From: a virus | Direction: 5' to 3' (one strand) | IMG/VR virus record: IMGVR_UViG_3300028610_001024 | Span: 1 to 64,000 of that record | Length of the DNA stretch: 64,000 nt | Shown: piece after piece, positions 1 through 64,000 of the stretch | Position numbering within the stretch: position 1 is the first letter of the stretch | How the letters are laid out: each line of letters opens with the position of its first letter | Notes under the pieces: generated by a model | Databases searched by the model: none | What the model saw: only the letters and a program-made list of their open reading frames with translations | What the model was told of the DNA's origin: nothing | Position numbers and translations under genes: made by a program

Positions 1-1
1 A

Positions 2-289
2 AAGGATAAAAAGGTTAAAACTAAAGTAGAAGGGGCTACATTTACTAGTGGGTGGGATTGGAAGCTAAATGATATCAAAAAGGTTAAGTCTAAGTACTTA
101 CGTCCACAAGTTGAAAACAAGGGTGAAATTAGAAAGGTTGTTACGGAGTATGGCATAGCTGCTGAGAAAATCGTTGGTGGAATTATTGTTACTGAGAAAC
201 CCGGGGTGAGGAAGAGTCGTAAGAGTGATAGTAGGCTTAATGAGGTACTGGATAATGTACTAGATTTACCTGGAGCAGATAATGAGTGA
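2..289 (+). CDS. C-terminal part of an unrecognised protein (5' truncated)
   Basis: An open frame enters at the left edge and runs 95 codons to a TGA. It is lysine-rich with a basic tail and no motif I recognise. It overlaps the next ATG by 8 bases, which suggests translational coupling. The start lies outside the window. Confidence 0.7.
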   Translation, partial: KDKKVKTKVEGATFTSGWDWKLNDIKKVKSKYLRPQVENKGEIRKVVTEYGIAAEKIVGGIIVTEKPGVRKSRKSDSRLNEVLDNVLDLPGADNE

Positions 290-932
290 AATAAAGCTTA
301 TAGACCCTATTAAGGATACGTCTAGTCGTTTAGCGCGTATCGGACATCAGGTAACAGTTACAAAAAAGTTATCGTATGGTACACAATTAAAAACATCAAA
401 GAAACTCTCAGTTACTGTTTTTGATACGGGTAGGTTGCAATTTCAGGGAATAGGCGCACGAGAGGTTGAAACAAAATACTATGAAGAACTACATAGAGTT
501 GGCACAGAAAAAGTAAAGCTTTTACCCCCTGCAAAACCAAAAAAGTGTGTAACCTTTATTAAACGGTCTAAGAAGCCTCATCCTGAGTTTACTGTTCGAT
601 GTCCTATTGGTAAAACAGAGGATGGTAAGTGGAAGAACGTACTGAAAATAGAGGCGGCGTTTAATGAGTTAGATAAGGCGCTGGAGTGGGCTAGGATTGG
701 TAGAACAACTGTGGTGATAAAAGCTTATAATGAGACTGGAGTTATAAATTATATGGAATGCCAAGAGCAATTACGTGACACTCTTCTAATGCTGGAGGAT
801 AAAAACGATAAATCCCCTATGCTAATCTATAAACGCTCCCCATTAAATACCACCCGATATGGTGAATTCCAAATAGGTATCACTGCTAAAGGCGTTATCG
901 TAAACACCATAGAGGAATGCTTAAATGACTAA
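282..932 (+). CDS. Unrecognised 216-residue protein
   Basis: Basic protein of unknown role. It starts inside the end of the preceding gene and overlaps the next gene by 8 bases, so it belongs to a tightly coupled operon leading to the helicase. No signal peptide or membrane segment is apparent. I do not recognise the family. Confidence 0.75.
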   Translation: MSEIKLIDPIKDTSSRLARIGHQVTVTKKLSYGTQLKTSKKLSVTVFDTGRLQFQGIGAREVETKYYEELHRVGTEKVKLLPPAKPKKCVTFIKRSKKPHPEFTVRCPIGKTEDGKWKNVLKIEAAFNELDKALEWARIGRTTVVIKAYNETGVINYMECQEQLRDTLLMLEDKNDKSPMLIYKRSPLNTTRYGEFQIGITAKGVIVNTIEECLND

Positions 933-1233
933 CATGCCTACACTATGTGGCAGTGCGGGGACGTTACCCGAAAGTTACAGACAGTTTATTAACTCTGAGG
1001 GTGAACTGCAAATTGGCGACGCGTTTGGACTGGAGGCGCAATGGGTGATAGGATTACTACAGGAAGAGCAAGAGTGGGATGAGCCTACTGAATATATCAG
1101 AAAAGAATCCGTAGGAGTTGGCTGTACTTTATGTGGAGATGAGAGTGCTGATACTGAATATGGCCTATGTAATGAGTGTGCCGATACTCGAGAATATATA
1201 ACTGAACTAATACCTTTAAGGTGGTACTTATGA
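925..1233 (+). CDS. Small Cys-cluster (zinc-ribbon-like) protein
   Basis: 102 residues. The second half has two CxxC pairs (CTLCG and CNECAD) about 14 residues apart, a layout that commonly binds one zinc ion. The N-terminal half is acidic and unrecognised. It is coupled at both ends by short overlaps. A nucleic-acid or protein contact role is only an inference from the zinc knuckle. Confidence 0.7.
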   Translation: MTNMPTLCGSAGTLPESYRQFINSEGELQIGDAFGLEAQWVIGLLQEEQEWDEPTEYIRKESVGVGCTLCGDESADTEYGLCNECADTREYITELIPLRWYL

Positions 1234-1325
1234 ATCCCGATGTCAATAAAGTAATGTTCTATCTAGCTCAAGAAATGCGAGAACGTAACATGACTGTTGA
1301 AGAAATAGAGAGGAAGATGTCATGA
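1230..1325 (+). CDS. 31-residue peptide gene
   Basis: A short ATG frame fits exactly between its neighbours, sharing ATGA overlaps at both ends (1230-1233 and 1322-1325). This is the best evidence that it is translated. The peptide is a single charged amphipathic helix, with EEIE and MRERN patches. Function unknown. Confidence 0.6.
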   Translation: MNPDVNKVMFYLAQEMRERNMTVEEIERKMS

Positions 1326-1588
1326 GTGATCATTATCCCATAGGTGATAACCATAAATTTGCTGCAAATATTTCAACTGAAAATAGAGTAAAAATATTAT
1401 CTCTTCCTGATTGGTTTGATTGTAAAGGTACTATGACAGGAGTACCTTTAGATGCTGTTATATTAGGATGGAGATATAATTTAATTTTAGGGCACTGGTT
1501 TGTGTTAATTCATCATAAATCATTTGAAACTGTTGATGAAGGTTCTCGAATTGGAACTATTTGTGTTACTGTGGAAGAAACAACATGA
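1322..1588 (+). CDS. Unrecognised 88-residue protein
   Basis: It resembles small phage proteins with a predicted beta-rich fold: it has a tyrosine/tryptophan-rich core (LGWRYN, GHWFVL) and no charged tail. It is coupled to the genes before and after it by 4-base overlaps. No specific function can be read. Confidence 0.65.
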   Translation: MSDHYPIGDNHKFAANISTENRVKILSLPDWFDCKGTMTGVPLDAVILGWRYNLILGHWFVLIHHKSFETVDEGSRIGTICVTVEETT

Positions 1589-2343
1589 CACTCACTGACA
1601 GCGCAGTAAAAAAGCTCTCCCCTATAGTTGTAGCTTTAGCTTTCATAGTAGAGCCTATGCTATTTGCAGGGATTTTTATCTGGATAGAGAGTGGTAAACC
1701 ACCTCAAGAATGGTTTTGGTCTATAATTCCAGGGTGGGCACTAGGAACCACCTCAATACTTTGTCAAGCATTGGTTCTATTCATTACTGTAAGTTACGAA
1801 GCAACTCCCAAAGTAAAATTCCTACTCTACTCAATGTGGCTATCGGTCTTCTTTTCACTTTGTACGGTTATCCCTTTATACTTCATAGGGAGCCAACTTG
1901 ATAAATCATTACCGGAAACCTTAAACTGGATACATGATGAAGGTTGGATTGGAACTACTACTGTACTAATAAATCTATGCGTTGCAATTGTTGTACAGGT
2001 GGGGCCGAGTGCCTTACTAATAGCTATTCGCTTAACTGAGGGAAAGAAAACTATAGTTGAAGGGGCCGATAGTGAAATGCCCACTCTACCCCCACCAATA
2101 CCCCTAAAGGGTGACAGTAAAACTGTTATAGCCGCTCTGGTACAGTACGGGGATAGAGGAATGGTATCTAATGAGGTGTCAGGTGAGACGGGGTTGAGCT
2201 CTAGTGTGTGCATTGATGTTGTAGAGGAATTGAGCGAAAAAGGATTAGTTACGAGGACTGAACAGGGGAGATTTACTGTAACGAAGGATGAAGAGTTGAG
2301 GTTGAAGTATGGGATACCTATCAGGAAAAGTGACTGGACATAA
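1585..2343 (+). CDS. Four-pass membrane protein with C-terminal winged-helix domain
   Basis: 252 residues from the ATG at 1585, chosen over an earlier in-frame start because it overlaps the previous stop. Residues about 11-32, 45-66, 75-98 and 118-142 are hydrophobic and look like transmembrane helices. A proline-rich linker (TLPPPIPLK) leads to residues about 170-235, which read as a winged helix-turn-helix (VSNEVSGETGLSSSV, then a wing with QGRFTVT). A membrane-anchored DNA-binding protein could tether phage DNA or sense an envelope signal; both are inference. It sits in the operon upstream of the helicase. Confidence 0.72.
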   Translation: MTLTDSAVKKLSPIVVALAFIVEPMLFAGIFIWIESGKPPQEWFWSIIPGWALGTTSILCQALVLFITVSYEATPKVKFLLYSMWLSVFFSLCTVIPLYFIGSQLDKSLPETLNWIHDEGWIGTTTVLINLCVAIVVQVGPSALLIAIRLTEGKKTIVEGADSEMPTLPPPIPLKGDSKTVIAALVQYGDRGMVSNEVSGETGLSSSVCIDVVEELSEKGLVTRTEQGRFTVTKDEELRLKYGIPIRKSDWT

Positions 2344-2369
2344 AGAATTCACCAAAGGAGTTTGAGAAA

Positions 2370-2611
2370 ATGATACATCATATGGAGTCGACGATTTAAT
2401 TACCAGAATAGAGAATAAGTTTACATTGGAGTTAGGTGTAGTTACTGCATTAAAAGGATATGTACAAGAGGAATCTCTTAACACTCCTTTTCTAAAGCTA
2501 AGGTATCCTCTATCTAAAGAAGTAGGCCTATTTGTAACCGGTGACATGGCATTTATTGTTTCTATTGCTAATGTCTGGCCGGATAAAGCTCTCACTGAGG
2601 CAATATCATGA
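2370..2611 (+). pseudogene. Frame-disrupted small gene
   Basis: A good ribosome site (AAGGAG at 2355-2360) precedes ATG 2370, but that frame stops after nine codons. The -1 frame is open from 2366 to a TGA at 2609 and reads as protein (YGVDDLITRIENKF and onward). Losing one base near 2380 would explain this. Otherwise only a TTG start at 2426 remains, giving 61 residues. The gene end overlaps the next ATG at 2608, as is typical in this phage. Confidence 0.5.
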
Positions 2612-2961
2612 GTAATCCAACTTCAGCTAGCAAGGCAACGAATAGATTCAATGAATTAATGGCTAAAAACTCCATTGGAACTGGAACCTGTTCTAAATGT
2701 CAGTTTGATGACTGTTTATTATTCAAGACACCTAAAGGATTATTATGTCTAGAATGTACAGCTAAACTTGAGGAGGGGGCTAAATTTAAAGAAGATGGAA
2801 CTGCTTTTACTTGTTTAGTGGATGGTGACGTTGCCGAGTTCATTATAGAGAAATCAGGTACACAGCCTGGAACTCCATATGGATCTGAGGAGCATTGGGC
2901 AGAAGGGGTATTAAAATGTCCTACATGCGGAGCTGAACAGGACTATTCAGTTTCTACTTAG
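2608..2961 (+). CDS. Zinc-binding small protein with two Cys modules
   Basis: 117 residues. An N-terminal module has CSKC, then DDC, then CLEC (residues about 30-50), and a C-terminal CPTCGAEQ ends the protein. This is a zinc-ribbon arrangement. It directly precedes the Fe-S type helicase. The role is unknown; binding to nucleic acid or a helicase partner is speculation. Confidence 0.7.
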   Translation: MSNPTSASKATNRFNELMAKNSIGTGTCSKCQFDDCLLFKTPKGLLCLECTAKLEEGAKFKEDGTAFTCLVDGDVAEFIIEKSGTQPGTPYGSEEHWAEGVLKCPTCGAEQDYSVST

Positions 2962-2972
2962 AAATAAATCCT

Positions 2973-4538
2973 ATGACCACCCCATCACAATTCGGCCTCC
3001 CTTCCAAATTCGAAACGTTTCGTGTATACCCCAGTGGTAGCACCCAATGGAATACTGTTGAGCAAATAGTACTATCCACATCACGCTTTATAAAGCTTCG
3101 CGCCGGTACAGGCACTGGTAAATCCTTAATATACACTTTAGCAGCTATATTAGAAGAACGTAGGGCTTTAATCTTAACCCCTACAAAAGGTTTACAGGAT
3201 CAACTATACGGTGATTTTAGTTCAATCGGCCTCACTGATCTAAAAGGAATGTCTAATTACCCCTGTAAAGCGCTGCAACCTTATGGGGAATTCTACACAG
3301 GTACCCTTGGCAATTGTAACATCGGCCCGTGTTTATTTGGTTCTGACTGTACAGTGAAAAACCAATGTGATTACTTCGGTATTGGTGGCGCCCTTGAAAA
3401 GGTAAAGAATGCTAAACTAGTCCAAATGAATTATCATAAATGGATGTCATCTGCTAACTGGAGTATGTTTAATCCTTTTGATATTTTGATATGTGACGAA
3501 GTTCACCAAGCAATGGGGATTTTACACGGGTTTTGCACTGTAATACTAAACGCTGACTGGTTGAAAAATGAATTACATATGGGTCTACCTCCTGAAGGGG
3601 ATAATGTAGATTGGTGTAAGACTTCTATCTCAAAAACTAAGATACTACTAGATACTAATAATGATTATCAAGAGAAACTTAAACTTAGTAAATTCATTGC
3701 TTCGATAAATAGATTACAGACTGAGGGCGTAAAGTGGATTAGAAAATCTACAAAAGAAGGAATTACCTTATCCCCAGTCTGGGTTAACAAATTCGCTGAA
3801 AGGTTACTCTATAGAGGTATTCCAAAGATAGTATTAGTCTCAGCTACAGTAGACGATAAGACTTTACGGTATATTGGGGTAAGAAAATGTGATGAGGTAA
3901 TCGTAGAACCTATTTTTCCATCTGAAAGGCACCCTGTTATACACTTTGCAAAAAGTGGACCGATGAGTCCTGTAAGTGTTAAAAGAAAAGAGGACATGGG
4001 GGAGGGAAATATAACTAAATGGGTTGATCAAATGGATAAGGTTATAGACACTCGACTCATGGTGAAGATTGCTATCCTTACTGTATCGTACGATTGGCAG
4101 AAAGAGATAATTCAACGTAGTAGGTATAGCCAGTTTATGATATATCATAATAGAGATACTACAAAAAACGCACTAAAGGAATTCCGAACAGTGTCTGCAC
4201 CGTCTATACTGGTATCGCCTGTAGTTGGCGAGGGAACGGATTTTATCTACGATCAGGCTAGGTGCTTGTTTATAGCTAAGATGCCGTTTTTCTGGATAGG
4301 GGATCCATTAGTAGCTGCAAGGTTAAAGGACGACCCGATGTATCATGACTTTGTGGTAGGGAGAACACTTATACAGAATTTTGGTCGTGATATGCGGGCG
4401 AGTGATGACTATGGTGAGGTGTTTATATTCGATGGGAATTGGCAATGGTTTAAAAAGAGGGTGAATTGGATTGAAGAAGTGAGTGAGCTGTTTAAGGAAT
4501 GTAGGGATATTGAGGATTATAAAGGGCCGGTGCCGTGA
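2973..4538 (+). CDS. DinG/XPD-like superfamily 2 DNA helicase
   Basis: 521 residues. A Walker A motif (AGTGTGKS, 44-51) follows a Q motif glutamine near 25. The Walker B box is DEVH (175-178). Between them lie five cysteines (C98, C115, C120, C126, C132), four of which are placed like the 4Fe-4S ligands of DinG and XPD. Later come SATV (motif III), GEGTDF, and QNFGRDMR (motif VI). Family members unwind DNA 5' to 3' using ATP. It heads the recombination genes that follow, so it probably serves phage replication or recombination. The 4Fe-4S assignment is inference from cysteine placement. Confidence 0.88.
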   Translation: MTTPSQFGLPSKFETFRVYPSGSTQWNTVEQIVLSTSRFIKLRAGTGTGKSLIYTLAAILEERRALILTPTKGLQDQLYGDFSSIGLTDLKGMSNYPCKALQPYGEFYTGTLGNCNIGPCLFGSDCTVKNQCDYFGIGGALEKVKNAKLVQMNYHKWMSSANWSMFNPFDILICDEVHQAMGILHGFCTVILNADWLKNELHMGLPPEGDNVDWCKTSISKTKILLDTNNDYQEKLKLSKFIASINRLQTEGVKWIRKSTKEGITLSPVWVNKFAERLLYRGIPKIVLVSATVDDKTLRYIGVRKCDEVIVEPIFPSERHPVIHFAKSGPMSPVSVKRKEDMGEGNITKWVDQMDKVIDTRLMVKIAILTVSYDWQKEIIQRSRYSQFMIYHNRDTTKNALKEFRTVSAPSILVSPVVGEGTDFIYDQARCLFIAKMPFFWIGDPLVAARLKDDPMYHDFVVGRTLIQNFGRDMRASDDYGEVFIFDGNWQWFKKRVNWIEEVSELFKECRDIEDYKGPVP

Positions 4539-4729
4539 ACTGGTTTAGAAGTGGAATTATTTACGTATGTAAGGTTAATAGACGCGGAACTAGGTTAAGA
4601 GGTTGGGATACTAGACGTAGTAGTTTTAAGAGATCTTCATCGAAGTCTAAAGTAGCGCTATTTGGAGTTGTGATACAATCAGTTGATGAGTCAAATAGAC
4701 GTCTTGAACGTAAAAATCGTAGAAGATAG
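4535..4729 (+). CDS. Small very basic protein
   Basis: 64 residues starting at a GTG that overlaps the helicase stop (GTGA). It is rich in arginine and serine (RSSFKRSSSKSK, RRLERKNRRR), suggesting nucleic-acid contact, but no known fold is visible. Confidence 0.55.
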   Translation: MNWFRSGIIYVCKVNRRGTRLRGWDTRRSSFKRSSSKSKVALFGVVIQSVDESNRRLERKNRRR

Positions 4730-4807
4730 ATGTCCTTATATAATAACCCCACAGTCACCGAAACGTTCGGCGATTAGTACCCCAATTACTTCTTGGAGAA
4801 AGTGAAC

Positions 4808-5722
4808 ATGTCTGAAGAACCTGTAGAAAACCTACTAGATGGGCTCGATTTTTCTTCCCTACGTCAAATGGGGAGTACTGAGGATGATATTGGCTTGGAT
4901 ACGATTGAGTCAATTACTGCAACAATGTCGTTTAAGACTGGACCTCTTTTTGACGATGAAAGTCCACTTAAAAGCCGCTGTACGGTATTTGTGACCTATA
5001 CCCCTGATGAGGACTCTGAAGAGGACGTCTATACTCATAGATATAAGGTGGGACTCCTATACCATCCTGAGAATAGAATCAAAGGGGGTAGGAATGAAGG
5101 GGAGATCCCTCATCAATATCTTCCTGGTACGGGGGAATCTAATGGCGATGGTTTTCCTGTTCCATGTAACTACTTCTCTGAGAGTGTGGATGATCACTTT
5201 GGTGTGTCTATCATCGCTGCGCGAGGATCGGTTGAATCTGATCCTAAATTCTCAGCAAAAAGTGGGTGGGCTGGTTTATTGAAAAGTCTGGCGAGTAGTG
5301 GGGTTAAGACAGAATTATTCCCAGAAGATCTCTCGGCTTTGGATGGTAGATTTAATGTAAAGGCTAGCCGGAAGCCAAAGGAGTTCAAAAACGATAAGGG
5401 GGAGATGCAGGAATACTCTGTTTTTACTGTTGATGAAGTCATCAGTGATACTCCCCCTGGCGCTAAAAAGTCCATCGGTACCAGTGACATTTCCGAAAGT
5501 GAACTTGACGCGTTTAAGGTCTACGTTCATACCGCAATCACCGACAGTGAGAAAAAGGACGACGTTGGTAGATCCCTGAAGACTACCCTTACTGTGGCTT
5601 TGATGCGGGCCTACCCTGGTGGTTCGTCATCTAAGTACGTTGCAGCTCTTGCTAATGAAGCCATAATGGCTAGTATCGGAGTTGAAATCGTTGCTAACCG
5701 CTACGGTATTAAGGAGGAGTAA
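4808..5722 (+). CDS. Acidic protein of the replication/recombination block, possible ssDNA-binding protein
   Basis: 304 residues from ATG 4808, chosen because GGAG at 4795-4798 is correctly spaced. The earlier in-frame TTG would sit on that site. The sequence is strongly acidic at the N-terminus and predicted beta-rich in the middle. It lies between the helicase and a nuclease/Sak4 pair, the place where phages often carry a single-strand binding protein. That role is context only; I see no diagnostic motif. Confidence 0.7.
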   Translation: MSEEPVENLLDGLDFSSLRQMGSTEDDIGLDTIESITATMSFKTGPLFDDESPLKSRCTVFVTYTPDEDSEEDVYTHRYKVGLLYHPENRIKGGRNEGEIPHQYLPGTGESNGDGFPVPCNYFSESVDDHFGVSIIAARGSVESDPKFSAKSGWAGLLKSLASSGVKTELFPEDLSALDGRFNVKASRKPKEFKNDKGEMQEYSVFTVDEVISDTPPGAKKSIGTSDISESELDAFKVYVHTAITDSEKKDDVGRSLKTTLTVALMRAYPGGSSSKYVAALANEAIMASIGVEIVANRYGIKEE

Positions 5723-5762
5723 CACGAAGTCATCCTTTAACCTTGATTTGATAGAACGCTAA

Positions 5763-5781
5763 GGGGGTGGCCTTCGCCCCC
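5763..5781 (+). promoter_or_regulatory. GC-rich hairpin ahead of the nuclease gene
   Basis: GGGGG and CCCCC with a T.G and a G-C pair inside form a 7-bp stem with a 5-base loop. No U-tract follows, so it is not a standard terminator. It sits about 25 bases before ATG 5806 and could attenuate or influence translation. Confidence 0.4.
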
Positions 5782-5805
5782 GTACTTAATACTTATACAC
5801 CCCTC

Positions 5806-6597
5806 ATGAAACTAACTCTACTATCAAAAGAATTCCCTGATTTACTACCCATGACAGATAGGTCTATTGGATTTCATATATCTGACGTGATACACCAACT
5901 TTCAATTGAAAATAATAGATATCAGCCAATGGATAAACCGAATAGAATGTTATGGGAGGTTGGTAATGCTTTTGAGTATGCAATGAAGGCCCGATTACAG
6001 GAGGATCAACCTTTACGATATGACACCCCAAAAGAAATAGAAAGAGATGGTATATATGGCACAATGGATCTATTTGATTATATTGACTGGGCAGTAGAGG
6101 AGATGAAGTATCCGCAGAAATCAGCTTGGGGTATTGATGGAGTGAGTGAGAACGGAAGTTATTGGATAAACGAAGATATACTGTGGGGATATTGGTGTCA
6201 GCTGATGTGTTACTGTTACATGGTGAATAGTAATATAGGTAGGTTGCACGTTGCGTTTGGTAAAGGTGATACGTCAGGTAGTGAATTTGAATTGGTATCT
6301 TATAGATACTGGGAAAAAATATGGACGGATAGTGAGTTACGAGCTAATTGGACCATGGTCATGATGAAGGCGTTAGTAATGGAACAGCAGGGGTTTCTAG
6401 ATGAAAAATATAAAGGTATTAAGGTGGAGAAAAAACCTAGAATAGGCAGTTTAGAAAGTGGAGAGGAAAAACAGAATCAAAGGTTACTGTTTATGATCGA
6501 GAAAGTAAATAAGGATTACAAAGGTGAAGTACCGGAAGAATTAGTTAAAACTGTAATGGAAGGATTAACAATGAATGAAAAGGAAAACCATGCTTGA
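5806..6597 (+). CDS. PD-(D/E)XK exonuclease (RecB/Cas4-like)
   Basis: 263 residues from ATG 5806; a GTG at 5767 is an alternative but falls in the hairpin. Motifs typical of the RecB-nuclease fold appear in order: an N-terminal glutamate (WEVGNAFE, 50-57), GTMDLFD with D88, EEMKY giving E99-x-K101, and a downstream glutamine/tyrosine helix (QLMCYCY, 132 on). Family members resect DNA ends. With the Sak4-like ATPase two genes on, it probably forms a phage recombination pair: exonuclease plus annealing/strand-exchange protein. The start codon is the main uncertainty. Confidence 0.8.
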   Translation: MKLTLLSKEFPDLLPMTDRSIGFHISDVIHQLSIENNRYQPMDKPNRMLWEVGNAFEYAMKARLQEDQPLRYDTPKEIERDGIYGTMDLFDYIDWAVEEMKYPQKSAWGIDGVSENGSYWINEDILWGYWCQLMCYCYMVNSNIGRLHVAFGKGDTSGSEFELVSYRYWEKIWTDSELRANWTMVMMKALVMEQQGFLDEKYKGIKVEKKPRIGSLESGEEKQNQRLLFMIEKVNKDYKGEVPEELVKTVMEGLTMNEKENHA

Positions 6598-7054
6598 GTT
6601 TGAACTACCGACTGAAGAAGAGATTTATCACGAGATAAAAACATGTGATGATTTTTTTGGAGTAAGTTTAAATGATTTACTTCCGTTTTTATCCTTTACC
6701 TTAGCTAGAGAATTTCTGAAACCTGAAGTAATAGCTGTTGAATGGGATGAAGATAGACCCCCTTTAGATAGAAAAGCAATAATTGATAAAATACTTGACT
6801 ACTTACCCTTCGCATTTAAAAAAGCAGAGAGTGAAAGAGGGCTATCTACTATGAGAAGTGTTTCACACCTAAAGGCTTGGTTGTTTCTATTAGGTGATAC
6901 TGAAGCTGTAGAATTTGCCAGTTCAAATAGAAACTATGAACCTTACGGGTTGCCTATACTTGAATACGTAAATCATCGTTATTGTAAACCTTTAACTCAG
7001 GAGACCTATCATGACAAACACCACAACAGCACCCACCATTACAGCAAAACCTAG
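6590..7054 (+). CDS. Unrecognised 154-residue protein
   Basis: I place the start at ATG 6590, about seven bases after AAAAGGA. An upstream ATG at 6575 would extend it by five residues. It is acidic and predicted helical, with no motif known to me. Its 3' end overlaps the next gene by 44 bases, longer than usual here, and its final residues are a His-rich stretch created by that overlap. Confidence 0.6.
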   Translation: MLEFELPTEEEIYHEIKTCDDFFGVSLNDLLPFLSFTLAREFLKPEVIAVEWDEDRPPLDRKAIIDKILDYLPFAFKKAESERGLSTMRSVSHLKAWLFLLGDTEAVEFASSNRNYEPYGLPILEYVNHRYCKPLTQETYHDKHHNSTHHYSKT

Positions 7055-7970
7055 CAGTAGTCTTAAGTGGACACCTGTCAAAGCAGAACTAACTCGTAGG
7101 TGCGTATCTACTTTAATTTGGGGACCGGAGGGTTCCTGGAAAACATCAATAGCTTTAACCTGGCCAGGACCTATTTTCTATATGTCAGGATCAGAAAATG
7201 ATTCTGGAAAAGTAGAACGCTATGCAGGTGAAAAAGAAATAATTAAGTGGAATTTTCGATTAGCTGTAGATTCTATAGAGGATCTACAAAATAATAAAAA
7301 AATGGGTGAGGAGATGGAGATAGAGTTTCATACTAGATTCAGAGATGCTCTATGCGGAGAGGATGGGAAACAAGGGTGGGCAAGAACTATTATAGTTGAC
7401 TCATTAAATACATTTAAACAGTTACAACGTCAGAGAGATTTTGGTAGCTTATTGGCGCTAAATAAAAAGAGGCAGTACGGGTATGGGGAATTGAATAATA
7501 GGTTTGAACAGCTCCATATATTGTATAAACAGATGGCTGATATATCTAATAGTACTTATCTAGTATATATTGGCCGTGCATCGGATGAGTATAAGCCTAA
7601 GAAACTTGCTCCAGGAGAAAAATCAGATGGATTTGATGTGAAGACTGGTAAAATAATTTATGACGTGTATAGCGGATCAAAATTTGATACTGAAATCATT
7701 CTACGATCCAATTTTGATAAGGAAACCCATATACCATCTGTTACAGTTGAAAAACCTTACCTAAATGCCTACACTACAGGCACCGTCCTATCAGGTGATC
7801 AGTGTTGCTTTGAATCTATTATTAAAAATCAAATGGATATGACAGAAGGGACTAGAGAGAAATTGATGAATGAGGCTAGTAGACTTTTAGGTGAAGAAAA
7901 AGTAGAAGAAGCTGAGAAGTTAATTGAAAAGGCTCAAGCACTGGAATTTGATATTTCAAGGTGGTTGTGA
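7011..7970 (+). CDS. Sak4-like RecA-fold ATPase (single-strand annealing or recombinase)
   Basis: 319 residues. Walker A is GPEGSWKTS (38-46), and Walker B is the hydrophobic strand TIIVD ending at D130. Size, a single compact ATPase core and the neighbouring nuclease fit the Sak4/AAA_24 phage recombinases, which promote annealing of phage ssDNA. The C-terminus is a charged helix (EEKVEEAEKLIEKAQ). The start has AGGAG at the proper distance. A tryptophan in the P-loop where glycine is usual is a small oddity. Confidence 0.8.
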   Translation: MTNTTTAPTITAKPSSSLKWTPVKAELTRRCVSTLIWGPEGSWKTSIALTWPGPIFYMSGSENDSGKVERYAGEKEIIKWNFRLAVDSIEDLQNNKKMGEEMEIEFHTRFRDALCGEDGKQGWARTIIVDSLNTFKQLQRQRDFGSLLALNKKRQYGYGELNNRFEQLHILYKQMADISNSTYLVYIGRASDEYKPKKLAPGEKSDGFDVKTGKIIYDVYSGSKFDTEIILRSNFDKETHIPSVTVEKPYLNAYTTGTVLSGDQCCFESIIKNQMDMTEGTREKLMNEASRLLGEEKVEEAEKLIEKAQALEFDISRWL

Positions 7971-8125
7971 TGAACATATTCGAGATATTCGTCCTATCTA
8001 GGGACATTCTAATAGCTAGCGGGTGTGCTAATGAAGTGACACTTAAGGAACTAGAACGTCTAGATAGACTAGCTTGGGAGATAGTGGTTAAACCAATTCG
8101 GCAAATGATGGAGGAGCTATCATGA
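7970..8125 (+). CDS. 51-residue small protein
   Basis: This frame shares TGATG with the ATPase stop and ATGA with the next gene, so it is very probably translated. The sequence is a leucine/glutamate-rich helix with no recognised motif. Confidence 0.6.
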   Translation: MNIFEIFVLSRDILIASGCANEVTLKELERLDRLAWEIVVKPIRQMMEELS

Positions 8126-8334
8126 ACCCTTTATTTTGGATACTTTGGAAAGTGTTTAGGTGTACGTTTGTGAGGTATCAGATAATAATAAATACCTGGA
8201 ATACGGGTATCCTATATGAAACCCCAGAAAGACAACAGAAAATACTTATAGGGATAGGAAGCTACTGGACTGAGGAGTGTCAGCCTATTGAAGTAATCGC
8301 CCAGGGTAGATTAAAACTAAAGGTTAGCAAATGA
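8122..8334 (+). CDS. 70-residue protein with N-terminal hydrophobic stretch
   Basis: Residues 3-25 are aromatic and hydrophobic (FWILWKVF), possibly a weak membrane anchor, followed by a polar domain. It is coupled to both neighbours. Function unknown. Confidence 0.6.
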   Translation: MNPLFWILWKVFRCTFVRYQIIINTWNTGILYETPERQQKILIGIGSYWTEECQPIEVIAQGRLKLKVSK

Positions 8335-9122
8335 CCATCCACATAGACCCTCGTAAAGGTTCCGGCGCTCCTGGTGATATCATCTCCTATCAACCTTTAG
8401 CTAGTCTCGCTACCCTCACTCGGCTCAACTCTGCTGATATATACTTCAGTGGTAACGGTCCTGATGGTAAACTCAACTTTGGGATTGAACTAAAAACTAT
8501 CACCTCCGGTGACCTATTCTCCAGTATAGAGGATAAACGATTACAAACCACTCAAGTTCCAAATATGTTAAACGATTATAATCATTGCTGGTTATTAACA
8601 GTAGGGACATTCCGACCAAGTGAACACCTCACAATTGAAATACTAGAAAATAGTCAATGGGTCCCGTATGAAAAAGTAGACAGCGATGGGGATAGATACC
8701 CTAGCTCTATGAAGTATGGGTTTATTATATCTCGCATTGCTGATATACAGTATTCGGGAGTGCATTATTACAATGTCCCTGATCTAGCCACCGCTGCTGT
8801 GTGGGTTGTATATCAGTATCGACTATTCAATAAACCCTGGGTGAAACGCCGTGGAATGTATGGGTTTGATACCTCTAGACGATTGCCGTTAATACCTGAA
8901 TTTCGACATGAGAATAGTAAGTATAATAAAGCTTTTAAACAGCGGGCCGAAATGGCATTTGCTATAGAAGGAATTGGTGAAGTGAAAGCGATGGCTATGG
9001 CGGAGTATTTTGGTTCAGTTAGACATATCGGTAACGCTACTATAGAAGAACTTAAAGCTATAGGGTTCAGCAATAAGTTTTCTGTAATGTTACAGAGAAG
9101 GCTTAGAGGAGAAATGGAATGA
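8331..9122 (+). CDS. ERCC4-type nuclease with helix-hairpin-helix domain
   Basis: 263 residues. The catalytic box of the XPF/ERCC4 family is clear: E53-x-K55, then D61, SIED and R70 (DLFSSIEDKR). The usual E-R-K reads E-L-K here. The C-terminal part (about 205-250) is a helix-hairpin-helix DNA-binding region (AIEGIGEVKAMAMAEYF). The family cuts branched or flapped DNA, so this is the likely structure-specific nuclease of the phage recombination block, with the helicase, exonuclease and Sak4-like protein upstream. Confidence 0.82.
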   Translation: MTIHIDPRKGSGAPGDIISYQPLASLATLTRLNSADIYFSGNGPDGKLNFGIELKTITSGDLFSSIEDKRLQTTQVPNMLNDYNHCWLLTVGTFRPSEHLTIEILENSQWVPYEKVDSDGDRYPSSMKYGFIISRIADIQYSGVHYYNVPDLATAAVWVVYQYRLFNKPWVKRRGMYGFDTSRRLPLIPEFRHENSKYNKAFKQRAEMAFAIEGIGEVKAMAMAEYFGSVRHIGNATIEELKAIGFSNKFSVMLQRRLRGEME

Positions 9123-9370
9123 AGAAGATTTCTTATGAGGAACTAGATACTGTACTAGGTACAGGTAACTATCGCCACCTTAGTACTGTATTGAAGAAAC
9201 CCAATGGTAAACCTTGGGTTAGGATTCATTTATCTAAAGTACTACGAGGCGAGACTAGATTTAGTGTGGATTTAATAGATGAGTTAATAAGACACACCAG
9301 AGCAACCTATGAGGATATAAAAGGTTATATTCAATGGGTGAAGGGAGGTAAAGATGAAGGGTCTATATAG
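9119..9370 (+). CDS. 83-residue possible helix-turn-helix protein
   Basis: It is coupled to the ERCC4 gene by ATGA. The sequence GTGNYRHLSTVLKK followed by a helical SVDLIDELIRH could be a small DNA-binding fold, but this is weak. Otherwise unrecognised. Confidence 0.6.
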   Translation: MKKISYEELDTVLGTGNYRHLSTVLKKPNGKPWVRIHLSKVLRGETRFSVDLIDELIRHTRATYEDIKGYIQWVKGGKDEGSI

Positions 9371-9579
9371 AAAGTTTAATGTTGAAAGAACAAGATGGAC
9401 AGAGTAAGTCTGGAGAAAAGCATGTTGTACTTACTTAGTAATAGATCTTGATCATGATAAGCATGCAACTATCATAACACTTCTATATGCTGCACTTATT
9501 GAGAAGTCCAATCCACTTTTTTGCTTCAAACCTTCGTAATCGTGTAGGACATATGGGGAAATCTAATGAGGATACTTAA
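9354..9579 (+). pseudogene. Frame-broken gene of a recognisable small phage family (MKGLY...DLDHD)
   Basis: ATG 9354 follows GGAGG at ideal spacing. Read with shifts, the protein is MKGLYRKFNVERT, then DGQSKSGEKH, then CTYLVIDLDHDKHA, and finally PLFASNLRNRV, ending at the TAA at 9577. I recall this as a common small phage protein of unknown function. Three single-base disturbances are needed: an extra A near 9393, a missing base near 9422, and an extra T in the T6 run near 9520. In frame, the ATG stops after 17 codons. Confidence 0.6.
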
Positions 9580-9745
9580 TGCATTTGATTCAATAACTGA
9601 TGAGTGTAGGTCTATCTATACTTGGAAGGATTACATTACAACTGTGACGGTAGGGTGGGGATTAGGGGGTATATTGTTTATATGGTGGATAGTTGGAATA
9701 GTAGCTAGCACTGAATTATCGTCATTAAGTAATAATTTAGGATAG
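9566..9745 (+). CDS. 59-residue single-pass membrane protein
   Basis: The ATG overlaps the end of the broken gene before it. Residues about 28-48 (WGLGGILFIWWIVGIVA) form one strong transmembrane helix, with an acidic N-terminus. Such small membrane proteins are frequent among phage host-takeover genes; the function here is unknown. Confidence 0.6.
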   Translation: MRILNAFDSITDECRSIYTWKDYITTVTVGWGLGGILFIWWIVGIVASTELSSLSNNLG

Positions 9746-9749
9746 TCTC

Positions 9750-10133
9750 ATGTTAACCTTATACCCAATCAAAACCCCTGTAACCTGTGACGAAGTAAAA
9801 ATGATTATCATGGTCATACGAATAGGTGACGGTAATGTAATAGATTATTACTGTGAATGGTGGGACGAGAAAGCTAGATGTCTAGATTGGTTTCCAGAGT
9901 GGAGACTTGAAAGTGAAAAGACTGAGAGTTTCCAAATAGGATTCCATAATAATGGATTACCACCAAAAGACCATCCTATGTTTTCACAGGGTGATGCAAG
10001 TTGTGGATTCTGTAACGGTCCAATGCCTTGCAATTGTAAAGATGATAGGAACGAATCTAGAATAAACCTTGATATAGAAAATGACTCTGAAAGTCGAGAC
10101 AGTGTCGATCTTGCCTTAGGTGGACCTACCTAA
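9750..10133 (+). CDS. 127-residue protein with Cys-rich C-terminal part
   Basis: The N-terminal half is hydrophobic/beta. The C-terminal half contains CGFCNGPMPCNC, which could hold a metal. It is the last gene before the first sigma-54 cassette, and AT-rich tandem tags follow it. Not recognised. Confidence 0.55.
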   Translation: MLTLYPIKTPVTCDEVKMIIMVIRIGDGNVIDYYCEWWDEKARCLDWFPEWRLESEKTESFQIGFHNNGLPPKDHPMFSQGDASCGFCNGPMPCNCKDDRNESRINLDIENDSESRDSVDLALGGPT

Positions 10134-10159
10134 CCTTAGTCTAGCTACTCTAGTCGCTC

Positions 10160-10228
10160 TAGATTCAACAATCTGAATCCATTTGGTTGAATTTATCCAG
10201 AATTTTGAATCGAGATGAGGTTAGGTAA
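10160..10228 (+). promoter_or_regulatory. Upstream activating region A (TGAAT half-sites plus TAGGTAA box)
   Basis: It contains ATTCAA at 10163, TGAATC, TTGAAT and TTTTGAAT within about 50 bases, then TAGGTAA starting at 10222. The same set recurs at 16304-16358 and 20172-20227. TAGGTAA lies 93 bases before the -24 element here and 94 in the other two copies. Position and repetition fit binding sites of a bacterial enhancer-binding protein. Which protein binds is unknown. Confidence 0.6.
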
Positions 10229-10314
10229 AGCTACAGGGACATAAGTATCATGGTTTATCTAACTTTATGCTACGAATTTGCTCAATCTAGGTGGTGGCAC
10301 CCTCGTAGACAACC

Positions 10315-10330
10315 TGGCATGAGCCTTGCT
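10315..10330 (+). promoter_or_regulatory. Sigma-54 type promoter A
   Basis: CTGGCAT-GAGCC-TTGCT matches the -24/-12 consensus (TGGCAC-N5-TTGCW) with one change in the -24 box. A CTCAATC box begins 34 bases upstream, as in copies B and C. The predicted transcript would begin near 10341 and lead into the gene at 10386. Confidence 0.75.
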
Positions 10331-10340
10331 ATATAGGTGA

Positions 10341-10380
10341 GTGTCCGGTAAGCAAATCGGGCGAAGTAAACAAAGGACAC
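10341..10380 (+). promoter_or_regulatory. Leader inverted repeat at predicted 5' end A
   Basis: GTGTCC (10341-10346) is complementary to GGACAC (10375-10380), so the transcript from promoter A would start with a closed stem. Comparable hairpins start the leaders of cassettes B and C. Confidence 0.45.
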
Positions 10381-10385
10381 ACACC

Positions 10386-10580
10386 ATGACATGCTCACAC
10401 TCAACCTGTACTCTTCCAGCTTGGACCGATAGCGATAGCGGCCTTTGCATGACGCATATCGTTGAGGCAAGAATAGAACGGGAAGGTAGTACTCTGAGAT
10501 CTCAAAACAACAAACATACCTCAGAGATGAGCGCTCATAGACGGACTATCTCTAAGGTTGGCCGACGCGAATTGAACTAA
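10386..10580 (+). CDS. 64-residue Cys/His protein, first gene of cassette A
   Basis: Started at ATG 10386 rather than the upstream GTG, which lies at the predicted transcript start. The N-terminus CSHSTC followed by CMTH looks metal-binding; the rest is basic. First gene downstream of sigma-54 promoter A. Function unknown. Confidence 0.6.
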   Translation: MTCSHSTCTLPAWTDSDSGLCMTHIVEARIEREGSTLRSQNNKHTSEMSAHRRTISKVGRRELN

Positions 10581-10584
10581 ACAA

Positions 10585-10619
10585 GTGTCCGGTTGGCAAG
10601 TTAGCTAGACGGGCGACAC
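10585..10619 (+). promoter_or_regulatory. Internal leader hairpin related to the cassette leaders
   Basis: GTGTC (10585-10589) pairs with GACAC (10615-10619). Inside, GGCAAGTTAGCTAGAC is nearly identical to the leader of cassette B (16478-16493). No sigma-54 promoter lies directly upstream, so this may be a processing or translation-control site. Confidence 0.4.
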
Positions 10620-10669
10620 GATAAAGGAAACCTACAGACTCAACACTCTTTTGTTAAAGGATTAACATC

Positions 10670-11158
10670 ATGACCAACACACTAGCAGCACACTTGTACA
10701 ACCAGATCAGTCGACGCAACGCCAGCCACTCTAGCTGGACACCTGAGCACACACAAACGATCCGTGGACACGCTAGAGAAGCCCTCACGGCCGCTCTAGA
10801 CCTCCTCCCGCACGGCAGCGGGATTGATAACCCCTGGACTGTGGACATGTTCGATACATATGCCGGAGCAAATGGAGAACCCAACGTTGGAGCGCTGAAA
10901 ATCCGGTTCGGGTATCACCCCATGGACGAGAGTGGATATCTTAGTTGGCGTAGCTACACCATGACGGCTTGCCCGGGTTGGGGTGGTATTGAAGTCCACA
11001 TAGAGGACATCACAGACGATGTTAACATTGATGACCTTGACGATACGGTGGACTACCTCACAGAACTCTTCCAGCACGCACTATCTCAGGAAGTCACTTG
11101 GATCTACAATGACATCGATAAGCACACTGTAACCGCTACTGAACAAGGATGGAATTAA
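10670..11158 (+). CDS. Unrecognised 162-residue protein of cassette A
   Basis: It starts at an ATG after AAAGGATT. The C-terminal third is very acidic (EDITDDVNIDDLDD). GC content is visibly higher than in the flanking structural genes. No membrane segment and no family recognised. Confidence 0.7.
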   Translation: MTNTLAAHLYNQISRRNASHSSWTPEHTQTIRGHAREALTAALDLLPHGSGIDNPWTVDMFDTYAGANGEPNVGALKIRFGYHPMDESGYLSWRSYTMTACPGWGGIEVHIEDITDDVNIDDLDDTVDYLTELFQHALSQEVTWIYNDIDKHTVTATEQGWN

Positions 11159-11162
11159 CGTC

Positions 11163-11390
11163 ATGATTTACGATGAGACTTGCAACCGTTACCGTAACCC
11201 TCTCACCGGTCGTTTCGTATCGTTCAAATCTGCACAAACTGAACAACGCGTTCACAAGGACTTCTATCTAAATCTTTACAAGGAAATCGAACTCCTTGCT
11301 ATGGTCAATACGTACCGAGCGCTGTACCATGTTAGTCTCAGTGAAGCCTATCGGGCTGTTATGAATGGAAATCGAAGGACGAGGGGTTAA
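11163..11390 (+). CDS. 75-residue basic protein with LTGRF motif
   Basis: YRNPLTGRFVS near the N-terminus is matched by YRSTLTGRFLS in the cassette B protein at 17092, so the two share a short module. Helical and basic. Function unknown. Confidence 0.65.
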   Translation: MIYDETCNRYRNPLTGRFVSFKSAQTEQRVHKDFYLNLYKEIELLAMVNTYRALYHVSLSEAYRAVMNGNRRTRG

Positions 11391-11395
11391 GTACA

Positions 11396-11968
11396 ATGCC
11401 AATTAACACGGTACCAATCAAAGCGGTTACTCTTGAATCTCCGGACTCATGCTTCAGAGTCGTCTGTCAAGATGCACACGGTGATGTTGTAGTTACAGTC
11501 TACGATGATTCTATTGAAGTGACAATTCGAGTATGGGAAGACAAGGATAGCTCACAATGGGAAGAGAAAACGGTTTCAATACCACGAGAGGACCTAGGAA
11601 TGTCACAACACATAGGATACAAACCTTGCGACTGTCGCGACTGTATGGAGATAGCTGTTGGTCCCTACTGTCTTGAATGCGAGGAAGCGGGTTGTCCAGA
11701 CTTCCAAGGAGTAGAGGGTATGTCTCAAGAGTGTCAATGTAAGAGTGCTTACGATCAAGAGGAAATCGATAGTGGTATCGACCTCGCCCTCTACGACACC
11801 TTACAGCGTCAACGTGGTAATCTGATCTGGTACTGGACGGATGAAGGACGGGCCGTTTTTTCGACTGAGCGACCACATGGTAGAGCTGCCTTAAACGTGG
11901 AAAACATGGATGGAGAAAAGTTCTCCATTGAAACAGCCAAACTTGAGATCGTAGATTCGGAAGGGTAG
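11396..11968 (+). CDS. 190-residue protein with central Cys cluster
   Basis: About residues 78-118 hold CDCRDC, CLECEEAGC and CQC, enough ligands for two metal sites. A beta-rich N-terminal part and an acidic C-terminal part flank it. It follows the LTGRF gene with six bases between them. Not recognised. Confidence 0.68.
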   Translation: MPINTVPIKAVTLESPDSCFRVVCQDAHGDVVVTVYDDSIEVTIRVWEDKDSSQWEEKTVSIPREDLGMSQHIGYKPCDCRDCMEIAVGPYCLECEEAGCPDFQGVEGMSQECQCKSAYDQEEIDSGIDLALYDTLQRQRGNLIWYWTDEGRAVFSTERPHGRAALNVENMDGEKFSIETAKLEIVDSEG

Positions 11969-11973
11969 AAATC

Positions 11974-12213
11974 ATGATGAATGAAGAAGTCAAGATCCTC
12001 GAAGATGATGAGATCCCCGATGCATGTCATAATTATACAATCTGGATAAAGGGTTCAAAGACTTGGGAGGAGTCTGGGAGAGTGAATGCTACCTTCTACG
12101 CAAAAAACCATGTAAAAGCTACAAAGAAAGCTGCTGACTGGATGAAGGAAAACTTACCAGATGAACAATACTCTGTAAGAAGACGATATAACGATAACTT
12201 CAGACATGACTAG
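11974..12213 (+). CDS. 79-residue unrecognised protein
   Basis: A mixed alpha/beta sequence with repeated aromatic residues (HNYTIWIKG, FYAKNHVKA) and a helix AADWMKENLP. Possibly a small beta-alpha phage host-factor binder. It lies in operon order with the neighbouring small genes. Confidence 0.6.
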   Translation: MMNEEVKILEDDEIPDACHNYTIWIKGSKTWEESGRVNATFYAKNHVKATKKAADWMKENLPDEQYSVRRRYNDNFRHD

Positions 12214-12231
12214 GTCCGGAAGGATAAGCTG

Positions 12232-12480
12232 ATGCCACTCTGTTACAAAGATCAAACGTTTTGCGAAGCCAAATGTAGCAAGACCAGATGTCTACGGCAC
12301 CAATCGAATATCAATCAAGCTCAGGCTGATTTGTTAGGGTTAGGTGTAGCTACTGCGAACTTTTCCAAGGACTGTCCTGAGTACGTTCCGGTAGTACCAA
12401 CCGAATCTGAACCAATGTTTGCATCTGGTAGAATGACGTACAAAGAAATGTTTGATGAACTTGAGAGGGGAGAGTCATGA
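12232..12480 (+). CDS. 82-residue protein with N-terminal zinc-like knuckle
   Basis: CYKDQTFC, EAKC, KTRC and a following RH within the first 25 residues look like a C4 or C3H metal site. The rest is polar. Overlaps the next ATG (ATGA). Small phage proteins with this C...C...C...CxRH start are common, but the function is unknown to me. Confidence 0.65.
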   Translation: MPLCYKDQTFCEAKCSKTRCLRHQSNINQAQADLLGLGVATANFSKDCPEYVPVVPTESEPMFASGRMTYKEMFDELERGES

Positions 12481-12788
12481 CTCATAAAATGAAAACCAAA
12501 ACAAATCAATGGTGGAAACGTTGGTACAGTGGAGCCTATGACAAGACTGAAATAGTAGAACGGGAATGGCTACTTCGTCTTATCACATATCGCGACAAGG
12601 ATGTAAATGGAAAGGACTACTTCTCAGAGGATGTACAACAGTTACAAAAATCGAGGCTTGATCGACGTGGGCCTTTTACACGCTCAGCTGAAGATGCTCT
12701 ACGTGTAACATTTGAAGATCTTCGTATCATAAACCACCATCTAAGGGAAAAAATCAGGTCCCAGATAGTAGGAAGGGAAGAGTCATGA
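12477..12788 (+). CDS. 103-residue basic helical protein
   Basis: The N-terminus is rich in K and W (NQWWKRWYSG). The C-terminal half is a long charged helix (EDLRIINHHLREKIRSQI). Coupled at both ends. Unknown role. Confidence 0.62.
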   Translation: MTHKMKTKTNQWWKRWYSGAYDKTEIVEREWLLRLITYRDKDVNGKDYFSEDVQQLQKSRLDRRGPFTRSAEDALRVTFEDLRIINHHLREKIRSQIVGREES

Positions 12789-12994
12789 GAACCTATTCCG
12801 ATACTTCCCCTGATTCTGGTACCGTTGTAGAAATCAAAATCAACGGTAGACTTTTTTATGCCACAAAGCGCACGGATGGAAAATGGGACATGGATGACAT
12901 AAAAGAAAGCTGTAACTACCACACTGGTTCTCTAGCAGATGGAATTCTAGCAGCTGCATTTGAGACTACCTGTTACGATGAACTTGATACATAA
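12785..12994 (+). CDS. 69-residue acidic protein
   Basis: Coupled to the previous gene by ATGA. A predicted beta hairpin (VVEIKINGRLFYATKR) is followed by an acidic helix. Not recognised. Confidence 0.6.
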   Translation: MRTYSDTSPDSGTVVEIKINGRLFYATKRTDGKWDMDDIKESCNYHTGSLADGILAAAFETTCYDELDT

Positions 12995-13006
12995 AGGATC
13001 TATCTA

Positions 13007-14233
13007 ATGACAGCCTTCACAATCTCCACCCATGCCATTCCCAGAATCGAAAAGCGTCTAACCGTCCTCTCTAAACGTGCTGTTAAGCTAAACCTTTCCC
13101 CTCTAACGTGGACACTTTCTAATCAGCGACAAGAGCAACGGTTTACTCAAGTTGAAGGCGAATCCTTTGCTTGTGGGTTCGATGAAAGTACCGCCCCACA
13201 ATGGCTCGACCTCGTTGACATAGAAATCACTGGTGAATCTCCTATCATGCCAGGCGGTTGGTGGTTCATCACTGCCATTGAAGCCGTTGACGATGGAGTT
13301 AATCTAATCTTATCAGTTCCAGGTGTCGATGATATCGACGTCGACGAGTATAAAGCTATCAGTATGACACGTTGTGATCATTGTCATGTAAAGCACAATC
13401 GTAAAGCGGTCTATGTGGTGCGTGATTCTAACGGCGATGAGTCCGTAGTGGGTAAGTCCTGCCTGAAAGACTTCACCGGGCATATGTCACCTGAAAGCAT
13501 TGTCATGTGGGCGACAATGTGGCGTGAGATTGAAGACATGGCTGAGGATAAAGAATACAATGGTAGCCATGGTCCTGATCTAATCGATACCTTTAAGTAC
13601 GTGACTCATGTTGCGGCGTGCGTACGGGTTGACGGATGGTTAAGTAAATCACAGGCTGAAGAAATGAATTGTAACAGTACAGCAAGCGACGCTATCGTGA
13701 CTGGGTTCATGAGTTGCAAAACTCAAGACATGAAAGATTTTAGTGAAGCTCGACAACCCATAGCTGAGGATATCAATACCGCACGGGAAGCTATCGCATA
13801 CGCTCAGGCAATGGATACCTTAAACGGTGGGGGAGATTTTCTCCATAACGTACAAGTGCTTTCTAATACTAAATGTTTCGATATCAAACGCACTGGACTA
13901 GTGGCGTGTATCACCCTTGTCTACAACAAAGAAATCAACCGAAGGAAAAAGATTGAATCAAGTACCAGCGAGTATCTTGGAAAGGTAAAGGATAAAATTA
14001 CAGTTCAAGCAACGTTTGAGGGAATGGCACTCTTTGATGGCTACTATGGGGCGGTCTACATCTGCCAATTTGATTCTAATGGTAGTAAAATTGTATGGTG
14101 GGCTTCTAAGTCGCCTGAGCTTACTCCAGGAGTTGAGGTTGAGTTAACAGGTAGAGTGAAGAAACATGATGAGTTTAAAAATGAGAAGCAAACGACGGTT
14201 ACACACTGTAAAGTAAAGGAGCTGAATCAATGA
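13007..14233 (+). CDS. Large protein with Cys-ribbon and C-terminal OB-like domain
   Basis: 408 residues. Around 122-160 there is CDHCHVKHNR, then VVGKSCLKDFTGH, a ribbon with the signature GKSCLxDF seen in several phage proteins of unknown role. The last 85 residues (KITVQATFEG to TVTHCKVKEL) look like an OB fold, a common nucleic-acid binder. It is the largest gene of cassette A, probably its main product, and is coupled to the zinc protein that follows. Nucleic-acid binding is inferred, not shown. Confidence 0.72.
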   Translation: MTAFTISTHAIPRIEKRLTVLSKRAVKLNLSPLTWTLSNQRQEQRFTQVEGESFACGFDESTAPQWLDLVDIEITGESPIMPGGWWFITAIEAVDDGVNLILSVPGVDDIDVDEYKAISMTRCDHCHVKHNRKAVYVVRDSNGDESVVGKSCLKDFTGHMSPESIVMWATMWREIEDMAEDKEYNGSHGPDLIDTFKYVTHVAACVRVDGWLSKSQAEEMNCNSTASDAIVTGFMSCKTQDMKDFSEARQPIAEDINTAREAIAYAQAMDTLNGGGDFLHNVQVLSNTKCFDIKRTGLVACITLVYNKEINRRKKIESSTSEYLGKVKDKITVQATFEGMALFDGYYGAVYICQFDSNGSKIVWWASKSPELTPGVEVELTGRVKKHDEFKNEKQTTVTHCKVKELNQ

Positions 14234-14430
14234 GCCTTCAAGATTTGTTTCAAGATTTGGGTGAGACTTTTTTAACATGGTGTGATGACTGTGGAAATGA
14301 TCGTGATGACGTTGGACGGATGAGAGAATGTCCACATTGTGGAGACAGTATGTGTCAAGAGTGCTATAAGAAACATATTAAATGGTGCCTAGAAGAAGAG
14401 GAAAAATGGCGCCTAGAAGAAAAGGACTAG
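14230..14430 (+). CDS. 66-residue zinc-finger protein
   Basis: CDDCG, CPHCG, CQECYKKH and a final C are spaced like a cross-braced or B-box style zinc finger occupying residues 17-52. An acidic helical tail follows. Coupled to the large OB-like protein by ATGA, so the two may act together. Confidence 0.68.
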   Translation: MSLQDLFQDLGETFLTWCDDCGNDRDDVGRMRECPHCGDSMCQECYKKHIKWCLEEEEKWRLEEKD

Positions 14431-14432
14431 AT

Positions 14433-14690
14433 ATGAACACCCAAAAACGTCGCCGCTTAATTCATACCCTACTCTCACAAGTCGATGGTCTATCCCACCG
14501 AGCCGCTTTCAATCATGTCAGACGTGTTAATTATTTCTCAATAGCTCATGATCTTGATGCTGTAGGGGAAGTAGTACAGAGGAAACCTTTCAAAATGTGG
14601 CAGTTGAGAACTACTCCGAAATGTCAATCGAAGGATCATCGTGCTACTAGTCCAAGAGTACACCTGAAAATGGAAACGAGAAGGAGCTAA
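14433..14690 (+). CDS. 85-residue very basic protein
   Basis: Start taken at ATG 14433, just after the previous stop. KRRRLIHTLL opens the protein and METRRS ends it. Likely nucleic-acid contacting, but unrecognised. Confidence 0.58.
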   Translation: MNTQKRRRLIHTLLSQVDGLSHRAAFNHVRRVNYFSIAHDLDAVGEVVQRKPFKMWQLRTTPKCQSKDHRATSPRVHLKMETRRS

Positions 14691-14692
14691 CA

Positions 14693-14935
14693 ATGAAGAA
14701 GTCACTTTCAAAAAGGGTAATCGATTTCCTCAAAATTCGCTGGATTGCTATCACTGACAGTATCTGGACAGATGATGCAGAGCTAGGATTGAAAATCGGT
14801 CCCATTGTCCTAGCCTACTATAAATGGGCGGATCCTACTGTTCTATGGAGACCTCAGTACAGAGAAATGGAAAAGAGAGAGTTCGGTGAGGCAATTCATA
14901 CTCAATTAGTATATAAAAGGAAAAAATCAAAGTGA
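14693..14935 (+). CDS. 80-residue unrecognised protein
   Basis: Amphipathic N-terminal helix (SKRVIDFLKIRWIAITD), then a tryptophan-rich middle. ATG two bases after the previous stop with AGGAG upstream. Coupled to the next gene through a GTGA overlap. Confidence 0.62.
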   Translation: MKKSLSKRVIDFLKIRWIAITDSIWTDDAELGLKIGPIVLAYYKWADPTVLWRPQYREMEKREFGEAIHTQLVYKRKKSK

Positions 14936-15207
14936 ATTATGATTACCTTTTAATGGCAACGCCTTACCAAGCCCTTACCCGTCGTCTACCTCAAGTGCTC
15001 ACTATAGGTACCATCATTCCAGTAATTGAACAGTTAGAGAACGCCTTACCTACCACTATAGGCGCATGGGTGGAGGTTACCACTAACGGCCCCGTAACCG
15101 GTCGAGATACGAAAGGACCACAGGATAAGCCTACAGCATTGTACTTCTCTGGACGTGAAGCTAGGGAAGGGAAATTGGACAATGAACTTTGGAGTGAAAG
15201 CAAATGA
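14932..15207 (+). CDS. 91-residue protein with GTG start
   Basis: GTG 14932 overlaps the previous stop. The sequence has a helical first half and a beta second half (AWVEVTTNGPV). Coupled to the next gene by ATGA at 15204. Unrecognised. Confidence 0.6.
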   Translation: MNYDYLLMATPYQALTRRLPQVLTIGTIIPVIEQLENALPTTIGAWVEVTTNGPVTGRDTKGPQDKPTALYFSGREAREGKLDNELWSESK

Positions 15208-15402
15208 TCAATAAAGTGAAACATAGTCTCTCTTCCGATGAGTGGCTTCATGTACGTGAAGCGGGAAGAGAAGCATATCAAGAAAGTAAGCGTACCCAAG
15301 ATTCAGAGGAAGTAGCTGTACATGCGGCGGACCTAGCTAGGGAGGAATGCCTTGCGTATATTCAATTAACGGGTGAAGCAAATGATCAATAAAGTGAAAC
15401 AT
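15198..15402 (+). repeat. Pair of 27-base direct repeats over two start codons
   Basis: Bases 15198-15224 recur at 15376-15402. Each copy covers a ribosome-site-to-codon-7 region, so two consecutive genes begin with the same peptide MINKVKH. The rest of the two genes differs. A local duplication of a translation start is the simplest reading. Confidence 0.85.
15204..15392 (+). CDS. 62-residue protein, first MINKVKH gene
   Basis: Acidic helical sequence with several E/D-rich stretches after the MINKVKH start. Coupled to the previous gene by ATGA; its end overlaps the second copy of the start repeat. Unrecognised. Confidence 0.6.
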   Translation: MINKVKHSLSSDEWLHVREAGREAYQESKRTQDSEEVAVHAADLAREECLAYIQLTGEANDQ

Positions 15403-15609
15403 GGCTTAGACCCACATAGCCAAACCATTACAGAAAAGACTGACTGGCCACCTGGGGTATTCCTTACTGAGGAGTCCGCTTTACAGTGTATAGGAGAACA
15501 ATTTCGAGATACAAGGGATAGACTTTCAGTTAATCCCGTAACCTTTACGGTTAATGCCTGGACTATAAAGTTATGGGTAGTGACTGATGGTATATGGAGT
15601 AAGTTATGA
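15382..15609 (+). CDS. 75-residue protein, second MINKVKH gene
   Basis: Start placed at ATG 15382 within the second copy of the direct repeat. After MINKVKH the sequence is unlike the first gene. A predicted beta sheet (VTFTVNAWTIKLWVV) ends it. Unknown function. Confidence 0.6.
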   Translation: MINKVKHGLDPHSQTITEKTDWPPGVFLTEESALQCIGEQFRDTRDRLSVNPVTFTVNAWTIKLWVVTDGIWSKL

Positions 15610-15794
15610 TGGAACTTAGAATGTTAAAGCTGATTCTCTTAGAGCAAGCTGTACGGCTTAGCAATAATATTCTAACTGAAGCACTCGGAAATTTTTCATC
15701 TGCACTATCGAAACGTGAGATGAAACTAGCCACATGTGCAAGTGAGTCTCTGTCTAATCTAGCACGTAACCTGCTAGCCTATAGGAATCCATGA
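15606..15794 (+). CDS. 62-residue helical protein
   Basis: Almost entirely leucine/alanine-rich amphipathic helix (LKLILLEQAVRLSNNILTEA). Coupled to the previous gene by ATGA. Could be a small helical bundle; unrecognised. Confidence 0.6.
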   Translation: MMELRMLKLILLEQAVRLSNNILTEALGNFSSALSKREMKLATCASESLSNLARNLLAYRNP

Positions 15795-15795
15795 A

Positions 15796-16047
15796 ATGAA
15801 ACCCATGAAAGGCTGTTCAAGCTGTAGCCCCTCAATCATCAATGGTCACTTTTGCCATGAGCAAGGCTGTCCTGATAGTTGGATGGATGAGAATGGGGTA
15901 GATTATCCTATTGAGTGTAAGGAATGTGGAAGGGAATTCTATCCTCATTTGAAATATGTCAAGTTTTGTAGCTCACTGTGTGAGAATATCTATCAAGGAT
16001 ATGAAGATGAGCTAACCTTTACACTAGAGTTAAATGATGAATACTGA
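15796..16047 (+). CDS. 83-residue multi-Cys zinc protein
   Basis: Metal ligands are plentiful: CSSC, HFCHEQGCPDSW, CKECGREFYP and FCSSLC. The GHFCHEQGCP block is a pattern I recall from small proteins in many phages, function unknown, and the CKEC...FCSSLC half resembles a treble-clef ribbon. Overlaps the next gene by 14 bases. Confidence 0.72.
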   Translation: MKPMKGCSSCSPSIINGHFCHEQGCPDSWMDENGVDYPIECKECGREFYPHLKYVKFCSSLCENIYQGYEDELTFTLELNDEY

Positions 16048-16246
16048 AACCTACTTTCTGATATGTGATCCAAAGTCTGGTCTAGTGATACGTCGAGCCC
16101 GCCAACCCGCCAACATTACTGAGTCACACTTAGTATCTCTTCATGTAGACAAAAGGTTATGGAAATCTTACCGGGCGGGTGAACCCGTAAACTGGACGGA
16201 GCTACCGCTAGTTGCTCAGGACTTATGGAATCGACGTAGACGCTAG
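16034..16246 (+). CDS. 70-residue protein at end of cassette A
   Basis: An N-terminal beta stretch (YFLICDPKSGLVIRRA) and a basic C-terminus. Last gene before the second sigma-54 region. Unrecognised. Confidence 0.6.
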   Translation: MMNTETYFLICDPKSGLVIRRARQPANITESHLVSLHVDKRLWKSYRAGEPVNWTELPLVAQDLWNRRRR

Positions 16247-16303
16247 CTGCTATCGGCGGCGGACGAGCCGAGTACCAGACCTGGTCAGCCAAAACTATCA
16301 CTA

Positions 16304-16358
16304 TCCAGAATTCTGAATCCAAAATCTTGAATACATCCAACTTCTTGAATGTAGGTAA
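16304..16358 (+). promoter_or_regulatory. Upstream activating region B
   Basis: The perfect palindrome CAGAATTCTG is followed by TGAAT at 16314, 16328 and 16346 and by TAGGTAA at 16352. TAGGTAA is 94 bases before the -24 box. This is the clearest of the three copies; the direct TGAAT half-sites lie 14 and 18 bases apart. Confidence 0.62.
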
Positions 16359-16445
16359 ATACATATCAGCATCAGATCTATGGGGTAGAGTACATATATG
16401 CCCCATATTTACTCAATCCATGCTGTAGTACCCTCATAGATTGTC

Positions 16446-16461
16446 TGGCATGGGCCTTGCA
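16446..16461 (+). promoter_or_regulatory. Sigma-54 type promoter B
   Basis: CTGGCAT-GGGCC-TTGCA with a CTCAATC box 34 bases upstream, in the same arrangement as A and C. The predicted start is near 16472, 43 bases before the first gene of cassette B. Confidence 0.75.
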
Positions 16462-16472
16462 GTGTAGTAGGA

Positions 16473-16494
16473 TGTCTGGCAAGTAAGCTAGACA
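16473..16494 (+). promoter_or_regulatory. Leader hairpin B
   Basis: TGTCT and AGACA pair around GGCAAGTAAGCT at the expected transcript 5' end. The loop sequence is shared with the internal leader at 10585. Confidence 0.42.
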
Positions 16495-16514
16495 GAAGAC
16501 AAGAGAACGAGACA

Positions 16515-16727
16515 ATGACAACATACGAAGCATACGTTACCGGTTACAACTTCCTCCCTGAATTGTCTGCTTTCCTGAAGAATCAAACAATCAAGGCGCG
16601 AATCCAAACTCTACTAGGCGAGGATGATATCCTCCCTATCAACAATGTTCAAGCCGCCGAGGAGGTCCTTGAATCCGGTAAGGGTCTAGAGGCTTATGAG
16701 TTGGCACGGAGTCTCTATAATGCTTAA
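16515..16727 (+). CDS. 70-residue helical protein, first gene of cassette B
   Basis: ATG follows GAGAACGAGAC (weak ribosome site). The protein is acidic and helical (EEVLESGKGLEAYELARSL). First gene under promoter B. Unknown function. Confidence 0.62.
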   Translation: MTTYEAYVTGYNFLPELSAFLKNQTIKARIQTLLGEDDILPINNVQAAEEVLESGKGLEAYELARSLYNA

Positions 16728-17007
16728 AATGACCTACCTACAAGCCAAGACCTCCCTACTCGCCCAACTCGACGCTCATGAAGACTGGACAGTCACAACC
16801 CGCAATCGTAGCAACTTCAAGCCCCTCAAGGTTCCATATGTGACGCGTGACTACGATGACTGCCGGGTGTGGTTCAAATCTCAGAGTGTCTACCTGGGTT
16901 GGACTAACAACTTGAACGACGCCAGAAGCATACACATTGAAGACCTCAGAGTCGCGACACTGGCCGACGTGCTAGAGTCGGTCGACTATTACGTGAGTCT
17001 GGACTAG
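16720..17007 (+). CDS. 95-residue protein of cassette B
   Basis: Start at ATG 16720, overlapping the previous stop; ATG 16729 is also possible. Basic in the middle (TTRNRSNFKPLKV), acidic at the end. Unrecognised. Confidence 0.6.
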   Translation: MLKMTYLQAKTSLLAQLDAHEDWTVTTRNRSNFKPLKVPYVTRDYDDCRVWFKSQSVYLGWTNNLNDARSIHIEDLRVATLADVLESVDYYVSLD

Positions 17008-17091
17008 AGGAGAGTACACCATGAACCATGTACACCAGCAGCAAGCAAAAACAAGGACAAATGGTTAGAGTTAGTTAAACCTGAAGATATC

Positions 17092-17442
17092 ATGCAACCC
17101 CCTGACCTCAACTTCGTCCCAACCCCCCCTTGCTTCATCCAGCCCATGGGTGGCTACCGCTCAACCCTAACCGGCCGTTTCCTCTCACGGGCCTATGTGG
17201 ATTACCAACTTACCCTGTGGTGGACGCAAGAGCTACAAAGAGCCTGGACGCGTCAAGTCCAGCTTGCAGCTCTCATGCTTCAAGCAACGACTCAGACGAC
17301 GGTAGCGACGCAACGTCGAGTGAGACAGGAGCGTCATATCGTGGTAGACTCAGATAGACCTATTCGACGTAAGCCCAGCAAGCGGGAACTAGAGGACAAG
17401 CGACGTCAGAAATTGTGGAATCAGTCAAGGAGTTACTCATGA
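17092..17442 (+). CDS. 116-residue basic protein with LTGRF motif
   Basis: Shares the YR-x-x-LTGRF-[VL]-S motif with the protein at 11163. A proline-rich N-terminus leads to that motif, a glutamine-rich helix and an Arg/Lys-rich tail (RRKPSKRELEDKRRQK). Coupled to the next gene by ATGA. Function unknown. Confidence 0.62.
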   Translation: MQPPDLNFVPTPPCFIQPMGGYRSTLTGRFLSRAYVDYQLTLWWTQELQRAWTRQVQLAALMLQATTQTTVATQRRVRQERHIVVDSDRPIRRKPSKRELEDKRRQKLWNQSRSYS

Positions 17443-17639
17443 ATAGCACTCTAAGTAATGAAACCCCTCTATCAGTCGACTTCGATGATGAGATCAAAGA
17501 TGAACTAGCAGAGTGGATAGATGGACCGGATGAAGATGGAGTTAATAAGCCCTCACGTAGCATCCTGTGGATCGACTACCAACCCAGTGAAGATCTTGAA
17601 GCACGACATGAGTACAACGAAGCGACTAGGGGATATTAA
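17439..17639 (+). CDS. 66-residue acidic protein
   Basis: Start at ATG 17439, overlapping the previous stop. Highly acidic (DFDDEIKDELAEWIDG). Acidic small phage proteins sometimes mimic DNA, but that is only a possibility here. Confidence 0.62.
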   Translation: MNSTLSNETPLSVDFDDEIKDELAEWIDGPDEDGVNKPSRSILWIDYQPSEDLEARHEYNEATRGY

Positions 17640-17641
17640 AA

Positions 17642-17905
17642 ATGAGTTATGAAAATAATTCACACATTCCGGATTACTTTGAATCTTGTAAAACCATAAC
17701 ACAAGTAAATACCTTCATCTATGGTGTCTGTAAGCAAGTAAAGTTCAAACCTGGCTGGACTGATGATAAGCAAGACGCTGTTCACATTGGCTATAGTTCT
17801 GATACTGAAACCTTTACCGTGTCCGTTTGGAATGGTGGTGACTCCACCAAAATCAGAGAAGCGATTCGGGATTTCTACAACCTACACGAGGAGAGAGTGT
17901 CATAA
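17642..17905 (+). CDS. 87-residue unrecognised protein
   Basis: Two bases after the preceding stop. A predicted beta sheet (AVHIGYSSDTETFTVSVW) is followed by a helix. The last residues overlap a short Cys-rich frame that lacks a start and was not annotated. Confidence 0.62.
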   Translation: MSYENNSHIPDYFESCKTITQVNTFIYGVCKQVKFKPGWTDDKQDAVHIGYSSDTETFTVSVWNGGDSTKIREAIRDFYNLHEERVS

Positions 17906-17965
17906 GTGGATTCACCCCCCTGTTTGCAGCTGTGGTGAGGACCATACATATACTGGAGGAAACCC

Positions 17966-18238
17966 ATGCAAGACACAACCTTGACACGTCGAGCTATCCA
18001 CCCCAACGACACCCATAACGGTGAAAGCTCAGGAGCCTCACACCTAACCCCCAGCAAGGATCCGTTCAAGCTAGGCCTTCCAACCTTACCTGAACTGCAA
18101 ATGGAAGCCCGAATCCTTGACCATATGGAATTCCTAGCTAGTATAGGAGTTGAGAAAATCGACCGTCGTAAGCTAGCCGAAATGGCGATTGAGAAAGCTG
18201 ACGCGTTCGTGGCTATATTCAAACCTCGTAAGGAGTAA
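17966..18238 (+). CDS. 90-residue protein
   Basis: GGAGGAAACCC precedes the ATG. The C-terminal half is a long helix (DRRKLAEMAIEKADAFVA); the N-terminal half is polar and probably disordered. Unknown. Confidence 0.62.
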   Translation: MQDTTLTRRAIHPNDTHNGESSGASHLTPSKDPFKLGLPTLPELQMEARILDHMEFLASIGVEKIDRRKLAEMAIEKADAFVAIFKPRKE

Positions 18239-18242
18239 TGAC

Positions 18243-18470
18243 ATGTCGATACATCGTAGTAGGATGAAACAGTGGGCTCAATCCATTAACCCTGATGTAA
18301 CAGAAAGGGATATTGATTGGTTGGTGGAATGTCTACCTGAATCAAGTTCCTTTTCTAATACACTTGACAGGGAAATACAACAAGCAAACCAGGTTGCTAT
18401 CGATCAGGGTACATTCAAAATGTTTCGACTGAACTCTAATGGAACTAAAACAGACATAGCCGAGGAGTAA
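18243..18470 (+). CDS. 75-residue protein
   Basis: Start at ATG 18243 with AAGGAG seven bases upstream. Helical and acidic in the middle. Its stop is followed by the probable microprotein at 18474, and its last codons contain that gene's ribosome site. Confidence 0.62.
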   Translation: MSIHRSRMKQWAQSINPDVTERDIDWLVECLPESSSFSNTLDREIQQANQVAIDQGTFKMFRLNSNGTKTDIAEE

Positions 18471-18473
18471 CCA

Positions 18474-18584
18474 ACGAAAATCACTCTGATAGCTCTAGTC
18501 CTCCATGCATGGGGCTGGCCTGGACTTGGTATCTATGCCATTGTCGTCCTAATAGTTCACTTTCTCGAATGTAAATACCTTTAA
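18474..18584 (+). CDS. 36-residue membrane microprotein with ACG at the start position
   Basis: GAGGAG (18462-18467) is six bases before an ACG codon. From there the frame reads (M)KITLIALVLHAWGWPGL and continues through a hydrophobic stretch ending in FLECKYL. It would be a tidy single-pass membrane peptide if the first codon were ATG. ACG is a rare, weak start, so it may be a mutated gene or poorly translated. The end overlaps the AAAGGAG ribosome site of the next gene. Confidence 0.42.
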   Translation, partial: TKITLIALVLHAWGWPGLGIYAIVVLIVHFLECKYL

Positions 18585-18597
18585 AGGAGTTCCTATC

Positions 18598-18972
18598 ATG
18601 GCGTTTCAATCTCTTCCTCGGACTCGTAGGTCAGTACAGTATCTCCTCACTAAAGTTCAGATCTCCAATTGCAAATCAACTCCTCACGTGTTTAGGTTCA
18701 CAAGTAAAGTTCTTCTAGACCATAGTAAACATTTATTTCCTGGAGCTGAGATTACAATAGATATTGATATCGATAGGTCGCAGGTAGCTTTCCGTAAGGC
18801 GAAAAATAGTGAACCCTCTTGGAGAATCTCTAAACCAAAGAAAAGTAATAGTACATTTAGCTCTAAAAATCTCTATGAGTTGATAGGACTTGGTACATGG
18901 GAAATTATTAAAATTCGAGTTGGTAATAAATACTATCCGGGATTCTATTACGGGCGGATTAAAGGGAAATGA
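18598..18972 (+). CDS. 124-residue basic protein
   Basis: AAAGGAG (18583-18589) fits the ATG. Beta-rich and basic (RISKPKKSNSTF), perhaps nucleic-acid binding. Coupled to the next gene by ATGA. Unrecognised. Confidence 0.64.
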   Translation: MAFQSLPRTRRSVQYLLTKVQISNCKSTPHVFRFTSKVLLDHSKHLFPGAEITIDIDIDRSQVAFRKAKNSEPSWRISKPKKSNSTFSSKNLYELIGLGTWEIIKIRVGNKYYPGFYYGRIKGK

Positions 18973-19190
18973 ACTTATCTAATGATCCAAGGGCCGTATA
19001 TAACCGACTTCGATTAGAAGTTCCTCAGCCAATAAGAGAAGACGCTCTACGAAGGAGTCGTATACAGACCGATCCAACTGAAGAGAATATCAACTCTGTT
19101 TCTGAGATGTACGAGATTGTCTTACTTAAAAAACCAGGTAATCTATTGCATCAGCGTCTTGAGCAAGCTTTTCTAAACCTAAAGAGGTAA
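18969..19190 (+). CDS. 73-residue helical protein
   Basis: Charged helices with RRSRIQTDPTEENIN in the middle. Coupled to its upstream neighbour. Function unknown. Confidence 0.6.
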   Translation: MNLSNDPRAVYNRLRLEVPQPIREDALRRSRIQTDPTEENINSVSEMYEIVLLKKPGNLLHQRLEQAFLNLKR

Positions 19191-19194
19191 ATTC

Positions 19195-19452
19195 ATGAAC
19201 CAAGTCCACCTATCTACTCTCCCGCCGGGTATCGACTTCATCTATCATCATCCTAACGGTAATGATATTGAGTGTCGTTCAGTTGGTAAGGGTAGCTATG
19301 AGTATTTTGACAATGGACTAGGCCAAATGGAAACGCTGTATAGTCCCACCATGCTTTGTGATATAACCAATTCCGATCTAACACTAATGCAAAGTGAACA
19401 AAGGCTTAGTAAACATTTGCGACATAGGTTGCATGTTGAGACTGGGGAGTAA
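19195..19452 (+). CDS. 85-residue protein
   Basis: ATG five bases after the previous stop, with AGAGGTAAATTC upstream. No motif recognised; a beta N-terminal half and a helical C-terminal half. Confidence 0.6.
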   Translation: MNQVHLSTLPPGIDFIYHHPNGNDIECRSVGKGSYEYFDNGLGQMETLYSPTMLCDITNSDLTLMQSEQRLSKHLRHRLHVETGE

Positions 19453-19455
19453 GTC

Positions 19456-19554
19456 ATGGAAAATGTAAAAGATTCTAAAGATAAAGTAATTCGAGTGATA
19501 CAGGATGGCTACCATCAACCTACGTGGAGAAACCTACAAGGATTATTGTGGTGA
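19456..19554 (+). CDS. 32-residue peptide
   Basis: ATG 19456 after GGGGAG. The frame overlaps the better supported gene at 19505 by 50 bases in another frame. It may be a real overlapping gene or chance. Confidence 0.35.
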   Translation: MENVKDSKDKVIRVIQDGYHQPTWRNLQGLLW

Positions 19555-19636
19555 GAGTGATCTAGAGGTAACAGACTGTGATTGTGAGAAGTGCTTCAAA
19601 TTAAGATCACAAGCTTATGCAAAGGATAATCAATGA
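19505..19636 (+). CDS. 43-residue Cys-rich peptide
   Basis: Ends in the ATGA that starts the next gene (19633), supporting translation. CDCEKC near the middle with an earlier C suggests metal binding. It starts inside the 19456 frame. Confidence 0.52.
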   Translation: MATINLRGETYKDYCGESDLEVTDCDCEKCFKLRSQAYAKDNQ

Positions 19637-20106
19637 AAACCACTAAAACCTTCAACCCTTCAATTGAGCAAACCATTCCCAACTTTTTCCCTGACATTAA
19701 ACAACGCAAGCTTGCCTATACCATACTCAAGGTTCTCAACATCATCCCCAATCGTAAACTAATATTTGAAAAGGAACCCAACTGTAGAGGTAAATGTCCT
19801 GTCAGATTATACCTTATCAAAGATCTCAAAAAGGTACAATCACACCTTACCCAAAGCCAAACCATTACTCAAATCCCAAAAGGCTACACCGATGTTCATA
19901 CACTAGAACGAAAGTACGACCTACCTAATAGAACTATCTACCTGATATTCAAAACGGTTGGACTTGAATCAAATCAAATGTATAAACCTGAAGGACTAGG
20001 TACAGGGAGGAAACTGTTTAAGGTTAAGGATACAGAGTATGTAATGAAGTGGATTGTGAAGTCACGGGAACGATTCAGTGATCGAATATCCAACAGAGAG
20101 AGCTAG
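19633..20106 (+). CDS. Helix-turn-helix-like protein, paralogue of 22189
   Basis: 157 residues. The segment TDVHTLERKYDLPNRTIYLI reads like a helix-turn-helix. Over about 60 residues it aligns with the product at 22189: DLAGISERYGIESHRISAGF, then VGLE, then a KxxEYV ending in both. Overlaps the preceding Cys peptide by ATGA. It sits immediately upstream of two sigma-54 promoters, so a regulatory role on this tract is attractive but untested. It has no AAA+ domain, so it is not a classical enhancer-binding protein. Confidence 0.65.
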   Translation: MKTTKTFNPSIEQTIPNFFPDIKQRKLAYTILKVLNIIPNRKLIFEKEPNCRGKCPVRLYLIKDLKKVQSHLTQSQTITQIPKGYTDVHTLERKYDLPNRTIYLIFKTVGLESNQMYKPEGLGTGRKLFKVKDTEYVMKWIVKSRERFSDRISNRES

Positions 20107-20113
20107 TTGAATT

Positions 20114-20129
20114 TGGCACGATTCTTGCA
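20114..20129 (+). promoter_or_regulatory. Consensus sigma-54 promoter D
   Basis: TTGGCACGATTCTTGCAGG is a perfect TGGCAC-N5-TTGCA match, including the preceding T and following G. It begins eight bases after the stop of the HTH-like gene, with an expected start near 20142, 201 bases upstream of promoter C. The long leader would run through the activating region C. Confidence 0.72.
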
Positions 20130-20171
20130 GGCTACCCTCTAACCTTACCCAACTCAACTCTACCAACCCTC

Positions 20172-20227
20172 GATCCAAATTCCTGGATTCAAAATTCTGC
20201 ATACTCCAAGGAATTGAAGTTAGGTAA
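20172..20227 (+). promoter_or_regulatory. Upstream activating region C
   Basis: GGATTCAAAATTCTGCAT and CCAAGGAATTGAAGT carry the ATTCAA/TGAA half-sites found in A and B. TAGGTAA starts at 20221, 94 bases before the -24 box of promoter C. Confidence 0.58.
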
Positions 20228-20314
20228 GTCTATAGGATCATAGAGAGTATGTAGCCCAAAGCATATATGTCGTGGATTTGCTCAATCCATGCTACTCCCC
20301 ACTGAGGATTGAGT

Positions 20315-20330
20315 TGGCATGGACCTTGCT
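20315..20330 (+). promoter_or_regulatory. Sigma-54 type promoter C
   Basis: TTGGCAT-GGACC-TTGCT, with CTCAATC 34 bases upstream. Together with A and B it forms a family with fixed internal spacing. Expected start near 20341, before the gene at 20382. Confidence 0.75.
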
Positions 20331-20340
20331 ATATAGAGGA

Positions 20341-20353
20341 GTGTACGGGACAC
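20341..20353 (+). promoter_or_regulatory. Leader hairpin C
   Basis: GTGTACGGGACAC forms a 4-bp stem at the predicted transcript start, a shorter version of the stems at A and B. Confidence 0.35.
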
Positions 20354-20381
20354 GAACTAACCAAATAAGAGGACTAAGACA

Positions 20382-20636
20382 ATGACCAAGGTCAAGCAAG
20401 CCAAACGCGCCGCCCTCCAAACTAAAGTCCTCAAGGCCTTCCGTAAGATCACAATCATTGAGCTTCTCGACGGTCCCGGGAAAACGGTCACATGTATGGA
20501 CCTAGTCACCTTGGATATCTGCCAGACACACGAACAGGCCATAGAGTTAATGGACGAGATGTGGGAAGCCCAGCAAGTCTACACAGTGAACGGGTATGGA
20601 ACGAGCGCACAAGATCACGACTTCGCAAGCTGCTAG
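20382..20636 (+). CDS. 84-residue protein, first gene of cassette C
   Basis: GAGGACTAAGACA precedes the ATG. A basic N-terminal helix (VKQAKRAALQTKVLKAFRK) is followed by a region with helix-turn-helix character (MDLVTLDICQTHEQAIELM). DNA binding is possible but uncertain. Confidence 0.62.
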   Translation: MTKVKQAKRAALQTKVLKAFRKITIIELLDGPGKTVTCMDLVTLDICQTHEQAIELMDEMWEAQQVYTVNGYGTSAQDHDFASC

Positions 20637-20670
20637 ACTCTAACTGACACCCCAAACAAGGACACACGCC

Positions 20671-20934
20671 ATGCGCTACATCAAACCTCAATCGACCGCT
20701 AAGACTCTCCGCCGTTCCAAGGCAATGCTGATCAACTTAGGTCAGACAGTGACCTCTGCTACGATCCGGAGCAACGGTGAGAAAGCTGAGCCTTACCCTC
20801 TCAAGGCTCTCAAAGGTCGTCTCATGCGAGAAATCCACTCCCCCAACTCTAGTCGATCGGACTACTACCAGGAAGCCGACGGATCCGTTACGATGTTGGC
20901 TCATGGTAACTGTACAATCAAGCTGAGCTTCTGA
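20671..20934 (+). CDS. 87-residue basic protein
   Basis: Basic N-terminus (TAKTLRRSKAM) and a beta C-terminus (SVTMLAHGNCTIKLSF). Unrecognised. It belongs to the same GC-richer cassette. Confidence 0.62.
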   Translation: MRYIKPQSTAKTLRRSKAMLINLGQTVTSATIRSNGEKAEPYPLKALKGRLMREIHSPNSSRSDYYQEADGSVTMLAHGNCTIKLSF

Positions 20935-20944
20935 GGACGATACG

Positions 20945-21103
20945 ATGTCAACCTCAACCTACGATTCACCCTTCGCGGACTACATCGTCAAATTCTCCAA
21001 GGGTCTTACACTCCGAGCACGGCTCGACAAGGACTACAAGGTCGGAGATGAAACAGAGACCCAATTCGGTACCGTTACCATCGTACGCGTACTTGAGGAC
21101 TAG
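20945..21103 (+). CDS. 52-residue protein
   Basis: An ATG frame fits between the neighbours (10 bases after the preceding stop, 4 before the next ATG). Predicted all-beta: DYIVKFSKGLTLRARL, then TQFGTVTIVRVLE. Unknown role. Confidence 0.6.
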   Translation: MSTSTYDSPFADYIVKFSKGLTLRARLDKDYKVGDETETQFGTVTIVRVLED

Positions 21104-21107
21104 CACC

Positions 21108-21422
21108 ATGCAAGACACTAGCACCTACGACGCAGCTCTAGCACTCTTCCTGTCCTACGCTCTCAGCATTCAACCTGAGCAACACGCCAGCTTTCCAGTC
21201 CCTGTTTTCACCATTGAACCCGGCCGTAAGTACGACCGTATCATCCTAGCTAACCCTCACAAGTCCGCTTTCTGTTTCGTCCGTAAGTCCGACGGCGCTG
21301 TGCTCAAGACTGCCAATTACAAAGCACCAGCCAAGCACCCTCGTGGCACGATCTACCTTGACGACCCTAGCAACGTTGACGCCTACGGGATCGGCCCGTA
21401 TGGTGCAAACTACCTGAGATAG
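21108..21422 (+). CDS. 104-residue protein of a small phage family
   Basis: Start at ATG 21108. The region FCFVRKSDGAVLKTANYKAP followed by AKHPRGTIYL is a pattern I recall from many small phage proteins of unknown function. An N-terminal helix and this beta module make up the whole protein. Confidence 0.68.
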   Translation: MQDTSTYDAALALFLSYALSIQPEQHASFPVPVFTIEPGRKYDRIILANPHKSAFCFVRKSDGAVLKTANYKAPAKHPRGTIYLDDPSNVDAYGIGPYGANYLR

Positions 21423-21433
21423 GACTCTCCCCC

Positions 21434-21925
21434 ATGTCTACCACTGGCACACTTTGCCCCCTCTGTCAACATCCCACAGCCACCTACGACCCTTCAGCCC
21501 GTACCCTCATCTGTACCGACTGCGAACATGTCGAGCCCGTCACTTTAGTCCTGGCCATGACCTTGTGGGATGTAGCTATTGATATAAATAACCGGGAATT
21601 TGCCAAGTGTGTCACCGTTGAAAAAGAGCAAGGTTGTGATGAGGATACATGGCTAGCAGCATTAGGCAATGATAAAAAAACTAACGCTATCGAAGCTCAA
21701 CAGAGGGCTATCCGAGCTGAGTACATGACCACGGATGGCATCTTTGACGTCCAACAAGTCGTTCTAATCACTACAATCAAGCACTACGTCCAAGACCTAG
21801 CAGACAGTCCAGACGTCACGCCTGAGAGCCGCCAGCAAGTCTTAGAGCTACTCGAAACCACCGCCCTTAAACCTCAAGTGCTAGTCACTTGGGCGCGTAA
21901 GGTCTTAGCCAAAGCATACAAGTAA
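21434..21925 (+). CDS. 163-residue zinc-ribbon protein
   Basis: CPLC (8-11) and CTDC (27-30) make an N-terminal zinc ribbon, followed by a helical body. Zinc-ribbon plus helical tail suggests a nucleic-acid or polymerase contact, but that is inference. The 263 bases that follow hold no gene I can support. Confidence 0.68.
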   Translation: MSTTGTLCPLCQHPTATYDPSARTLICTDCEHVEPVTLVLAMTLWDVAIDINNREFAKCVTVEKEQGCDEDTWLAALGNDKKTNAIEAQQRAIRAEYMTTDGIFDVQQVVLITTIKHYVQDLADSPDVTPESRQQVLELLETTALKPQVLVTWARKVLAKAYK

Positions 21926-22188
21926 TTCATGACAATTCATAACTGACCACCCCCCTGTAATGACCCAAAACGCTATAAACTGACCTTAGTTAAAGCACTT
22001 GACTTACACCACCTTACCGCTTACCCTTACGGAGTTAGTGGAGCTTTTCAGATTTTTTGTGGCAATCCAGGCTCGGAAATGAACTGGGATCTAAACCATC
22101 TTACAGACTACATTGTCTCGTCTACCGCTTCTGGCCCCTCTTTCATTCTCATTCCAGTGAGTGTACCATGTACCTCCAAAGGACCAAA

Positions 22189-22647
22189 ATGCTAGTTACA
22201 AACTACGACAGCACCAAACTTGAAACCGTTCAAGCCTACTTTCCGAAGTCTCAACAGCCAAAGGCCTACACCTACATCCGTGACCATGAAATTGAGCACG
22301 AAGCTACCTATAGGAAGGCTTCCAAGACTCGCGGACGGGGTTCTAAGCTCTACCCTGTAGATACCCTCCAGGAGATCAAAACGACGCTCAACAAGGCCTC
22401 CCAGGAGGTTCTAACGGCTCTCCCAGACGGGTGTATGGACCTTGCTGGAATCTCGGAGCGATATGGTATAGAATCGCACCGTATCTCGGCAGGCTTCGCC
22501 CTTGTGGGGCTTGAACCGAGGACGACATACCGACGTGGTAAAGCTGGTCGTCCTGTAAATGCCTACAACTTAAAGGCTGTTGAGTACGTCATAAGTGGCT
22601 TACATGAGCTTCGACAGGGACTTGATAATTTTCATGAGGAGTGTTAG
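22189..22647 (+). CDS. Helix-turn-helix-like protein, paralogue of 19633
   Basis: 152 residues from ATG 22189, picked because AAAGGA is seven bases upstream and the length then matches its paralogue. The core DLAGISERYGIESHRISAGF has helix-turn-helix spacing. A basic stretch (RKASKTRGRGSKLY) precedes it. Upstream in-frame ATG 22168 lacks a ribosome site. Likely a sequence-specific DNA-binding protein. Confidence 0.65.
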   Translation: MLVTNYDSTKLETVQAYFPKSQQPKAYTYIRDHEIEHEATYRKASKTRGRGSKLYPVDTLQEIKTTLNKASQEVLTALPDGCMDLAGISERYGIESHRISAGFALVGLEPRTTYRRGKAGRPVNAYNLKAVEYVISGLHELRQGLDNFHEEC

Positions 22648-22650
22648 AGC

Positions 22651-22872
22651 ATGGATCCACTAGAAAGACTTCAAATCCAAACAGAAATCACCATTCTCTT
22701 CATCGATGAGGGGCTTAATAGACAGATCACTCGGAAGATGAAGGCCCGACCGTGTGTAGGGGATGCCGTTGAATGGTTTTACATGCCGTCCCCAATTATT
22801 AAACAGGTTCTAATACCATCAGGGGAGAAGGAGAGCCAATTCACAAAGTACGACTTTGTTTGTATACTCTAA
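22651..22872 (+). CDS. 73-residue protein
   Basis: GAGGAG lies before the previous stop. N-terminal helix and beta C-terminus. No family recognised. Confidence 0.6.
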   Translation: MDPLERLQIQTEITILFIDEGLNRQITRKMKARPCVGDAVEWFYMPSPIIKQVLIPSGEKESQFTKYDFVCIL

Positions 22873-22893
22873 CTCTCTTACAAGGAATGGATC

Positions 22894-22986
22894 ATGGACC
22901 CAACCAAAACCCTAGCTGAGTTTCTACATACCTGTAAAGGTACGTTCAACTTATCTATCACCTACCCGACATACTGGAGACCATAA
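22894..22986 (+). CDS. 30-residue peptide
   Basis: AAGGA precedes ATG 22894 and the stop overlaps the next start (TAATG), suggesting coupling. Too short to assign. Confidence 0.5.
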   Translation: MDPTKTLAEFLHTCKGTFNLSITYPTYWRP

Positions 22987-23204
22987 TGTCCAACCTTCTA
23001 CCCACACTCGGAGTCTTCCCTTTAACCCCCACCCATGAGATACTTGACGGTGAACCTGTAGACGCAACCCAATTTGGCTGTAATCCCAGTGGGTCTTTAC
23101 ATGATTACACTGAGCATTCGACTGAGGTCTTAGCAGAGGAGGCACTATCTCAATATCGAATATATCAGGCAATTAACACTCTCATAGAGGCAAAACTGGG
23201 GTGA
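22986..23204 (+). CDS. 72-residue acidic protein
   Basis: Coupled on both sides (TAATG and GTGA). The C-terminal half is an acidic helix. Unrecognised. Confidence 0.6.
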   Translation: MSNLLPTLGVFPLTPTHEILDGEPVDATQFGCNPSGSLHDYTEHSTEVLAEEALSQYRIYQAINTLIEAKLG

Positions 23205-23398
23205 TCACCCCAGAAGACCTCACCACTTACACCAACGATGAACTCACTCAACTTCAGCAACTCCTCAACCTTGAAACTGTCAAGCCCTGGCGTACAGTTA
23301 AGAGTCTACAAGCTGGACTAGAGAATGTACTACCGTACAAGGGTAAAAGTGAGCTTGATAATCTTGAACCGTCCGACCTATTAAAAGATGAGAAATAA
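23201..23398 (+). CDS. 65-residue protein with GTG start
   Basis: GTG overlaps the previous stop. A leucine-rich helix (DELTQLQQLLNLE) in the first half. Last gene of cassette C. Confidence 0.57.
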   Translation: MITPEDLTTYTNDELTQLQQLLNLETVKPWRTVKSLQAGLENVLPYKGKSELDNLEPSDLLKDEK

Positions 23399-23442
23399 GT
23401 GTAGTCGATGATTGTCCGGTGCTTCGCCCTCTGAGAAAGTCG

Positions 23443-23750
23443 ATGAGTGTGGTACAACAGGGATACATAGTGCAATCAACGGTCGATGGAGTAACCCACT
23501 TGTCTCGTAGGTGTTACTGGTTCCCCTCTAAATTGGAGGGTACATGGGTTCACGATAGCGTCTCACCTCGACAGACTGTATAACCTGGGAAATAAAGCCA
23601 ACCGACTTCTGCCGCGCTACGTGGGACCCAGAGAACGGCAACTGCAAGGCTGGACCGTGGCACCCTTGGCCACCGTTGATTCTGGAGACCAAAAAAGTAG
23701 CAGAAAATGAGTCGTCCTCAATAAAGGACATTATCGTCCCCTTACGGTGA
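23443..23750 (+). pseudogene. Frame-disrupted gene between cassette C and the sigma-54 promoter E
   Basis: ATG 23443 reads 46 codons (MSVVQQGYIVQSTVDG onward) to a TAA at 23581. The -1 frame, open from 23559, continues as a protein-like Trp/Cys-rich sequence (CITWEIKPTDFCRATWDP; WHPWPPLILETKK) to the TGA at 23748. Joined near 23557 they give about 100 residues. I do not recognise the family. No slippery heptamer is present, so a lost base is likelier than programmed shifting. Confidence 0.5.
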
Positions 23751-23856
23751 CACTTCTACACTCTTGTATTTTTGACCGCTCAAAACCTTGCTATACCATA
23801 ATACTCTCTACACAGTCACACACTGAAACCTCCCCTGACTGTCTAAAATCACTCCT

Positions 23857-23872
23857 TGGCACAGCGTTTGCA
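23857..23872 (+). promoter_or_regulatory. Consensus sigma-54 promoter E
   Basis: CTTGGCACAGCGTTTGCATG is a perfect TGGCAC-N5-TTGCA. Expected start near 23884, inside the palindrome described next. It lacks the TAGGTAA/CTCAATC boxes of the A-C family, so its activator may differ. Confidence 0.7.
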
Positions 23873-23883
23873 TGTACATTTTC

Positions 23884-23897
23884 TAGTGTGGACACTA
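23884..23897 (+). promoter_or_regulatory. Palindromic operator at the start of promoter E
   Basis: TAGTGTGGACACTA: two perfect six-base arms around GG, lying exactly at the predicted transcription start. Related TAGTGTG sites cluster at 28.7-29.1 kb. Likely a repressor site. Confidence 0.55.
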
Positions 23898-23928
23898 AAC
23901 CAATAACTCACAATTAAAGGGCTTTTTT

Positions 23929-24081
23929 ATGACCAAAGAAACTTGCTACAATATGGGACATTGTGTTCCTTTGTGCGGCGTCCGTACAGTAAAGCTGACA
24001 GCTGATAAGAAAAAAACGACTTGCCCTAACTGTCTGAATCTACTACTTACTTATCCCAAGGAGCCTACTATCGAACCTTAA
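23929..24081 (+). CDS. 50-residue zinc-ribbon protein
   Basis: ATG 23929 after TTAAAGGG. CYNMGHC, PLCG and CPNC give four or more zinc ligands. It is the first gene under promoter E, followed by the NYN-cold-shock gene; a C10 run lies between them at 24102. Confidence 0.62.
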   Translation: MTKETCYNMGHCVPLCGVRTVKLTADKKKTTCPNCLNLLLTYPKEPTIEP

Positions 24082-24150
24082 CCCCTTTACTATTAACCCC
24101 TCCCCCCCCCCTAATCTAACGCCTCTACTCTTAAAAGGATAACCCCTTCT

Positions 24151-25062
24151 ATGTCCAACTCCACCTCTATTTTCGTCGATACCAGTAACGCCTACCACAA
24201 TGGTGCAAATAATCTTCGTTATGATGAGCTACTCCGTTTTGCTCAACGTGATGGACGTAAGGTACAGCGCTATACAGCTTACTGCACCTATGACTCAGAT
24301 AAAGATGACGGATCGTCTGAAGGTAATCTTTATGCTGAGGGCCTGGAGAAGTTCTGGGCTAGTCTAAGCGGATTTGGATATAAAGTCCATAAGGAGTACG
24401 TTAAGTGGCAAGGAAACGGTGGTAGTCGTAGACCAAAAGCTAATGTAGATATTCGTATGACAGTTGACATGCTTACGCAAACAGCTTCCGACACCATTTT
24501 ACTTGTAACTGGGGACGGTGATTTTATCCCTTTAGTTGAAGCTCTACAGCTAAGAGGTATTCGAGTAGAAGTGATGAGCTTTCTCAATTCCTCTTCTGCT
24601 CTACAGGAATGTGCTGATTATCACATTAACGGAGCACTCCTCCCCGGGGTGATTCCTATTCAACAACCTGTCAATGCTGAAGTTGCAGATGAAGACTCTC
24701 ATAAACCTGTCTACTTCAACCACGGCGAACCTGGCTCAACTCTAACCGGACAAATATACTACTTTAAACAGGAGAATAATTTTGGATTTATCCGTTATTT
24801 ACCCCTGGGTGAGTATAGTAATCTTCACGTTACAAGTACTGAGGATCCTATAACGTCCTTCAAAACTGTTCATGTTCACGGTAGCAAGCTTTTACCTAGA
24901 GATAGATACCCCTCAAATACAGTCTGGAAATTTGACCTAAAGAGTAGTGAGGTTAAAAAAGGGCAACTCACAGCTGTAAATCTTCGACCTGCGTTGACAC
25001 CTAAAAATACTAAACCCCCTCATAACTCTACTCGTCCACAACAATCACCCGATAAAGGGTAA
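24151..25062 (+). CDS. NYN-domain RNase fused to a cold-shock-like domain
   Basis: 303 residues. Residues 1-165 are an NYN (LabA/DUF88, PIN-like) nuclease: FVDTSNAY with D10 and N13, D100 and D106 in VDIRMTVDML, and D122/D124 in VTGDGDF, the expected acidic metal site. Residues about 190-270 resemble a cold-shock/OB domain (GQIYYFKQENNFGFIRY). NYN proteins usually cleave RNA, and the OB part would hold the RNA substrate. The tail is proline-rich. AAAAGGATAACC precedes the start. A role in host RNA decay or defence evasion is speculative. Confidence 0.82.
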   Translation: MSNSTSIFVDTSNAYHNGANNLRYDELLRFAQRDGRKVQRYTAYCTYDSDKDDGSSEGNLYAEGLEKFWASLSGFGYKVHKEYVKWQGNGGSRRPKANVDIRMTVDMLTQTASDTILLVTGDGDFIPLVEALQLRGIRVEVMSFLNSSSALQECADYHINGALLPGVIPIQQPVNAEVADEDSHKPVYFNHGEPGSTLTGQIYYFKQENNFGFIRYLPLGEYSNLHVTSTEDPITSFKTVHVHGSKLLPRDRYPSNTVWKFDLKSSEVKKGQLTAVNLRPALTPKNTKPPHNSTRPQQSPDKG

Positions 25063-25097
25063 ATCCGCTCGATAAGAGCAAACTTGGAGAACTTGAC

Positions 25098-25499
25098 ATG
25101 TCAAAGTCTGACCCTGAACCCACCGTCAAAGATGAAACTGTTACCACTACCCCCCAAGCTGAGCCTACCCGTGCAGCTAACGCGTTCCGTGCGAGTGACT
25201 CTAAGGACAACAGTGATGCAGGCGGTAAACTCTATCTTCCAATCGAGGTCTACCTTGATAGTCCTCAAGTGAATTCTCTCAGGAAAGCGGGGTTTACAAC
25301 TACGGGAGCTATGCGGGGGTATCTCACCGAGTGCTTCAGTGGTAGTGATGAAGCCGTCACTAAGAAAGTGGCTGAATTTCTTACCCCAAGAAACCTTCTC
25401 GCTTCAGCTATTGCATGGAAGAAGAAGTCCCTGAAGACCAGGAATGAAGCACTCGCGGCCGAGATGGCTAAGAACGAAGCAGAACTCGCTGACCTATAG
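25098..25499 (+). CDS. 133-residue protein closing the NYN operon
   Basis: The disordered acidic N-terminus (about 45 residues) leads to a folded domain (KLYLPIEVYLDSPQVNSL) and a coiled C-terminal helix. The domain could be a small DNA-binding or adaptor fold. An intrinsic terminator follows directly. Confidence 0.65.
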   Translation: MSKSDPEPTVKDETVTTTPQAEPTRAANAFRASDSKDNSDAGGKLYLPIEVYLDSPQVNSLRKAGFTTTGAMRGYLTECFSGSDEAVTKKVAEFLTPRNLLASAIAWKKKSLKTRNEALAAEMAKNEAELADL

Positions 25500-25514
25500 G
25501 CTTCTTCTTCTAGT

Positions 25515-25540
25515 GGGGTCTCAATTGGGACCCTTTTTTT
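25515..25540 (+). terminator. Intrinsic terminator
   Basis: GGGTC (25516-25520) pairs with GACCC (25529-25533), followed by seven Ts. It ends the operon that begins at promoter E. Confidence 0.82.
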
Positions 25541-25565
25541 CTAACTCTAACACTAAAGGTTTTCT

Positions 25566-26063
25566 ATGTCTAACCAACTTCCTGAGCCTAGCACATTAAT
25601 CCCCGCTACTGTAATGAATACCCCTTCGCCTAAAGATAGAGAGACTGTTAAACATAGACTGGCTATTCAGCTCCGACATACGGCGCGACTACAATTACCT
25701 GTAGACGAATATATAAAAGAAACATTTCCTGAACCGTCAGACGATGGCACTATTCACATACTCGATGGTGTATCAGATAGACACCTCCCTTTACTAATTG
25801 ATCTATTCTTTGAATTCTATCAGGATCTAGATAAAGAATTCGAGAGAACAGTACGTAAGGATAATTCCAACTTCGACAAATACTCCAGTATGCTGGATAG
25901 AAAATCAACCTCTAACCGTCCGGCTAAGCACACCGTCAAAAAAGCACTATCCCCTAAAGAAAAACTCCTAGCAAAGCAAGCGAAGCTACGAGAACAGCAG
26001 GCAGAACTTGAAATAGATGATGACGCAATTGAAAAAGAAATGAGAGCAAAGTTAGGTCTATGA
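25566..26063 (+). CDS. 165-residue protein with C-terminal coiled coil
   Basis: A charged body and a last 40 residues of heptad type (KEKLLAKQAKLREQQAELEI). Starts just after the terminator, probably from its own promoter, which I could not place. Unknown role. Confidence 0.65.
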   Translation: MSNQLPEPSTLIPATVMNTPSPKDRETVKHRLAIQLRHTARLQLPVDEYIKETFPEPSDDGTIHILDGVSDRHLPLLIDLFFEFYQDLDKEFERTVRKDNSNFDKYSSMLDRKSTSNRPAKHTVKKALSPKEKLLAKQAKLREQQAELEIDDDAIEKEMRAKLGL

Positions 26064-26118
26064 CCCTTCGGGGGATTGAATGGTAATTTTACTGTACAAA
26101 AGTAAAAAGGAAGAAGAA

Positions 26119-26571
26119 ATGAACAACCCATCAAGAATCGTATTTCTCAATACATCCATCGTCACAAGCCCTGGAGTTTGGATTTGACGGAAGTGCTCTG
26201 CTGAACACATTGTAAATTACTTAAGAGACTTTCCCAATAGACTCTCGGCGGTTGGACATGAAGCCACCGCGGCAGCTATGACAAAGCTATTTGGTGAGGA
26301 GGTCACCATAAATCGTGTCTTCTGGGAAGCTCGGAAAGGTGACATCGCCGTCGTCCTTAAGGTCAAGGTACTCAACGCCGAGGAGCTTGCTGAAATAGGG
26401 TACGAAGTTGGGTTACTTTCTTTCGCTCTGCCAATTGATTTTGGTGGGGCCGATGAGGAATATATGCCAGCTGCTCTTCGGTGGCTTGCGCGTCAGTTCA
26501 TCGTCGCACACTCCATGACATTTCTAGGCGGTACGGATTACCCCGGTGGTCCACTTAGACATGCTGAATGA
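26119..26571 (+). pseudogene. AcrIII-1 (DUF1874) viral ring nuclease gene with in-frame TGA
   Basis: Reading on from ATG 26119 gives NNPSRIVFLNTSIV, then after the TGA at codon 23 (26185-26187) RLSAVGHEATAAA, NRVF, GDIAVVLKV and EELAEIGYEVGLL. This is the DUF1874 signature: the N-terminal strand, GHE.TA, NR and GD.A.V. The catalytic histidine of the family falls at codon 47, as in SIRV1 gp29. These enzymes degrade cyclic tetra-adenylate and so disarm type III CRISPR. The only later start, ATG 26278, would lose that histidine. About 45 residues after the normal family end are extra. Purines (GGAAGAAGAA) precede the ATG. Confidence 0.72.
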
Positions 26572-26803
26572 GAAGTTAGGGATTCTGACAGAGGAGTCAA
26601 TTAAATTCCCAGGATGTGACGTCTAATTCTCATTATGTAACCAAAACCTTGAGCGCTACTGACTGGTTATCAGTATTCTAGCTCTTAGAGAGGAATACGC
26701 AAATGATGGAACCAATCGACTAGAGTATCACGCTGCCGCGGCAAATTGAGTGGCTATCTAATATAAACCTTTACCCCCTGTCCCTCTATATTTAACCCTT
26801 CTT

Positions 26804-27589
26804 ATGTCTCTTCATCTACTCTCCTCCCATAATCTCATTCCTGCCAAACCAGAGGATGAATTTAACCTTGCTGAGGAAATGCGGCATAGGAAGCACCAGT
26901 ACATCGCATCTGAAAAAATGAAAATGGTTTCTGTATACTGCCCAAAGTACCTCACAACCTTAACCACTCGATTAGCAAAAAAAATTGGCACCGATCACGA
27001 CATTAGAACCCCTGGCCTAAGTCCCATGATGAGTGCATCAATACTTCACGGTGTAACTCTTTTACACGAGCACCCTAGCATTACTCAACTGATAATTCTT
27101 CAACAGGATGTGGCTAGCAGTAATATCACAGACACCAGTCGAATTCAATCAATGAATCAGTGGAGAGATAGCTTCAGTGCTAATTTCTCAATATCAGACC
27201 CGTTATCGTCCGGCACTGAACAAAAAAATACCTACATCAATGATGCTACAAAGACTACTATCAATGAGTTAAACAGTGAGCTAGGTATCTCTATGTCACA
27301 CCTAATGACTTTTGCATGGATGTTGACAATGTTATCTCAATCTCAGGTAAGTGATGAATATAAACTAAACCTTCAAGTTAGTTTAGAGTCATTCTTTAAC
27401 CGTATAGATGGGCAATATCAGTATGGAAGTATCATACTCCAAGCGGTAAAGAGATCAGTAGGACCTCGAGCTATAGAAGAATTTTTAGCGGGGAAGACAA
27501 TTCGAGAGCTGACAATAATGTTTCAAAAGGAAAATTACACAAGGCAGAAACTAATCAGTTTAATTCATCGATTGGTAAATGAGGAGTAG
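26804..27589 (+). CDS. 261-residue helical protein
   Basis: Long helical body with conserved-looking polar stretches (KTTINELNSELGISMSHLMT) and a C-terminal REL-TIMFQKEN segment. It begins after a 230-base stretch without genes. It could be a DNA-binding or scaffolding protein; not recognised. Confidence 0.68.
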   Translation: MSLHLLSSHNLIPAKPEDEFNLAEEMRHRKHQYIASEKMKMVSVYCPKYLTTLTTRLAKKIGTDHDIRTPGLSPMMSASILHGVTLLHEHPSITQLIILQQDVASSNITDTSRIQSMNQWRDSFSANFSISDPLSSGTEQKNTYINDATKTTINELNSELGISMSHLMTFAWMLTMLSQSQVSDEYKLNLQVSLESFFNRIDGQYQYGSIILQAVKRSVGPRAIEEFLAGKTIRELTIMFQKENYTRQKLISLIHRLVNEE

Positions 27590-27593
27590 AGTG

Positions 27594-27788
27594 ATGATTG
27601 AAGTAGGCGGTAAATGGACAAAGATAAAGGATCATGATTGCAGTCGACCTAATGCAGAGGAAGCTATAAGGGTCTTACCTAGGGGAAGTGAGTGGACGTG
27701 TGAGTGTGGTAAACTCTATATGTTAATAACCAAACAAGGCAAGCCAGTGATGATTAGTATACCTCACTATGATCACGGTAAGGAATAA
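27594..27788 (+). CDS. 64-residue protein with CxC motif
   Basis: ATG 27594 eight bases after GAGGAG. WTCECGKLYM and an earlier DHDC could bind a metal. Such short C.CG proteins are common in phages. Function unknown. Confidence 0.62.
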   Translation: MIEVGGKWTKIKDHDCSRPNAEEAIRVLPRGSEWTCECGKLYMLITKQGKPVMISIPHYDHGKE

Positions 27789-27789
27789 T

Positions 27790-28002
27790 ATGAGACCCAA
27801 ACCAGATAATCCTCACCCTGACTTCAAATTTGTACCCTTAACCCTAAGTGGCTCCTGCGGTATCAGTCCTTCAATCCCACAAGGTTCTATCAACTACCAA
27901 AAAAAGTACGCCCCTGTGTATGAAAAAGCAGCACAGGAAAAGCTACAAAATAGAGAACCTAATAGGTATAGCTACTGGCCAGCTGGACACTGTAATGGTT
28001 AA
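27790..28002 (+). CDS. 70-residue protein
   Basis: Start at ATG 27790. Proline/asparagine-rich, with few charged patches. It overlaps the following membrane gene by eight bases. Unrecognised. Confidence 0.55.
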   Translation: MRPKPDNPHPDFKFVPLTLSGSCGISPSIPQGSINYQKKYAPVYEKAAQEKLQNREPNRYSYWPAGHCNG

Positions 28003-28123
28003 ATACCTACTTTGCCTTCTCGTGGGGTACTTATTAAGTTCCCTTGTTCAATTTGTCAAATCTATGCGAAGCGGTTCAACAGATTTGCCTGAAAACTACG
28101 CAAAGGAAATAGATAATGACTAA
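27995..28123 (+). CDS. 42-residue single-pass membrane peptide
   Basis: KYLLCLLVGYLLSSLVQFV is a clear transmembrane helix, followed by a short acidic tail ending LPENYAKEID. The tail sequence recurs in a remnant at 28316. Coupled to neighbours. Confidence 0.6.
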   Translation: MVKYLLCLLVGYLLSSLVQFVKSMRSGSTDLPENYAKEIDND

Positions 28124-28298
28124 GATAGAGCCCCAGATTAAAAGTATTACAATGGATACAAACCCTATTCATAAGGATTGGGAAGTAATAATTCGGTTTC
28201 AACTACCTAAACTCGATGGAGTAACTACTGACGAAGCTGCTGGAATTGTACGGGGGTGGATGGAGCAAGCTATGAGAGAAACAGAACTCCACTATTAG
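28116..28298 (+). CDS. 60-residue protein
   Basis: Overlaps the membrane peptide by eight bases. An alternating beta/helix pattern (WEVIIRFQLPKL; EAAGIVRGWMEQAMRE). Unrecognised. Confidence 0.58.
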   Translation: MTKIEPQIKSITMDTNPIHKDWEVIIRFQLPKLDGVTTDEAAGIVRGWMEQAMRETELHY

Positions 28299-28315
28299 GT
28301 ACTTCGCTGTGTGAT

Positions 28316-28351
28316 CTACCGGATAACTATGCAGAGGAGATTGATCAATGA
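28316..28351 (+). repeat. Remnant of a duplicated membrane-peptide tail
   Basis: Translates as LPDNYAEEIDQ then stop, closely matching the tail of the protein at 27995 (LPENYAKEIDND). It also overlaps the ATG of the next gene, so the copy may have supplied a ribosome site (GCAGAGGAG). Confidence 0.55.
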
Positions 28352-28524
28352 TAATTGTTAATCAAGTCGGACCAATATTCAAAGGTCCAATGTCTATACC
28401 CAAGATAGTAGCTAAAAGATTAGGGCTATCCCAGGGAGATAATATCTCAGACACTCAAGGGTTAGAAATATCCTATGCTTTACTCACACACTGTAAAGAG
28501 ATGATGAGACAAGGAATTAACTAA
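28348..28524 (+). CDS. 58-residue helix-turn-helix-like protein
   Basis: GAGGAG precedes ATG 28348. SIPKIVAKRLGLSQGDNIS suggests a short helix-turn-helix or AbrB-like part. Weakly supported function. Confidence 0.5.
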   Translation: MIIVNQVGPIFKGPMSIPKIVAKRLGLSQGDNISDTQGLEISYALLTHCKEMMRQGIN

Positions 28525-28770
28525 CTTTTATGTTCAAGGGTTACTCCACTGTGTTAACACACTCATACAATTTCCCCTTCACTTTCTGCTCTACTTTGTA
28601 CTCCCTTGCATTATACTTCGCTCCCTCCCATAAGCACCTTAGGTGTATTTTATGCTACCGGATTGGTGTGCTCGAACCCTCTACACTAAACCACATTGTG
28701 GACCTGTATTCAAAAAACCCATCAACGTAGCATTTCCTCAACCCCTCCGCATCCTTTTCAACCCTTTAAA

Positions 28771-28798
28771 CTAGTGTGCTTTTCCTTTTCCACACTAG
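28771..28798 (+). promoter_or_regulatory. TAGTGTG inverted pair
   Basis: CTAGTGTG (28771-28778) and CACACTAG (28791-28798) face each other across 12 bases. Same arms as the operator at promoter E. Confidence 0.5.
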
Positions 28799-29024
28799 GT
28801 GTATTCAAATCCCATGCTACCTACCGCATGGTAGCCCTCTCTATATTTTTTCTCTCCTGTAACTGCTGACAATCGACAAATACAGTTAAAATGAAAAATA
28901 CACTAAATCGTTTTAGAACTTCCGGATAATCGATATTATGTCAACGTGTATTTTTCGACTAGGGTGAACAGTCGACTTCCACACTAAGTCAGACTTCAAT
29001 AAACATAAGGCCTTTACGCTTTTT

Positions 29025-29040
29025 GAGTGTCCACACTAAT
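29025..29040 (+). promoter_or_regulatory. TAGTGTG-type operator, compact
   Basis: GAGTGTCCACACTA: AGTGT and ACACT around CC, a near copy of the palindrome at 23884. A half-site ACACTAAG lies at 28981. Confidence 0.45.
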
Positions 29041-29058
29041 TCAATCTGTATTTTTTAC

Positions 29059-29092
29059 CTAGTGTGCCTAGTGTGTTAGCCTTAGACACTAG
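29059..29092 (+). promoter_or_regulatory. Tandem CTAGTGTG sites
   Basis: Direct copies at 29059-29066 and 29068-29075 and an inverted GACACTAG at 29085-29092. They lie 100-130 bases before the gene at 29190 and probably control it. Confidence 0.5.
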
Positions 29093-29189
29093 CAAGTGGC
29101 TGAAATATATTCTTATTCTTAAAGAGCACGAATCGTGCCAAATACGTACCCTAAGTGAAAAAAGTTCAACTTTTTTGGAGACCGCTCCC

Positions 29190-29825
29190 ATGAGTGATTC
29201 CCGACGCAGCCAACTCTCAACTCATACTGATTACCATCTACTCATAGCTAAAAACTCCCCTATAGACGTACCTACCCAACTTGACGAATTTCAATGCCTT
29301 ATCACTACAGGGTTATCCCCAAAAGATAGTTACTATAAATTAGCACAATCCTGGGCTCGACAGTATAAAGTCAACCAAGAAACTCAACAGAAAATAGATA
29401 ACCAGCCAAAACTAGCAGAGGATAGTTACGATCTAATTCTACCTACCTCCTGTAGCACTTGGCATGGACGTGGTGATAGTTGCATTGAACCTGCTACTCA
29501 ATACTTAGTAGACCCTAATGGCTATCTAATTCCTAACGGTCATGTCTGCTCAGGTCATGCTTACAGTATCCTATTAGAATACAAAGAAAAACTAGATGAA
29601 CATTGGACCTCTATCCCTATCTACTTTTCCCAGTATGGTCCTACTATCACCCTTGAGGCACACCAACACTTTATCCACCAATCTCTAACTAAGCCTATGG
29701 CCGATGAATTATTACTTATTCAAGGTTACATAAAGCTCAAAATGTCAGAACAAGTATTTAACTTTTCTAGATCATTGGCACGAGCTGGGATAGACTTACT
29801 AAATGGTGAACAGCAAAAGTGGTAG
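29190..29825 (+). CDS. 211-residue protein
   Basis: Started at ATG 29190 because TTGGAG is correctly placed; an upstream GTG lies among the operators. A central CSTWHGRGDSC and a later CSGHAY contain potential metal ligands. The position after an operator cluster suggests regulated expression. Family not recognised. Confidence 0.65.
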   Translation: MSDSRRSQLSTHTDYHLLIAKNSPIDVPTQLDEFQCLITTGLSPKDSYYKLAQSWARQYKVNQETQQKIDNQPKLAEDSYDLILPTSCSTWHGRGDSCIEPATQYLVDPNGYLIPNGHVCSGHAYSILLEYKEKLDEHWTSIPIYFSQYGPTITLEAHQHFIHQSLTKPMADELLLIQGYIKLKMSEQVFNFSRSLARAGIDLLNGEQQKW

Positions 29826-30143
29826 ATTTACCTACTACTCTATCTAGATTCCCACACGGGCCTATACGCGCGCACGAGGGGATCATATCTACCTTCTACT
29901 CCCACCACACTCCACACATACCCCACAATGCGAGACTTTAACCCTAAGACGTGACCACCCCCTACAAGCCACGAGAACTGCCCTTTACCCCCACTCGTTC
30001 CTTACAGGTCCTCCTATGGCTCCACGTACGTTCTATCCTTACGCCTTACTTACGCCTTCCACCTTTTCTACCGTCGCATTACCGCCCCCTTGAAAAAAGT
30101 TGAGATAGTTCTTGACACCTGAATACAGGTATGGCAAGGTCAT

Positions 30144-30166
30144 ACCCGTCAAGAGGTCTGACGGGT
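30144..30166 (+). promoter_or_regulatory. 8-bp leader hairpin
   Basis: ACCCGTCA and TGACGGGT are perfect complements around a 7-base loop. No T-run follows, so it is not a terminator. Confidence 0.55.
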
Positions 30167-30182
30167 TGTCATCCTTTTGAGG

Positions 30183-30242
30183 GGTAGGTACTTTAAGGTT
30201 AAAAACGGACTCATGACTAGATAACGCGAATAAGTACCTACC
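30183..30242 (+). promoter_or_regulatory. 11-bp long-range leader stem
   Basis: GGTAGGTACTT (30183-30193) is perfectly complementary to AAGTACCTACC (30232-30242), enclosing 38 bases. It ends 21 bases before ATG 30264, so it could control that gene's translation. Confidence 0.55.
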
Positions 30243-30263
30243 TCTACATCAGGAATAAACTAC

Positions 30264-30458
30264 ATGGAACTTAGAACACAGGAAAAAAGAACTTTTCAGG
30301 CTGAATACACCGCTGGCAATTCTGCAACTGTAGATAGTATTCAATCCCGTAAGCAACTCCTCAGACTAGCCAGATCCAATCCCAATATCCTCCAGTCTAA
30401 CTCCTATCTCTCAAGTCTATCTAAAATTGACCTCCTAAACTTACTCAATGGAGTCTAA
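30264..30458 (+). CDS. 64-residue protein behind structured leader
   Basis: Helical, ending in a leucine-rich stretch (LSSLSKIDLLNLLNGV). Follows AGGAATAAACTAC. Unrecognised; probably leader-regulated. Confidence 0.58.
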   Translation: MELRTQEKRTFQAEYTAGNSATVDSIQSRKQLLRLARSNPNILQSNSYLSSLSKIDLLNLLNGV

Positions 30459-30463
30459 TAGAA

Positions 30464-30628
30464 ATGGAGTGCCTAACCCACCCTCAATTACTACTTCTAA
30501 CAACTCAAGACCGCAAAAAGTACGACCATTATGGGTTCCCTCGCAACCTCATCGCAATTACCAAGTCTCGTAAAACGAAACGCCGTAATAAAATCGTCCG
30601 TGTAAGTCGACGACGTAACCGAAAATAA
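30464..30628 (+). CDS. 54-residue highly basic protein
   Basis: ATG 30464 lies five bases after the preceding stop. The last 25 residues are almost all K and R (KSRKTKRRNK, VSRRRNRK). Probable RNA or DNA binder. It directly precedes the folded element at 30637. Confidence 0.55.
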   Translation: MECLTHPQLLLLTTQDRKKYDHYGFPRNLIAITKSRKTKRRNKIVRVSRRRNRK

Positions 30629-30636
30629 CTCCACTG

Positions 30637-30687
30637 TCAGACCATAAAGCCTAGCTTAGCTAAAAAGCCGTGACTAGGTAGGTCTGA
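30637..30687 (+). ncRNA. Folded element with two stacked stems
   Basis: TCAGACC (30637-30643) pairs with GGTCTGA (30681-30687), and inside it CCTAG (30650-30654) pairs with CTAGG (30674-30678). It lies between two small genes. It could be a leader of the next gene or a stable RNA; no family recognised. Confidence 0.4.
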
Positions 30688-30715
30688 TAGACTACGATTC
30701 ACTAGGTAATTGAGG

Positions 30716-30796
30716 GTGGAAAATCGTCAATGGAAAAGTGCATGGTTTGAACTGCAACCAATTGATGAAAAGGATTCATTCTACACTGAGTACTAA
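30716..30796 (+). CDS. Possible 26-residue peptide (GTG start)
   Basis: A GTG start within TGAGGGTG; the frame reads ENRQWKSAWFELQPIDEKDS and stops two bases before the next ATG. The tight fit supports it, but there is no strong ribosome site. Confidence 0.33.
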   Translation: MENRQWKSAWFELQPIDEKDSFYTEY

Positions 30797-30798
30797 TC

Positions 30799-31056
30799 AT
30801 GATCTACCAAATAGAAACCTCTCGTGGCGACCGTATCGACATCCCTATTGATATCTCTACAGTAGGTAAACCTCACCACTCTACTGAGACTACCCTAGTA
30901 GTTAATAACTCCCTAACCCAAGCTCTACTTTCCCCAAAACTAACCAATAAAATAATCACCCGAGCATGTCTACAATTCAACGATCATCTAATCCCTATAC
31001 TTTCAACTCAACTTGCTGATGATTTGGCTCGGGCTAAGTCGATACGAAGTAAATAA
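30799..31056 (+). CDS. 85-residue protein
   Basis: Beta-rich N-terminus (YQIETSRGDRIDIPIDI), helical C-terminus. Unrecognised. Weak ribosome site. Confidence 0.57.
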   Translation: MIYQIETSRGDRIDIPIDISTVGKPHHSTETTLVVNNSLTQALLSPKLTNKIITRACLQFNDHLIPILSTQLADDLARAKSIRSK

Positions 31057-31061
31057 TACTT

Positions 31062-31136
31062 TCAAGGTCGGACCCTCTACACGGTTCGATTCCGTAGAGC
31101 GCTCATTGGTAGGTAAAGGGATCCAGCCGACCTTGA
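31062..31136 (+). ncRNA. Folded RNA-like element with tRNA-like pieces
   Basis: A perfect 10-bp stem (31062-31071 with 31127-31136) closes 55 bases. Inside, CTCTAC/GTAGAG encloses GGTTCGATTCC, which looks like a tRNA T arm, and 8 bases later GCTCATTGGTAG resembles a D arm. The T-like part precedes the D-like part, the reverse of a normal tRNA, and no acceptor/CCA end is formed. It is therefore not called a tRNA. It could be a leader for the gene at 31162, a permuted tRNA-like relic or a mimic. Confidence 0.4.
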
Positions 31137-31161
31137 TTAAATTTCTGTAAGGACATCCACA

Positions 31162-31632
31162 ATGATCATCACACACCAATTCCAATTCGGCATTACAGCT
31201 GATCTTAATACCCCCATTGCCTTCGATCCTTACAAACTCAAGTGGCCCGACTGGCTTATCCCTTTCACGCTCGCTTCAAAGTACAGTGACCATTCTATCT
31301 ACATCCGTAACAATGCATGGCATTTATGTACAAAGCAACACGGTGAGTGTACCATACCCATCTCACATTACATAACTTTAGACGATAACAATCAACTGGA
31401 CATATCGGCTGAGGAACAATCTATCTCAACAGCAATTGAAACAACAGCAATTGAAACAACAGCAATAGAAGAACTAATTACACCTACACCCGAAGCCACT
31501 GAAGCTCTAACTGAAATGGGTATCGACATTGATCTCCCACCAGCTAAAACAGTTATACCTACAGATAAGAAACCCCCACGTAAGCCCCGTAAACGTAAGT
31601 CCAAAGCTGCCTCTAAAAAGGACGACCTATGA
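31162..31632 (+). CDS. 156-residue protein with short peptide repeats and basic tail
   Basis: After a folded first 95 residues come three copies of a TAIE-type unit coded by a 15-base repeat, an acidic/proline linker and a Lys/Arg tail (KKPPRKPRKRKSKAASKK). Probably a nucleic-acid binding protein with a flexible tail. AAGGACATCCAC precedes the ATG. Coupled to the next gene by ATGA. Confidence 0.62.
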   Translation: MIITHQFQFGITADLNTPIAFDPYKLKWPDWLIPFTLASKYSDHSIYIRNNAWHLCTKQHGECTIPISHYITLDDNNQLDISAEEQSISTAIETTAIETTAIEELITPTPEATEALTEMGIDIDLPPAKTVIPTDKKPPRKPRKRKSKAASKKDDL

Positions 31633-31970
31633 AAGAGATCACCGTTGACGGTTACAAGGTATCCAAAAAACTTCAGGTTGAACAATACATTGCTATTCTA
31701 TCACACGGTCCAACATGGACTGGAAATCTAATTAGCAAGTCGGCACGAACTGCACTTGTAACTCAAGGATATATCCGCTGGGATGATCAAGCTGTTGATT
31801 CTCGTCATAAATCGCCAGGAGCTTACATTGCTACTTTTGCTACATTACGGTATCAATCATCACAACAAGCAACTCTCCAAGCCTCTAATGGTAGAGAAAT
31901 GACTAAGATATCCTTACACTCAAATCCTATAGGTGAATTAGTTCTAATACATGACCAACTACCCACTTGA
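31629..31970 (+). CDS. 113-residue protein
   Basis: Starts with a basic beta stretch (EITVDGYKVSKKLQ) followed by helical and beta parts. Possibly a small winged-helix protein; not certain. Confidence 0.6.
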   Translation: MKEITVDGYKVSKKLQVEQYIAILSHGPTWTGNLISKSARTALVTQGYIRWDDQAVDSRHKSPGAYIATFATLRYQSSQQATLQASNGREMTKISLHSNPIGELVLIHDQLPT

Positions 31971-32045
31971 AAACCTATATAACTCTAATCTTTAATGTCA
32001 AATGTTTAATACTGAATATAAACGATTTACTGTGAAGACCGAAAA

Positions 32046-32642
32046 ATGCCTAATATAATATCAAAAAAAGTAGGTAAACCTGGACGTCCAAAAGGTAGAA
32101 AGGATTCTAAGCCTCGATCCCGTAGATCGAATATTCAGATTCAAATGGAAAATGATACATTTGATTTAGAGACACTAGGTAAAAACTATTATGAATTAAG
32201 GAAGAAAATGTATCCAGCGGGGGAATGTTTAACATTGTTAGGCTATGGTGATAGTCGACGACATGGAATGAAACAAAAGGCTAGAGCGGGAAGTGAACCA
32301 GAGAAACTATTCTTTCTAGAGCTGGCCCGTGCTGAAGAAAGGTTAAGGAAAAAGTATATAGATAAGTTTATTAAGGTCTCAGAGAATAGCCCAGCAGGGA
32401 TGAATAATGTTGTGGAGAAAATGTTTCCACAGATTCCTCGAAAGGTTAATCAGCTTGCAGTTGATTATAAGGTATTAGAAGAGATGCGTACAATTGTGCC
32501 CGAAGTTGGTGGGATGTTTATTGGGGCCTTATTAAGTAAAAAGGTGCCACCAAAGTGGCGCATAATAGCTCAGGAAGCGTTCGTGGAATTGTTTAATAAT
32601 GCAATTGAGAATAGGGAAGATATGTTGGAGTTGAGGGAGTAG
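32046..32642 (+). CDS. Probable terminase small subunit
   Basis: 198 residues. An AT-hook-like GKPGRPKGRK start is followed by a helix-turn-helix-like region and an acidic-basic helix (GSEPEKLFFLELARAEERLR), the layout of many small terminases (HTH, then EPE...ARAEE helix). The C-terminal 70 residues recur in a partial copy at 33516. The position well upstream of terL is unusual but occurs in phages. The alternative is a generic DNA-binding protein. Confidence 0.52.
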   Translation: MPNIISKKVGKPGRPKGRKDSKPRSRRSNIQIQMENDTFDLETLGKNYYELRKKMYPAGECLTLLGYGDSRRHGMKQKARAGSEPEKLFFLELARAEERLRKKYIDKFIKVSENSPAGMNNVVEKMFPQIPRKVNQLAVDYKVLEEMRTIVPEVGGMFIGALLSKKVPPKWRIIAQEAFVELFNNAIENREDMLELRE

Positions 32643-32648
32643 ATAGAT

Positions 32649-32870
32649 ATGTCAAAAGAAGAAGTATCTAAAGCTTTAAAAGGTGAGACGGTAAGAGATT
32701 ATCTTGATAGAGTGTCCGGATTAGAGTCGATTATACGAGGTGAGGTATAATTCAAGGATATCATTATCAAGACTCAGGATCTACATAAAGGTAGTGTGTT
32801 AATAGTGGGCAAGTCTGATATGTTAGGCCCGATACCTGATAAGCCTTTACCGGAAATTATCTTGTTATGA
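32649..32870 (+). pseudogene. Small gene with in-frame TAA
   Basis: ATG 32649 gives 33 codons (MSKEEVSKALKGETV onward) to TAA at 32748. The same frame continues as FKDIIIKTQDLHKGSVLIVG to the TGA at 32868. Both halves look coding. Either the stop is a mutation or only the 33-residue product is real. Confidence 0.42.
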
Positions 32871-32892
32871 TGATGTGGAAGTGGAGTAAGTA

Positions 32893-33096
32893 ATGCGGCG
32901 TAGATTAGTAAAGAAGATTCTAAATCAGTGTAGAAGTAGTAGAAACATTACTAATGCTGAAATCCACAGGCTATGGATAATATCAAAACGCAAAAGTGAG
33001 CAACGTACTAGACAATGGATAGAAGGTGAAGGGAGTAAGTATCTACATGAGGTAGGGGATCGACTCGTGATTATAAGATTGGGTAATGCAGAGTAG
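32893..33096 (+). CDS. 67-residue basic protein
   Basis: Starts MRRRLVKKIL; strongly basic with helices. Follows GGAGTAAGTA. Unknown. Confidence 0.55.
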   Translation: MRRRLVKKILNQCRSSRNITNAEIHRLWIISKRKSEQRTRQWIEGEGSKYLHEVGDRLVIIRLGNAE

Positions 33097-33179
33097 TTGG
33101 AATAGACTAAGGTTATATTGAAAAAATCTAGAAAGGATGGCATACTGAGAATAATCTAATGTGGGGGTGAGACATTTAG

Positions 33180-33287
33180 ATGAAAGTGTTAGAAGTAGAT
33201 ACCAATGTAAAGTTATTCTCAGGGGATACGTCCAGGCCCCGGAGACGAAGCCACTCCTATTCCCTCCACCTTCAGGGGGCGACCTGA
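33180..33287 (+). CDS. Possible 35-residue peptide
   Basis: ATG frame with a basic C-terminal half (SRPRRRSHSYSLHL). Composition turns GC-rich from 33225 onward, like the following segment. Weak support. Confidence 0.3.
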   Translation: MKVLEVDTNVKLFSGDTSRPRRRSHSYSLHLQGAT

Positions 33288-33348
33288 TGATGCTAGGTCG
33301 GTGAGGGGGGAGAAATGTTTGAACCTCAGAAACCACAGGAAGCTACCA

Positions 33349-33570
33349 ATGTACGAAATTGAGTCCAGAACCGGTAAAAGAGAGTGTGAACTACTCGCTC
33401 TCGTCGGTGCCCCTTGGCAGCTACTCGACGACGTTGACACCGCGGGTGACATAGCGAAGGGTGATAACGTTACCTACCAACAGATCGTCGAACGCGTCCA
33501 GGCAATGCCCCTGAGTTGCAACGAAATGTTAACCAAATGGCGGTTGATACTAAAGCTTTGCAGGAAATAA
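33349..33570 (+). CDS. 73-residue protein in GC-rich insert
   Basis: AGGAAG is eight bases before ATG 33349. Mixed sequence (GKRECELLALVGAPWQLLDD) unlike its neighbours, with distinctly higher GC. It overlaps the terminase-like fragment at 33516 in a different frame. Possibly acquired DNA inserted into the duplicated gene. Confidence 0.45.
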   Translation: MYEIESRTGKRECELLALVGAPWQLLDDVDTAGDIAKGDNVTYQQIVERVQAMPLSCNEMLTKWRLILKLCRK

Positions 33571-33725
33571 GGTTAATGATTCCTGAGATTGTGCCGTTAT
33601 TTGAAGGGGAATTACTACGTGAGAAAGTACCGCCGAAATTCCGGGCAAAGTGTGAAGAAGTATTTGTGAGGCTGTTTAATAATGCAGTTGAGGAAAGGGA
33701 GATGATGTTGGGGTTGGGGGAGTAA
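33516..33725 (+). CDS. C-terminal duplicate of the terminase-like gene
   Basis: From a TTG at 33516 the frame reads QRNVNQMAVDTKALQEIRLM and continues to FNNAVEEREMM, aligning over about 69 residues with residues 130-198 of the gene at 32046. The N-terminal DNA-binding part is missing. It is probably a truncated duplicate, perhaps still translated as an oligomerisation domain. Confidence 0.5.
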   Translation: MQRNVNQMAVDTKALQEIRLMIPEIVPLFEGELLREKVPPKFRAKCEEVFVRLFNNAVEEREMMLGLGE

Positions 33726-33729
33726 AGTA

Positions 33730-33930
33730 ATGCTTTTGTTTAGAGATCAATTGCAGGTAGTTGATAGGCCCGATGGAATACTATGTACAGCTGATGGAAT
33801 TAGCACCAGTGGGAATATTCATTGCAGAGTTGAGGTAGGAAAAGATAAAGAGGGGAATCTATTTGTTCTACTGTGTGAGTTTATAAGTCTGGAAGATGTA
33901 GGAGATAACCATACTGGGTATGTTGGATGA
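33730..33930 (+). CDS. 66-residue protein
   Basis: ATG five bases after the preceding stop (GGGGGAG upstream). Predicted beta (VVDRPDGILCTADGIST; LFVLLCEFISLED). Coupled to the disrupted gene that follows. Confidence 0.55.
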   Translation: MLLFRDQLQVVDRPDGILCTADGISTSGNIHCRVEVGKDKEGNLFVLLCEFISLEDVGDNHTGYVG

Positions 33931-34041
33931 AGTTAGAAAGTGTAGACAGGAAACATTGAAGCAGATATAACTCCAAAACGTTGGCAATGCTATCGTCATT
34001 GGTGCGCTGAGAATAACCTAATGTGGAGTGAGATATTCTAG
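33927..34041 (+). pseudogene. Frame-disrupted small gene with HWCAENNLMW motif
   Basis: ATG 33927 reads nine codons; after a one-base shift near 33954 the frame continues IEADITPKRWQCYRHWCAEN and so on to TAG. A shorter relic of the same motif (ENNLMW) lies at 33146-33180, so this belongs to the tandem duplication. Confidence 0.45.
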
Positions 34042-34079
34042 CCCGATTGAAAATCCTAGTAAGTATAGGATAAATACTA

Positions 34080-34337
34080 ATGAGTGAAAGTGAACAATGT
34101 GCTAGGGCTAAAGCCGATGGAATTAGATATCGGAAAGATCTCCAGGCTAAAGCTGATCAGTCTAATCTATTCGATCAACGTGTCCAAAAGGTTATCACTA
34201 AGCTATACGATCCAGAACGGTTAGATACCTTTATAGATATCTTTATAGGTGCGTTCGCTCAATTGCCAGAATTAGATAAACAACGCTGGATAGAGCGGAT
34301 GGCAAGGGAAATAGTTAAAGGAATGGATTGGGAATGA
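34080..34337 (+). CDS. 85-residue helical protein
   Basis: Charged helices throughout (RMAREIVKGMDWE at the end). AGGATAAATACTA upstream. Overlaps the next ATG (ATGA). Unrecognised. Confidence 0.58.
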   Translation: MSESEQCARAKADGIRYRKDLQAKADQSNLFDQRVQKVITKLYDPERLDTFIDIFIGAFAQLPELDKQRWIERMAREIVKGMDWE

Positions 34338-34426
34338 ATAATAAACAAGAGACTACTATTACCGTTTCAGGATGTATCTTTATAATTCTTTTTACAGATG
34401 TAGTTGCTGAGGTTAAATATGAATAG
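34334..34426 (+). CDS. 30-residue membrane-like peptide
   Basis: Starts on the ATGA overlap. VSGCIFIILFTDVVAEV is a short hydrophobic stretch. Coupling is the main support. Confidence 0.4.
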   Translation: MNNKQETTITVSGCIFIILFTDVVAEVKYE

Positions 34427-34538
34427 TCAATATAGTTCAGTCAAATCCAAATTCATGACACCGGATGAGTTACATGAACATGGGTTGCTAATTGCTAAGA
34501 ATTTACTATTAGTCACTGTGAAAGGGTCATTATTGTAG
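34419..34538 (+). CDS. 39-residue peptide
   Basis: ATG overlaps the end of the preceding peptide. Contains MTPDELHEHGLLIAK, protein-like but unassigned. Confidence 0.4.
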   Translation: MNSQYSSVKSKFMTPDELHEHGLLIAKNLLLVTVKGSLL

Positions 34539-34644
34539 AATGTGGTGGTTGTGATAAGGGGAGAGTATGGGAATTGAGGTACATATAAAGTAATACTGTT
34601 GGATGAGGTTGAGTTGTAGGTAGTCTAATGAAAAGGAAATTTGC

Positions 34645-35079
34645 ATGATAACTAAACACGTTAGAGTTATGAAGAGGTGGCCCCTATTTTCTTTAAATAA
34701 AGAAAGGTGGCTACAAAGTGGATGTCCATCTATTGAGATGGAAGTCTACAGAACGGTACCAAAAGATGAGTTCCTAGATTGTCGTCATCGTAATGGACGT
34801 CCGGGCTTAATTAGGTTTATAGAACGAGAGCAAGTGACTGCCGAGAAGGTCTCAGAAAGTCACTCTGTATGTTCAATAGGTCGAAGTCCCGATGGTTCAT
34901 GGTGGGGGTGGAGCCATAGAGCCCGCTGTCGATTTAGAGTGGGGGATAGGTTATTTCGTGAAGACTTTCCAAGCCAGACAGATAATCTTCCGTTTATCGA
35001 GTGGGGTGATGTGGTGATACAGTCAGAAGACCAGGCAAGAGAAGCAGCATGTAACTTCGCCGCCTACGTGAGTTATTAA
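34645..35079 (+). CDS. 144-residue protein with WGWSHRA motif
   Basis: AAAAGGAAATTTGC precedes the ATG. SPDGSWWGWSHRARCRFRVG is a pattern I recall in small phage proteins of unknown function. Beta-rich. No catalytic residues obvious. Confidence 0.6.
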   Translation: MITKHVRVMKRWPLFSLNKERWLQSGCPSIEMEVYRTVPKDEFLDCRHRNGRPGLIRFIEREQVTAEKVSESHSVCSIGRSPDGSWWGWSHRARCRFRVGDRLFREDFPSQTDNLPFIEWGDVVIQSEDQAREAACNFAAYVSY

Positions 35080-35105
35080 ATTCTTTACTTCATGGAGATA
35101 TAAAA

Positions 35106-35250
35106 ATGATTGTAGTGCAATATGGTGTAACAAGTATAGACCCCCCAAAACCCGTTTATCCCTGGGAGTAAGATAAGGGTAAAGGTTAGTAATGATAAGG
35201 TGAAAGGGTTTCAGGCGGTTGAGTGGTGTGTGAAGGGGAGAGATAACTAA
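35106..35250 (+). pseudogene. Small gene split at a C6 run
   Basis: ATG 35106 reads MIVVQYGVTSIDPP; the +1 frame after the C6 run near 35143 continues NPFIPGSKIRVKVSND and then VEWCVKGRDN to TAA at 35248. The end couples by TAATG to a 22-residue frame. A homopolymer indel, biological or technical, is likely. Confidence 0.42.
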
Positions 35251-35414
35251 TGAGAATTCTACGGTCTGATAAGCCTAGATGGTTAGTTATACGGCTTCGG
35301 AGTTGGAGGGTAGCTTAACTAAAGTGCCGTTTAAGATAACGGAGATGTAGATTAGAAGTCCGGTTGGGCAGAATCCTATTCCTCGTCTGACTTGTTCAAT
35401 CTCGAAAGGGAAAA

Positions 35415-35720
35415 TTGATAGAACTTCAAAGAAATCACGAAACCGGCTGTGTTACCAGGGCATACCTGACTGTTCTTACTGGTCGCCCGTCCTTACCTTC
35501 CATTGGTGATATCGTCGAAACATTCGACGAATCGATCACTGAGAAAGCACCTTGCTCCGGAGCCGTTCGAGCCATCAAGGATGGCTACGTTTGCATCGGT
35601 TGGTCCGACTGTCTAGAGGTCATCCCGAGTGGCTTCGACTGGGATAGCACCTATTACGGAGAAACTAGCGATGGCCGGCCATATTGGTGTGTAGGTAACC
35701 GCCGTCCTAGGTCCCACTGA
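35415..35720 (+). CDS. 101-residue protein with TTG start
   Basis: GAAAGGG is six bases before TTG 35415. GC-richer than the surroundings. CxxGAVRAIKDGYVCIGW and a C-terminal YWCVGNRRP. It could be a small transferred gene; unrecognised. Confidence 0.5.
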   Translation: MIELQRNHETGCVTRAYLTVLTGRPSLPSIGDIVETFDESITEKAPCSGAVRAIKDGYVCIGWSDCLEVIPSGFDWDSTYYGETSDGRPYWCVGNRRPRSH

Positions 35721-35831
35721 AAGGATGTAGTTTTTATTGCCTTATGTGAAATCGCTAGACGATGGATTAAAGAATAATTCCTCTTAGTCAATTTCGACTT
35801 GGAACAAATTACCCTGGAGTTTAATATCATC

Positions 35832-36074
35832 ATGAGTGACTTAATCTTTACCGCATACGGTTTAGGCCTGATCATTGCCATTTTGATACTCTGGGCTATC
35901 GGTTCTACGTTGGTTAATAAGGCTTACTTCAAAAAGGGCAGTTGGAGTATTGACTGGCTCCCGATGAAAATTGGTTGGGACCCGCTAGATATTTATACCG
36001 AACGTGGAAAGAAAGTTGGGAGTATAGATTTGATTGTTGTAAGGTTTAGTATTTCGTATGGGTGGAGTAGGTGA
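35832..36074 (+). CDS. 80-residue single-pass membrane protein
   Basis: Start at ATG 35832. Residues 4-28 (IFTAYGLGLIIAILILWAIG) are a transmembrane helix, followed by a positive cytoplasmic-type tail. Could belong to lysis or host takeover; unknown. Confidence 0.6.
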   Translation: MSDLIFTAYGLGLIIAILILWAIGSTLVNKAYFKKGSWSIDWLPMKIGWDPLDIYTERGKKVGSIDLIVVRFSISYGWSR

Positions 36075-36078
36075 GATT

Positions 36079-36379
36079 ATGTATTGGATTAACTTTGGAA
36101 TATGGTAGACTGCATATATTGGCCTTTTAAAGGCTGAGAGGATTCACTGGGCTATAATCAAGATCTCCCCTAGGTACTCAACTTGGAAAGAATTTCCAAG
36201 GCGATTACAAAGAGAGTTACAAAGAAAAGGCGATAGTGGAGTTACTAGGCCACTTATTCCTATTTTTTGGGCTTACCACCCTTGCATGTCCTGATGAGTG
36301 GAAAGAACAATGGGAGGAAGTTGGTACTAAGGTAAAAGAGCAGTTCGCCGTCCCTTGGTATTTCAATTGGAAGTACTGA
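36079..36379 (+). pseudogene. Degraded small-gene region
   Basis: ATG 36079 reads nine codons to TAG, then the same frame continues protein-like (AYIGLLKAERIHWAIIK). A second frame overlaps it and ends in a membrane helix and tail (LFLFFGLTTLACPDEWKEQW; VPWYFNWKY) at the TGA at 36377. No single intact reading explains it. Confidence 0.38.
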
Positions 36380-36427
36380 GGGAGAAGCTATAGGTAAGTT
36401 ATTATTAAGATTTGGAGGAACAGGGTA

Positions 36428-36703
36428 GTGGTTAAAATCAGAAACAGTATCAAGGTTACTTACGATCTGACAATGGTACTTCTATTTGTGTATATGATAT
36501 ATACCAATACTGGGGCGGTGCGGTGGGGGCTTATCGTACTAGGAACGATAGTGCTAATTATAGGTTTCTGTAATTGGTATCTAGGGTTGAGGATAAAATG
36601 GTTAGATAGGGAGTTATTTAAGGTTAAATGGGAAGGGTTCAGGTTAGGACGGCGGGTGCTGAGACAGAAGCGTAGATTGAGAAGGTTAAAGGGTAGTGCG
36701 TAA
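36428..36703 (+). CDS. 91-residue two-pass membrane protein with basic tail
   Basis: GTG start. Two hydrophobic stretches (about 14-27 and 33-50), then a Lys/Arg-rich tail (RRVLRQKRRLRRLK). The size and topology allow a holin, and the amidase gene is only 500 bases downstream, but this is inference. Confidence 0.55.
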   Translation: MVKIRNSIKVTYDLTMVLLFVYMIYTNTGAVRWGLIVLGTIVLIIGFCNWYLGLRIKWLDRELFKVKWEGFRLGRRVLRQKRRLRRLKGSA

Positions 36704-36806
36704 GAGGCAGTATAGAAAAATTGCTAGGATTGAGTAATGTTAATGTTGAAGTCTATGAGCTGAGGTGTGGGGTTAATGTTACAAGCTACAACCCGAGGTA
36801 ATTATA

Positions 36807-37190
36807 ATGGATAAACTCAACTTAGCCGCGACTGAAATAATGGAAGCGTCGAGCTTTACCCGTTCACAGGCACGTCAAATGTTACTACAGTTACAAAGTG
36901 AAAATAAGTGTAGTATTGAAACTGCGTGTCATGCTGTTATGATGGAGTTGGGAAGGATAAAAAGGGCGGGGGTTAAAGGTAGAGTTAATGGTGAGAAGTC
37001 AAGGGATAAAGTTATTGAGTGTTGCGCATTTTGTGAGTACTTTGATGGAGAAGGGGAGATCAAGGTAAAGTCTATTAGAGATACTCTACCACAATCTGTT
37101 GAAGGAGACTGTCTAAACCCTAATTCTGAATCATTTCAAGTACGGTCAAATGAAGTTAGACAGTGTTTTATTAGAAATAGTACGTTCTGA
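36807..37190 (+). CDS. 127-residue Cys-containing protein
   Basis: N-terminal helices, then CCAFCEYFDG and a later DCLNPN and QCF, possibly a metal site. It ends eight bases before the amidase start. Unrecognised. Confidence 0.58.
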   Translation: MDKLNLAATEIMEASSFTRSQARQMLLQLQSENKCSIETACHAVMMELGRIKRAGVKGRVNGEKSRDKVIECCAFCEYFDGEGEIKVKSIRDTLPQSVEGDCLNPNSESFQVRSNEVRQCFIRNSTF

Positions 37191-37197
37191 AGGTAGA

Positions 37198-37818
37198 ATG
37201 TTAATCAACCGCACACTTCGCCTACATGAAGATAGATACTATCACACCAAGTATCCTAAAACTTCTATTGTACTACATCACACCGTGGGTGGTAGTGCAG
37301 TATCTACATTTAACTGGTGGCAACAAGATACCCGACACATTGCTACGGCGTATTTAATAGGTAGAAGGGGAACTGTTTATGAGGTATTTGAGCCTGAAAG
37401 GTGGGCATATCATCTGGGGTTAAAGGACACTAATAGACAATATGATAAGTCAAGTATAGGGATTGAATTAACATCAGTAGGGCCATTAACTTGGTATGAT
37501 GGAGGATATTATCAATTTGGAAAGGTATCACAGGGGACTAGATATGATGGTAAAGTGTTTGATATAACGAGAGTAATAAAGGATAAATGTACATGGCGGG
37601 GTTGGAGATTTTTTGCTGAATATACAGGTGAGCAGGTGGAAGCGTTGAGGTTATTATTGGAGATGCTGTCGAAGGAGTTTTCAATAGAGTTGACATATCC
37701 TGGTAGTATGGTGGAAGTGTTAGATAAGGTGCCCGATAGTGGAGTGTATGCTCATAGTCATGTTAGAAAGGATAAGTCCGATGTGCATTTGGGATTTGAT
37801 TGGGGAGTAATTGGGTGA
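37198..37818 (+). CDS. N-acetylmuramoyl-L-alanine amidase (endolysin)
   Basis: 206 residues from ATG 37198; an upstream ATG (37150) would overlap the previous gene more. LHHTVGG has the zinc-ligand histidine (H27), IATAYLIGRRGTVYEVFEP is the amidase_2/PGRP core, then SIGIEL, and a C-terminal HSHVRKDKSDVHLGF supplies the other ligand region. These enzymes cut the bond between muramic acid and L-alanine in peptidoglycan. No signal peptide, so export would rely on a holin; small membrane proteins lie on both sides. Confidence 0.86.
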   Translation: MLINRTLRLHEDRYYHTKYPKTSIVLHHTVGGSAVSTFNWWQQDTRHIATAYLIGRRGTVYEVFEPERWAYHLGLKDTNRQYDKSSIGIELTSVGPLTWYDGGYYQFGKVSQGTRYDGKVFDITRVIKDKCTWRGWRFFAEYTGEQVEALRLLLEMLSKEFSIELTYPGSMVEVLDKVPDSGVYAHSHVRKDKSDVHLGFDWGVIG

Positions 37819-37898
37819 TGTTAATATTTAAAGGTAATAAGTTCAGAAGTGGTTGGTCCTATTTAGCCCTAATAACGAATCGACTAAGGAGTAGTTAG
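37818..37898 (+). CDS. 26-residue peptide after the endolysin
   Basis: Starts on the TGATG overlap with the endolysin stop. MLIFKGNKFRSGWSYLAL. Support is the coupling only. Confidence 0.4.
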   Translation: MLIFKGNKFRSGWSYLALITNRLRSS

Positions 37899-37900
37899 AA

Positions 37901-37966
37901 ATGGCAATGATCTACCAACCAATGCAGCGTAAGGGTGATCGATCCTGGGTTATGACAAGTAAGTGA
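37901..37966 (+). CDS. 21-residue peptide
   Basis: ATG two bases after the preceding stop with AAGGAG nearby. Reads AMIYQPMQRKGDRSWVMTSK. Small but well placed. Confidence 0.38.
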   Translation: MAMIYQPMQRKGDRSWVMTSK

Positions 37967-37987
37967 TGACATATTCTCCAGAAACGC

Positions 37988-38015
37988 TTGACAAGTCAAA
38001 ACAGTGTGGTAGTGT
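37988..38015 (+). promoter_or_regulatory. Possible sigma-70 promoter
   Basis: TTGACA (37988-37993), 16 bases, TAGTGT (38010-38015). The -10 is weak. A TAGTGTG motif coincides with it, so the operator-binding protein seen at 29 kb may act here too. Drives the secreted protein at 38051. Confidence 0.45.
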
Positions 38016-38050
38016 GCTATCACAAGGTAAAAATACCCCAGGAGCATAAC

Positions 38051-38698
38051 ATGAGAAAAACTTTTTTAACCTACTTGATAGGGATTATAACTGTAGCTAC
38101 TACAGCATCTGCACATGTACCTCTATTTGATATACTGCCTCTACCCATTACACCAGCTGAGTTAGCTGTGTTACCCTGTGGTAGTGGGTTTATATTAAAT
38201 GAATTTGAGTGGCGGGTGGACTACGTAGCAGAAACAATGTATAATTGCTATGATAATAGCGCAGTGCAAGATGGTTCTGGTTATGGGTGGTATGCTATTG
38301 GTGAGGGGGGAGTTGGGGTTGGTACTCCATTTACTTCTAGTAGAGTAGTTAGAGTTGACTCCTCTGGAAATCTTGTAACAGAGGATATTGAAATGGTTGG
38401 GTCTGCCTTAAATGTTCCAAGTGTGTTTGTATTCCAGTTGGGAGGATTGAATGCATTTACTCTTCAATTTGGCGACCCGTCCGTTTTAGTAGGAAGCTTT
38501 CAAGTTGCTGGGGATCTATTTTCTAGCAAGTCCTGTATTATTTTGGTAGGGGGTACTACGTGTAATTTGGGATTACATGAGGTAGCACCCACAGGATTGA
38601 CTGGATATACTTATACTGATAAAACAGGATTACAGGCCTACTGTGTATTCTTAGATAGTGAGTGGAAAGTAATTATAGGTGACGGGACTTGTGAATAA
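38051..38698 (+). CDS. Secreted protein with C-terminal W-V-G-T-C module
   Basis: 215 residues from ATG 38051 (AGGAG upstream). A classical signal peptide: RK, a hydrophobic core (TYLIGIITVATTASA) and cleavage near A21. The mature part is beta-rich with five or more cysteines. The end (YCVFLDSEWKVIIGDGTC) matches that of the fibre-like protein at 60719. A signal peptide on a phage protein next to the lysis genes suggests action in the periplasm or at the surface (exclusion or virion fibre); not proven. Confidence 0.68.
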   Translation: MRKTFLTYLIGIITVATTASAHVPLFDILPLPITPAELAVLPCGSGFILNEFEWRVDYVAETMYNCYDNSAVQDGSGYGWYAIGEGGVGVGTPFTSSRVVRVDSSGNLVTEDIEMVGSALNVPSVFVFQLGGLNAFTLQFGDPSVLVGSFQVAGDLFSSKSCIILVGGTTCNLGLHEVAPTGLTGYTYTDKTGLQAYCVFLDSEWKVIIGDGTCE

Positions 38699-38724
38699 TA
38701 GATGTACTTATATTGATAGAAGTG

Positions 38725-38922
38725 ATGCAAGAAATAGGTTCAGAGATTCTATCATTTGCGGATGGGTTATCAAAGATAGGCCCTGCCTTAGCTGGGGCTA
38801 TTGTGTTTGGAGTAATATTAGTATTTGCATTTTGGTTTAAATTGAGGTATGATAGGAGTGAACTTGAAAAACGGATAAAAGAATGGGAATTTGATCAGAA
38901 GAAACTAAAAGAGAGAAAGTAA
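38725..38922 (+). CDS. 65-residue single-pass membrane protein with charged coil
   Basis: ATG 38725 (a TTG 12 bases earlier is an alternative). A transmembrane helix at about 20-40 (ALAGAIVFGVILVFAFWF) is followed by a coiled tail (SELEKRIKEWEFDQKKLKER). The topology suits a pinholin or i-spanin-like protein, with the endolysin upstream. Assignment uncertain. Confidence 0.58.
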   Translation: MQEIGSEILSFADGLSKIGPALAGAIVFGVILVFAFWFKLRYDRSELEKRIKEWEFDQKKLKERK

Positions 38923-39184
38923 TGAGTGAAGAATTTACAGGTAGTGCAGTGTCATATTATAAAGTGAAGGTAACAGATCCAGTCTCTATAAAAAACCCTA
39001 TAAAGCTGAGTGCTTAGATATTATTGAATCTCTTGGGATGTCTTTTAATGAGGGGGAACTATTTAAAGCTATATGGAGAAAATGTGCAGCTAGGACACTT
39101 AATGTAAAGAAAAAATCCCACGATGATACGTATGATACTGAAAAAATACTATTCTACGCTAAACGAATCCAAAAAGGTATCTAA
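38922..39184 (+). CDS. DUF3310-like protein read through a -1 frameshift
   Basis: The zero frame from ATG 38922 (MSEEFTGSAVSYYKVKVTDP) stops at TAG 39015. The -1 frame then reads YKAECLDIIESLGMSFNEGE, FKAIWRKCAARTL, YDTEKILFYAKR to TAA 39182. The join lies at A AAA AAC (38990-38996), a canonical slippery heptamer in the correct phase. The joined product (86-87 residues) resembles DUF3310-like phage proteins (AECLDIIE...FKAIWR..ARTL). A missing A in the run would give the same picture. It lies directly before terL. Confidence 0.6.
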
Positions 39185-40816
39185 GTGTTACACTCCAACT
39201 CTTTACTTCAAAAGGTATTAAACGATCCAATCATAGCCCGTAGTGCTAGACTGGCTAGACCTACTATTGCAACAGAAACTAGACCACACTGTGCTCAGTG
39301 GTTAAAGGAAATGTTTCCCGATAGCTTTACATTTGATTTTTCAGATAAGCAATTGGAAATATTAGATTGGTTTACTGAGATAGAGATTGACAATGTACCT
39401 GAACCTTTAGTAGGAGTACTACCTCGTGGGGCGGGAAAAACATCTATATTAGATGGGGGTACTAGTTATCTACTAGCGCATAAGACCCGTATGGGTATTT
39501 TATTTATTTCAGCTAATCTTGATAAAGCTAGAGATAGAGTTAATTCTGTTAGAAGTCTATTAGGTACAGAAAAATTTAGATCCAGGTATCCACTAGTTAG
39601 TGAACCTTTAATGGTTGGGAATCAAGGATTTCACCAAGCCTGGAATAATAGGTTATTACTTAATGAAGCTGGGCAATTAGTTGTAGGTGCAAGTTTAAGT
39701 GGGGAAAATAGGGGACTAAATCAAAATTGTGGAGGTAGGATTGATTTTTTTGGTGGGGATGATTTAGATAAACCTTTTGATAGTGAGGAAATGACTAAAC
39801 GTAGGGTTAAAAACCTAACAGCAGATATCTTTCCAATGCGAGGACCTAAAAGACGCCCAGCGGTGTGCCTTATTCAGAATTTAATTAAAGATGATGGTAT
39901 GATTGATCAACAGGTAAAAGGGTCCGCTGATTGGTTAAAGAATAGACGATTAGTAGGTCCAGTTCCGGCACTATTGGATTTTGAGTATAAAGAGAATATA
40001 GAGATGGTAACAGTTGAGGGTAGTTCTGTACCTAAGACTACTTTTTTAATTACTAGAGGGATCCCTACATGGGAGGGGCAAGATTTAAGAAAATGTCAAG
40101 AAATGATTGATGATACTGGACCGTCTACGTTTATGCAGGAACAACAGCATGATGTGGCAGATATAGCTGGAGCGTTGCTTAGCTCTCATCATTTTAAATA
40201 TACTCAAGAAGGGTTTGATTTAAGTTGTATTTCTAAAAAGGTTGTTGGGGTAGATCCTGCCGGAGGGGCTACATGGTGTGGTATTGTTGCAGTAGGGAGG
40301 ATATTGATAGATAAGCAAGTAATGTATTGCGTGTTAGAGGACGCATCGGTTAGAACGGATATTGATCTAGATGATGACTGGGCCGATACTGCGGTTTTAA
40401 CAGCTTATCAGTGGGGAGCTAGTTTAGAAGTGGAGACTAATTTCGGTGGTAGAATGTGTATTGATCCATTGAAAGCAGCAATTAAAAAACTGCGTAGACA
40501 GGAACGTATTGGTAATAAATCTATCAAGATCCATGGTACACACGCAACGATGGATAAGAAATTACGTGCGCTGGATTGGCAGAAAGCACATAAAGATGGA
40601 CTAGTTTTATATCTACATAAATGTAAAAATGGAGTGTATAAGGCTAGTGATAGGAATCACTTTACAAAGTTAAAGGGTGAATGGTGTACATGGGTTAAAG
40701 GAGAATCGAAAGGCTCTCCTAATAGATTAGATGCTCAAGTTCATGGGTTTAGAGCCATTAAGATAAATAGAAAAAGAAAAGTTAGAAATATAGGTAGTCG
40801 TCCATGGATAGCGTAG
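39185..40816 (+). CDS. terL: Terminase large subunit
   Basis: 543 residues, GTG start. ATPase: Walker A RGAGKT (81-86) and Walker B IDFFGGDD (186-193). Nuclease: GVDPAGG with D357, a later acidic SVRTDIDLDDDW region and a C-terminal DAQVHG. The enzyme cuts concatemeric DNA and packages it into the prohead through the portal. The gene directly precedes portal and follows the DUF3310-like gene without a gap. Confidence 0.88.
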   Translation: MLHSNSLLQKVLNDPIIARSARLARPTIATETRPHCAQWLKEMFPDSFTFDFSDKQLEILDWFTEIEIDNVPEPLVGVLPRGAGKTSILDGGTSYLLAHKTRMGILFISANLDKARDRVNSVRSLLGTEKFRSRYPLVSEPLMVGNQGFHQAWNNRLLLNEAGQLVVGASLSGENRGLNQNCGGRIDFFGGDDLDKPFDSEEMTKRRVKNLTADIFPMRGPKRRPAVCLIQNLIKDDGMIDQQVKGSADWLKNRRLVGPVPALLDFEYKENIEMVTVEGSSVPKTTFLITRGIPTWEGQDLRKCQEMIDDTGPSTFMQEQQHDVADIAGALLSSHHFKYTQEGFDLSCISKKVVGVDPAGGATWCGIVAVGRILIDKQVMYCVLEDASVRTDIDLDDDWADTAVLTAYQWGASLEVETNFGGRMCIDPLKAAIKKLRRQERIGNKSIKIHGTHATMDKKLRALDWQKAHKDGLVLYLHKCKNGVYKASDRNHFTKLKGEWCTWVKGESKGSPNRLDAQVHGFRAIKINRKRKVRNIGSRPWIA

Positions 40817-40973
40817 TTAAACCTCCTCTAGGGGTTGTTCTTAGATTTATAGTTAATGATCTGAGACGAGAGACTTAGTGCTATAGAAAGGTATGAGTTA
40901 ACCCCAACTCAAAATATATTACACTGTGGGAGTTAGAGCTAGATCTAATCCTTTTTAACCAATGGAGTTCATC

Positions 40974-42533
40974 ATGAAGAAAGTTGACCCTACTCACGAA
41001 GCAAATCAAATTCATAGTAGTTATGTATCAGCTGCTAAGGCTAGAAATCTTTCTGTGGCTTATGGACATAGAGCAGACTGGTTTCGACTGGATAGTCGAA
41101 TACAGAGACGATGGGTTTATCCAGCACCTAATGAATGCTTATCTGCTAGTGATGTATCATATTTACGTGGTATGAGTCGGTTTGATTGGCGTGTAGGGAA
41201 AGAGAATTGGACAACGTCTAATGTTTTTGATAGGACATTAAATACCTCAGCAGCAACTCCATTTACACATAAATTAAGTATAGATAATTGGCCACCCAAG
41301 ACTGAAGCACTATTAAATGGAGAAGGTGCAGGTTTAGATGCAGAAGGAAATGGATTAAAGAGATTACATCAACAGGCGTTTGGGTCTAAATTTAAACCAG
41401 GGATTCATTTTATTAGAATACTAAACCTAGAAAGTGGCCCAGTGTGGTCACATGTAAAAGCTGATGCAATGTTAAATTGGAAGTTTAAATTAGTTAAAGA
41501 TGTTGGTGTAGTTATTACAGAGGCCCTAGTTGAGAATATTCAAGAATCTGGTCATCTAGTTAGGACTATTTATAGGTTAGAGAGTAATGATGTAATATGG
41601 AAAAGCTATGTGTCAATTAAGACTGTAGGGGATGAATATATCATCTATGCCCCTAGAGCTATAAAGGATATGCAATTTGAATGGGAAGTGTTGAAAGAAG
41701 GGAAAAATAGTAAACCAGTAGAGGGCAGATATAAGGGTTTAGGTGCTGTACCGATTGCTCCTTTTTATACTGACTGGGAAGTAAAGATGCAAAGTCCTCC
41801 GTTATTTGCTGAGGCGGCGGATTTACAATTAAAAGTGGATAATAGAAACAGCCATTTAAACGATTTTGTTTTAAGGGTACTAGCCTCTCCAGTATTTGTA
41901 ACTGTAAATGCAGATGAGGAAGATGATAATGGTATAGTTCCTCCAGCGAGTAGTAAGGGATCTGGATTGGATTTACCCCAAGATAGTTCAGCTAGTTGGC
42001 AGGCATTAAAAGGTAGTGCAGAAATAGATGAAATCGCTAGAAGAATAATTGAAGATGAAAAACGAATAGAGCTTATGTGTTTAAGCTCATTGGAGACTGA
42101 ATATCAAGGGGATAAAAGAGTTTTAGAAACTACTGTACGTGAAGGTAGGTCTGTAACAGTATTAGAAGCATTGATGTTATCAGATATCCCGTCACTGGAT
42201 AAGTTAGCTAGATTTACAGCGCACTTACTGGGTGAAACTGTACCTAATGACGCTAAGATTACAGCATCTAGAGTAAAGCGGGAAGGAGATAAAAAAGATT
42301 TAATTGAGAGGGCAGCAAAATGGTTAGAGTTAGATTTAATACCTAAAGAGGTATTCTATAAGATATGGAAAGAAAATAGTGAGGATATTTCAGATAAGCT
42401 ATGGGAGGAGTTACAACCTTTGTTGGATACTAGAATAGCACTAGATGCAGATATTGAAGTTAAGGAAAAAGAAGTAAGGGATAAAGCTCAGGTTAAAGTT
42501 TCTGGTAGTATGGATTTAGACGCTGGGGAGTAG
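40974..42533 (+). CDS. Portal protein (DUF4055-like)
   Basis: 519 residues from ATG 40974 (TGGAG about six bases upstream). The central FYTDWEVKMQSPPLFAEAAD followed by LQLKVDNRNSHLND matches the conserved part of DUF4055 portal proteins, and the C-terminal helices fit a portal crown. Portal forms the dodecameric DNA channel where terL docks. Position right after terL supports the call. Confidence 0.82.
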   Translation: MKKVDPTHEANQIHSSYVSAAKARNLSVAYGHRADWFRLDSRIQRRWVYPAPNECLSASDVSYLRGMSRFDWRVGKENWTTSNVFDRTLNTSAATPFTHKLSIDNWPPKTEALLNGEGAGLDAEGNGLKRLHQQAFGSKFKPGIHFIRILNLESGPVWSHVKADAMLNWKFKLVKDVGVVITEALVENIQESGHLVRTIYRLESNDVIWKSYVSIKTVGDEYIIYAPRAIKDMQFEWEVLKEGKNSKPVEGRYKGLGAVPIAPFYTDWEVKMQSPPLFAEAADLQLKVDNRNSHLNDFVLRVLASPVFVTVNADEEDDNGIVPPASSKGSGLDLPQDSSASWQALKGSAEIDEIARRIIEDEKRIELMCLSSLETEYQGDKRVLETTVREGRSVTVLEALMLSDIPSLDKLARFTAHLLGETVPNDAKITASRVKREGDKKDLIERAAKWLELDLIPKEVFYKIWKENSEDISDKLWEELQPLLDTRIALDADIEVKEKEVRDKAQVKVSGSMDLDAGE

Positions 42534-42612
42534 TTAGAAATAGATTTCTAGTAGGTTTGTCTGTATTGAGCTAAGCTCTACAGATCACCTATAGGAATCG
42601 TGACGTGCCATG

Positions 42613-42646
42613 AACAGGGGGGACTATTGTCCCTTACCTGTTTTTT
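42613..42646 (+). terminator. Strong intrinsic terminator after portal
   Basis: AACAGG pairs with CCTGTT and GGGAC with GTCCC in one stem, followed by six Ts. It separates the packaging genes from the capsid operon. Confidence 0.85.
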
Positions 42647-42677
42647 GTGCTATGCACAAGGAATTTTCGTAAATCAC

Positions 42678-42705
42678 TTGACAGGTTCAGGTGAAGGTAT
42701 AGGCT
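42678..42705 (+). promoter_or_regulatory. Probable promoter of the scaffold/capsid operon
   Basis: TTGACA (42678-42683), 16 bases, TAGGCT (42700-42705). The -35 is perfect and the -10 moderate. It sits just after the terminator, so the capsid genes can be transcribed separately. Confidence 0.6.
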
Positions 42706-42732
42706 AGTCGGTGGCGATTTACGATTGCCTCA

Positions 42733-42750
42733 GAGAGCTATTCTGCTCTC
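42733..42750 (+). promoter_or_regulatory. Leader hairpin before scaffold
   Basis: GAGAGC and GCTCTC pair around six bases, about 50 bases before the ribosome site. May stabilise this highly expressed mRNA. Confidence 0.45.
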
Positions 42751-42801
42751 CCCCTGCTCACGGCGGGAACTACTTAGGGATTACGTCCCAGGAGTGATAC
42801 C

Positions 42802-43617
42802 ATGGCTTTATTAGACTTTGCGGAAGTATTAGCTGACTCAGGTTTAGATAGTGATCCTAATGGAGTACTTGCACGATTAGTTAGAGGGCATAATAAGGAA
42901 GAGAAAAGAGCAGGTAAACTTGATAAGCGGGTAGGGGAATTAGATATTGAAGTAGAATCATTAACTGAAAGTGTTGGAAGGTTAGAAGGAAAGAATACAG
43001 ATACCCATAATAAAAATAGGGATCGTAGAGAATTAGCTGCTGATGATTTTAATAAGTATAAAGCGGAATCTGAAAATAAGTTGACTAAAGCTGAAGAAGA
43101 AAAGACTAAACTAGTAGATAGAATCTCCGAACTTGAAACTGAAGCTAAGGTTTCTAGTACATCCTATAAAACCTTACAGGATCAGCATACTGTTACATCC
43201 TCAGCTTTAAGTGTGCATGAAGAGGCAGGGTTAGAGCGTAGGCGACATTTAGAGTTAAGTAAAGTTAAACTACCAGAAGCAATACGTGACGGATTGCATA
43301 CTACTGTTTATTCAAAAATTGAGCACTTTATGGTCCCTAAAGAGGACGGTAAGGGATTTGATCTAAAGGATGATAAGGGGAATATGCTTAAAAGAGACGG
43401 GAGAGAAATTGAGCTTCCTGATTTATTGAGCGATGTTAGTAGTGAGAATCCTTTATGGGCAAGTGAAGGATTATCTGGTGCCTTTGTTAAACAAGATAAA
43501 GAGTCTAGTTCACTGTTACATAGTGGAGGTGGATTACAAGGATCAGATATTAACCCTGGTGATGATACATCAGGTGATGATATTAGGGAAAAGGCAAGAG
43601 AGAAGCGAAAAAAGTAA
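42802..43617 (+). CDS. Head scaffold protein
   Basis: 271 residues. The first 130 residues are coiled-coil (LDKRVGELDIEVESLTESVG; KLTKAEEEKTKLVDRISELE), a beta/charged middle follows, and the end is disordered and basic. Directly upstream of the capsid gene, as scaffolds are. It would shape the prohead and leave before packaging. Confidence 0.75.
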   Translation: MALLDFAEVLADSGLDSDPNGVLARLVRGHNKEEKRAGKLDKRVGELDIEVESLTESVGRLEGKNTDTHNKNRDRRELAADDFNKYKAESENKLTKAEEEKTKLVDRISELETEAKVSSTSYKTLQDQHTVTSSALSVHEEAGLERRRHLELSKVKLPEAIRDGLHTTVYSKIEHFMVPKEDGKGFDLKDDKGNMLKRDGREIELPDLLSDVSSENPLWASEGLSGAFVKQDKESSSLLHSGGGLQGSDINPGDDTSGDDIREKAREKRKK

Positions 43618-43672
43618 CACTTAGGTTACTACATCCAACTCACTGTCTATAAGGCAGTACAAGGAGAAAATC

Positions 43673-44860
43673 ATGGCGAACTTGTTTCACACTGGAGAAC
43701 CGATCTTTCAAGGAGTAACCACTGATGAAATCACAGCAGCTGCTAGTGCTCATCTACAGGACCATTCCGTTGCTTATGGCCTAGCAGCTAGTCAGACATT
43801 CATTAGTCACTTTGATGATAGTCCTGGTGAAGGGGACAAGATTGATATCAGGTATCCGGATAACCCGCCGGTTGCTGAATTGATCAATAGCCCCACTGCT
43901 GGACCAGAGGACATCAAGGAAAAGAAATTTCGACTGGAGATTGAGAGGCATTTCGTTATTCGCCATGTACTGAAGCCACGGGAATTTAAATTCAATCTTC
44001 ACGACGTGGAGAGGTTTATTATTGCCCCAGCTATGACCTCCTTGGCTAGTGCTCTTAATGGGTACGTGATGTCGAAGGCTGCATTGGTGTCGAATTTTTC
44101 TGGTGTTGTAGGAGTGCCTATTACTACACTGACGCAGCTTGAACCTCATGTGACGGTCCTTGATGAGGGGTTTGCTCCAGGAAAGAGATTTGGACTTTTT
44201 GTTCCGAATATCTACAATAAAATGGCTACTGCGGATGATTTTGCCCACGTTGACAAAACTGGGCAGACAAAAGTGAGAGAATTCGGGGAGTTGGGGTCAG
44301 TGGCTGATGTTACCCCATTTAAGGATTCTGCTGTCGGTAGGAATCTGAAAAGTGATCAGCGGCATACTGCTGGACTTTTTGGCAATGGTACGATAGATGG
44401 CGCAGTAGCAGAAGGCGCTGTTATTATGAACCTAGCGGGCGGAGTTGCTACTACAGGTACGCTTGTTCCAGCAGATCTTTTCCAGGTTGTAGGTGTTGAG
44501 GGTACTTACGTTATCACTAACAGTACTACCGCTGACGGTACAGGTGACATTGTAGGAGCTACTTTCTCTCCTGCGGCCCCTGCTGGTGGGTTTCCTGATA
44601 CGAATGTGTTTACCCTCCAGCCCAGTCATACCAAGAATCTAGTTGCTGCCCAAGGTGGTATCATTGCAAGTGCTGTTCCGCCAGTGCTTACCCCGGGAAT
44701 GTCTGGTGGTACTATCCAGGATGAGGATGGGTTTAGTGTGACATGGCAGTACCATCCAAAAGATGTCGAGTTTATGAAGAGTCATCTCTCCTTTGAAGTT
44801 TTTGCAGCTGCTGTGCTCGCTCGTAACGAGTATTGTAGTATCCACGTTTCGGATTTCTAA
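43673..44860 (+). CDS. Major capsid protein
   Basis: 395 residues. Position after the scaffold, size, a helix-rich N-terminus and a long beta insertion (about 240-350) fit an HK97-fold coat of the P22-like kind. The codon choice is visibly GC-richer than in its neighbours, which often marks very highly expressed phage genes. CAAGGAGAAAATC supplies a strong ribosome site. The exact family is not certain. Confidence 0.78.
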   Translation: MANLFHTGEPIFQGVTTDEITAAASAHLQDHSVAYGLAASQTFISHFDDSPGEGDKIDIRYPDNPPVAELINSPTAGPEDIKEKKFRLEIERHFVIRHVLKPREFKFNLHDVERFIIAPAMTSLASALNGYVMSKAALVSNFSGVVGVPITTLTQLEPHVTVLDEGFAPGKRFGLFVPNIYNKMATADDFAHVDKTGQTKVREFGELGSVADVTPFKDSAVGRNLKSDQRHTAGLFGNGTIDGAVAEGAVIMNLAGGVATTGTLVPADLFQVVGVEGTYVITNSTTADGTGDIVGATFSPAAPAGGFPDTNVFTLQPSHTKNLVAAQGGIIASAVPPVLTPGMSGGTIQDEDGFSVTWQYHPKDVEFMKSHLSFEVFAAAVLARNEYCSIHVSDF

Positions 44861-44869
44861 GCGGGTAGC

Positions 44870-45706
44870 GTGCCCGTCTTCCCTCCAACTGGAATAGTTG
44901 CCGTAGTCGGTAACAGTCAGATTCTACTAAGGTGGAACGCTGTTACCGACGCGGCAAGCTATAATATTTATCGGGACACTGTACTGATAAATACAGTTGG
45001 GGCTATTGTGGATTTTGGTAAGCAAGAGGAGTATCTAGATGTAGGGTTAGTAAATGATACTAGTTATAGTTATGAGTTAGAAGTAACTGTAGGGGTAGAG
45101 ACTAGTGCTAAGAGTACCCCACCTGTTATAGCTATTCCTAAAACTATTTTAATCGAAGAGGATGGTACAGGGGTTCAAGCTGCTAATACCTTTCAAAATT
45201 TACAAAGTGCATTGGATTTAATTGCTGGGCGAGGTTATACACATTTTGCAACCATAAATGTTTTTCAGGAGAATGTGCTAATTAGGGGGACGCAGTCGGT
45301 TAATACTTCGGTGAGCTATAATAACGTAGGGACGCCGTTAAATATAGAGCAAGGATTATACTATCCAAGAACAGGGTATCCTAATTGTGGAGGGGTGAAT
45401 AGTGTTAGTGTAGGATTTAGGGGGAGTAATTTATTACTGGCCACTGGCCCTGTAGAAATACCCGAAGATATTAAATTAGCTAGTGCATTGAAGGCTGAAC
45501 ATATTGCATTGAGCTTATTTAATTCTAATAATGAGTTTGCCGATATACCGGGGAATTTAAAAAAGTTTGAGTTAGCTAAAGGTGTACAGTTAGAGAAGTT
45601 TCAAGGTAAGTTAGAAACTGGAGAGCAGAAAGAATTACACGGGCAGATTAGAGGATTGATTAAAAAGCTATCTAGTGGGTCTAACTTTTGGCTAGGTGGT
45701 CCATGA
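44870..45706 (+). CDS. FN3 domain fused to DnaT-like head connector
   Basis: 278 residues, GTG start. Residues about 1-85 are a fibronectin type III domain (ILLRWNAVTDAASYNIYRDT, then DTSYSYELEV). From about 95 the sequence ILIEEDGTGVQAANTFQNLQ resembles the phage DnaT-like/adaptor family, which links portal and tail. FN3 domains on virion proteins are thought to hold sugars. Position after the capsid gene supports the connector role. The fusion order is unusual. Confidence 0.62.
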   Translation: MPVFPPTGIVAVVGNSQILLRWNAVTDAASYNIYRDTVLINTVGAIVDFGKQEEYLDVGLVNDTSYSYELEVTVGVETSAKSTPPVIAIPKTILIEEDGTGVQAANTFQNLQSALDLIAGRGYTHFATINVFQENVLIRGTQSVNTSVSYNNVGTPLNIEQGLYYPRTGYPNCGGVNSVSVGFRGSNLLLATGPVEIPEDIKLASALKAEHIALSLFNSNNEFADIPGNLKKFELAKGVQLEKFQGKLETGEQKELHGQIRGLIKKLSSGSNFWLGGP

Positions 45707-46287
45707 GTCTAGTCTCAGCAGTTGCAAGTGTAGGGAGTAGGGTAATACCCCTACTTACAGATAATAGTGCTACATTTATCATACCTGGGTTTGAGTTAGG
45801 TAAAGTGGATTTAGAAGCACCGGATCCTATTTTAGTAGTTAAAGGAGTATTTAGTCAAGGGGCTACAGAAATACTGATAGAGAACTCAAATGGTGACCAA
45901 TTTACAGGTATGATACGTGAGGGATGTGGAACGGTAATAGACGGGAATTTATATACTGTAGATGTAGGATCTAGAGTGGATAATAGTATTTTAAGTTTAA
46001 AGTTAACTAGTGGGTTACTAGGTGGATTAGTCGGCGGGGAATCAGTTAGTAGTAGCGATAGAAGAATAAATGTTACTAGTACGGTTGAAATTAGCACTGA
46101 GAGTTACAACACTAGACAGACTGATGGAGTAGCTTTATTTGGGTTTCAATATATGACACGAGATTTTAGTGTAGTGCCAAAGGTTGGGTGGTATTGTAGG
46201 CGAGGAGTGTATAGTGGATATATTATTGAAGTTGAACAGGTTAGGGTTACAATAGTTTGGGTGGGGAAGAAGGGGATATCGAAGTGA
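45703..46287 (+). CDS. Head-tail joining protein candidate
   Basis: 194 residues from ATG 45703, overlapping the previous stop. Mostly beta strands (VVKGVFSQGATEILIEN). By position, between connector and tail tube, it is a head completion or joining protein; the sequence alone does not settle which. Confidence 0.6.
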   Translation: MSLVSAVASVGSRVIPLLTDNSATFIIPGFELGKVDLEAPDPILVVKGVFSQGATEILIENSNGDQFTGMIREGCGTVIDGNLYTVDVGSRVDNSILSLKLTSGLLGGLVGGESVSSSDRRINVTSTVEISTESYNTRQTDGVALFGFQYMTRDFSVVPKVGWYCRRGVYSGYIIEVEQVRVTIVWVGKKGISK

Positions 46288-46445
46288 ATATTATTATTAC
46301 ACAAAGGACTGATAAAGAAAGAAAAGCTTACTATGATGGTATACGCTATGCTCTAAATAATCTTAATCAAAAAGAAAGTATGGAGTTAATGCTTTTAATT
46401 GAGTCGGGGAATCTGAATAATTCCTCTAAAGCTGAGCAAGTATAA
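46284..46445 (+). CDS. 53-residue helical protein
   Basis: GTG start on a GTGA overlap. Helical and charged (DKERKAYYDGIRYALNNLNQ). Head-tail region by position. Confidence 0.55.
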   Translation: MNIIITQRTDKERKAYYDGIRYALNNLNQKESMELMLLIESGNLNNSSKAEQV

Positions 46446-46865
46446 ATGCGTCACCATAAACATATGCGAAGGGTACTTACTAAACAGTTTAATATACTTT
46501 ATATGGAACAATCCAAAAGTGCTGCTGTAGGAGGTATGGGTAGTGCTGTAGTAGTTGCTCCTGGCCCAGAACAAACTGCAACAGCTACAGGTAGATCTAG
46601 GATGTCTGTCTCTACTAGTGTAGGAACGTTAAAAAGGTTTGATCCAGGGGATTTAGGGTCGTATAAAGTACCAGGTAGAAATATGGCATTAAGAGGTATA
46701 GCTGGACGACGGTTCGGGGATGATATATTTATATCCATAGGGACAGATTATAGTAAGTATTTAAGAAAATGGGGTTATGAGATGATGGAACACGCACAAG
46801 ATGGGGCGATTGGGCAAATGGAGATAGATCAGGGTAGGACATTACGTAAGGTGGCTAGAGTATAA
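46446..46865 (+). CDS. Tail-completion/neck protein candidate
   Basis: 139 residues starting at the base after the preceding stop. An alanine/valine-rich flexible part (SAVVVAPGPEQTATATG) and a C-terminal basic helix. By gene order it could match neck or tail-terminator proteins. Confidence 0.55.
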   Translation: MRHHKHMRRVLTKQFNILYMEQSKSAAVGGMGSAVVVAPGPEQTATATGRSRMSVSTSVGTLKRFDPGDLGSYKVPGRNMALRGIAGRRFGDDIFISIGTDYSKYLRKWGYEMMEHAQDGAIGQMEIDQGRTLRKVARV

Positions 46866-47824
46866 TGTCTACTAGTATCACATTCCATACAGCAAATGAG
46901 GATTTAACAGGTATTACCTTTGCTGATGCCCCACCAATAGGATTAGGAGGTAGGCTTTACGGTTCAAGTGGTAATGTAATATCTAATAGTGGAGTGTCGT
47001 TATCTCTACTTGGTGGTGATTCTACTAGGGGGGTAATAAATGGTCTCCCTGAGGGTCCAGGGTATGCAGTTACTTATATATTAAAAGGCTTTGGTGAGAG
47101 TAATCACTATTATCAAGGTAGTGTTCCTTACACTTATCGGGTAGTGGCGAATAGGAATACCGGGCTAGAAGGAACTTTAGATGTAAGACTAGCGGCTGAT
47201 GGGGTTATAGCTGGGAATATTATAACAATTACTGAAGCTATTGTAGGCCAAGGGGATTACATTGTAAAATGGGGCACTGATATCCCAGGGGTTAGGTATA
47301 GCTTAACAATTGCCAGTGGTGGATTTGCATTAGGGGAGTATGCTTGGAACAGTGTAAGTGTTTCAGATGTAGGTGCTGCAACGTGGCAGAGAGATGATTT
47401 AGGACGGGTAGTGGATATCCTTAATACTCATGTAAATAGTTTTAGTGGATTTGATTTTATAGGTTGGTATGTTAGAGGTATGCATTTTCAGGAGCCAGTG
47501 ATAGAGGGTACAAGGCCTCAGGTATTTTGTGAGGTATCCCCTGGAGTGTCTAGGATTACTGATGTAATAGGAAGTCAGCTAACGGCGCCACTTAGAAATG
47601 GTACTTATATATTCGGGTTATTCTCAAGTGTAAGAAATGAAAGTATATGGAGAAGTGTGTTTAAACAAATGGTTAAAACTTTATCTACGGATTTCCCACC
47701 ACAGCAAACTACAGTTATAGCAAGAGATTTTGAGGAGCCTAACGAGAGTGATATTAGAGGGAGTAGATATCCTAATTTTGTAGCTTACACTGCACAGTTA
47801 CCGTATAGATCGTGCGTTAGGTAA
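46865..47824 (+). CDS. 319-residue virion protein (neck/tail)
   Basis: Starts with its A shared with the previous stop (TAATG). Extended beta pattern with many Gly/Ser turns and a final basic stretch. Located before the tail tube, so probably a neck or tail-terminator component. No family recognised. Confidence 0.58.
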   Translation: MSTSITFHTANEDLTGITFADAPPIGLGGRLYGSSGNVISNSGVSLSLLGGDSTRGVINGLPEGPGYAVTYILKGFGESNHYYQGSVPYTYRVVANRNTGLEGTLDVRLAADGVIAGNIITITEAIVGQGDYIVKWGTDIPGVRYSLTIASGGFALGEYAWNSVSVSDVGAATWQRDDLGRVVDILNTHVNSFSGFDFIGWYVRGMHFQEPVIEGTRPQVFCEVSPGVSRITDVIGSQLTAPLRNGTYIFGLFSSVRNESIWRSVFKQMVKTLSTDFPPQQTTVIARDFEEPNESDIRGSRYPNFVAYTAQLPYRSCVR

Positions 47825-47903
47825 TTAGAGATAATAAACCTTAGTTGGTGTTATAGGGTGCGCCTTTAACATCAAGGATTAAACTGACAGTGAGGACAAG
47901 GAC

Positions 47904-48722
47904 ATGCCAGCAGATCTTGACAGTGGCGCGACTATTTTACTAGGGGTGGAATTCGGTGGATTGCGTATAGCCCCAGATGGGTTAACTGTAGAGTCGGGAG
48001 TTACTCACCCCACAATTGAGCTAACGGGTTCTATGTTGACCCCTACTGCCAATAACCACACGTATAAGAAATCCGGAGATAGAACAGATCAGAACAAAGA
48101 AATTGGTGAGGCCTTCGTTTGGGAGTTAAAGGTTTTCACCTGTGGACCTGATAGTCGAGTGGAATATAAACTATTAAACGATGCGCTGCGATTGGATCCT
48201 GATGGGAACTTCATTGGTAAACAGGGAGTTCTTATGGTTGAAGGTAGTCAAGATCTGGCACCTAGTCCAACTAATACGGTTTTGGGATTCCAGATTCCTG
48301 GAAACCGATTAGGACCGATAGGTGGGAATGTTGGAGATCCAAAGGAGTATACGTACACTACTCCTGTTAGTGGAGCTATTGAGGAATTAACTACGGTTAT
48401 TGCTCAACCTACTACTCTAGTTGCTCTAGAGACTGGACCGACTACAATTGATCTTACTTGGGATGCTGATAGTGAACTATTAGTAAATCACCAGGGCATT
48501 TTCAGAGTTAAACACTATGATATCTTTCAGAGCTTGACTACCAGTGTAGGGTTCGTAAAGGTTAATACGGCCCCTGTGTTAGCTAATCAGAATGGAAATA
48601 CCTTCACTGCAACGGGGTTGACTACTGTTACACAGTACTTCTTCTATGTCGTTGCGCGAGGTATCTTTGGAGACGGCGATTCATCTCCAATTAGCGCTGA
48701 AGCGGAAGATACCACGTCGTAA
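47904..48722 (+). CDS. Major tail (tube) protein with C-terminal FN3-like domain
   Basis: 272 residues. The first 165 are beta-rich with DLDSGATILLGVEFGGLRIA at the start, in keeping with siphovirus tube proteins. From about 175 an FN3/Ig-like domain (PTTIDLTWDADS; TVTQYFFYVVARGIFGDGDS) is attached, a common tube decoration. GC-rich codon use like the capsid gene suggests high expression. A large terminator follows. Confidence 0.75.
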   Translation: MPADLDSGATILLGVEFGGLRIAPDGLTVESGVTHPTIELTGSMLTPTANNHTYKKSGDRTDQNKEIGEAFVWELKVFTCGPDSRVEYKLLNDALRLDPDGNFIGKQGVLMVEGSQDLAPSPTNTVLGFQIPGNRLGPIGGNVGDPKEYTYTTPVSGAIEELTTVIAQPTTLVALETGPTTIDLTWDADSELLVNHQGIFRVKHYDIFQSLTTSVGFVKVNTAPVLANQNGNTFTATGLTTVTQYFFYVVARGIFGDGDSSPISAEAEDTTS

Positions 48723-48727
48723 GTAAT

Positions 48728-48812
48728 AAAAAAGGCTGGCCCTCCAGGGTTGACGTTAAGCGACACACCTACTGTAGCCCGTGTCGATACCTGCGTCAGG
48801 GCCAGTCTTTTT
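48728..48812 (+). terminator. 85-base structured terminator
   Basis: The outer 15-bp stem (AAAAAGGCTGGCCCT with AGGGCCAGTCTTTTT, one G.T pair) ends in five Ts. Within it TGACG pairs with CGTCA and CGACAC with GTGTCG. Because the stem has A- and T-runs at both ends it could stop transcription from either side. The long inner arms exceed what a terminator needs. Confidence 0.75.
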
Positions 48813-48885
48813 ACCCGTTTTTAGTTTCAATTTTTAACCCTTCCAACTTTGCCTCAATTAACCTTTCCTTTACTTGGAGTTTACC

Positions 48886-49764
48886 ATGAAGTCTTTTACC
48901 CCTGAAGTGATCCCACAAGTTGAATCGTTTAACGATCCATACGAATTAGGTGCTACATTTTTAATTGGTAGACTAGGGTCTAGTAAAAGTGGCAGCAGAG
49001 AGGTTGAAGCGTTCATTACAAAGGTTAACCAAGGTAAAAATAAAGCTAAACGGGAAGCTATGAAGCGGGCTAAATTACTGGCCCCTAAAGCTAGTGGGCT
49101 TGTAGATATATATAGTCTAATGGGGGAAGATCAGGTTTATGGAGAAGAGTTACGAGATATTGATGAGGAGGAAAATAGAAAGGAAGATTATCACAGTGAA
49201 TTAAATGCTATTTCGGTTGTTAGGGGTTGGAGTGGTAAAGCGTTCACGGAGAAGGAATTACCTATTGATGGAGCTTTTGATAATGATCGTATAAGGGAAA
49301 TGATATTTGAACCTCATGGACCTTTAGAGGATGAAGAGGATAAGCAAGTTATTGTTCAGCGGTTTAAGAATATTGAAACAGGTGAAATGATTAGTAATCA
49401 GAGTGATATTTTTGATACGATTGAGACGATGTTTGATAAGGTTAGTAAGGAGTGTGTCAAGAAAGGTGAAGCTGAGGAAAAGAAGCTTCAGGATGAATTC
49501 AATAGATTAGAATTTGATGGTAAGCAGAAATTTGAATATGAAGCTATGGCGTTACAGTATAGGGATAAAATAAGAGAATCTTATAAAAACCTGCGTGAAG
49601 AGTATGATAAGAAGGCCTATACTAAGTTAGAAAAAATGGGTTATGCAGAGTTACCCTTTTTCAGCTACACCTTACGTGTAGCTTTAGCATTGTGGATAGT
49701 TGAAAAGGCTGTAGAGGTGGAGGCTAACTATAATAGAAAAAAAGGGACATTTCGGAGGGCTTAG
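48886..49764 (+). CDS. Tail assembly chaperone, short form (gpG-like)
   Basis: 292 residues from ATG 48886 (TGGAG at correct distance). Acidic, helical, with a long coiled middle (EEKKLQDEFNRLEFDGKQKF), upstream of the tape measure, as tail chaperones are. The gene ends at TAG 49762, just past the slippery site at 49737-49743. Confidence 0.78.
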   Translation: MKSFTPEVIPQVESFNDPYELGATFLIGRLGSSKSGSREVEAFITKVNQGKNKAKREAMKRAKLLAPKASGLVDIYSLMGEDQVYGEELRDIDEEENRKEDYHSELNAISVVRGWSGKAFTEKELPIDGAFDNDRIREMIFEPHGPLEDEEDKQVIVQRFKNIETGEMISNQSDIFDTIETMFDKVSKECVKKGEAEEKKLQDEFNRLEFDGKQKFEYEAMALQYRDKIRESYKNLREEYDKKAYTKLEKMGYAELPFFSYTLRVALALWIVEKAVEVEANYNRKKGTFRRA

Positions 49765-50282
49765 CTGAATGGGCTAGGTTTCAATCGTTTATATCACGGG
49801 CGTATGACGCACCGTTTGATCCATTTAAACTATGGAGAAAGCACGTCAAGCGTGGTAATGAAACCTGCTATAAATGTTTAAAGCAATTCTCTGGTATGAG
49901 AATGTGCCCCGAGTGTGGGGGATGGACTATACCACAATTACCCCAGTCGTACTTCCCAGGATGGGTAGGACATACTGATAAAGAAACAGGGGAGTGGATA
50001 ACTGATTTACCAGATATCATATTAGGATTCCCAATAATGGATGCATCGTTGCAAGATGTGTTCATTACTAACTGGCAATGTTTACCTGGGGATTCTATGG
50101 GAGTACCTAGTTTTTCGCCTAATGAAATGCTGGCTTTTGATAGAGATTGTAGGTTAGATAATGAAGACTTGGAATTTTATGGTGAAGTACTACGGAATAT
50201 GTCTAGTGGGTATAGAAAAGGTTATACTCAGGCTGGTGAGTATAAAGATAGATTAAAAAAGCAGAAACAAGGTGTGAGATAG
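48886..50282 (+). CDS. Tail assembly chaperone, frameshifted long form (gpGT-like) with zinc-ribbon tail
   Basis: At A AAA AAA (49737-49743, followed by GGG) a -1 slip changes the frame, which stays open from there to the TAG/stop at 50282. The added tail begins RDISEGLAEWARFQ, has a metal-type CYKCLKQF and CPECGGW pair, and is about 179 residues. The fused product would be about 465 residues. Siphoviruses make G and GT this way and GT links to the tape measure. The open -1 frame reaches back past the slip site. An independent start at 49896 is less likely. Confidence 0.82.
49737..49743 (+). promoter_or_regulatory. -1 ribosomal frameshift site A AAA AAA
   Basis: Seven As in phase (AGA AAA AAA GGG) 18 bases before the zero-frame TAG. 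Matches the X XXY YYZ rule. The run also puts it at risk of sequencing error, but the conserved genomic position supports real frameshifting. Confidence 0.78.
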
Positions 50283-50286
50283 AAAA

Positions 50287-53200
50287 GTGCCTAATGTAGC
50301 AGCAGATGGTTTTGAAACCCCGGTTAGACTGGGGTTTAAGCAGTTTGAGGGGGATTCTAGTAGAATCCTTAAAACTGTTGATAAGACTGTTAAAGGGTTG
50401 GATAGACTATCTAAACCTATAAAGGCTGATATTAGGCAGTTTTCGCAGGATATTAAAGGGGCGGTTGGTAAGGTAGAAAAGTTAGAAAAAGGTATTGATA
50501 AACTAGGTAAAGGTAGAACTAGAAAACCTTTAATATCAAAGACTGAGAGAGATAATCTAAAAGGTTTAAGTGATGGTATAGATAAAGTTGGCTTGAAGGC
50601 TAGTAATTTAGTTAGAAAGCAGAATTTAGTAAATAGCGTGATGCGGCAAACTGGGGTTTCGGCTCAAGTTGCTGGTCGCGCTGTTTCTGTTTATGCAGGG
50701 AATTTAGACCGGGCTGAGAAAGAAGCGGTACAGTTAGCTAGAGGATTAGGTAAAGCTAAAAATGAAACTAATAGATTAACTGAGGCACAGAAACGAGGGA
50801 ATAAAACTACAAGTAAGGGTAGTAATCAGTTATTAGAAATGGGTAAGCGGGCTGCTGGGTTAGCCTTAGCGTATGTCGGTGTTCGACAAGGTCTAGCCCA
50901 GATAGGTCAATCTACTGATGTATTTTTACAATTAGAGGACAACTTACTAGGCACTCAGGCGGTTACCAATTCAACGTCTGAGGAAATGAAAGGGTTATCT
51001 GATCAGACTAGAGAGTTAGGTAGAAGTACAAGGTTTACAGCGATTGAGGTAGCGAAAACTCAGCAGATACTGAGTAGAGCTGGATTTAGTATGCGGGAAA
51101 CGGTTGGAGCGTTACCGTCATTATTAAATTTTGCATCAGCTGCACAATTGGATTTAAACAGTGCTACTAGTATTGGTGCTGATATACTACGGAGTTTTAA
51201 TAGGGATGTTAGGGAGTTAGAGAATGTATTAGATATATTGGCGTTTGCGGCGAATAGGGCGAATACTGATGTACGGTTACTAAGTCAAGGCGCAAAGTTT
51301 GCGGCGCCAGTGTTTCAGGCTACAGGTCAAGGAGTGGATGTTATGTCCGCTGCTTTGGCTACTTTAGCTGATAGAGGGTTAAAAGGTGAACTAGGAGGCA
51401 CTGGTCTACGAATATCTATCCGTAGTTTGATTGCCCCCACAAAAATAGCTACTGAAACACTAAAGAAGATGGGGATCAATCTTGAGGATGTTGATTTCCA
51501 AGGGGAGAACCTAATAGATGTTATAAATCTATTAGCTGAGAAGAATTTGGGCGCTGCTGAGTCGTTTAGAATATTCAGTGCTCGTGGTGGTACGTCAATG
51601 CTAGCGTTGACTGCTGGGGTAGATAAGTTTAACGAGATATATACTGAAATGGGTGAAGGTGTTGACGGTACTACTAAACGCATGTCTGAGACGATAGAGA
51701 GTGGACTTGGCGGTAGTACTAGACGATTAGTTTCAGCTGTTGAAAGTGCAAGGATAGCGTTTAGTGAAGGCTATGTACCGGCATTGATGGAGAGTCAAAA
51801 GCGGACGATTGAGTTATTAAATACAAGTGAGGATACTTTAATTAGTTTAGGTAAATTAGCTGGTGGGGTGTTGAATATTACGTCGGCTTGGTTGAACTTT
51901 ATTACGGGGACGTCGTTGGTTAAGGGATTGTCTAGTAATATAGATGAGATTACAGCTTCTACTGTTAAAATGCAAGAGCAGTGGGGGTTGACAAGTAAGG
52001 CTATAGCTGGGGGGGCGGAGACTATAGATGAAAGATTAAAGGTTGTTCATGAGCAGTTAAAGAGAAATATAGCTCAGGCTAAGTTGTTTAGTAGTCAAAC
52101 CCCAGAACAAAAACGTAGACTTGGTGATAAACCTTTAGAGGCACAAAGGCAGATATTTGCACTTAGAACTGAAATAGAAGCCTTAGAGGCTGCGCAAGAC
52201 GGAGCCAATATAGCTGCTATTGAAGCTGCCGAGATAGCAGATGAGCAAGCTAAAGCGTTTGCCCGGGAAGAAAAAGAAGCTAAGTCGGTTGCACTTGGAG
52301 TCGAAGCTGTATCTAAAGCTAAACAGGATGCGAAGGTAATTACACGGGGGTTAAGATCTGAGATAGAGAAGCTAGAGATTAAGTTAGGTAAAGCAAAGAA
52401 TGCCTTAGATTTAGGGGTGTTGAGTTTAGGTAGCTATAATAAAGAAGTTGAAAGACTTAATGGGCTAATACATGATATTGAGGTGGATAAGTTAGCTCAA
52501 GAGATTGAAGGGCTAAAAGGGTTATTGGAGTTGACTCGACCAGAAATGGTTATTGAGGCTAAAGTTGAAACTAAGGAGATTGATGCACTAGAGAAGCGAC
52601 TGGATAAAGAATTAACATTAAGAATTGTTACCTCTATAGGGACGCCGGGGATACCAGATTTAGATAGCGGTTCAGGTGAACCTTTAGATATCTTTAACCC
52701 TGCTGATGACATTGAGGGTATTAAACAATTTGGTAAAGAGTATAAAAATCAACTAACCAAGGCACAGAAAATAACTGAGAAATTTGAAGGACAATGGGGG
52801 AATGTAGCCGATGCTATATTTCTTGCTGGAGATGCTATCTCTAGTATGGACAGCGGGTTAGGAGGTTTACTTAAATCTGTTAGTAGTTTAATACCGGCGT
52901 TCGAGAATTTAGCTAAGGCTAGAGCTAGCGGAGATCAGGTAGCTATAAATAACGCAAACGCTCAGTTGGCGGATGCAGTACTAGGTGCTGTGGGGACTGC
53001 TGCTGGGGGTGCGTTAGCTGGTGGTGGTACTTCTTCTTTTGGTGGAGAAAAAAGTGGTACTTTTTCTGAGGAAGGAGCCTCTATAGGAGGAATATTTGGA
53101 GGTACGGGGGCTTTTGTTGGCGCAGTTTTAGGGGCGTTCTTTAAGAAAGCTGGCGATACAATGGTGTTGCAATTCTCTCAGGGGCTAGATAATATAGAGT

Positions 53201-56200
53201 CGAGGGTTCAAGCTAGTGAGGGTTTAGAGGAGATTGCTGGATTCATTGCAGATCAGTTTGCTGGATTGTTTAATACTCTAGAGGATGAGTTAGGTCTAAC
53301 TGTATTTGAGGGGTTACAGGGTCTGGAGATAACTATAGAGAATGAATTGGCTACTGTTAGAATAGGAGGGGCTGTAAAAGGATTTAGAGGAATCGATAGT
53401 TTATCACAAGCTATGGCATTTGCAGCTGAAAGATTACTTAGTATGAATGAAAATGCGGAGGGGCTAGGGGATAATGTACGACAGGTATTTGAGAGAATAG
53501 GTGGACCATCAGAAGTAGGAGATTTTGAAGAACTAAGTGGGGCATTAAATCTAGCTATTGCAATGGATCGTCTAAATGATGGTCTTGATATTACACGCTC
53601 TACCACTGAGCTGTTTTTTGATAATCTACAAGATAAGACAGAGGAAAATCTTGAATTACAAGGAAAATTTAATTTAGTAGCTGAAGATGTTCTAGCACTT
53701 ACAGATAGAGCAATAGAACAGAAACGTAAAGAGTTAGGATTAGGTAGGGATACTCTATTTGGGGCTAGTAATATTGCTCAAGGATTCGCTGACTTAGCTA
53801 GAGAAATGGAGGGATTCAATACTGGAATAGATAAAGAATTGAAATTTAGAGAAAATCTTACATCTAATAGGGAAGGCTATATAGAAGGAGTAATAGAGGA
53901 AACAGTAGCTATAGAGAGGTTATCAGAAGGTATATCTAATATTTCTGGTGCTACTACTGAGGCAGCAGATGCAGTAGACCAGGCGATGTCAGATATTGTA
54001 CGTCAGGGTTTCAAAGATAGACTAGAAACGATATCTGAGGGTCGTGGCGATTTATCTATAGATAGTAAAGTAGATAGTATGGAAGCTGGGTTTGATAAGA
54101 CTATCGAGGCTTTACAGGATGCTTTAAGACTAGATGTAGCTAGAGATCAGGCTGAGGCGTTGGGTTTAAGTTTAGAAGAGATACCAGAGAAATTCAGTGC
54201 TGAAGATATTGCAGATGTTTTCCGTAAAGGAGCAGCTCAGGCAGGGACTTCTCTTATTACATTATTGCAACAAGTTAAAGGAGAACAATTTGGTATTGCT
54301 AAATTACAAGAAGCTGCTGCTATTGAGTATAAACTACAATTAGCAGCTCAGATAAGAGAAACACAACGTTTTCTTGAAATAGCAGACGATGCTAGTAAAA
54401 GCTTCTTGAGAGGTATTCTAAATGAGGCTAACTCATTACTTGGTGATCTAGAGTCTGGTGAGGTAAAGTTTACATCTCAAAAGCCAGGTAGGGGTAAAGG
54501 TAAGCAAAGACGAGAAGAAGCACGACGGGAAGCTGAAAAGGCTGCTGAACAATTAGAAGAATTTAATTTAAATTTAAGTCAGTTGACCTTAAATGCATCT
54601 ACTGCTAGTGGTACCCTGGGTGATCTATCGTCTAGATTACTTGATATTGTTACAATTGGCCAAGAAGCGTTAGATATAGGTGCTTCAGCTGAGGATGTTC
54701 GACGGCAACAAGGGTTATCAATAAGAGGAGAACGACAAGAATTATTGAGTCCCTTTAGAGAAGCTGCCGGGAGTAATTTCCTAACTGAGTCAGTGGATAT
54801 TGAACAGCAGCGCCAAGACGCTCTAGAGAAGGCTAAACTTATAGCGCAGACTCAGGCAGATTTATTAGGTGTTCCGTTTGAAGTAGCTTTTGCATCTATG
54901 GAGCTGGTGATAAACCGCGGCTCGAAACAGATGCAGAATGCCTTAACTAGGGCAATGGTTTCAAGTTTAGGTTTACCTCTAGAAAAAGTTAGAGATGGAC
55001 TTAAAGCTTTTAGATTAAGGATGAAGGATTTACATCTTGCATTTAAAACTGGGGCTATTAGTGAACGTAGATACCTAGATTTATTACAGCAGATACAGAC
55101 TCAACAGGATCAAGCTGTTGGTAGTGAGGCTTTAGGATTAGCTGATAAATATTATAAAGGAGTTATTGATGGGGAGGAGTTGCGACGTACCTTAGCAATA
55201 GCTAATTTTGATCTGGAATTATCACAAGCTGAGCTGAGATTTAATAGATTACTACTTGAAGGAGCTTTAAGCCAAGAAATTATTGAGAGTGTAAGTGGAA
55301 TGCTACAATTTATGAGAGATAACCCCCCCGATTGGGATGCGTTTTTTACTGGTGGTCCAAGTGATAAGTTAGGTGTAGGGAGTAGAATTAGTAGTACAGG
55401 TCCTACCGCTGTTACAATAGTAGAGGATAATTTTAAATCACTAATAGACTCTATAAATGGATTCTTAAGTCAATTCGATAGAGTAGACATAGGTAGATTT
55501 GAGACCCAAGCGAAAGACTGGATTGATGCTATTGGTGGTTTTAATCAAGATATTGATGCTGCTCTTACTGATAATACGGCTCTAATAAGTAGCCTAGGGG
55601 TTTTATCTAATTCTGTATTTGGCATTTCTGATATAACTCAGTTGACAAGTGAACAGTTAGATGAACTTTCTGCACTATTTCCTACTTTATCGCCTTTAGC
55701 ACATGAGCTAATAGCGCTAATTAGGTTAGAACAAGAACTTGATGCTATCTCTGGTCAGGCCTCGGGTAAGATATTAGATCTATACGAAGGTACCTTAGAG
55801 GTTACAAATCAGTTAGCACAAGAATATCAGAATATCAATAATGAATTTGCTGATGTTATAGCAGCACTAGATATTCTTGGTGGTACAGCTGAGGAACTTG
55901 CCCGTGCTGAGGAAATAAGGTTAGAAAGAATCGCCGCCTTTTGGGAACTTACTTTAAGTGGAGTTAGAGGGTTAAGTGAGGAATTACGCGGTGGTAGTCT
56001 CGGTGGGATATCTGCACGTAGGCGTGTTGATGTAGCTGAGGATAGAGTTGATGAATTACGAGCTAGATTAGAAGTGGATCCATTGGATTTTGAAGCGTTA
56101 GGTGAAATAGAGCAAGCTGTTAGAGATTTTATTGATGTACAGAGAGAATTTACAGGTGGAGCTGGGGCTGAGTTTGGATTAACCATTCAAGAGATGTTGG

Positions 56201-56484
56201 CATTCTTAGATACTATTCAACCACCAGATTTAACTAATGAACCTCCGTTAGCATCTCCAGATGTAACATTGAGAATGGATGTACAGACGGTAGAGCTGCA
56301 AAGTGTCAATGAGAAGTTGGTAGAGCAGAATTTGCATATGTTGGAAATGTTGCAGTTGAATAGAGATCGGATAACAGTGACGCAGATTCAACATGATGCA
56401 GAGATAGAAAATCAGAGTGCAATAGGTGGAGCTACTATTGAAGCTATCGAAGGGTTAGATAGTGTAACAAGTCCACCAAGTTAG
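50287..56484 (+). CDS. Tail tape measure protein
   Basis: 2065 residues, GTG start four bases after the chaperone. The N-terminal part (about 185-560) is the TP901-type tape measure core (GLSDQTRELGRSTRFTAIEV; ILSRAGFSMRETV). Long coiled stretches follow, with a hydrophobic Gly/Ala-rich segment around 895-955 (AVGTAAGGALAGGGTSSFGG) suited to membrane insertion during DNA entry. The length of this protein sets tail length, so the virion should have a long, flexible tail. The gene is uninterrupted over 6.2 kb. Confidence 0.92.
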   Translation: MPNVAADGFETPVRLGFKQFEGDSSRILKTVDKTVKGLDRLSKPIKADIRQFSQDIKGAVGKVEKLEKGIDKLGKGRTRKPLISKTERDNLKGLSDGIDKVGLKASNLVRKQNLVNSVMRQTGVSAQVAGRAVSVYAGNLDRAEKEAVQLARGLGKAKNETNRLTEAQKRGNKTTSKGSNQLLEMGKRAAGLALAYVGVRQGLAQIGQSTDVFLQLEDNLLGTQAVTNSTSEEMKGLSDQTRELGRSTRFTAIEVAKTQQILSRAGFSMRETVGALPSLLNFASAAQLDLNSATSIGADILRSFNRDVRELENVLDILAFAANRANTDVRLLSQGAKFAAPVFQATGQGVDVMSAALATLADRGLKGELGGTGLRISIRSLIAPTKIATETLKKMGINLEDVDFQGENLIDVINLLAEKNLGAAESFRIFSARGGTSMLALTAGVDKFNEIYTEMGEGVDGTTKRMSETIESGLGGSTRRLVSAVESARIAFSEGYVPALMESQKRTIELLNTSEDTLISLGKLAGGVLNITSAWLNFITGTSLVKGLSSNIDEITASTVKMQEQWGLTSKAIAGGAETIDERLKVVHEQLKRNIAQAKLFSSQTPEQKRRLGDKPLEAQRQIFALRTEIEALEAAQDGANIAAIEAAEIADEQAKAFAREEKEAKSVALGVEAVSKAKQDAKVITRGLRSEIEKLEIKLGKAKNALDLGVLSLGSYNKEVERLNGLIHDIEVDKLAQEIEGLKGLLELTRPEMVIEAKVETKEIDALEKRLDKELTLRIVTSIGTPGIPDLDSGSGEPLDIFNPADDIEGIKQFGKEYKNQLTKAQKITEKFEGQWGNVADAIFLAGDAISSMDSGLGGLLKSVSSLIPAFENLAKARASGDQVAINNANAQLADAVLGAVGTAAGGALAGGGTSSFGGEKSGTFSEEGASIGGIFGGTGAFVGAVLGAFFKKAGDTMVLQFSQGLDNIESRVQASEGLEEIAGFIADQFAGLFNTLEDELGLTVFEGLQGLEITIENELATVRIGGAVKGFRGIDSLSQAMAFAAERLLSMNENAEGLGDNVRQVFERIGGPSEVGDFEELSGALNLAIAMDRLNDGLDITRSTTELFFDNLQDKTEENLELQGKFNLVAEDVLALTDRAIEQKRKELGLGRDTLFGASNIAQGFADLAREMEGFNTGIDKELKFRENLTSNREGYIEGVIEETVAIERLSEGISNISGATTEAADAVDQAMSDIVRQGFKDRLETISEGRGDLSIDSKVDSMEAGFDKTIEALQDALRLDVARDQAEALGLSLEEIPEKFSAEDIADVFRKGAAQAGTSLITLLQQVKGEQFGIAKLQEAAAIEYKLQLAAQIRETQRFLEIADDASKSFLRGILNEANSLLGDLESGEVKFTSQKPGRGKGKQRREEARREAEKAAEQLEEFNLNLSQLTLNASTASGTLGDLSSRLLDIVTIGQEALDIGASAEDVRRQQGLSIRGERQELLSPFREAAGSNFLTESVDIEQQRQDALEKAKLIAQTQADLLGVPFEVAFASMELVINRGSKQMQNALTRAMVSSLGLPLEKVRDGLKAFRLRMKDLHLAFKTGAISERRYLDLLQQIQTQQDQAVGSEALGLADKYYKGVIDGEELRRTLAIANFDLELSQAELRFNRLLLEGALSQEIIESVSGMLQFMRDNPPDWDAFFTGGPSDKLGVGSRISSTGPTAVTIVEDNFKSLIDSINGFLSQFDRVDIGRFETQAKDWIDAIGGFNQDIDAALTDNTALISSLGVLSNSVFGISDITQLTSEQLDELSALFPTLSPLAHELIALIRLEQELDAISGQASGKILDLYEGTLEVTNQLAQEYQNINNEFADVIAALDILGGTAEELARAEEIRLERIAAFWELTLSGVRGLSEELRGGSLGGISARRRVDVAEDRVDELRARLEVDPLDFEALGEIEQAVRDFIDVQREFTGGAGAEFGLTIQEMLAFLDTIQPPDLTNEPPLASPDVTLRMDVQTVELQSVNEKLVEQNLHMLEMLQLNRDRITVTQIQHDAEIENQSAIGGATIEAIEGLDSVTSPPS

Positions 56485-56523
56485 GTAATGTGGGGTTATA
56501 GGGTAGTAGCATGATATTGGGGG

Positions 56524-56552
56524 TTGACATGGTTGGAACTAAGTGGTAAAAT
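56524..56552 (+). promoter_or_regulatory. Sigma-70 promoter after the tape measure
   Basis: TTGACA (56524-56529), 17 bases, TAAAAT (56547-56552): perfect -35 and a five-of-six -10 at ideal spacing. Drives the baseplate and fibre genes. Confidence 0.8.
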
Positions 56553-56593
56553 ACTTAAATTAGATTTAACTTTTTTTACTTGGAGTTTTAGTG

Positions 56594-56797
56594 ATGGAAA
56601 GAAAATCAAGATTCGATCCTACACATACACCTATACACAGTTGGTTTGGATTATCTTATGTATCTTTTCTAACCCTTCCTAGAGTGTTAATGGAGAATAT
56701 GCCACAGGAATGGCAAGTAAAAATGAGTGAATTACTAAAGGAATATGAAGATGAATTCCCTGGTATAGAATCAGAAATTGATGAACAAATTAGTTAA
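56594..56797 (+). CDS. 67-residue protein at baseplate operon head
   Basis: ATG 56594 (GTG 56591 also possible) after TGGAG. Tryptophan/phenylalanine-rich N-terminus and an acidic C-terminus. Overlaps the next peptide. Confidence 0.55.
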   Translation: MERKSRFDPTHTPIHSWFGLSYVSFLTLPRVLMENMPQEWQVKMSELLKEYEDEFPGIESEIDEQIS

Positions 56798-56873
56798 AAT
56801 TCCTGAACGAATAGTGAATTATCGCAGACCTGATACAGATTGGATAGAATCGATGAGGAAAACTGAAATATAA
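56781..56873 (+). CDS. 30-residue peptide
   Basis: Lies on the overlap of its neighbours (ends TAATG with the next start). Contains KIPERIVNYRRPDTDW. Coupled translation suggests it is real. Confidence 0.5.
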   Translation: MNKLVKIPERIVNYRRPDTDWIESMRKTEI

Positions 56874-59359
56874 TGTTACTCTACATCCTATGGGACATGG
56901 TCCTACAAGGTCCATCACCGGGTAATATATTACGGTTCTCCAATCGTAAGTATGTAGACGTGTCCGCTAGTGTTGGGCTATATGGTAAATCTTATAGAGC
57001 ATCGTGGACCGATAAATCCTTCGATACTCTACAGATCAACATGATGAAATATAAAGTAGAAGGCGGGAAGGATAAAGATGGAAGTCATATTACATCTACA
57101 GGCGGTATGAATCCACGTAGAATTACGTCTATTGAGGTTGTGAATACTAGACTAGGTGAAGGACAGGATAGAGAATTAGATTATCTATTTGAAGTTGGAG
57201 GGGCTTATACTTTACGTGGTACTGTAACTGGACGAATGGCTTTCGGTCCTGATACTGGAATACAACCAGATATAGGAGACTTTGAAACCTTTTTTACTGG
57301 TGTAGTAAATACTAATCCTGGTAGGGATCTAGGTAAGAATACTGTAACGTGGTTTATGGAAAGTAGACTACAAGGTGAGACTAAGGGACCACTATTAACT
57401 GAGCGGTTTAATGGGATGGCTAGGTTTTATGAGATGGCCTTTAAAGAGTTATCCATTGCTCCTCCGGTGTTTATCTTAGGTGATTTTACAGTACAGATGT
57501 ACGTATCGTTTAGTGATGATGATGGATCGATTTTCCGTGTTGAAGATAGTGGTACTGTAATGTTTGAGATATTCTTTGATGATGCAACTAATACACTAAG
57601 AATAGGGGTGGACGATCGTACTGATGTATATACAATAGCTGTAGTTAATATAGTTACTTTAACAGACTTTCTTTTTGTTACTGTCGCGTGGGATAAAACT
57701 GGAGGAGTATTTAATGCCTGGATTGATAGTGTGAAAGAATTAGATGACGAGCCAATAGTAACTGATATATTAGGTACCGCTAGTGATCTAACTTTAAGTG
57801 ATACATCATATAGTAGGATTAGATTTTCTACAGTTAGAGTCTGGGATTATGTTAGAACTCAACCTGAAGTGCTACGTACCCTAGGTGTAATAGATCTATC
57901 TGATGAAACAGATATGCTTATAGATTGGGAATTTGATGAGGGCCGTGGGGATACAATAGTAGATCACAGTGGAAATAGTAATCATATAGTAATTCCAGCT
58001 AGTACAGGCGAATGGAAAAGTATTGATCATGGTGAAGCATTTCAAGAGGGTGAAATTAAACCTTTAGCTTTAGGAGATATATTTAGTGCTCCTGTAAAGG
58101 AGATAGATACCCGATTAGATAAAGGTATGGTGTCGTTGGTGTTACATTCGATAAATAGAGTATACTCACAAGGTATGCCATTAGTGTTTGAGACGTTACC
58201 TATATCTGCACAGTTTACATTCAATCATCTGTCAAAAACGGTTAAATACTCCTCAGCATTGGCTACCCCTGTATTTGGGGATACTTATATAATAAATCAG
58301 CAAGTGGAAATAGTTGCTAGTACGAATTTTGATGGAATTATCACTTTAGTTCTATCTACTCCTAACCCTGAAAGGGGTCTTAGGCCCGCTGGGTTAGATT
58401 ATCTTTTCGAACTACAGTTTGTAGATCCAGGTTGGACAGTTTCAGGTACTGAAGCCGCAATATTTACAACGATAGTTGGACAGGCTAATTGGGAGACTAC
58501 TACGGGACCTTTTGATATTCCTAACTTAATACAGTTTAATAGTGATCCTATAGGGCCACTGTTTGCTAATGTGATAGGTGATCCAGCTATTCTTGCTACG
58601 AGTCCTCCTAGTCCTGGCTTTGTACCACCAGGGGATATTTCAAATTTACTTGCACAAATGATGAAACTATATGGACCAAAATGGAATGACACGATATTTC
58701 CTCTTCCTGTATATGGGAATATTGATTTTAGAGTGGGATACTATGTAGATACACTAGAAACTACTGAGAAGGCTGTAAATAAAGTATCTGAAGGGTGCCT
58801 GGTGTGGACTACTGAAAGTGGGGAAGGTACTATTGGGCTACAACAATTTAAGTTTCCTGAGGACCTTTCTGGTGCTGAAGTTATTCATGAGTCTGAAGTA
58901 ATCAAAGTAGAGCAGCCTCATTTTAAAGATCATGGATTAAATAGATTAACTTCGTTAGATGTGCGGCATTCAAAATCATGGGTTACAATGGAGGATAGTT
59001 CTATCCCTGCCGCAGTGGATCCTGATACTAGAGCCTTTATTACAAAACAGTGGCGTACTATAGCAGTCGGGGAAGTTAATCAGATAGATGTAATAACTCC
59101 AACTTTTAATACGTATGTTAATAGTAGACTGCCGGCTGGTAATATAGGTGAGGATGTTCTTCGATTGTCACAAGGTACCGTCCACTTTATAACCTTTAGA
59201 TTAGATGCAATGAGTCAACTATCTTCATTCCAACAAGGTACTCTTGTCAATGCTGATTTACCCAAGTACAACCTACCTAATTTAGTCGGTGTAAGCTTTG
59301 GTCCGATATTATTTCCTACAATAGGTCAAATTACAGTAGCAGTCTGGAGTGAACAATGA
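56873..59359 (+). CDS. Large tail/baseplate protein with LamG-like domain
   Basis: 828 residues. Residues about 195-385 read as a LamG/concanavalin-like jelly roll: FTVQMYVSFSDDDG at the start and DWEFDEGRGDTIVDHSGNSN at the end, the W-x-F-DEG-x-G...D-x-SG-N hallmark. The flanking beta domains are tail-type. The jelly roll could bind host glycans. Follows the tape measure, where distal tail or hub genes occur. Exact baseplate position cannot be told. Confidence 0.65.
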   Translation: MLLYILWDMVLQGPSPGNILRFSNRKYVDVSASVGLYGKSYRASWTDKSFDTLQINMMKYKVEGGKDKDGSHITSTGGMNPRRITSIEVVNTRLGEGQDRELDYLFEVGGAYTLRGTVTGRMAFGPDTGIQPDIGDFETFFTGVVNTNPGRDLGKNTVTWFMESRLQGETKGPLLTERFNGMARFYEMAFKELSIAPPVFILGDFTVQMYVSFSDDDGSIFRVEDSGTVMFEIFFDDATNTLRIGVDDRTDVYTIAVVNIVTLTDFLFVTVAWDKTGGVFNAWIDSVKELDDEPIVTDILGTASDLTLSDTSYSRIRFSTVRVWDYVRTQPEVLRTLGVIDLSDETDMLIDWEFDEGRGDTIVDHSGNSNHIVIPASTGEWKSIDHGEAFQEGEIKPLALGDIFSAPVKEIDTRLDKGMVSLVLHSINRVYSQGMPLVFETLPISAQFTFNHLSKTVKYSSALATPVFGDTYIINQQVEIVASTNFDGIITLVLSTPNPERGLRPAGLDYLFELQFVDPGWTVSGTEAAIFTTIVGQANWETTTGPFDIPNLIQFNSDPIGPLFANVIGDPAILATSPPSPGFVPPGDISNLLAQMMKLYGPKWNDTIFPLPVYGNIDFRVGYYVDTLETTEKAVNKVSEGCLVWTTESGEGTIGLQQFKFPEDLSGAEVIHESEVIKVEQPHFKDHGLNRLTSLDVRHSKSWVTMEDSSIPAAVDPDTRAFITKQWRTIAVGEVNQIDVITPTFNTYVNSRLPAGNIGEDVLRLSQGTVHFITFRLDAMSQLSSFQQGTLVNADLPKYNLPNLVGVSFGPILFPTIGQITVAVWSEQ

Positions 59360-60231
59360 CGCCTTATATAGGTTATAGTAATCAAGTAGAATTGGCTACT
59401 GTTATAGCCGATGATGGAAGTGATTTTTCCTTTGTGACTAGTCGCCCAGTTGAGGTTGTTGGGGTAATGGACGCTGCACTTACATCATTAGAGATAATTA
59501 CCCACTGGGGTGGGGATATAAAGGTTATGTCATCTGTTGCTGTGTATGGGCATAATGTTACTACGGCAGTAGTACCTGCGGTAAGTCCCACTGTACAAGT
59601 AAGATTTTACGATAATGAGGTGCCCTTATCTGGTATACTGCTTGCCGATAGTGGAACACAATCCCTGACTGAAAATTATCTGCACACATCATCACTAGGA
59701 ATATCTAATCAACCTAGACAGTTTCTGTATACATTTACAAAGAATGAGGCTGGTAGACTGGTACCTGAAGTATTCTCGGCTAAAAGTATTCGTTGGAACT
59801 TCACATTTGGAGCTGCATTTATATTAGAAATAGGCTCTTTATGGGGAGTTAAAACCATAGCTTTAAGTCCAATTGCTGAATTAGGTAAAGAGTCTGGACT
59901 AAATACTATAGTATTTTCGAAAGTTATTAGAACTCAGAAAGCTGGAGTGGTCTCTCAGGACGATACCAATATTGGACTTGTAGAGTTAGGGTTTCCGGTA
60001 TTATCCGGTAATGATAAAGAAACACTAACTGATTTATCTAAACGAGTAGGAGATTCTAATCCGTTCTTTTTACATAAATATCCTGGGTTAAGTCAACAGT
60101 TGAATAGAAATGATGAAGGTGGAATTGTAAGGTTTATACCTAAAGGAGTAAAGATTAACCATTTAGGCAAGGAAAATGGTGGGGATGATTTGTATGAAAT
60201 GTCTAATGTTGCATTAACCTCCTGGAGGTAA
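59356..60231 (+). CDS. 291-residue tail protein
   Basis: Coupled to the large tail gene by ATGA. Beta-rich throughout, with several repeated strand-turn patterns. No domain recognised. A tail tip or baseplate component by position. Confidence 0.6.
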   Translation: MTPYIGYSNQVELATVIADDGSDFSFVTSRPVEVVGVMDAALTSLEIITHWGGDIKVMSSVAVYGHNVTTAVVPAVSPTVQVRFYDNEVPLSGILLADSGTQSLTENYLHTSSLGISNQPRQFLYTFTKNEAGRLVPEVFSAKSIRWNFTFGAAFILEIGSLWGVKTIALSPIAELGKESGLNTIVFSKVIRTQKAGVVSQDDTNIGLVELGFPVLSGNDKETLTDLSKRVGDSNPFFLHKYPGLSQQLNRNDEGGIVRFIPKGVKINHLGKENGGDDLYEMSNVALTSWR

Positions 60232-60233
60232 AG

Positions 60234-60710
60234 GTGTCTAGCTTTAGTCCTAATAATCCTTCAGTAGTCCCTCCAGTTAAATCTTCAACTGTAGATGCTG
60301 TAGAGATAAATTTATTTAACTCCAAGATTGTAACCTTTAACGTAGATGGATCTATTGAGATTGATGGTGTATTTGTTGAGAGAATAGTTCAAGTACAAAG
60401 CTTTGTAAAAGGACAATTTGTTACGATAGGTTCTCCATGGATTTTAAGTCTACAGACATCATCTACAGGCCAAGCTGATGGAATTGTTATAGATAGTAAT
60501 GGGTTGGAATTTTTTGTATGCATGATAGATGGGAGTGTAATAGATTTACCTAGTCATGGAAAAGGCTCAGTTGGGGTTACTTTATGGGGTAGCGGTTCAG
60601 GTAATACTACAACTTCTAGACCAAATAGCGGTAACGTCTTTCAACGAGTTGCTAGAGTTAAAACTGTTGATGAAATAGTACTCAAAATTGAACACCCAGT
60701 AACCTTTTAG
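60234..60710 (+). CDS. 158-residue tail protein
   Basis: GTG start after GGAGGTAAAG. Predicted beta sandwich (VDAVEINLFNSKIVTFNVDG). Likely a minor tail or fibre-base protein. Confidence 0.57.
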   Translation: MSSFSPNNPSVVPPVKSSTVDAVEINLFNSKIVTFNVDGSIEIDGVFVERIVQVQSFVKGQFVTIGSPWILSLQTSSTGQADGIVIDSNGLEFFVCMIDGSVIDLPSHGKGSVGVTLWGSGSGNTTTSRPNSGNVFQRVARVKTVDEIVLKIEHPVTF

Positions 60711-60718
60711 GGGGGCGT

Positions 60719-61612
60719 ATGAAAAGAGTAACTTGGACAACTATAGTAATCTATTTTTTCGCTGTAGGGTTACGGGGGCAGAATATTTCTGTACCTGGAG
60801 CGAATATGCCTGTGTGTAACGTAACAAATCACGCTAAAACTATAACTATAGAGGATCCGGACTCTTATGAGGATTGTAATACTGGGGGAGGTACAGGATT
60901 TCCACCCCATGACTGTACATGTTACTGGGATGGTGCTACAGGAGTGTGGCTACTCCATACTCATAGTTCTATTGATAATGACCTTGTGATTAACGAATCG
61001 GGTGCCGCAGTGGATTTTCGTATTGAGGGGGATACCAAACCCAATTTATTCGTGACAGATGGAAGCGCGGATGAAATTGGTATTGGAACGGCAGACCCTG
61101 ACGGAACTTTACACGTCATGCAGGCGTCAGCAGGGACCGTGACCGCGGGAAGCGCGGGGAACACTGCTGTATTTGAAGCTGCTGGAAATAATGGAATCTC
61201 TATTCTGGTCCCCGACGCCAATAGGGCCAATGTGAACCTGGGTACCGAATCCGATAACGTTGGCGCCTTTCTCCAATGGGATTTCACCGCTGACTTGTTT
61301 AGCATTACGACGGCTAATGTCGGTGCAGAGATCGTGCTGAAGACCGCTAATCAGGTTGGGGCTGTATGGATCGATTCTGATCAGCGTGTAGGCATAAACG
61401 ATAGCTTACCTGCAAGTCGCTTTCATGTCACTCTTGACAGCGATGAGGCTGTGTGTATCGAGACCTCAAGTGGAACCTGTTGCAATTATGGGGAACTGAC
61501 TAGTCCTCCTAGCTCTCCTAATGATTGTGATGAGTATACAGACACTAGCGGAGCTAAGTGCTTTCGCTTATCAGGTGCGTGGACGGTCGTTGGATCGGGT
61601 ACATGTGCCTAA
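60719..61612 (+). CDS. Fibre-like protein with signal sequence and shared C-terminal module
   Basis: 297 residues. The start MKRVTWTTIVIYFFAVGL looks like a signal or membrane sequence. The middle has GIGTADPDGTLHV and RVGINDSLPASRFHV, the G-x-G-T...P...LHV repeat common in trimeric fibre/spike necks. It ends KCFRLSGAWTVVGSGTC, matching the protein at 38051. GC rises sharply between about 60980 and 61480, pointing to a swapped module. A receptor or exclusion role is unproven. Confidence 0.6.
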   Translation: MKRVTWTTIVIYFFAVGLRGQNISVPGANMPVCNVTNHAKTITIEDPDSYEDCNTGGGTGFPPHDCTCYWDGATGVWLLHTHSSIDNDLVINESGAAVDFRIEGDTKPNLFVTDGSADEIGIGTADPDGTLHVMQASAGTVTAGSAGNTAVFEAAGNNGISILVPDANRANVNLGTESDNVGAFLQWDFTADLFSITTANVGAEIVLKTANQVGAVWIDSDQRVGINDSLPASRFHVTLDSDEAVCIETSSGTCCNYGELTSPPSSPNDCDEYTDTSGAKCFRLSGAWTVVGSGTCA

Positions 61613-61633
61613 ACTTACTGAGGAACTAAAATC

Positions 61634-62212
61634 ATGAGACATTTTGCGATTGTAATTCTTGTACTTTTCACCGGGTGCTCACCTTTAGTTTACGACCCTA
61701 TACCTACCACTTTAATCCACGGCTCCTTAGTAGCTTCTAATATTGAACCTGTACGGGTAACTACTATAGAGGAGGATGAAGCTATAAATGTCTTCGATAG
61801 GATTATTGAAGCTGAGGGGTTAGGTGTTGATACGCAGCGGACTGAGGGGGGAGAATTACCACCTAATGTTTTAACTCGCGCAGATTTTGCTAGACAAGAG
61901 GTTTCATGGTGTAGTGAGGAGGATACAGATGAATTCTGTGAAAATGAATTCAAAAATGCACTGTATCTATATGGTAAAGCCTTTTCTATAGAGGGTGGTT
62001 TTCTCTGTGATGGTATGACTAGGAAAGCATGTATGGATGAAGGTAGGTCTACAGGTTGGTTTCCTGGTACAGAGATTGTTACACTAACAAAAGCAGACCA
62101 ATTAGTTGAAAAAAAGATAAGTAAAGAGCATGAAAAAAATCAGGATCGAGGACGAAAAATTAGACTTGAGCGACGTCAAAGAGATAAAAGTAGGAGTAGG
62201 AGTAACCAATAG
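61634..62212 (+). CDS. Probable lipoprotein
   Basis: 192 residues. The N-terminus (RHFAIVILVLFTGCSPL) has a lipobox LFTGC with C15 as the lipid site, so it should be processed by signal peptidase II. The mature part is acidic with three Cys pairs and ends in an Arg/Ser-rich tail. Phage lipoproteins may block superinfection or act as outer-membrane spanin, but length and tail do not match a spanin well. Implies a Gram-negative-type envelope. Confidence 0.65.
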   Translation: MRHFAIVILVLFTGCSPLVYDPIPTTLIHGSLVASNIEPVRVTTIEEDEAINVFDRIIEAEGLGVDTQRTEGGELPPNVLTRADFARQEVSWCSEEDTDEFCENEFKNALYLYGKAFSIEGGFLCDGMTRKACMDEGRSTGWFPGTEIVTLTKADQLVEKKISKEHEKNQDRGRKIRLERRQRDKSRSRSNQ

Positions 62213-62237
62213 GCTAGGACAAGTGAGGTTATAAGTA

Positions 62238-62807
62238 ATGAGTAGTGAGCCTAGTAAAGTTAGGGAGATGCCGGAGGTAGTGAAGAAGTGGATTGCCGCC
62301 GGTAGTCCCAGTATTGAGGAACTTCAACAAATGGTGGAGCAAATGAAGGGGGGACAACTCCCAGTTGAGTTATCTGAAACACGGTTACCTACTAATTACA
62401 GATTCTGGGGGATAGCTATTGGTGTTATTATGTTTTTTGCAGTTAGTGGTTATAAAATGGGGGGTAAAGATGTAGATACAGCTAGATCATTGAATATGTT
62501 AACGTTAAGAGTTGAAGCAGTAGCTAAAATAGTTGGACCTATTTCTACTGCATTAGATGGGGTTAGATTGGAAATAAGCGGTTTAAAGGATGAAGTGGTT
62601 AGATTGCAGCGTAGTCAAAGTGGGTATGATATAGAATTGGCACAGACTAGAACTGATATTGAGGCGTTAGAGAAAATACTTACTAATACTATAACCAATG
62701 GTGATAAGAGATCTATTGATTTGTTTAATAGCTTAAATAGTAAAGTTATAAGAAATGAGAATCATCTCAGTACCCTTAAAGGAAGATTCAATGCAGTACA
62801 TGAGTAA
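62238..62807 (+). CDS. Membrane protein with C-terminal coiled coil
   Basis: 189 residues. One transmembrane helix at about 54-72 (YRFWGIAIGVIMFFAVSGY), then a long coiled coil (EISGLKDEVVRLQRSQSGYD). It is adjacent to the lipoprotein. The pair could span the periplasm like an inner-/outer-membrane spanin pair, which is inference. Confidence 0.6.
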   Translation: MSSEPSKVREMPEVVKKWIAAGSPSIEELQQMVEQMKGGQLPVELSETRLPTNYRFWGIAIGVIMFFAVSGYKMGGKDVDTARSLNMLTLRVEAVAKIVGPISTALDGVRLEISGLKDEVVRLQRSQSGYDIELAQTRTDIEALEKILTNTITNGDKRSIDLFNSLNSKVIRNENHLSTLKGRFNAVHE

Positions 62808-62832
62808 CACAAGTAACGAAAGGAGGTAGTAA

Positions 62833-62910
62833 ATGAGCATATACGAGACATCTAATCGTCGTGATGATGATGATGACGATGATGAACCCCCACCGACTCC
62901 AGCTACTTAA
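62833..62910 (+). CDS. 25-residue acidic peptide with strong ribosome site
   Basis: AGGAGG (62821-62826) lies six bases before ATG. The peptide is MSIYETSNRR, then seven Asp residues, EPPPTPAT. It is followed directly by an intrinsic terminator, so it is the operon's last gene. Confidence 0.6.
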   Translation: MSIYETSNRRDDDDDDDEPPPTPAT

Positions 62911-62925
62911 GGTTTTGATGTATTC

Positions 62926-62952
62926 GCGGGTATACTCTACCCGCATCTTTTT
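62926..62952 (+). terminator. Intrinsic terminator
   Basis: GCGGGTA and TACCCGC pair (7 bp, 5-base loop), followed by ATCTTTTT. Closes the tail/lysis operon. Confidence 0.82.
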
Positions 62953-63020
62953 CCCTGGATATGTAGTTTTTTTATCCTTCACCCTGGAGTCACTTCTAAC
63001 CTTTTTAAAGGAAGTAACTC

Positions 63021-63929
63021 ATGTCCACAATTGGAAAAACTGAGCAACTCAGAGACGCACAGAGGGTTATAATTGATCCTTTAGGAGAAGACTTAGCTTT
63101 CGAGCTACGAGGAGAAGCTACTATAGGGCTTGTAGAACAGACACTATGGACAGCGAACGTAACAAAACATTGGAATTTAAATGCTGAATCGTTTTATATA
63201 GCATCAGATGAAGAAAATGATAAAGACGTGGAAATATCTCTAGTAGTATTAAGGGAAGGAGGTATTCAAGAGTCTTTATTTGTATTTACAGATGTAACTG
63301 ATGGTAGAACCCCTATACTACTTCCAGGGGGTAATATGTTAGCTATTCAGCATGGTATCGCACTGGGAGCTATAGAAGGTGATATATGGATAGGTAGAGA
63401 TGGGCCATCATTTAGTATGGGTGTACCCTCTAATGTTCCCGGTAATCCTATAGGTGGAGGAGAAGTAGAAGGTCATATAGCAAAGGATAAACTAGTTACA
63501 CGTCACCCATTTTTTACTATTCCACATAGGATTACTAACCACCATTATCAGGATAAATGGAGAGCCTTAGTAGTTAGAGGTCAACATTACTGCACTGAAA
63601 AGGTAGAGGTAGCTATTTATGCTTATCCTGCACTGATTACTAGTGGTAAACCCCGCTGGGAATTAGATAGACAGAGTTTTAGTGGGAATAGTACACCATT
63701 TGAGTTTTCTCCTGCAATAGGTGTAATTAGAGGTGAACCATATATATCTCCCGACTTGCGTGCTGGATTACTCTCGTCTCAAGGTGAAAATAGAATTTTT
63801 CTAGCAGGTAGTAGGTTTGAAGTGACAGGGATATCTAAGATGGGGGCTAATGTAAGTGTACAGAGTAGGGTGACCATTGCGTTAGTTAGAGATGGGACTG
63901 AGTTTCAAAGGGATTTATCCCCTCCGTAG
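63021..63929 (+). CDS. 302-residue probable tail/fibre protein
   Basis: AAAGGAAG precedes the ATG. Two-domain beta-rich sequence with a Gly/Pro-rich hinge (NVPGNPIGGGEVEGHIAKDK) in the middle. Starts after a terminator, so it has its own promoter or is a late read-through gene. Family not recognised; adhesion or decoration is possible. The last 70 bases of the window hold no gene. Confidence 0.55.
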   Translation: MSTIGKTEQLRDAQRVIIDPLGEDLAFELRGEATIGLVEQTLWTANVTKHWNLNAESFYIASDEENDKDVEISLVVLREGGIQESLFVFTDVTDGRTPILLPGGNMLAIQHGIALGAIEGDIWIGRDGPSFSMGVPSNVPGNPIGGGEVEGHIAKDKLVTRHPFFTIPHRITNHHYQDKWRALVVRGQHYCTEKVEVAIYAYPALITSGKPRWELDRQSFSGNSTPFEFSPAIGVIRGEPYISPDLRAGLLSSQGENRIFLAGSRFEVTGISKMGANVSVQSRVTIALVRDGTEFQRDLSPP

Positions 63930-64000
63930 ACTGAAATCTGAGTGACGGGGGTGTCAAGTTTTTGTGAGTGAGTTGTAGTTAGATTTATATGAGTAGGGTT

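Follow-up and report, generated by a model that had tools for sequence, protein, structure and literature searches.

A repeated phage module resembling enhancer-dependent sigma-54 promoters and its counterpart upstream of TonB-receptor genes in Aminicenantia

Three copies of a cassette in a tailed-phage genome are, with high probability, enhancer-dependent sigma-54 promoters belonging to a circuit of the type found in Aminicenantia, in which a host sigma-54 activator (bEBP) would act from tandem dyads together with RpoN; this assignment was made from sequence comparisons. The genome (IMG/VR record IMGVR_UViG_3300028610_001024; 77,728 bp; referred to as G000) contains helicase, terminase, portal, capsid, and tape-measure genes, and the window, the whole 64,000-nucleotide stretch of DNA that was analyzed, corresponds to its bases 1-64000. 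A preceding sequence-only reading had proposed RpoN-controlled promoters in front of small-gene operons, and this proposal was supported by a spacing-specific sigma-54 signal accompanied by dyads at enhancer distance, and further by the conservation of the layout in a relative with ~30% identity and by the occurrence of the module in RpoN-encoding bacteria.

Sigma-54 cores and cassettes in the phage genome

The sequence TGGCAT-N5-TTGCW was found, exactly as first described, at 10315, 16446, and 20315 of the window, and the two accompanying boxes were also located at the distances originally given: CTCAATC at -34 in all three cassettes, and TAGGTAA at -93, -94, and -94 in cassettes 1, 2, and 3, respectively (Table 1). 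On the other hand, the core had been described as one change away from the consensus, whereas YTGGCAYR-N4-TTGCW was matched fully in all three cassettes.

The suggested scan with an RpoN matrix, prepared from the published consensus with approximate weights and not trained on these sites, was performed on both strands of the whole 77.7-kb genome: six sites scored at least 18 bits, and the next best reached 11.6. These sites consisted of the cores of the three cassettes (10314+, 16445+, and 20314+), so that all three copies initially noticed were recovered, and of three further strong cores (20113+, 23856+, and 29125-) that the initial count had missed; the last of these may be a chance palindrome. 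When the matrix was column-permuted 1000 times, the mean number of sites with at least 18 bits was 0.034 and the maximum was 1, while 30 other spacers between the -24 and -12 elements (range, 0 to 30) gave 1 such site in total. Five perfect cores were seen against 0.063 expected, with none at neighbouring spacers. The number of sigma-54 cores in this genome is far above what chance would give, and the excess is confined to the 4-nt spacer. Since the three cassettes are paralogous copies of one another, they do not represent three independent events; independent evidence was provided by the three non-cassette sites and, above all, by the six sites of a second phage (see below).

Table 1. Coordinates of the three cassettes and of the additional sigma-54 cores in the window
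Feature	Coordinates	Strand	Remarks
Cassette 1, enhancer array	10163..10210		16-bp dyads ATYCA-N6-TGRAT at 10163, 10177, 10195; spacing 14 and 18
Cassette 1, TAGGTAA box (-93)	10222..10228	+	present only in G000
Cassette 1, CTCAATC box (-34)	10281..10287	+	present only in G000
Cassette 1, sigma-54 -24/-12 core CTGGCATGAGCCTTGCT	10314..10330	+	predicted start ~10341
Cassette 1, predicted hairpin, 5' end of leader	10342..10363	+	8-bp stem, loop AAGCAA
Cassette 1, first small ORF downstream	10386..10580	+	ATG at 10386
Cassette 2, enhancer array	16303..16350		dyads at 16303, 16317, 16335; spacing 14 and 18
Cassette 2, TAGGTAA box (-94)	16352..16358	+	
Cassette 2, CTCAATC box (-34)	16412..16418	+	
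Cassette 2, sigma-54 core CTGGCATGGGCCTTGCA	16445..16461	+	predicted start ~16472
Cassette 2, predicted hairpin, 5' end of leader	16473..16494	+	8-bp stem, loop AAGTAA
Cassette 2, first small ORF downstream	16515..16727	+	
Cassette 3, enhancer array	20173..20219		dyads at 20173, 20187, 20204; spacing 14 and 17; two weaker
Cassette 3, TAGGTAA box (-94)	20221..20227	+	
Cassette 3, CTCAATC box (-34)	20281..20287	+	
Cassette 3, sigma-54 core TTGGCATGGACCTTGCT	20314..20330	+	predicted start ~20341
Cassette 3, first small ORF downstream	20382..20636	+	
Extra perfect sigma-54 core TTGGCACGATTCTTGCA	20113..20129	+	200 bp upstream of third core; without own dyad array
Extra perfect core TTGGCACAGCGTTTGCA	23856..23872	+	ATG at 23929, ~46 nt past predicted start; without dyad array
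Extra near-perfect core TTGGCACGATTCGTGCT	29125..29141	-	without downstream gene; without dyad array

Dyad arrays and leaders

Clusters of TGAAT/ATTCAA had been noticed upstream of the cores, and they are indeed present; however, the real unit was not the half-site but a dyad, three of which occur in each cassette. Its symmetric form is ATYCA-N6-TGRAT (16 bp), the start-to-start distances are 14 and then 17-18 bp, and the dyads of G000 are located ~110-150 bp upstream of the sigma-54 core. When the window was scanned with TCCA-N5-TTGAAT (at most 1 mismatch), 15 matches were obtained against 6.4 expected, and 9 of them lay inside the cassettes. To our knowledge, no bEBP site corresponds to ATYCA-N6-TGRAT.

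The predicted starts of cassettes 1 and 2 fell 1 or 2 nt ahead of an 8-bp hairpin (loop AAGCAA or AAGTAA), and the leader of cassette 3 had a weaker stem. This position fits the predicted start sites, and the leaders, only two or three in number, are too few for a claim of covariation. The leader motif TGTCCGG-N4-CAAG was not above chance genome-wide, and TTAGGTAA was discarded (10 matches, just 2 at cassettes).

A second phage with the same layout

Megablast against phages revealed no direct relative of G000, nor did related-locus searches (terminase, DNA polymerase, and portal as queries) or a scan with the strict cassette pattern. Only a pattern consisting of one dyad and a core at 90-110 bp revealed a second phage, IMGVR_UViG_3300015263_000597 (77,687 bp; referred to as G001), and a search with an MCP profile gave G001 alone, again. 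The other 13 of the 14 matches to the dyad-plus-core pattern were without a cassette, and two viral matches with one weak dyad each (L038 and L039) were treated as chance. A tandem-dyad pattern had 11 matches in viral contigs, of which the one checked was inside a coding sequence, and the 7 perfect cores of these contigs (108 kb) appear to be two sites that recur in related contigs.

G001 is syntenic with G000, and their core proteins are ~27-37% identical (terminase 27%, helicase 30%, polymerase 31%, portal 34%, and capsid 36%); the GC contents are 52 and 41%, respectively. Six perfect sigma-54 cores were found in G001 (zero with the reversed pattern), each with a dyad array upstream. The -24 GG and -12 GC elements (TGGCAYR-N4-TTGCW) were perfect in the three G000 cassettes and in the six G001 sites, and throughout these nine cassettes TGGCA and TTGC were invariant, the inner N4 was variable, and an ATG was located 40-50 nt past the predicted start; the phage cores also carried TAnnTAG after TTGC. 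Two G001 promoters (24519- and 24753+) are divergent, with one array common to both. The dyads occupied positions -76 to -152 across the nine cassettes, eight of which had three dyads at the distance of upstream activator sites (~80-200 bp upstream), and one G001 cassette had two clear dyads. Dyad clusters coincided with sigma-54 cores in both phages, the sole exception being a decayed array at 25458 of G001. The boxes had been expected to recur in related phages, and this held for the dyad and core layout, but not for TAGGTAA and CTCAATC, which were absent from the corresponding places in G001 and therefore belong to the G000 lineage.

The possibility of sigma-70 promoters with an extended -10 (TGCTATATA), in which the likeness to sigma-54 is incidental, derives from cassettes 1 and 3, where this hexamer would place the start nearly identically. 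This reading is very improbable: cassette 2 has TGCAGTGTA, the hexamers of G001 are TATGTA, TAAGTA, TACATA, and similar, no -35/-10 pair at 16-18 bp was found at any cassette, and neither the invariance of TGGCA in nine cassettes nor the dyads would be explained.

The module in Aminicenantia

A pattern consisting of a dyad, 80-110 bp, and a core with TTGCTA was searched for in 84,980 species genomes, and 40 stretches were obtained, 11 of which were from Candidatus Aminicenantes (in 8 genomes, three in one chromosome). A related pattern matched 20 times in nine module-bearing genomes, whereas its reversed control never matched, and, class-wide, the module was found in 62 of 142 genomes (0 with the reversed control pattern), some of the counted matches being two dyads of one promoter. 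Among 44 distinct bacterial sites with sequence, the downstream gene was readable in 38: 37 were CarboxypepD_reg/TonB-receptor-like (25 by the CarboxypepD_reg signature and 12 by eye), and the remaining one was a GntR-like regulator (by eye). Pfam analysis of two example genes identified CarboxypepD_reg in both, together with a TonB-dependent beta-barrel in the one of full length. The sequence TTGCTANNTA was present in just 9 of the 44 host sites, in contrast to the common TAnnTAG of the phage cores. For a DNA-bending (IHF) site separating enhancer and core, the exact consensus was present in 12 of the 44 bacterial sites; inspection by eye showed incomplete matches in some of the G001 cassettes, and CTCAATC of G000 does not fit the consensus.

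RpoN was encoded in all nine module-bearing genomes, and five genomes examined contained 8-15 sigma-54 activator (bEBP) domains each, the weakest of which are probably other AAA+ proteins; both components are thus available in the class. A tie to host nitrogen or stress signals had been proposed, and we found no evidence for it: the Aminicenantia module precedes TonB-dependent receptors. In published work, sigma-54 has been called a controller of the bacterial exterior (PMC3162934), and outer-membrane receptors fit this description. The sigma-54/TonB-receptor regulon of Aminicenantia (62 of 142 genomes) appears to be undescribed.

Tandem dyads in several copies per genome are also reminiscent of iterons, and the repeats might serve in genome structure or replication (as iterons or as sites for packaging or recombination) instead of acting as promoters. 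We give this reading almost no credence because each array in the nine cassettes leads to a core and then, 40-50 nt past the predicted start, to an ATG (in G001, this holds for both strands), and because the bacterial copies are located upstream of receptor genes.

Host assignment

The dyad, distance, and core are so alike in the phages and Aminicenantia that a common activator offers the simplest explanation, and G000 and G001 most likely infect a member of Aminicenantia (Acidobacteriota). No capsid homologue, a sign of a provirus, was found in the 142 genomes of the class, and no credible CRISPR spacer was found for the two 20-kb phage pieces examined, so that the host assignment is carried by the regulatory module. 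A 32-nt spacer match (91%) was rejected: its surroundings contained neither repeats nor an array, and it reads like part of a coding sequence. Protein similarity was uninformative, with matches scattered over groups (the terminase was ~30% identical to those of Microbacterium phages over 40% of its length, and other proteins pointed to many groups).

A host outside Aminicenantia with the same bEBP/dyad module is unlikely, although it has some basis: the genome HR10 (L056) contains a similar double dyad and core before a CarboxypepD_reg-like gene, and the spacer and provirus searches gave no link to Aminicenantia. Against this, 11 of the 40 stretches came from Aminicenantes, although just 142 of the 97,973 genomes in the collection belong to this class.

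Regulators and proposed mechanism

The Sigma54_activat domain (PF00158) was found in neither G000 nor G001, and the Sigma54_DBD domain of RpoN (PF04552) was not found in G000; these records may be incomplete, and a phage activator unrelated to PF00158 is possible. The cores may be sigma-54 promoters whose dyads are bound by a phage-encoded activator or repressor, with the phage setting the timing. The three tandem sites at each promoter are reminiscent of the operator triplets of phages, and unassigned small DNA-binding-like proteins are encoded, e.g., a helix-turn-helix-like one at L001:1000-1539 (by eye). We regard a phage regulator as quite improbable because the same dyads, equally far from sigma-54 cores, are found before bacterial genes in bacterial genomes, no bEBP domain was detected in either phage, and the dyads are located at an upstream enhancer distance, not over the core.

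In the preferred reading, with a host activator, the bEBP would bind the three adjacent dyads, and a DNA loop would bring it to the RpoN-RNA polymerase waiting at TGGCAYR-N4-TTGC, which it would remodel using ATP. Transcription would start ~12 nt downstream of the core and proceed through a 40-50-nt leader into a run of small phage genes. We infer that the phage copies of the module are active and that one host bEBP reads these and the host copies alike. Phages are known to rely on sigma-70 or on sigma factors and polymerases that they encode themselves. A sigma-54 promoter stays off until a bEBP is active, and the expression of the phage genes would, therefore, depend on a host signal. We lean, with moderate confidence, toward a more specific reading: a family of Aminicenantia phages, without an activator of its own, may run several operons from copies of the host TonB-receptor enhancer/sigma-54 module, with expression tied to the signal for host outer-membrane nutrient receptors, and these receptors might be the points of entry. 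The cassette module also suggests a host for phages of an uncultured class, and this link can be tested.

Comparison with known systems

In the open-access literature, we found no phage in which several copies of an enhancer-dependent sigma-54 promoter drive the operons of the phage itself. The nearest case was Pectobacterium phage Q19, which encodes a putative sigma-54-like protein whose structural similarity is weak (HHpred 94%; PMC7693777); this is a protein and not a set of sigma-54 promoters, whereas G000 and G001 are without a bEBP domain, and G000 is without an RpoN domain. Sigma-54 and a bEBP are also connected with phage infection in the phage shock (psp) response (PMC3844500), in which host genes react to the phage, whereas the promoters described here belong to the phage.

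The cassettes resemble promoters of the NtrC, XylR/DmpR, and PspF types in the -24/-12 core, the 4-nt spacing, the tandem dyads ~100-150 bp upstream, the start ~12 nt downstream of the GC element, and the presence of RpoN and bEBPs in the inferred host class; they differ in being located in a phage genome and in being repeated before small-gene operons. The TonB-receptor module of Aminicenantia is like the phage cassettes in dyad, distance, and core. In the bacterial copies inspected, the clear dyads mostly number one or two, often at a distance of 17-20 bp, and some copies have IHF-like sites, whereas a phage cassette usually combines three dyads (14 and 17-18 bp) with TAnnTAG behind TTGC. 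The kind of promoter is already known, and the new part is a repeated phage module that matches a host enhancer.

Dyad arrays and sigma-54 cores

The perfect sigma-54 core at window position 23856, which lacks a dyad array, may respond to an activator different from that of the dyad cassettes. In the distant syntenic relative (IMGVR_UViG_3300015263_000597, G001; L034 is a stretch of it), the single array common to two divergent promoters is, on its sequence, a putative bidirectional enhancer shared by both predicted promoters, and a degenerate array elsewhere in that genome is perhaps a decayed cassette. The TAGTGTG/CACACTA words, palindromic in part (TAGTGTGGACACTA), are possible operators or a possible origin. 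The second copy of the leader-like hairpin (GTGTCCGGTTGGCAAG...) carried no promoter core.

Features in the studied phage and its relative
Location	Feature
Window 10584-10625	Duplicated leader-like hairpin sequence, 3' of operon 1 first ORF
Window 23856-23929	Perfect sigma-54 core, no dyad array; ATG ~46 nt past predicted start
Window 23885-23897, 28770-29080	TAGTGTG/CACACTA words recurring in non-coding stretches
Window 24151-25062	NYN-domain (PIN-like nuclease) protein within small-gene region (Pfam E 7e-26)
L001:3647-6346 (stretch of studied phage)	DNA polymerase A-like protein; N-terminal part resembles uracil-DNA glycosylase, judged by eye
G001:24519-24768 (L034)	Two divergent sigma-54 promoters, one common dyad array
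G001:25458-25490 (L034:5458-5490)	Degenerate dyad array, no sigma-54 core

Aminicenantia module

A pattern search of the class found the dyad plus sigma-54 module in 62 of 142 Aminicenantia genomes (L082-L127, the loci concerned). This module, of which no description was found in searchable (open-access) papers, looks like a candidate regulon, and TonB-dependent receptor-like genes lay downstream of it in 37 of the 38 readable cases.

Follow-up and report, generated by a model that had tools for sequence, protein, structure and literature searches.

A 77,728-base IMG/VR record is the source of the window analysed here, that is, the whole 64,000-nt stretch of DNA. Family assignments place terminase, portal and major head genes on this record, which also encodes an N-acetylmuramoyl-L-alanine amidase. 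Together, these genes identify it as a tailed phage, whose host would be a bacterium. On the plus strand, a frame opens with an ATG at 26119 and closes with a TGA at 26569-26571, and AAGGA (26107-26111), seven bases 5' of the ATG, reads as a likely ribosome-binding site. The first 22 codons (26119-26184) hold the start and first strand of a DUF1874 domain, and codon 23 is an in-frame TGA (26185-26187) with C as the next base. The rest of the domain (26188-26433, its end set by eye on the alignment) retains GHEATA, whose catalytic histidine is codon 47 and thus encoded only downstream of the TGA, as well as the NR pair, and lacks the RxxEG motif. Beyond the usual family end, the frame continues for 45 codons up to the final TGA (26434-26571). 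A gene for an NYN-domain protein (PF01936, 91.8 bits) lies two genes upstream on the same strand (24151-25062).

The start, the frame, the TGA at codon 23 with its following C and the position of the histidine had all been read correctly in a first-pass annotation of this DNA, which had also named the gene as DUF1874 and proposed a profile search as a check. This search bears out the assignment. The whole frame matches PF08960 (STIV_B116-like, DUF1874; the AcrIII-1/Crn2 ring nuclease family) at 50.5 bits, with an E-value of 1.3e-14 and against a curated cut-off of 26 bits. The match spans profile positions 1-100 of 101, with one TGA inside, and the piece after the TGA scores 40.2 bits alone. 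In random frames of the same composition, 150 codons with no more than one stop would arise with a probability of about 0.005; the family match carries more weight as evidence. Normal translation from the ATG would give a 22-residue peptide at most. No ATG, GTG or TTG start occurs between the TGA and codon 54, past the catalytic histidine, so a restart cannot yield a protein that contains this residue. The open frame for a whole DUF1874 domain, as expected of an active AcrIII-1, is therefore interrupted at codon 23.

A second lesion lies further downstream. At a junction between codons 82 and 83 (26364/26365, plus strand, the precise position depending on the alignment), seven residues (21 nt) including RxxEG are absent relative to all aligned homologues, with the reading frame preserved; none of these homologues carries the deletion. 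The motif corresponds to R85 and E88 in SIRV1 gp29, as counted on the fetched record. We take both residues to belong to the active site of that protein, which acts on cyclic tetra-adenylate (cA4), and to be situated at the ligand in its structure, 6SCF. The phage frame thus lacks a motif expected of an active AcrIII-1 ring nuclease. A simple slip between direct repeats was considered as the origin of the deletion and set aside: two copies of AAGGT follow closely on each other at the junction, yet a slip should leave one copy.

Conservation of the motif was assessed in two alignments. The first set the phage frame beside 12 homologues, all taken from named virus records, and each of these 12 rows contains RxxEG. 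The second comprised 14 homologues from IMG/VR and a Bacillota genome (14 of 19 frames, near-duplicates having been dropped); the motif is present in 13 of these rows, and the exception, L028, keeps the arginine. Across loci L017-L048, 28 of the 31 homologous frames carry RxxEG. These counts are partly non-independent, given that L037 and L038 are one gene, L024 and L030 encode identical proteins and the L031 protein is the same as that of a Hydrogenobaculum phage record (L011). One of the 20 IMG/VR loci (L021) has no DUF1874 frame and stands outside the count. The motif is missing from three loci, L028, L048 and L023, the last being the frameshifted one; each retains the arginine (L023 in its second frame). 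The IMG/VR loci were picked by a GHEATA pattern, so that conservation of GHEATA is built into the set, while that of RxxEG is not. The first-pass annotation had described the DUF1874 signature as intact save for the TGA, which the loss of RxxEG contradicts. It had also offered a suppressible stop or a C-to-T error as possible causes of the TGA. Both options are weakened, since a protein read through this codon would still be without the arginine and the glutamate.

The 3' end of the frame also departs from the family. In both alignments, DUF1874 members mostly finish a few residues past the last strand. The 45-codon tail had no match in Pfam or in the phage records; the chance of 45 open codons at the same composition is about 0.15, so that loss of the old stop may simply have let the frame run on.

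Several lines of evidence bear on how the TGA is read and on the soundness of the sequence. TGA closes 14 of the 48 long plus-strand frames of the window and seems to serve this phage as a normal stop codon. ARAGORN detected no tRNAs within the window and two in 62000-77728 (Met-CAT and Leu-TAA), with no suppressor among them. The RNA 3' of the codon-23 TGA is no more structured than shuffled sequences (z +0.67). The codon score of the broken frame is coding-like and above that of its two alternative frames. A coding-potential scan of the record, which required stop-free codons on both sides of a break and a minimum score, returned 10 interrupted frames, eight of them on the plus strand at TAA or TAG and none on that strand broken by TGA; the scan missed the DUF1874 gene itself, so such cases can escape it. 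One of the two interrupted minus-strand frames ends at TGA; it lies opposite the NYN gene, and we regard it as a shadow frame. We rejected general decay and a faulty assembly as explanations, there being no plus-strand TGA break among the 10 interrupted frames.

By sequence, the closest solved relatives are AFV3-109 (E 1.9e-4) and STIV B116 (E 0.16, not significant). A search of 50,697 phage records with the piece after the TGA gave six matches, all below 60% identity, from Fusobacterium phages and filamentous archaeal viruses. No relatives were retrieved from IMG/VR with the DUF1874 gene, the NYN gene or the next gene, from the phage records with the 10 kb around the DUF1874 gene, with the capsid gene, or among plasmids. 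The terminase query gave three matches, to distant Microbacterium phages, and the phage terminase was not found in 11 records among the 20 IMG/VR loci, most of them with DUF1874. A strict DNA pattern had a single match, in a Bacillota MAG locus.

Compared with AcrIII-1 proteins (SIRV1 gp29, 6SCF; AFV3-109, 2J6B; STIV B116, 2J85), the phage frame shares the DUF1874 fold, as judged from the profile match, the sequence and the predicted structure, together with the GH, whose histidine occupies codon 47 as it does in gp29, the NR pair and an N near the start. It differs from them in the TGA, the missing counterparts of R85 and E88, and the tail. The YddF-like/Crn2 DUF1874 proteins encoded by Bacillota genomes and by Fusobacterium phages are nearest in the style of the first half, and the four best-covered Fusobacterium and Bacillota rows show 32-36% identity to the phage frame. 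Unlike the phage copy, their frames are unbroken, and RxxEG is present in 10 of the 11 Bacillota loci. A viral DUF1874 gene with a broken frame also occurs in an IMG/VR phage record (L023, about 2300-2900), where the break is a frameshift right after GHEATA rather than a stop codon. L023 and L028 make up a subgroup in which the motif arginine is present and EG is lacking.

An AlphaFold model of the read-through product has a pLDDT near 91 across residues 21-80; the value drops to about 71 over residues 81-90, where the deletion junction falls, and is below 50 in residues 129-150. All 16 PDB matches to this model with E <= 0.001 were DUF1874 proteins, including 6SCF and Csx1-Crn2. Any protein made by read-through would thus be predicted to retain the DUF1874 core fold, which leaves room for a binding-only protein.

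AcrIII-1 enzymes cleave cA4 fast and thereby block type III CRISPR, with the histidine acting as general acid (PMC7371418). We consider the locus most probably, at roughly 0.8, a decayed pseudogene in a tailed phage, derived from a viral ring nuclease of the AcrIII-1 type. The ancestral enzyme would have silenced type III CRISPR effectors by cutting cA4; the copy would then have been broken by the early stop, the in-frame loss of the RxxEG arginine and glutamate, and run-on past the family end. From the family assignment, the stop, the missing motif and the tail, we infer that function was lost, and that this happened once there was less need to remove cA4. The frame is otherwise open, the deletion is in frame, the codon score is coding-like and a read-through product is predicted to keep the core fold, all of which count against a pseudogene, as do L028 and L048, which are without EG and indicate that a change in the motif need not mean a dead gene. 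Loss is still the best of the three options first offered for the TGA. The first-pass annotation had suggested that it was recent; close relatives that would date it did not turn up in our searches.

An unlikely alternative is that the TGA stems from an error in the consensus or the assembly, or belongs to one allele of a polymorphism, and that the real gene is open and encodes a divergent DUF1874 protein without RxxEG, which may serve as a cA4 sponge that binds without cutting, or in another role. The sequence comes from a single metagenomic record, and the otherwise open frame, its codon score and the predicted core fold count in favour of this reading. Binding and cutting are, moreover, separable, as the inactive H47A variant of SIRV1 gp29 still binds cA4 and leaves it uncut (PMC7213978). 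Against this, the scan found no other plus-strand frame broken by TGA, so the consensus is not visibly error-rich, and the tail has no homologues. The absent RxxEG residues, presumed to be ligand-adjacent in 6SCF, also make cA4 binding doubtful. Quite improbable is a version in which the protein is made, the stop being suppressed or miscalled, and acts as a cA4-binding sponge or regulator that has lost the RxxEG loop and gained a new C-terminal tail.

Slightly more improbable still is a leaky or recoded stop, at which TGA is sometimes read as sense to give a low level of full-length ring nuclease. TGA followed by C is a leaky context, as found at codon 23. On the other side stand the many frames of this phage that TGA closes, the lack of a suppressor among the tRNAs found and of a significant stem after the TGA, and a product that would still be without RxxEG. 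An alternative genetic code, with TGA read as an amino acid throughout the organism or phage, has nothing in its favour beyond the single codon 23 and is, for practical purposes, refuted by the 14 long frames that end at TGA, by the long, open terminase, portal, head and helicase genes without internal TGA, and by the coding-potential scan, which gave no second TGA-broken frame on the plus strand.

A decayed AcrIII-1 gene suggests that an ancestor of this phage lineage met cA4-producing type III systems and gained by removing cA4. The first-pass annotation had concluded that hosts of the lineage use cA4 signalling, which overstates the case: a broken copy is evidence of past use at most. PMC12409355 reports AcrIII-1 from 36 phage genomes out of 28,114. 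Automated AcrIII-1 calls can include dead copies, as the Pfam cut-off is passed here despite the absent RxxEG. Our literature search retrieved no paper on AcrIII-1 pseudogenes, on SIRV1 gp29 E88 or on Tad6 with Thoeris.

Read-through scans of 14500-24110 and 27590-36801 (plus strand, stops treated as residues) gave only matches to DUF7717/PHROGs and to Tad6, both inside open ORFs. The latter is a Tad6-like type I Thoeris inhibitor (PF25188, 76.1 bits, cut-off 27) at 34645-35079 on the plus strand. As its frame is open and apparently intact, the counter-defence set of the phage has not been lost as a whole. That this phage lost its type III anti-CRISPR gene and keeps one for a Tad6-like anti-Thoeris protein adds a small data point on the trading of counter-defences by phages.

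The G+C content of the DUF1874 gene is 49%, compared with 41% for the window, and at third codon positions it is 46%, compared with 32% for the long frames. This excess fits acquisition from elsewhere, an argument weakened by the adjacent stretch 25151-25450, which is equally G+C rich. Elsewhere on the plus strand, the open frame at 21048-21422 matches DUF7717 at 36.2 bits, overlapping PHROGs of unknown function. Coding density (ORFs of at least 80 aa) is about half in 20000-24000 and 28000-36000 on this strand, compared with at least 0.9 in the structural region, which reflects either many small genes or non-coding sequence.
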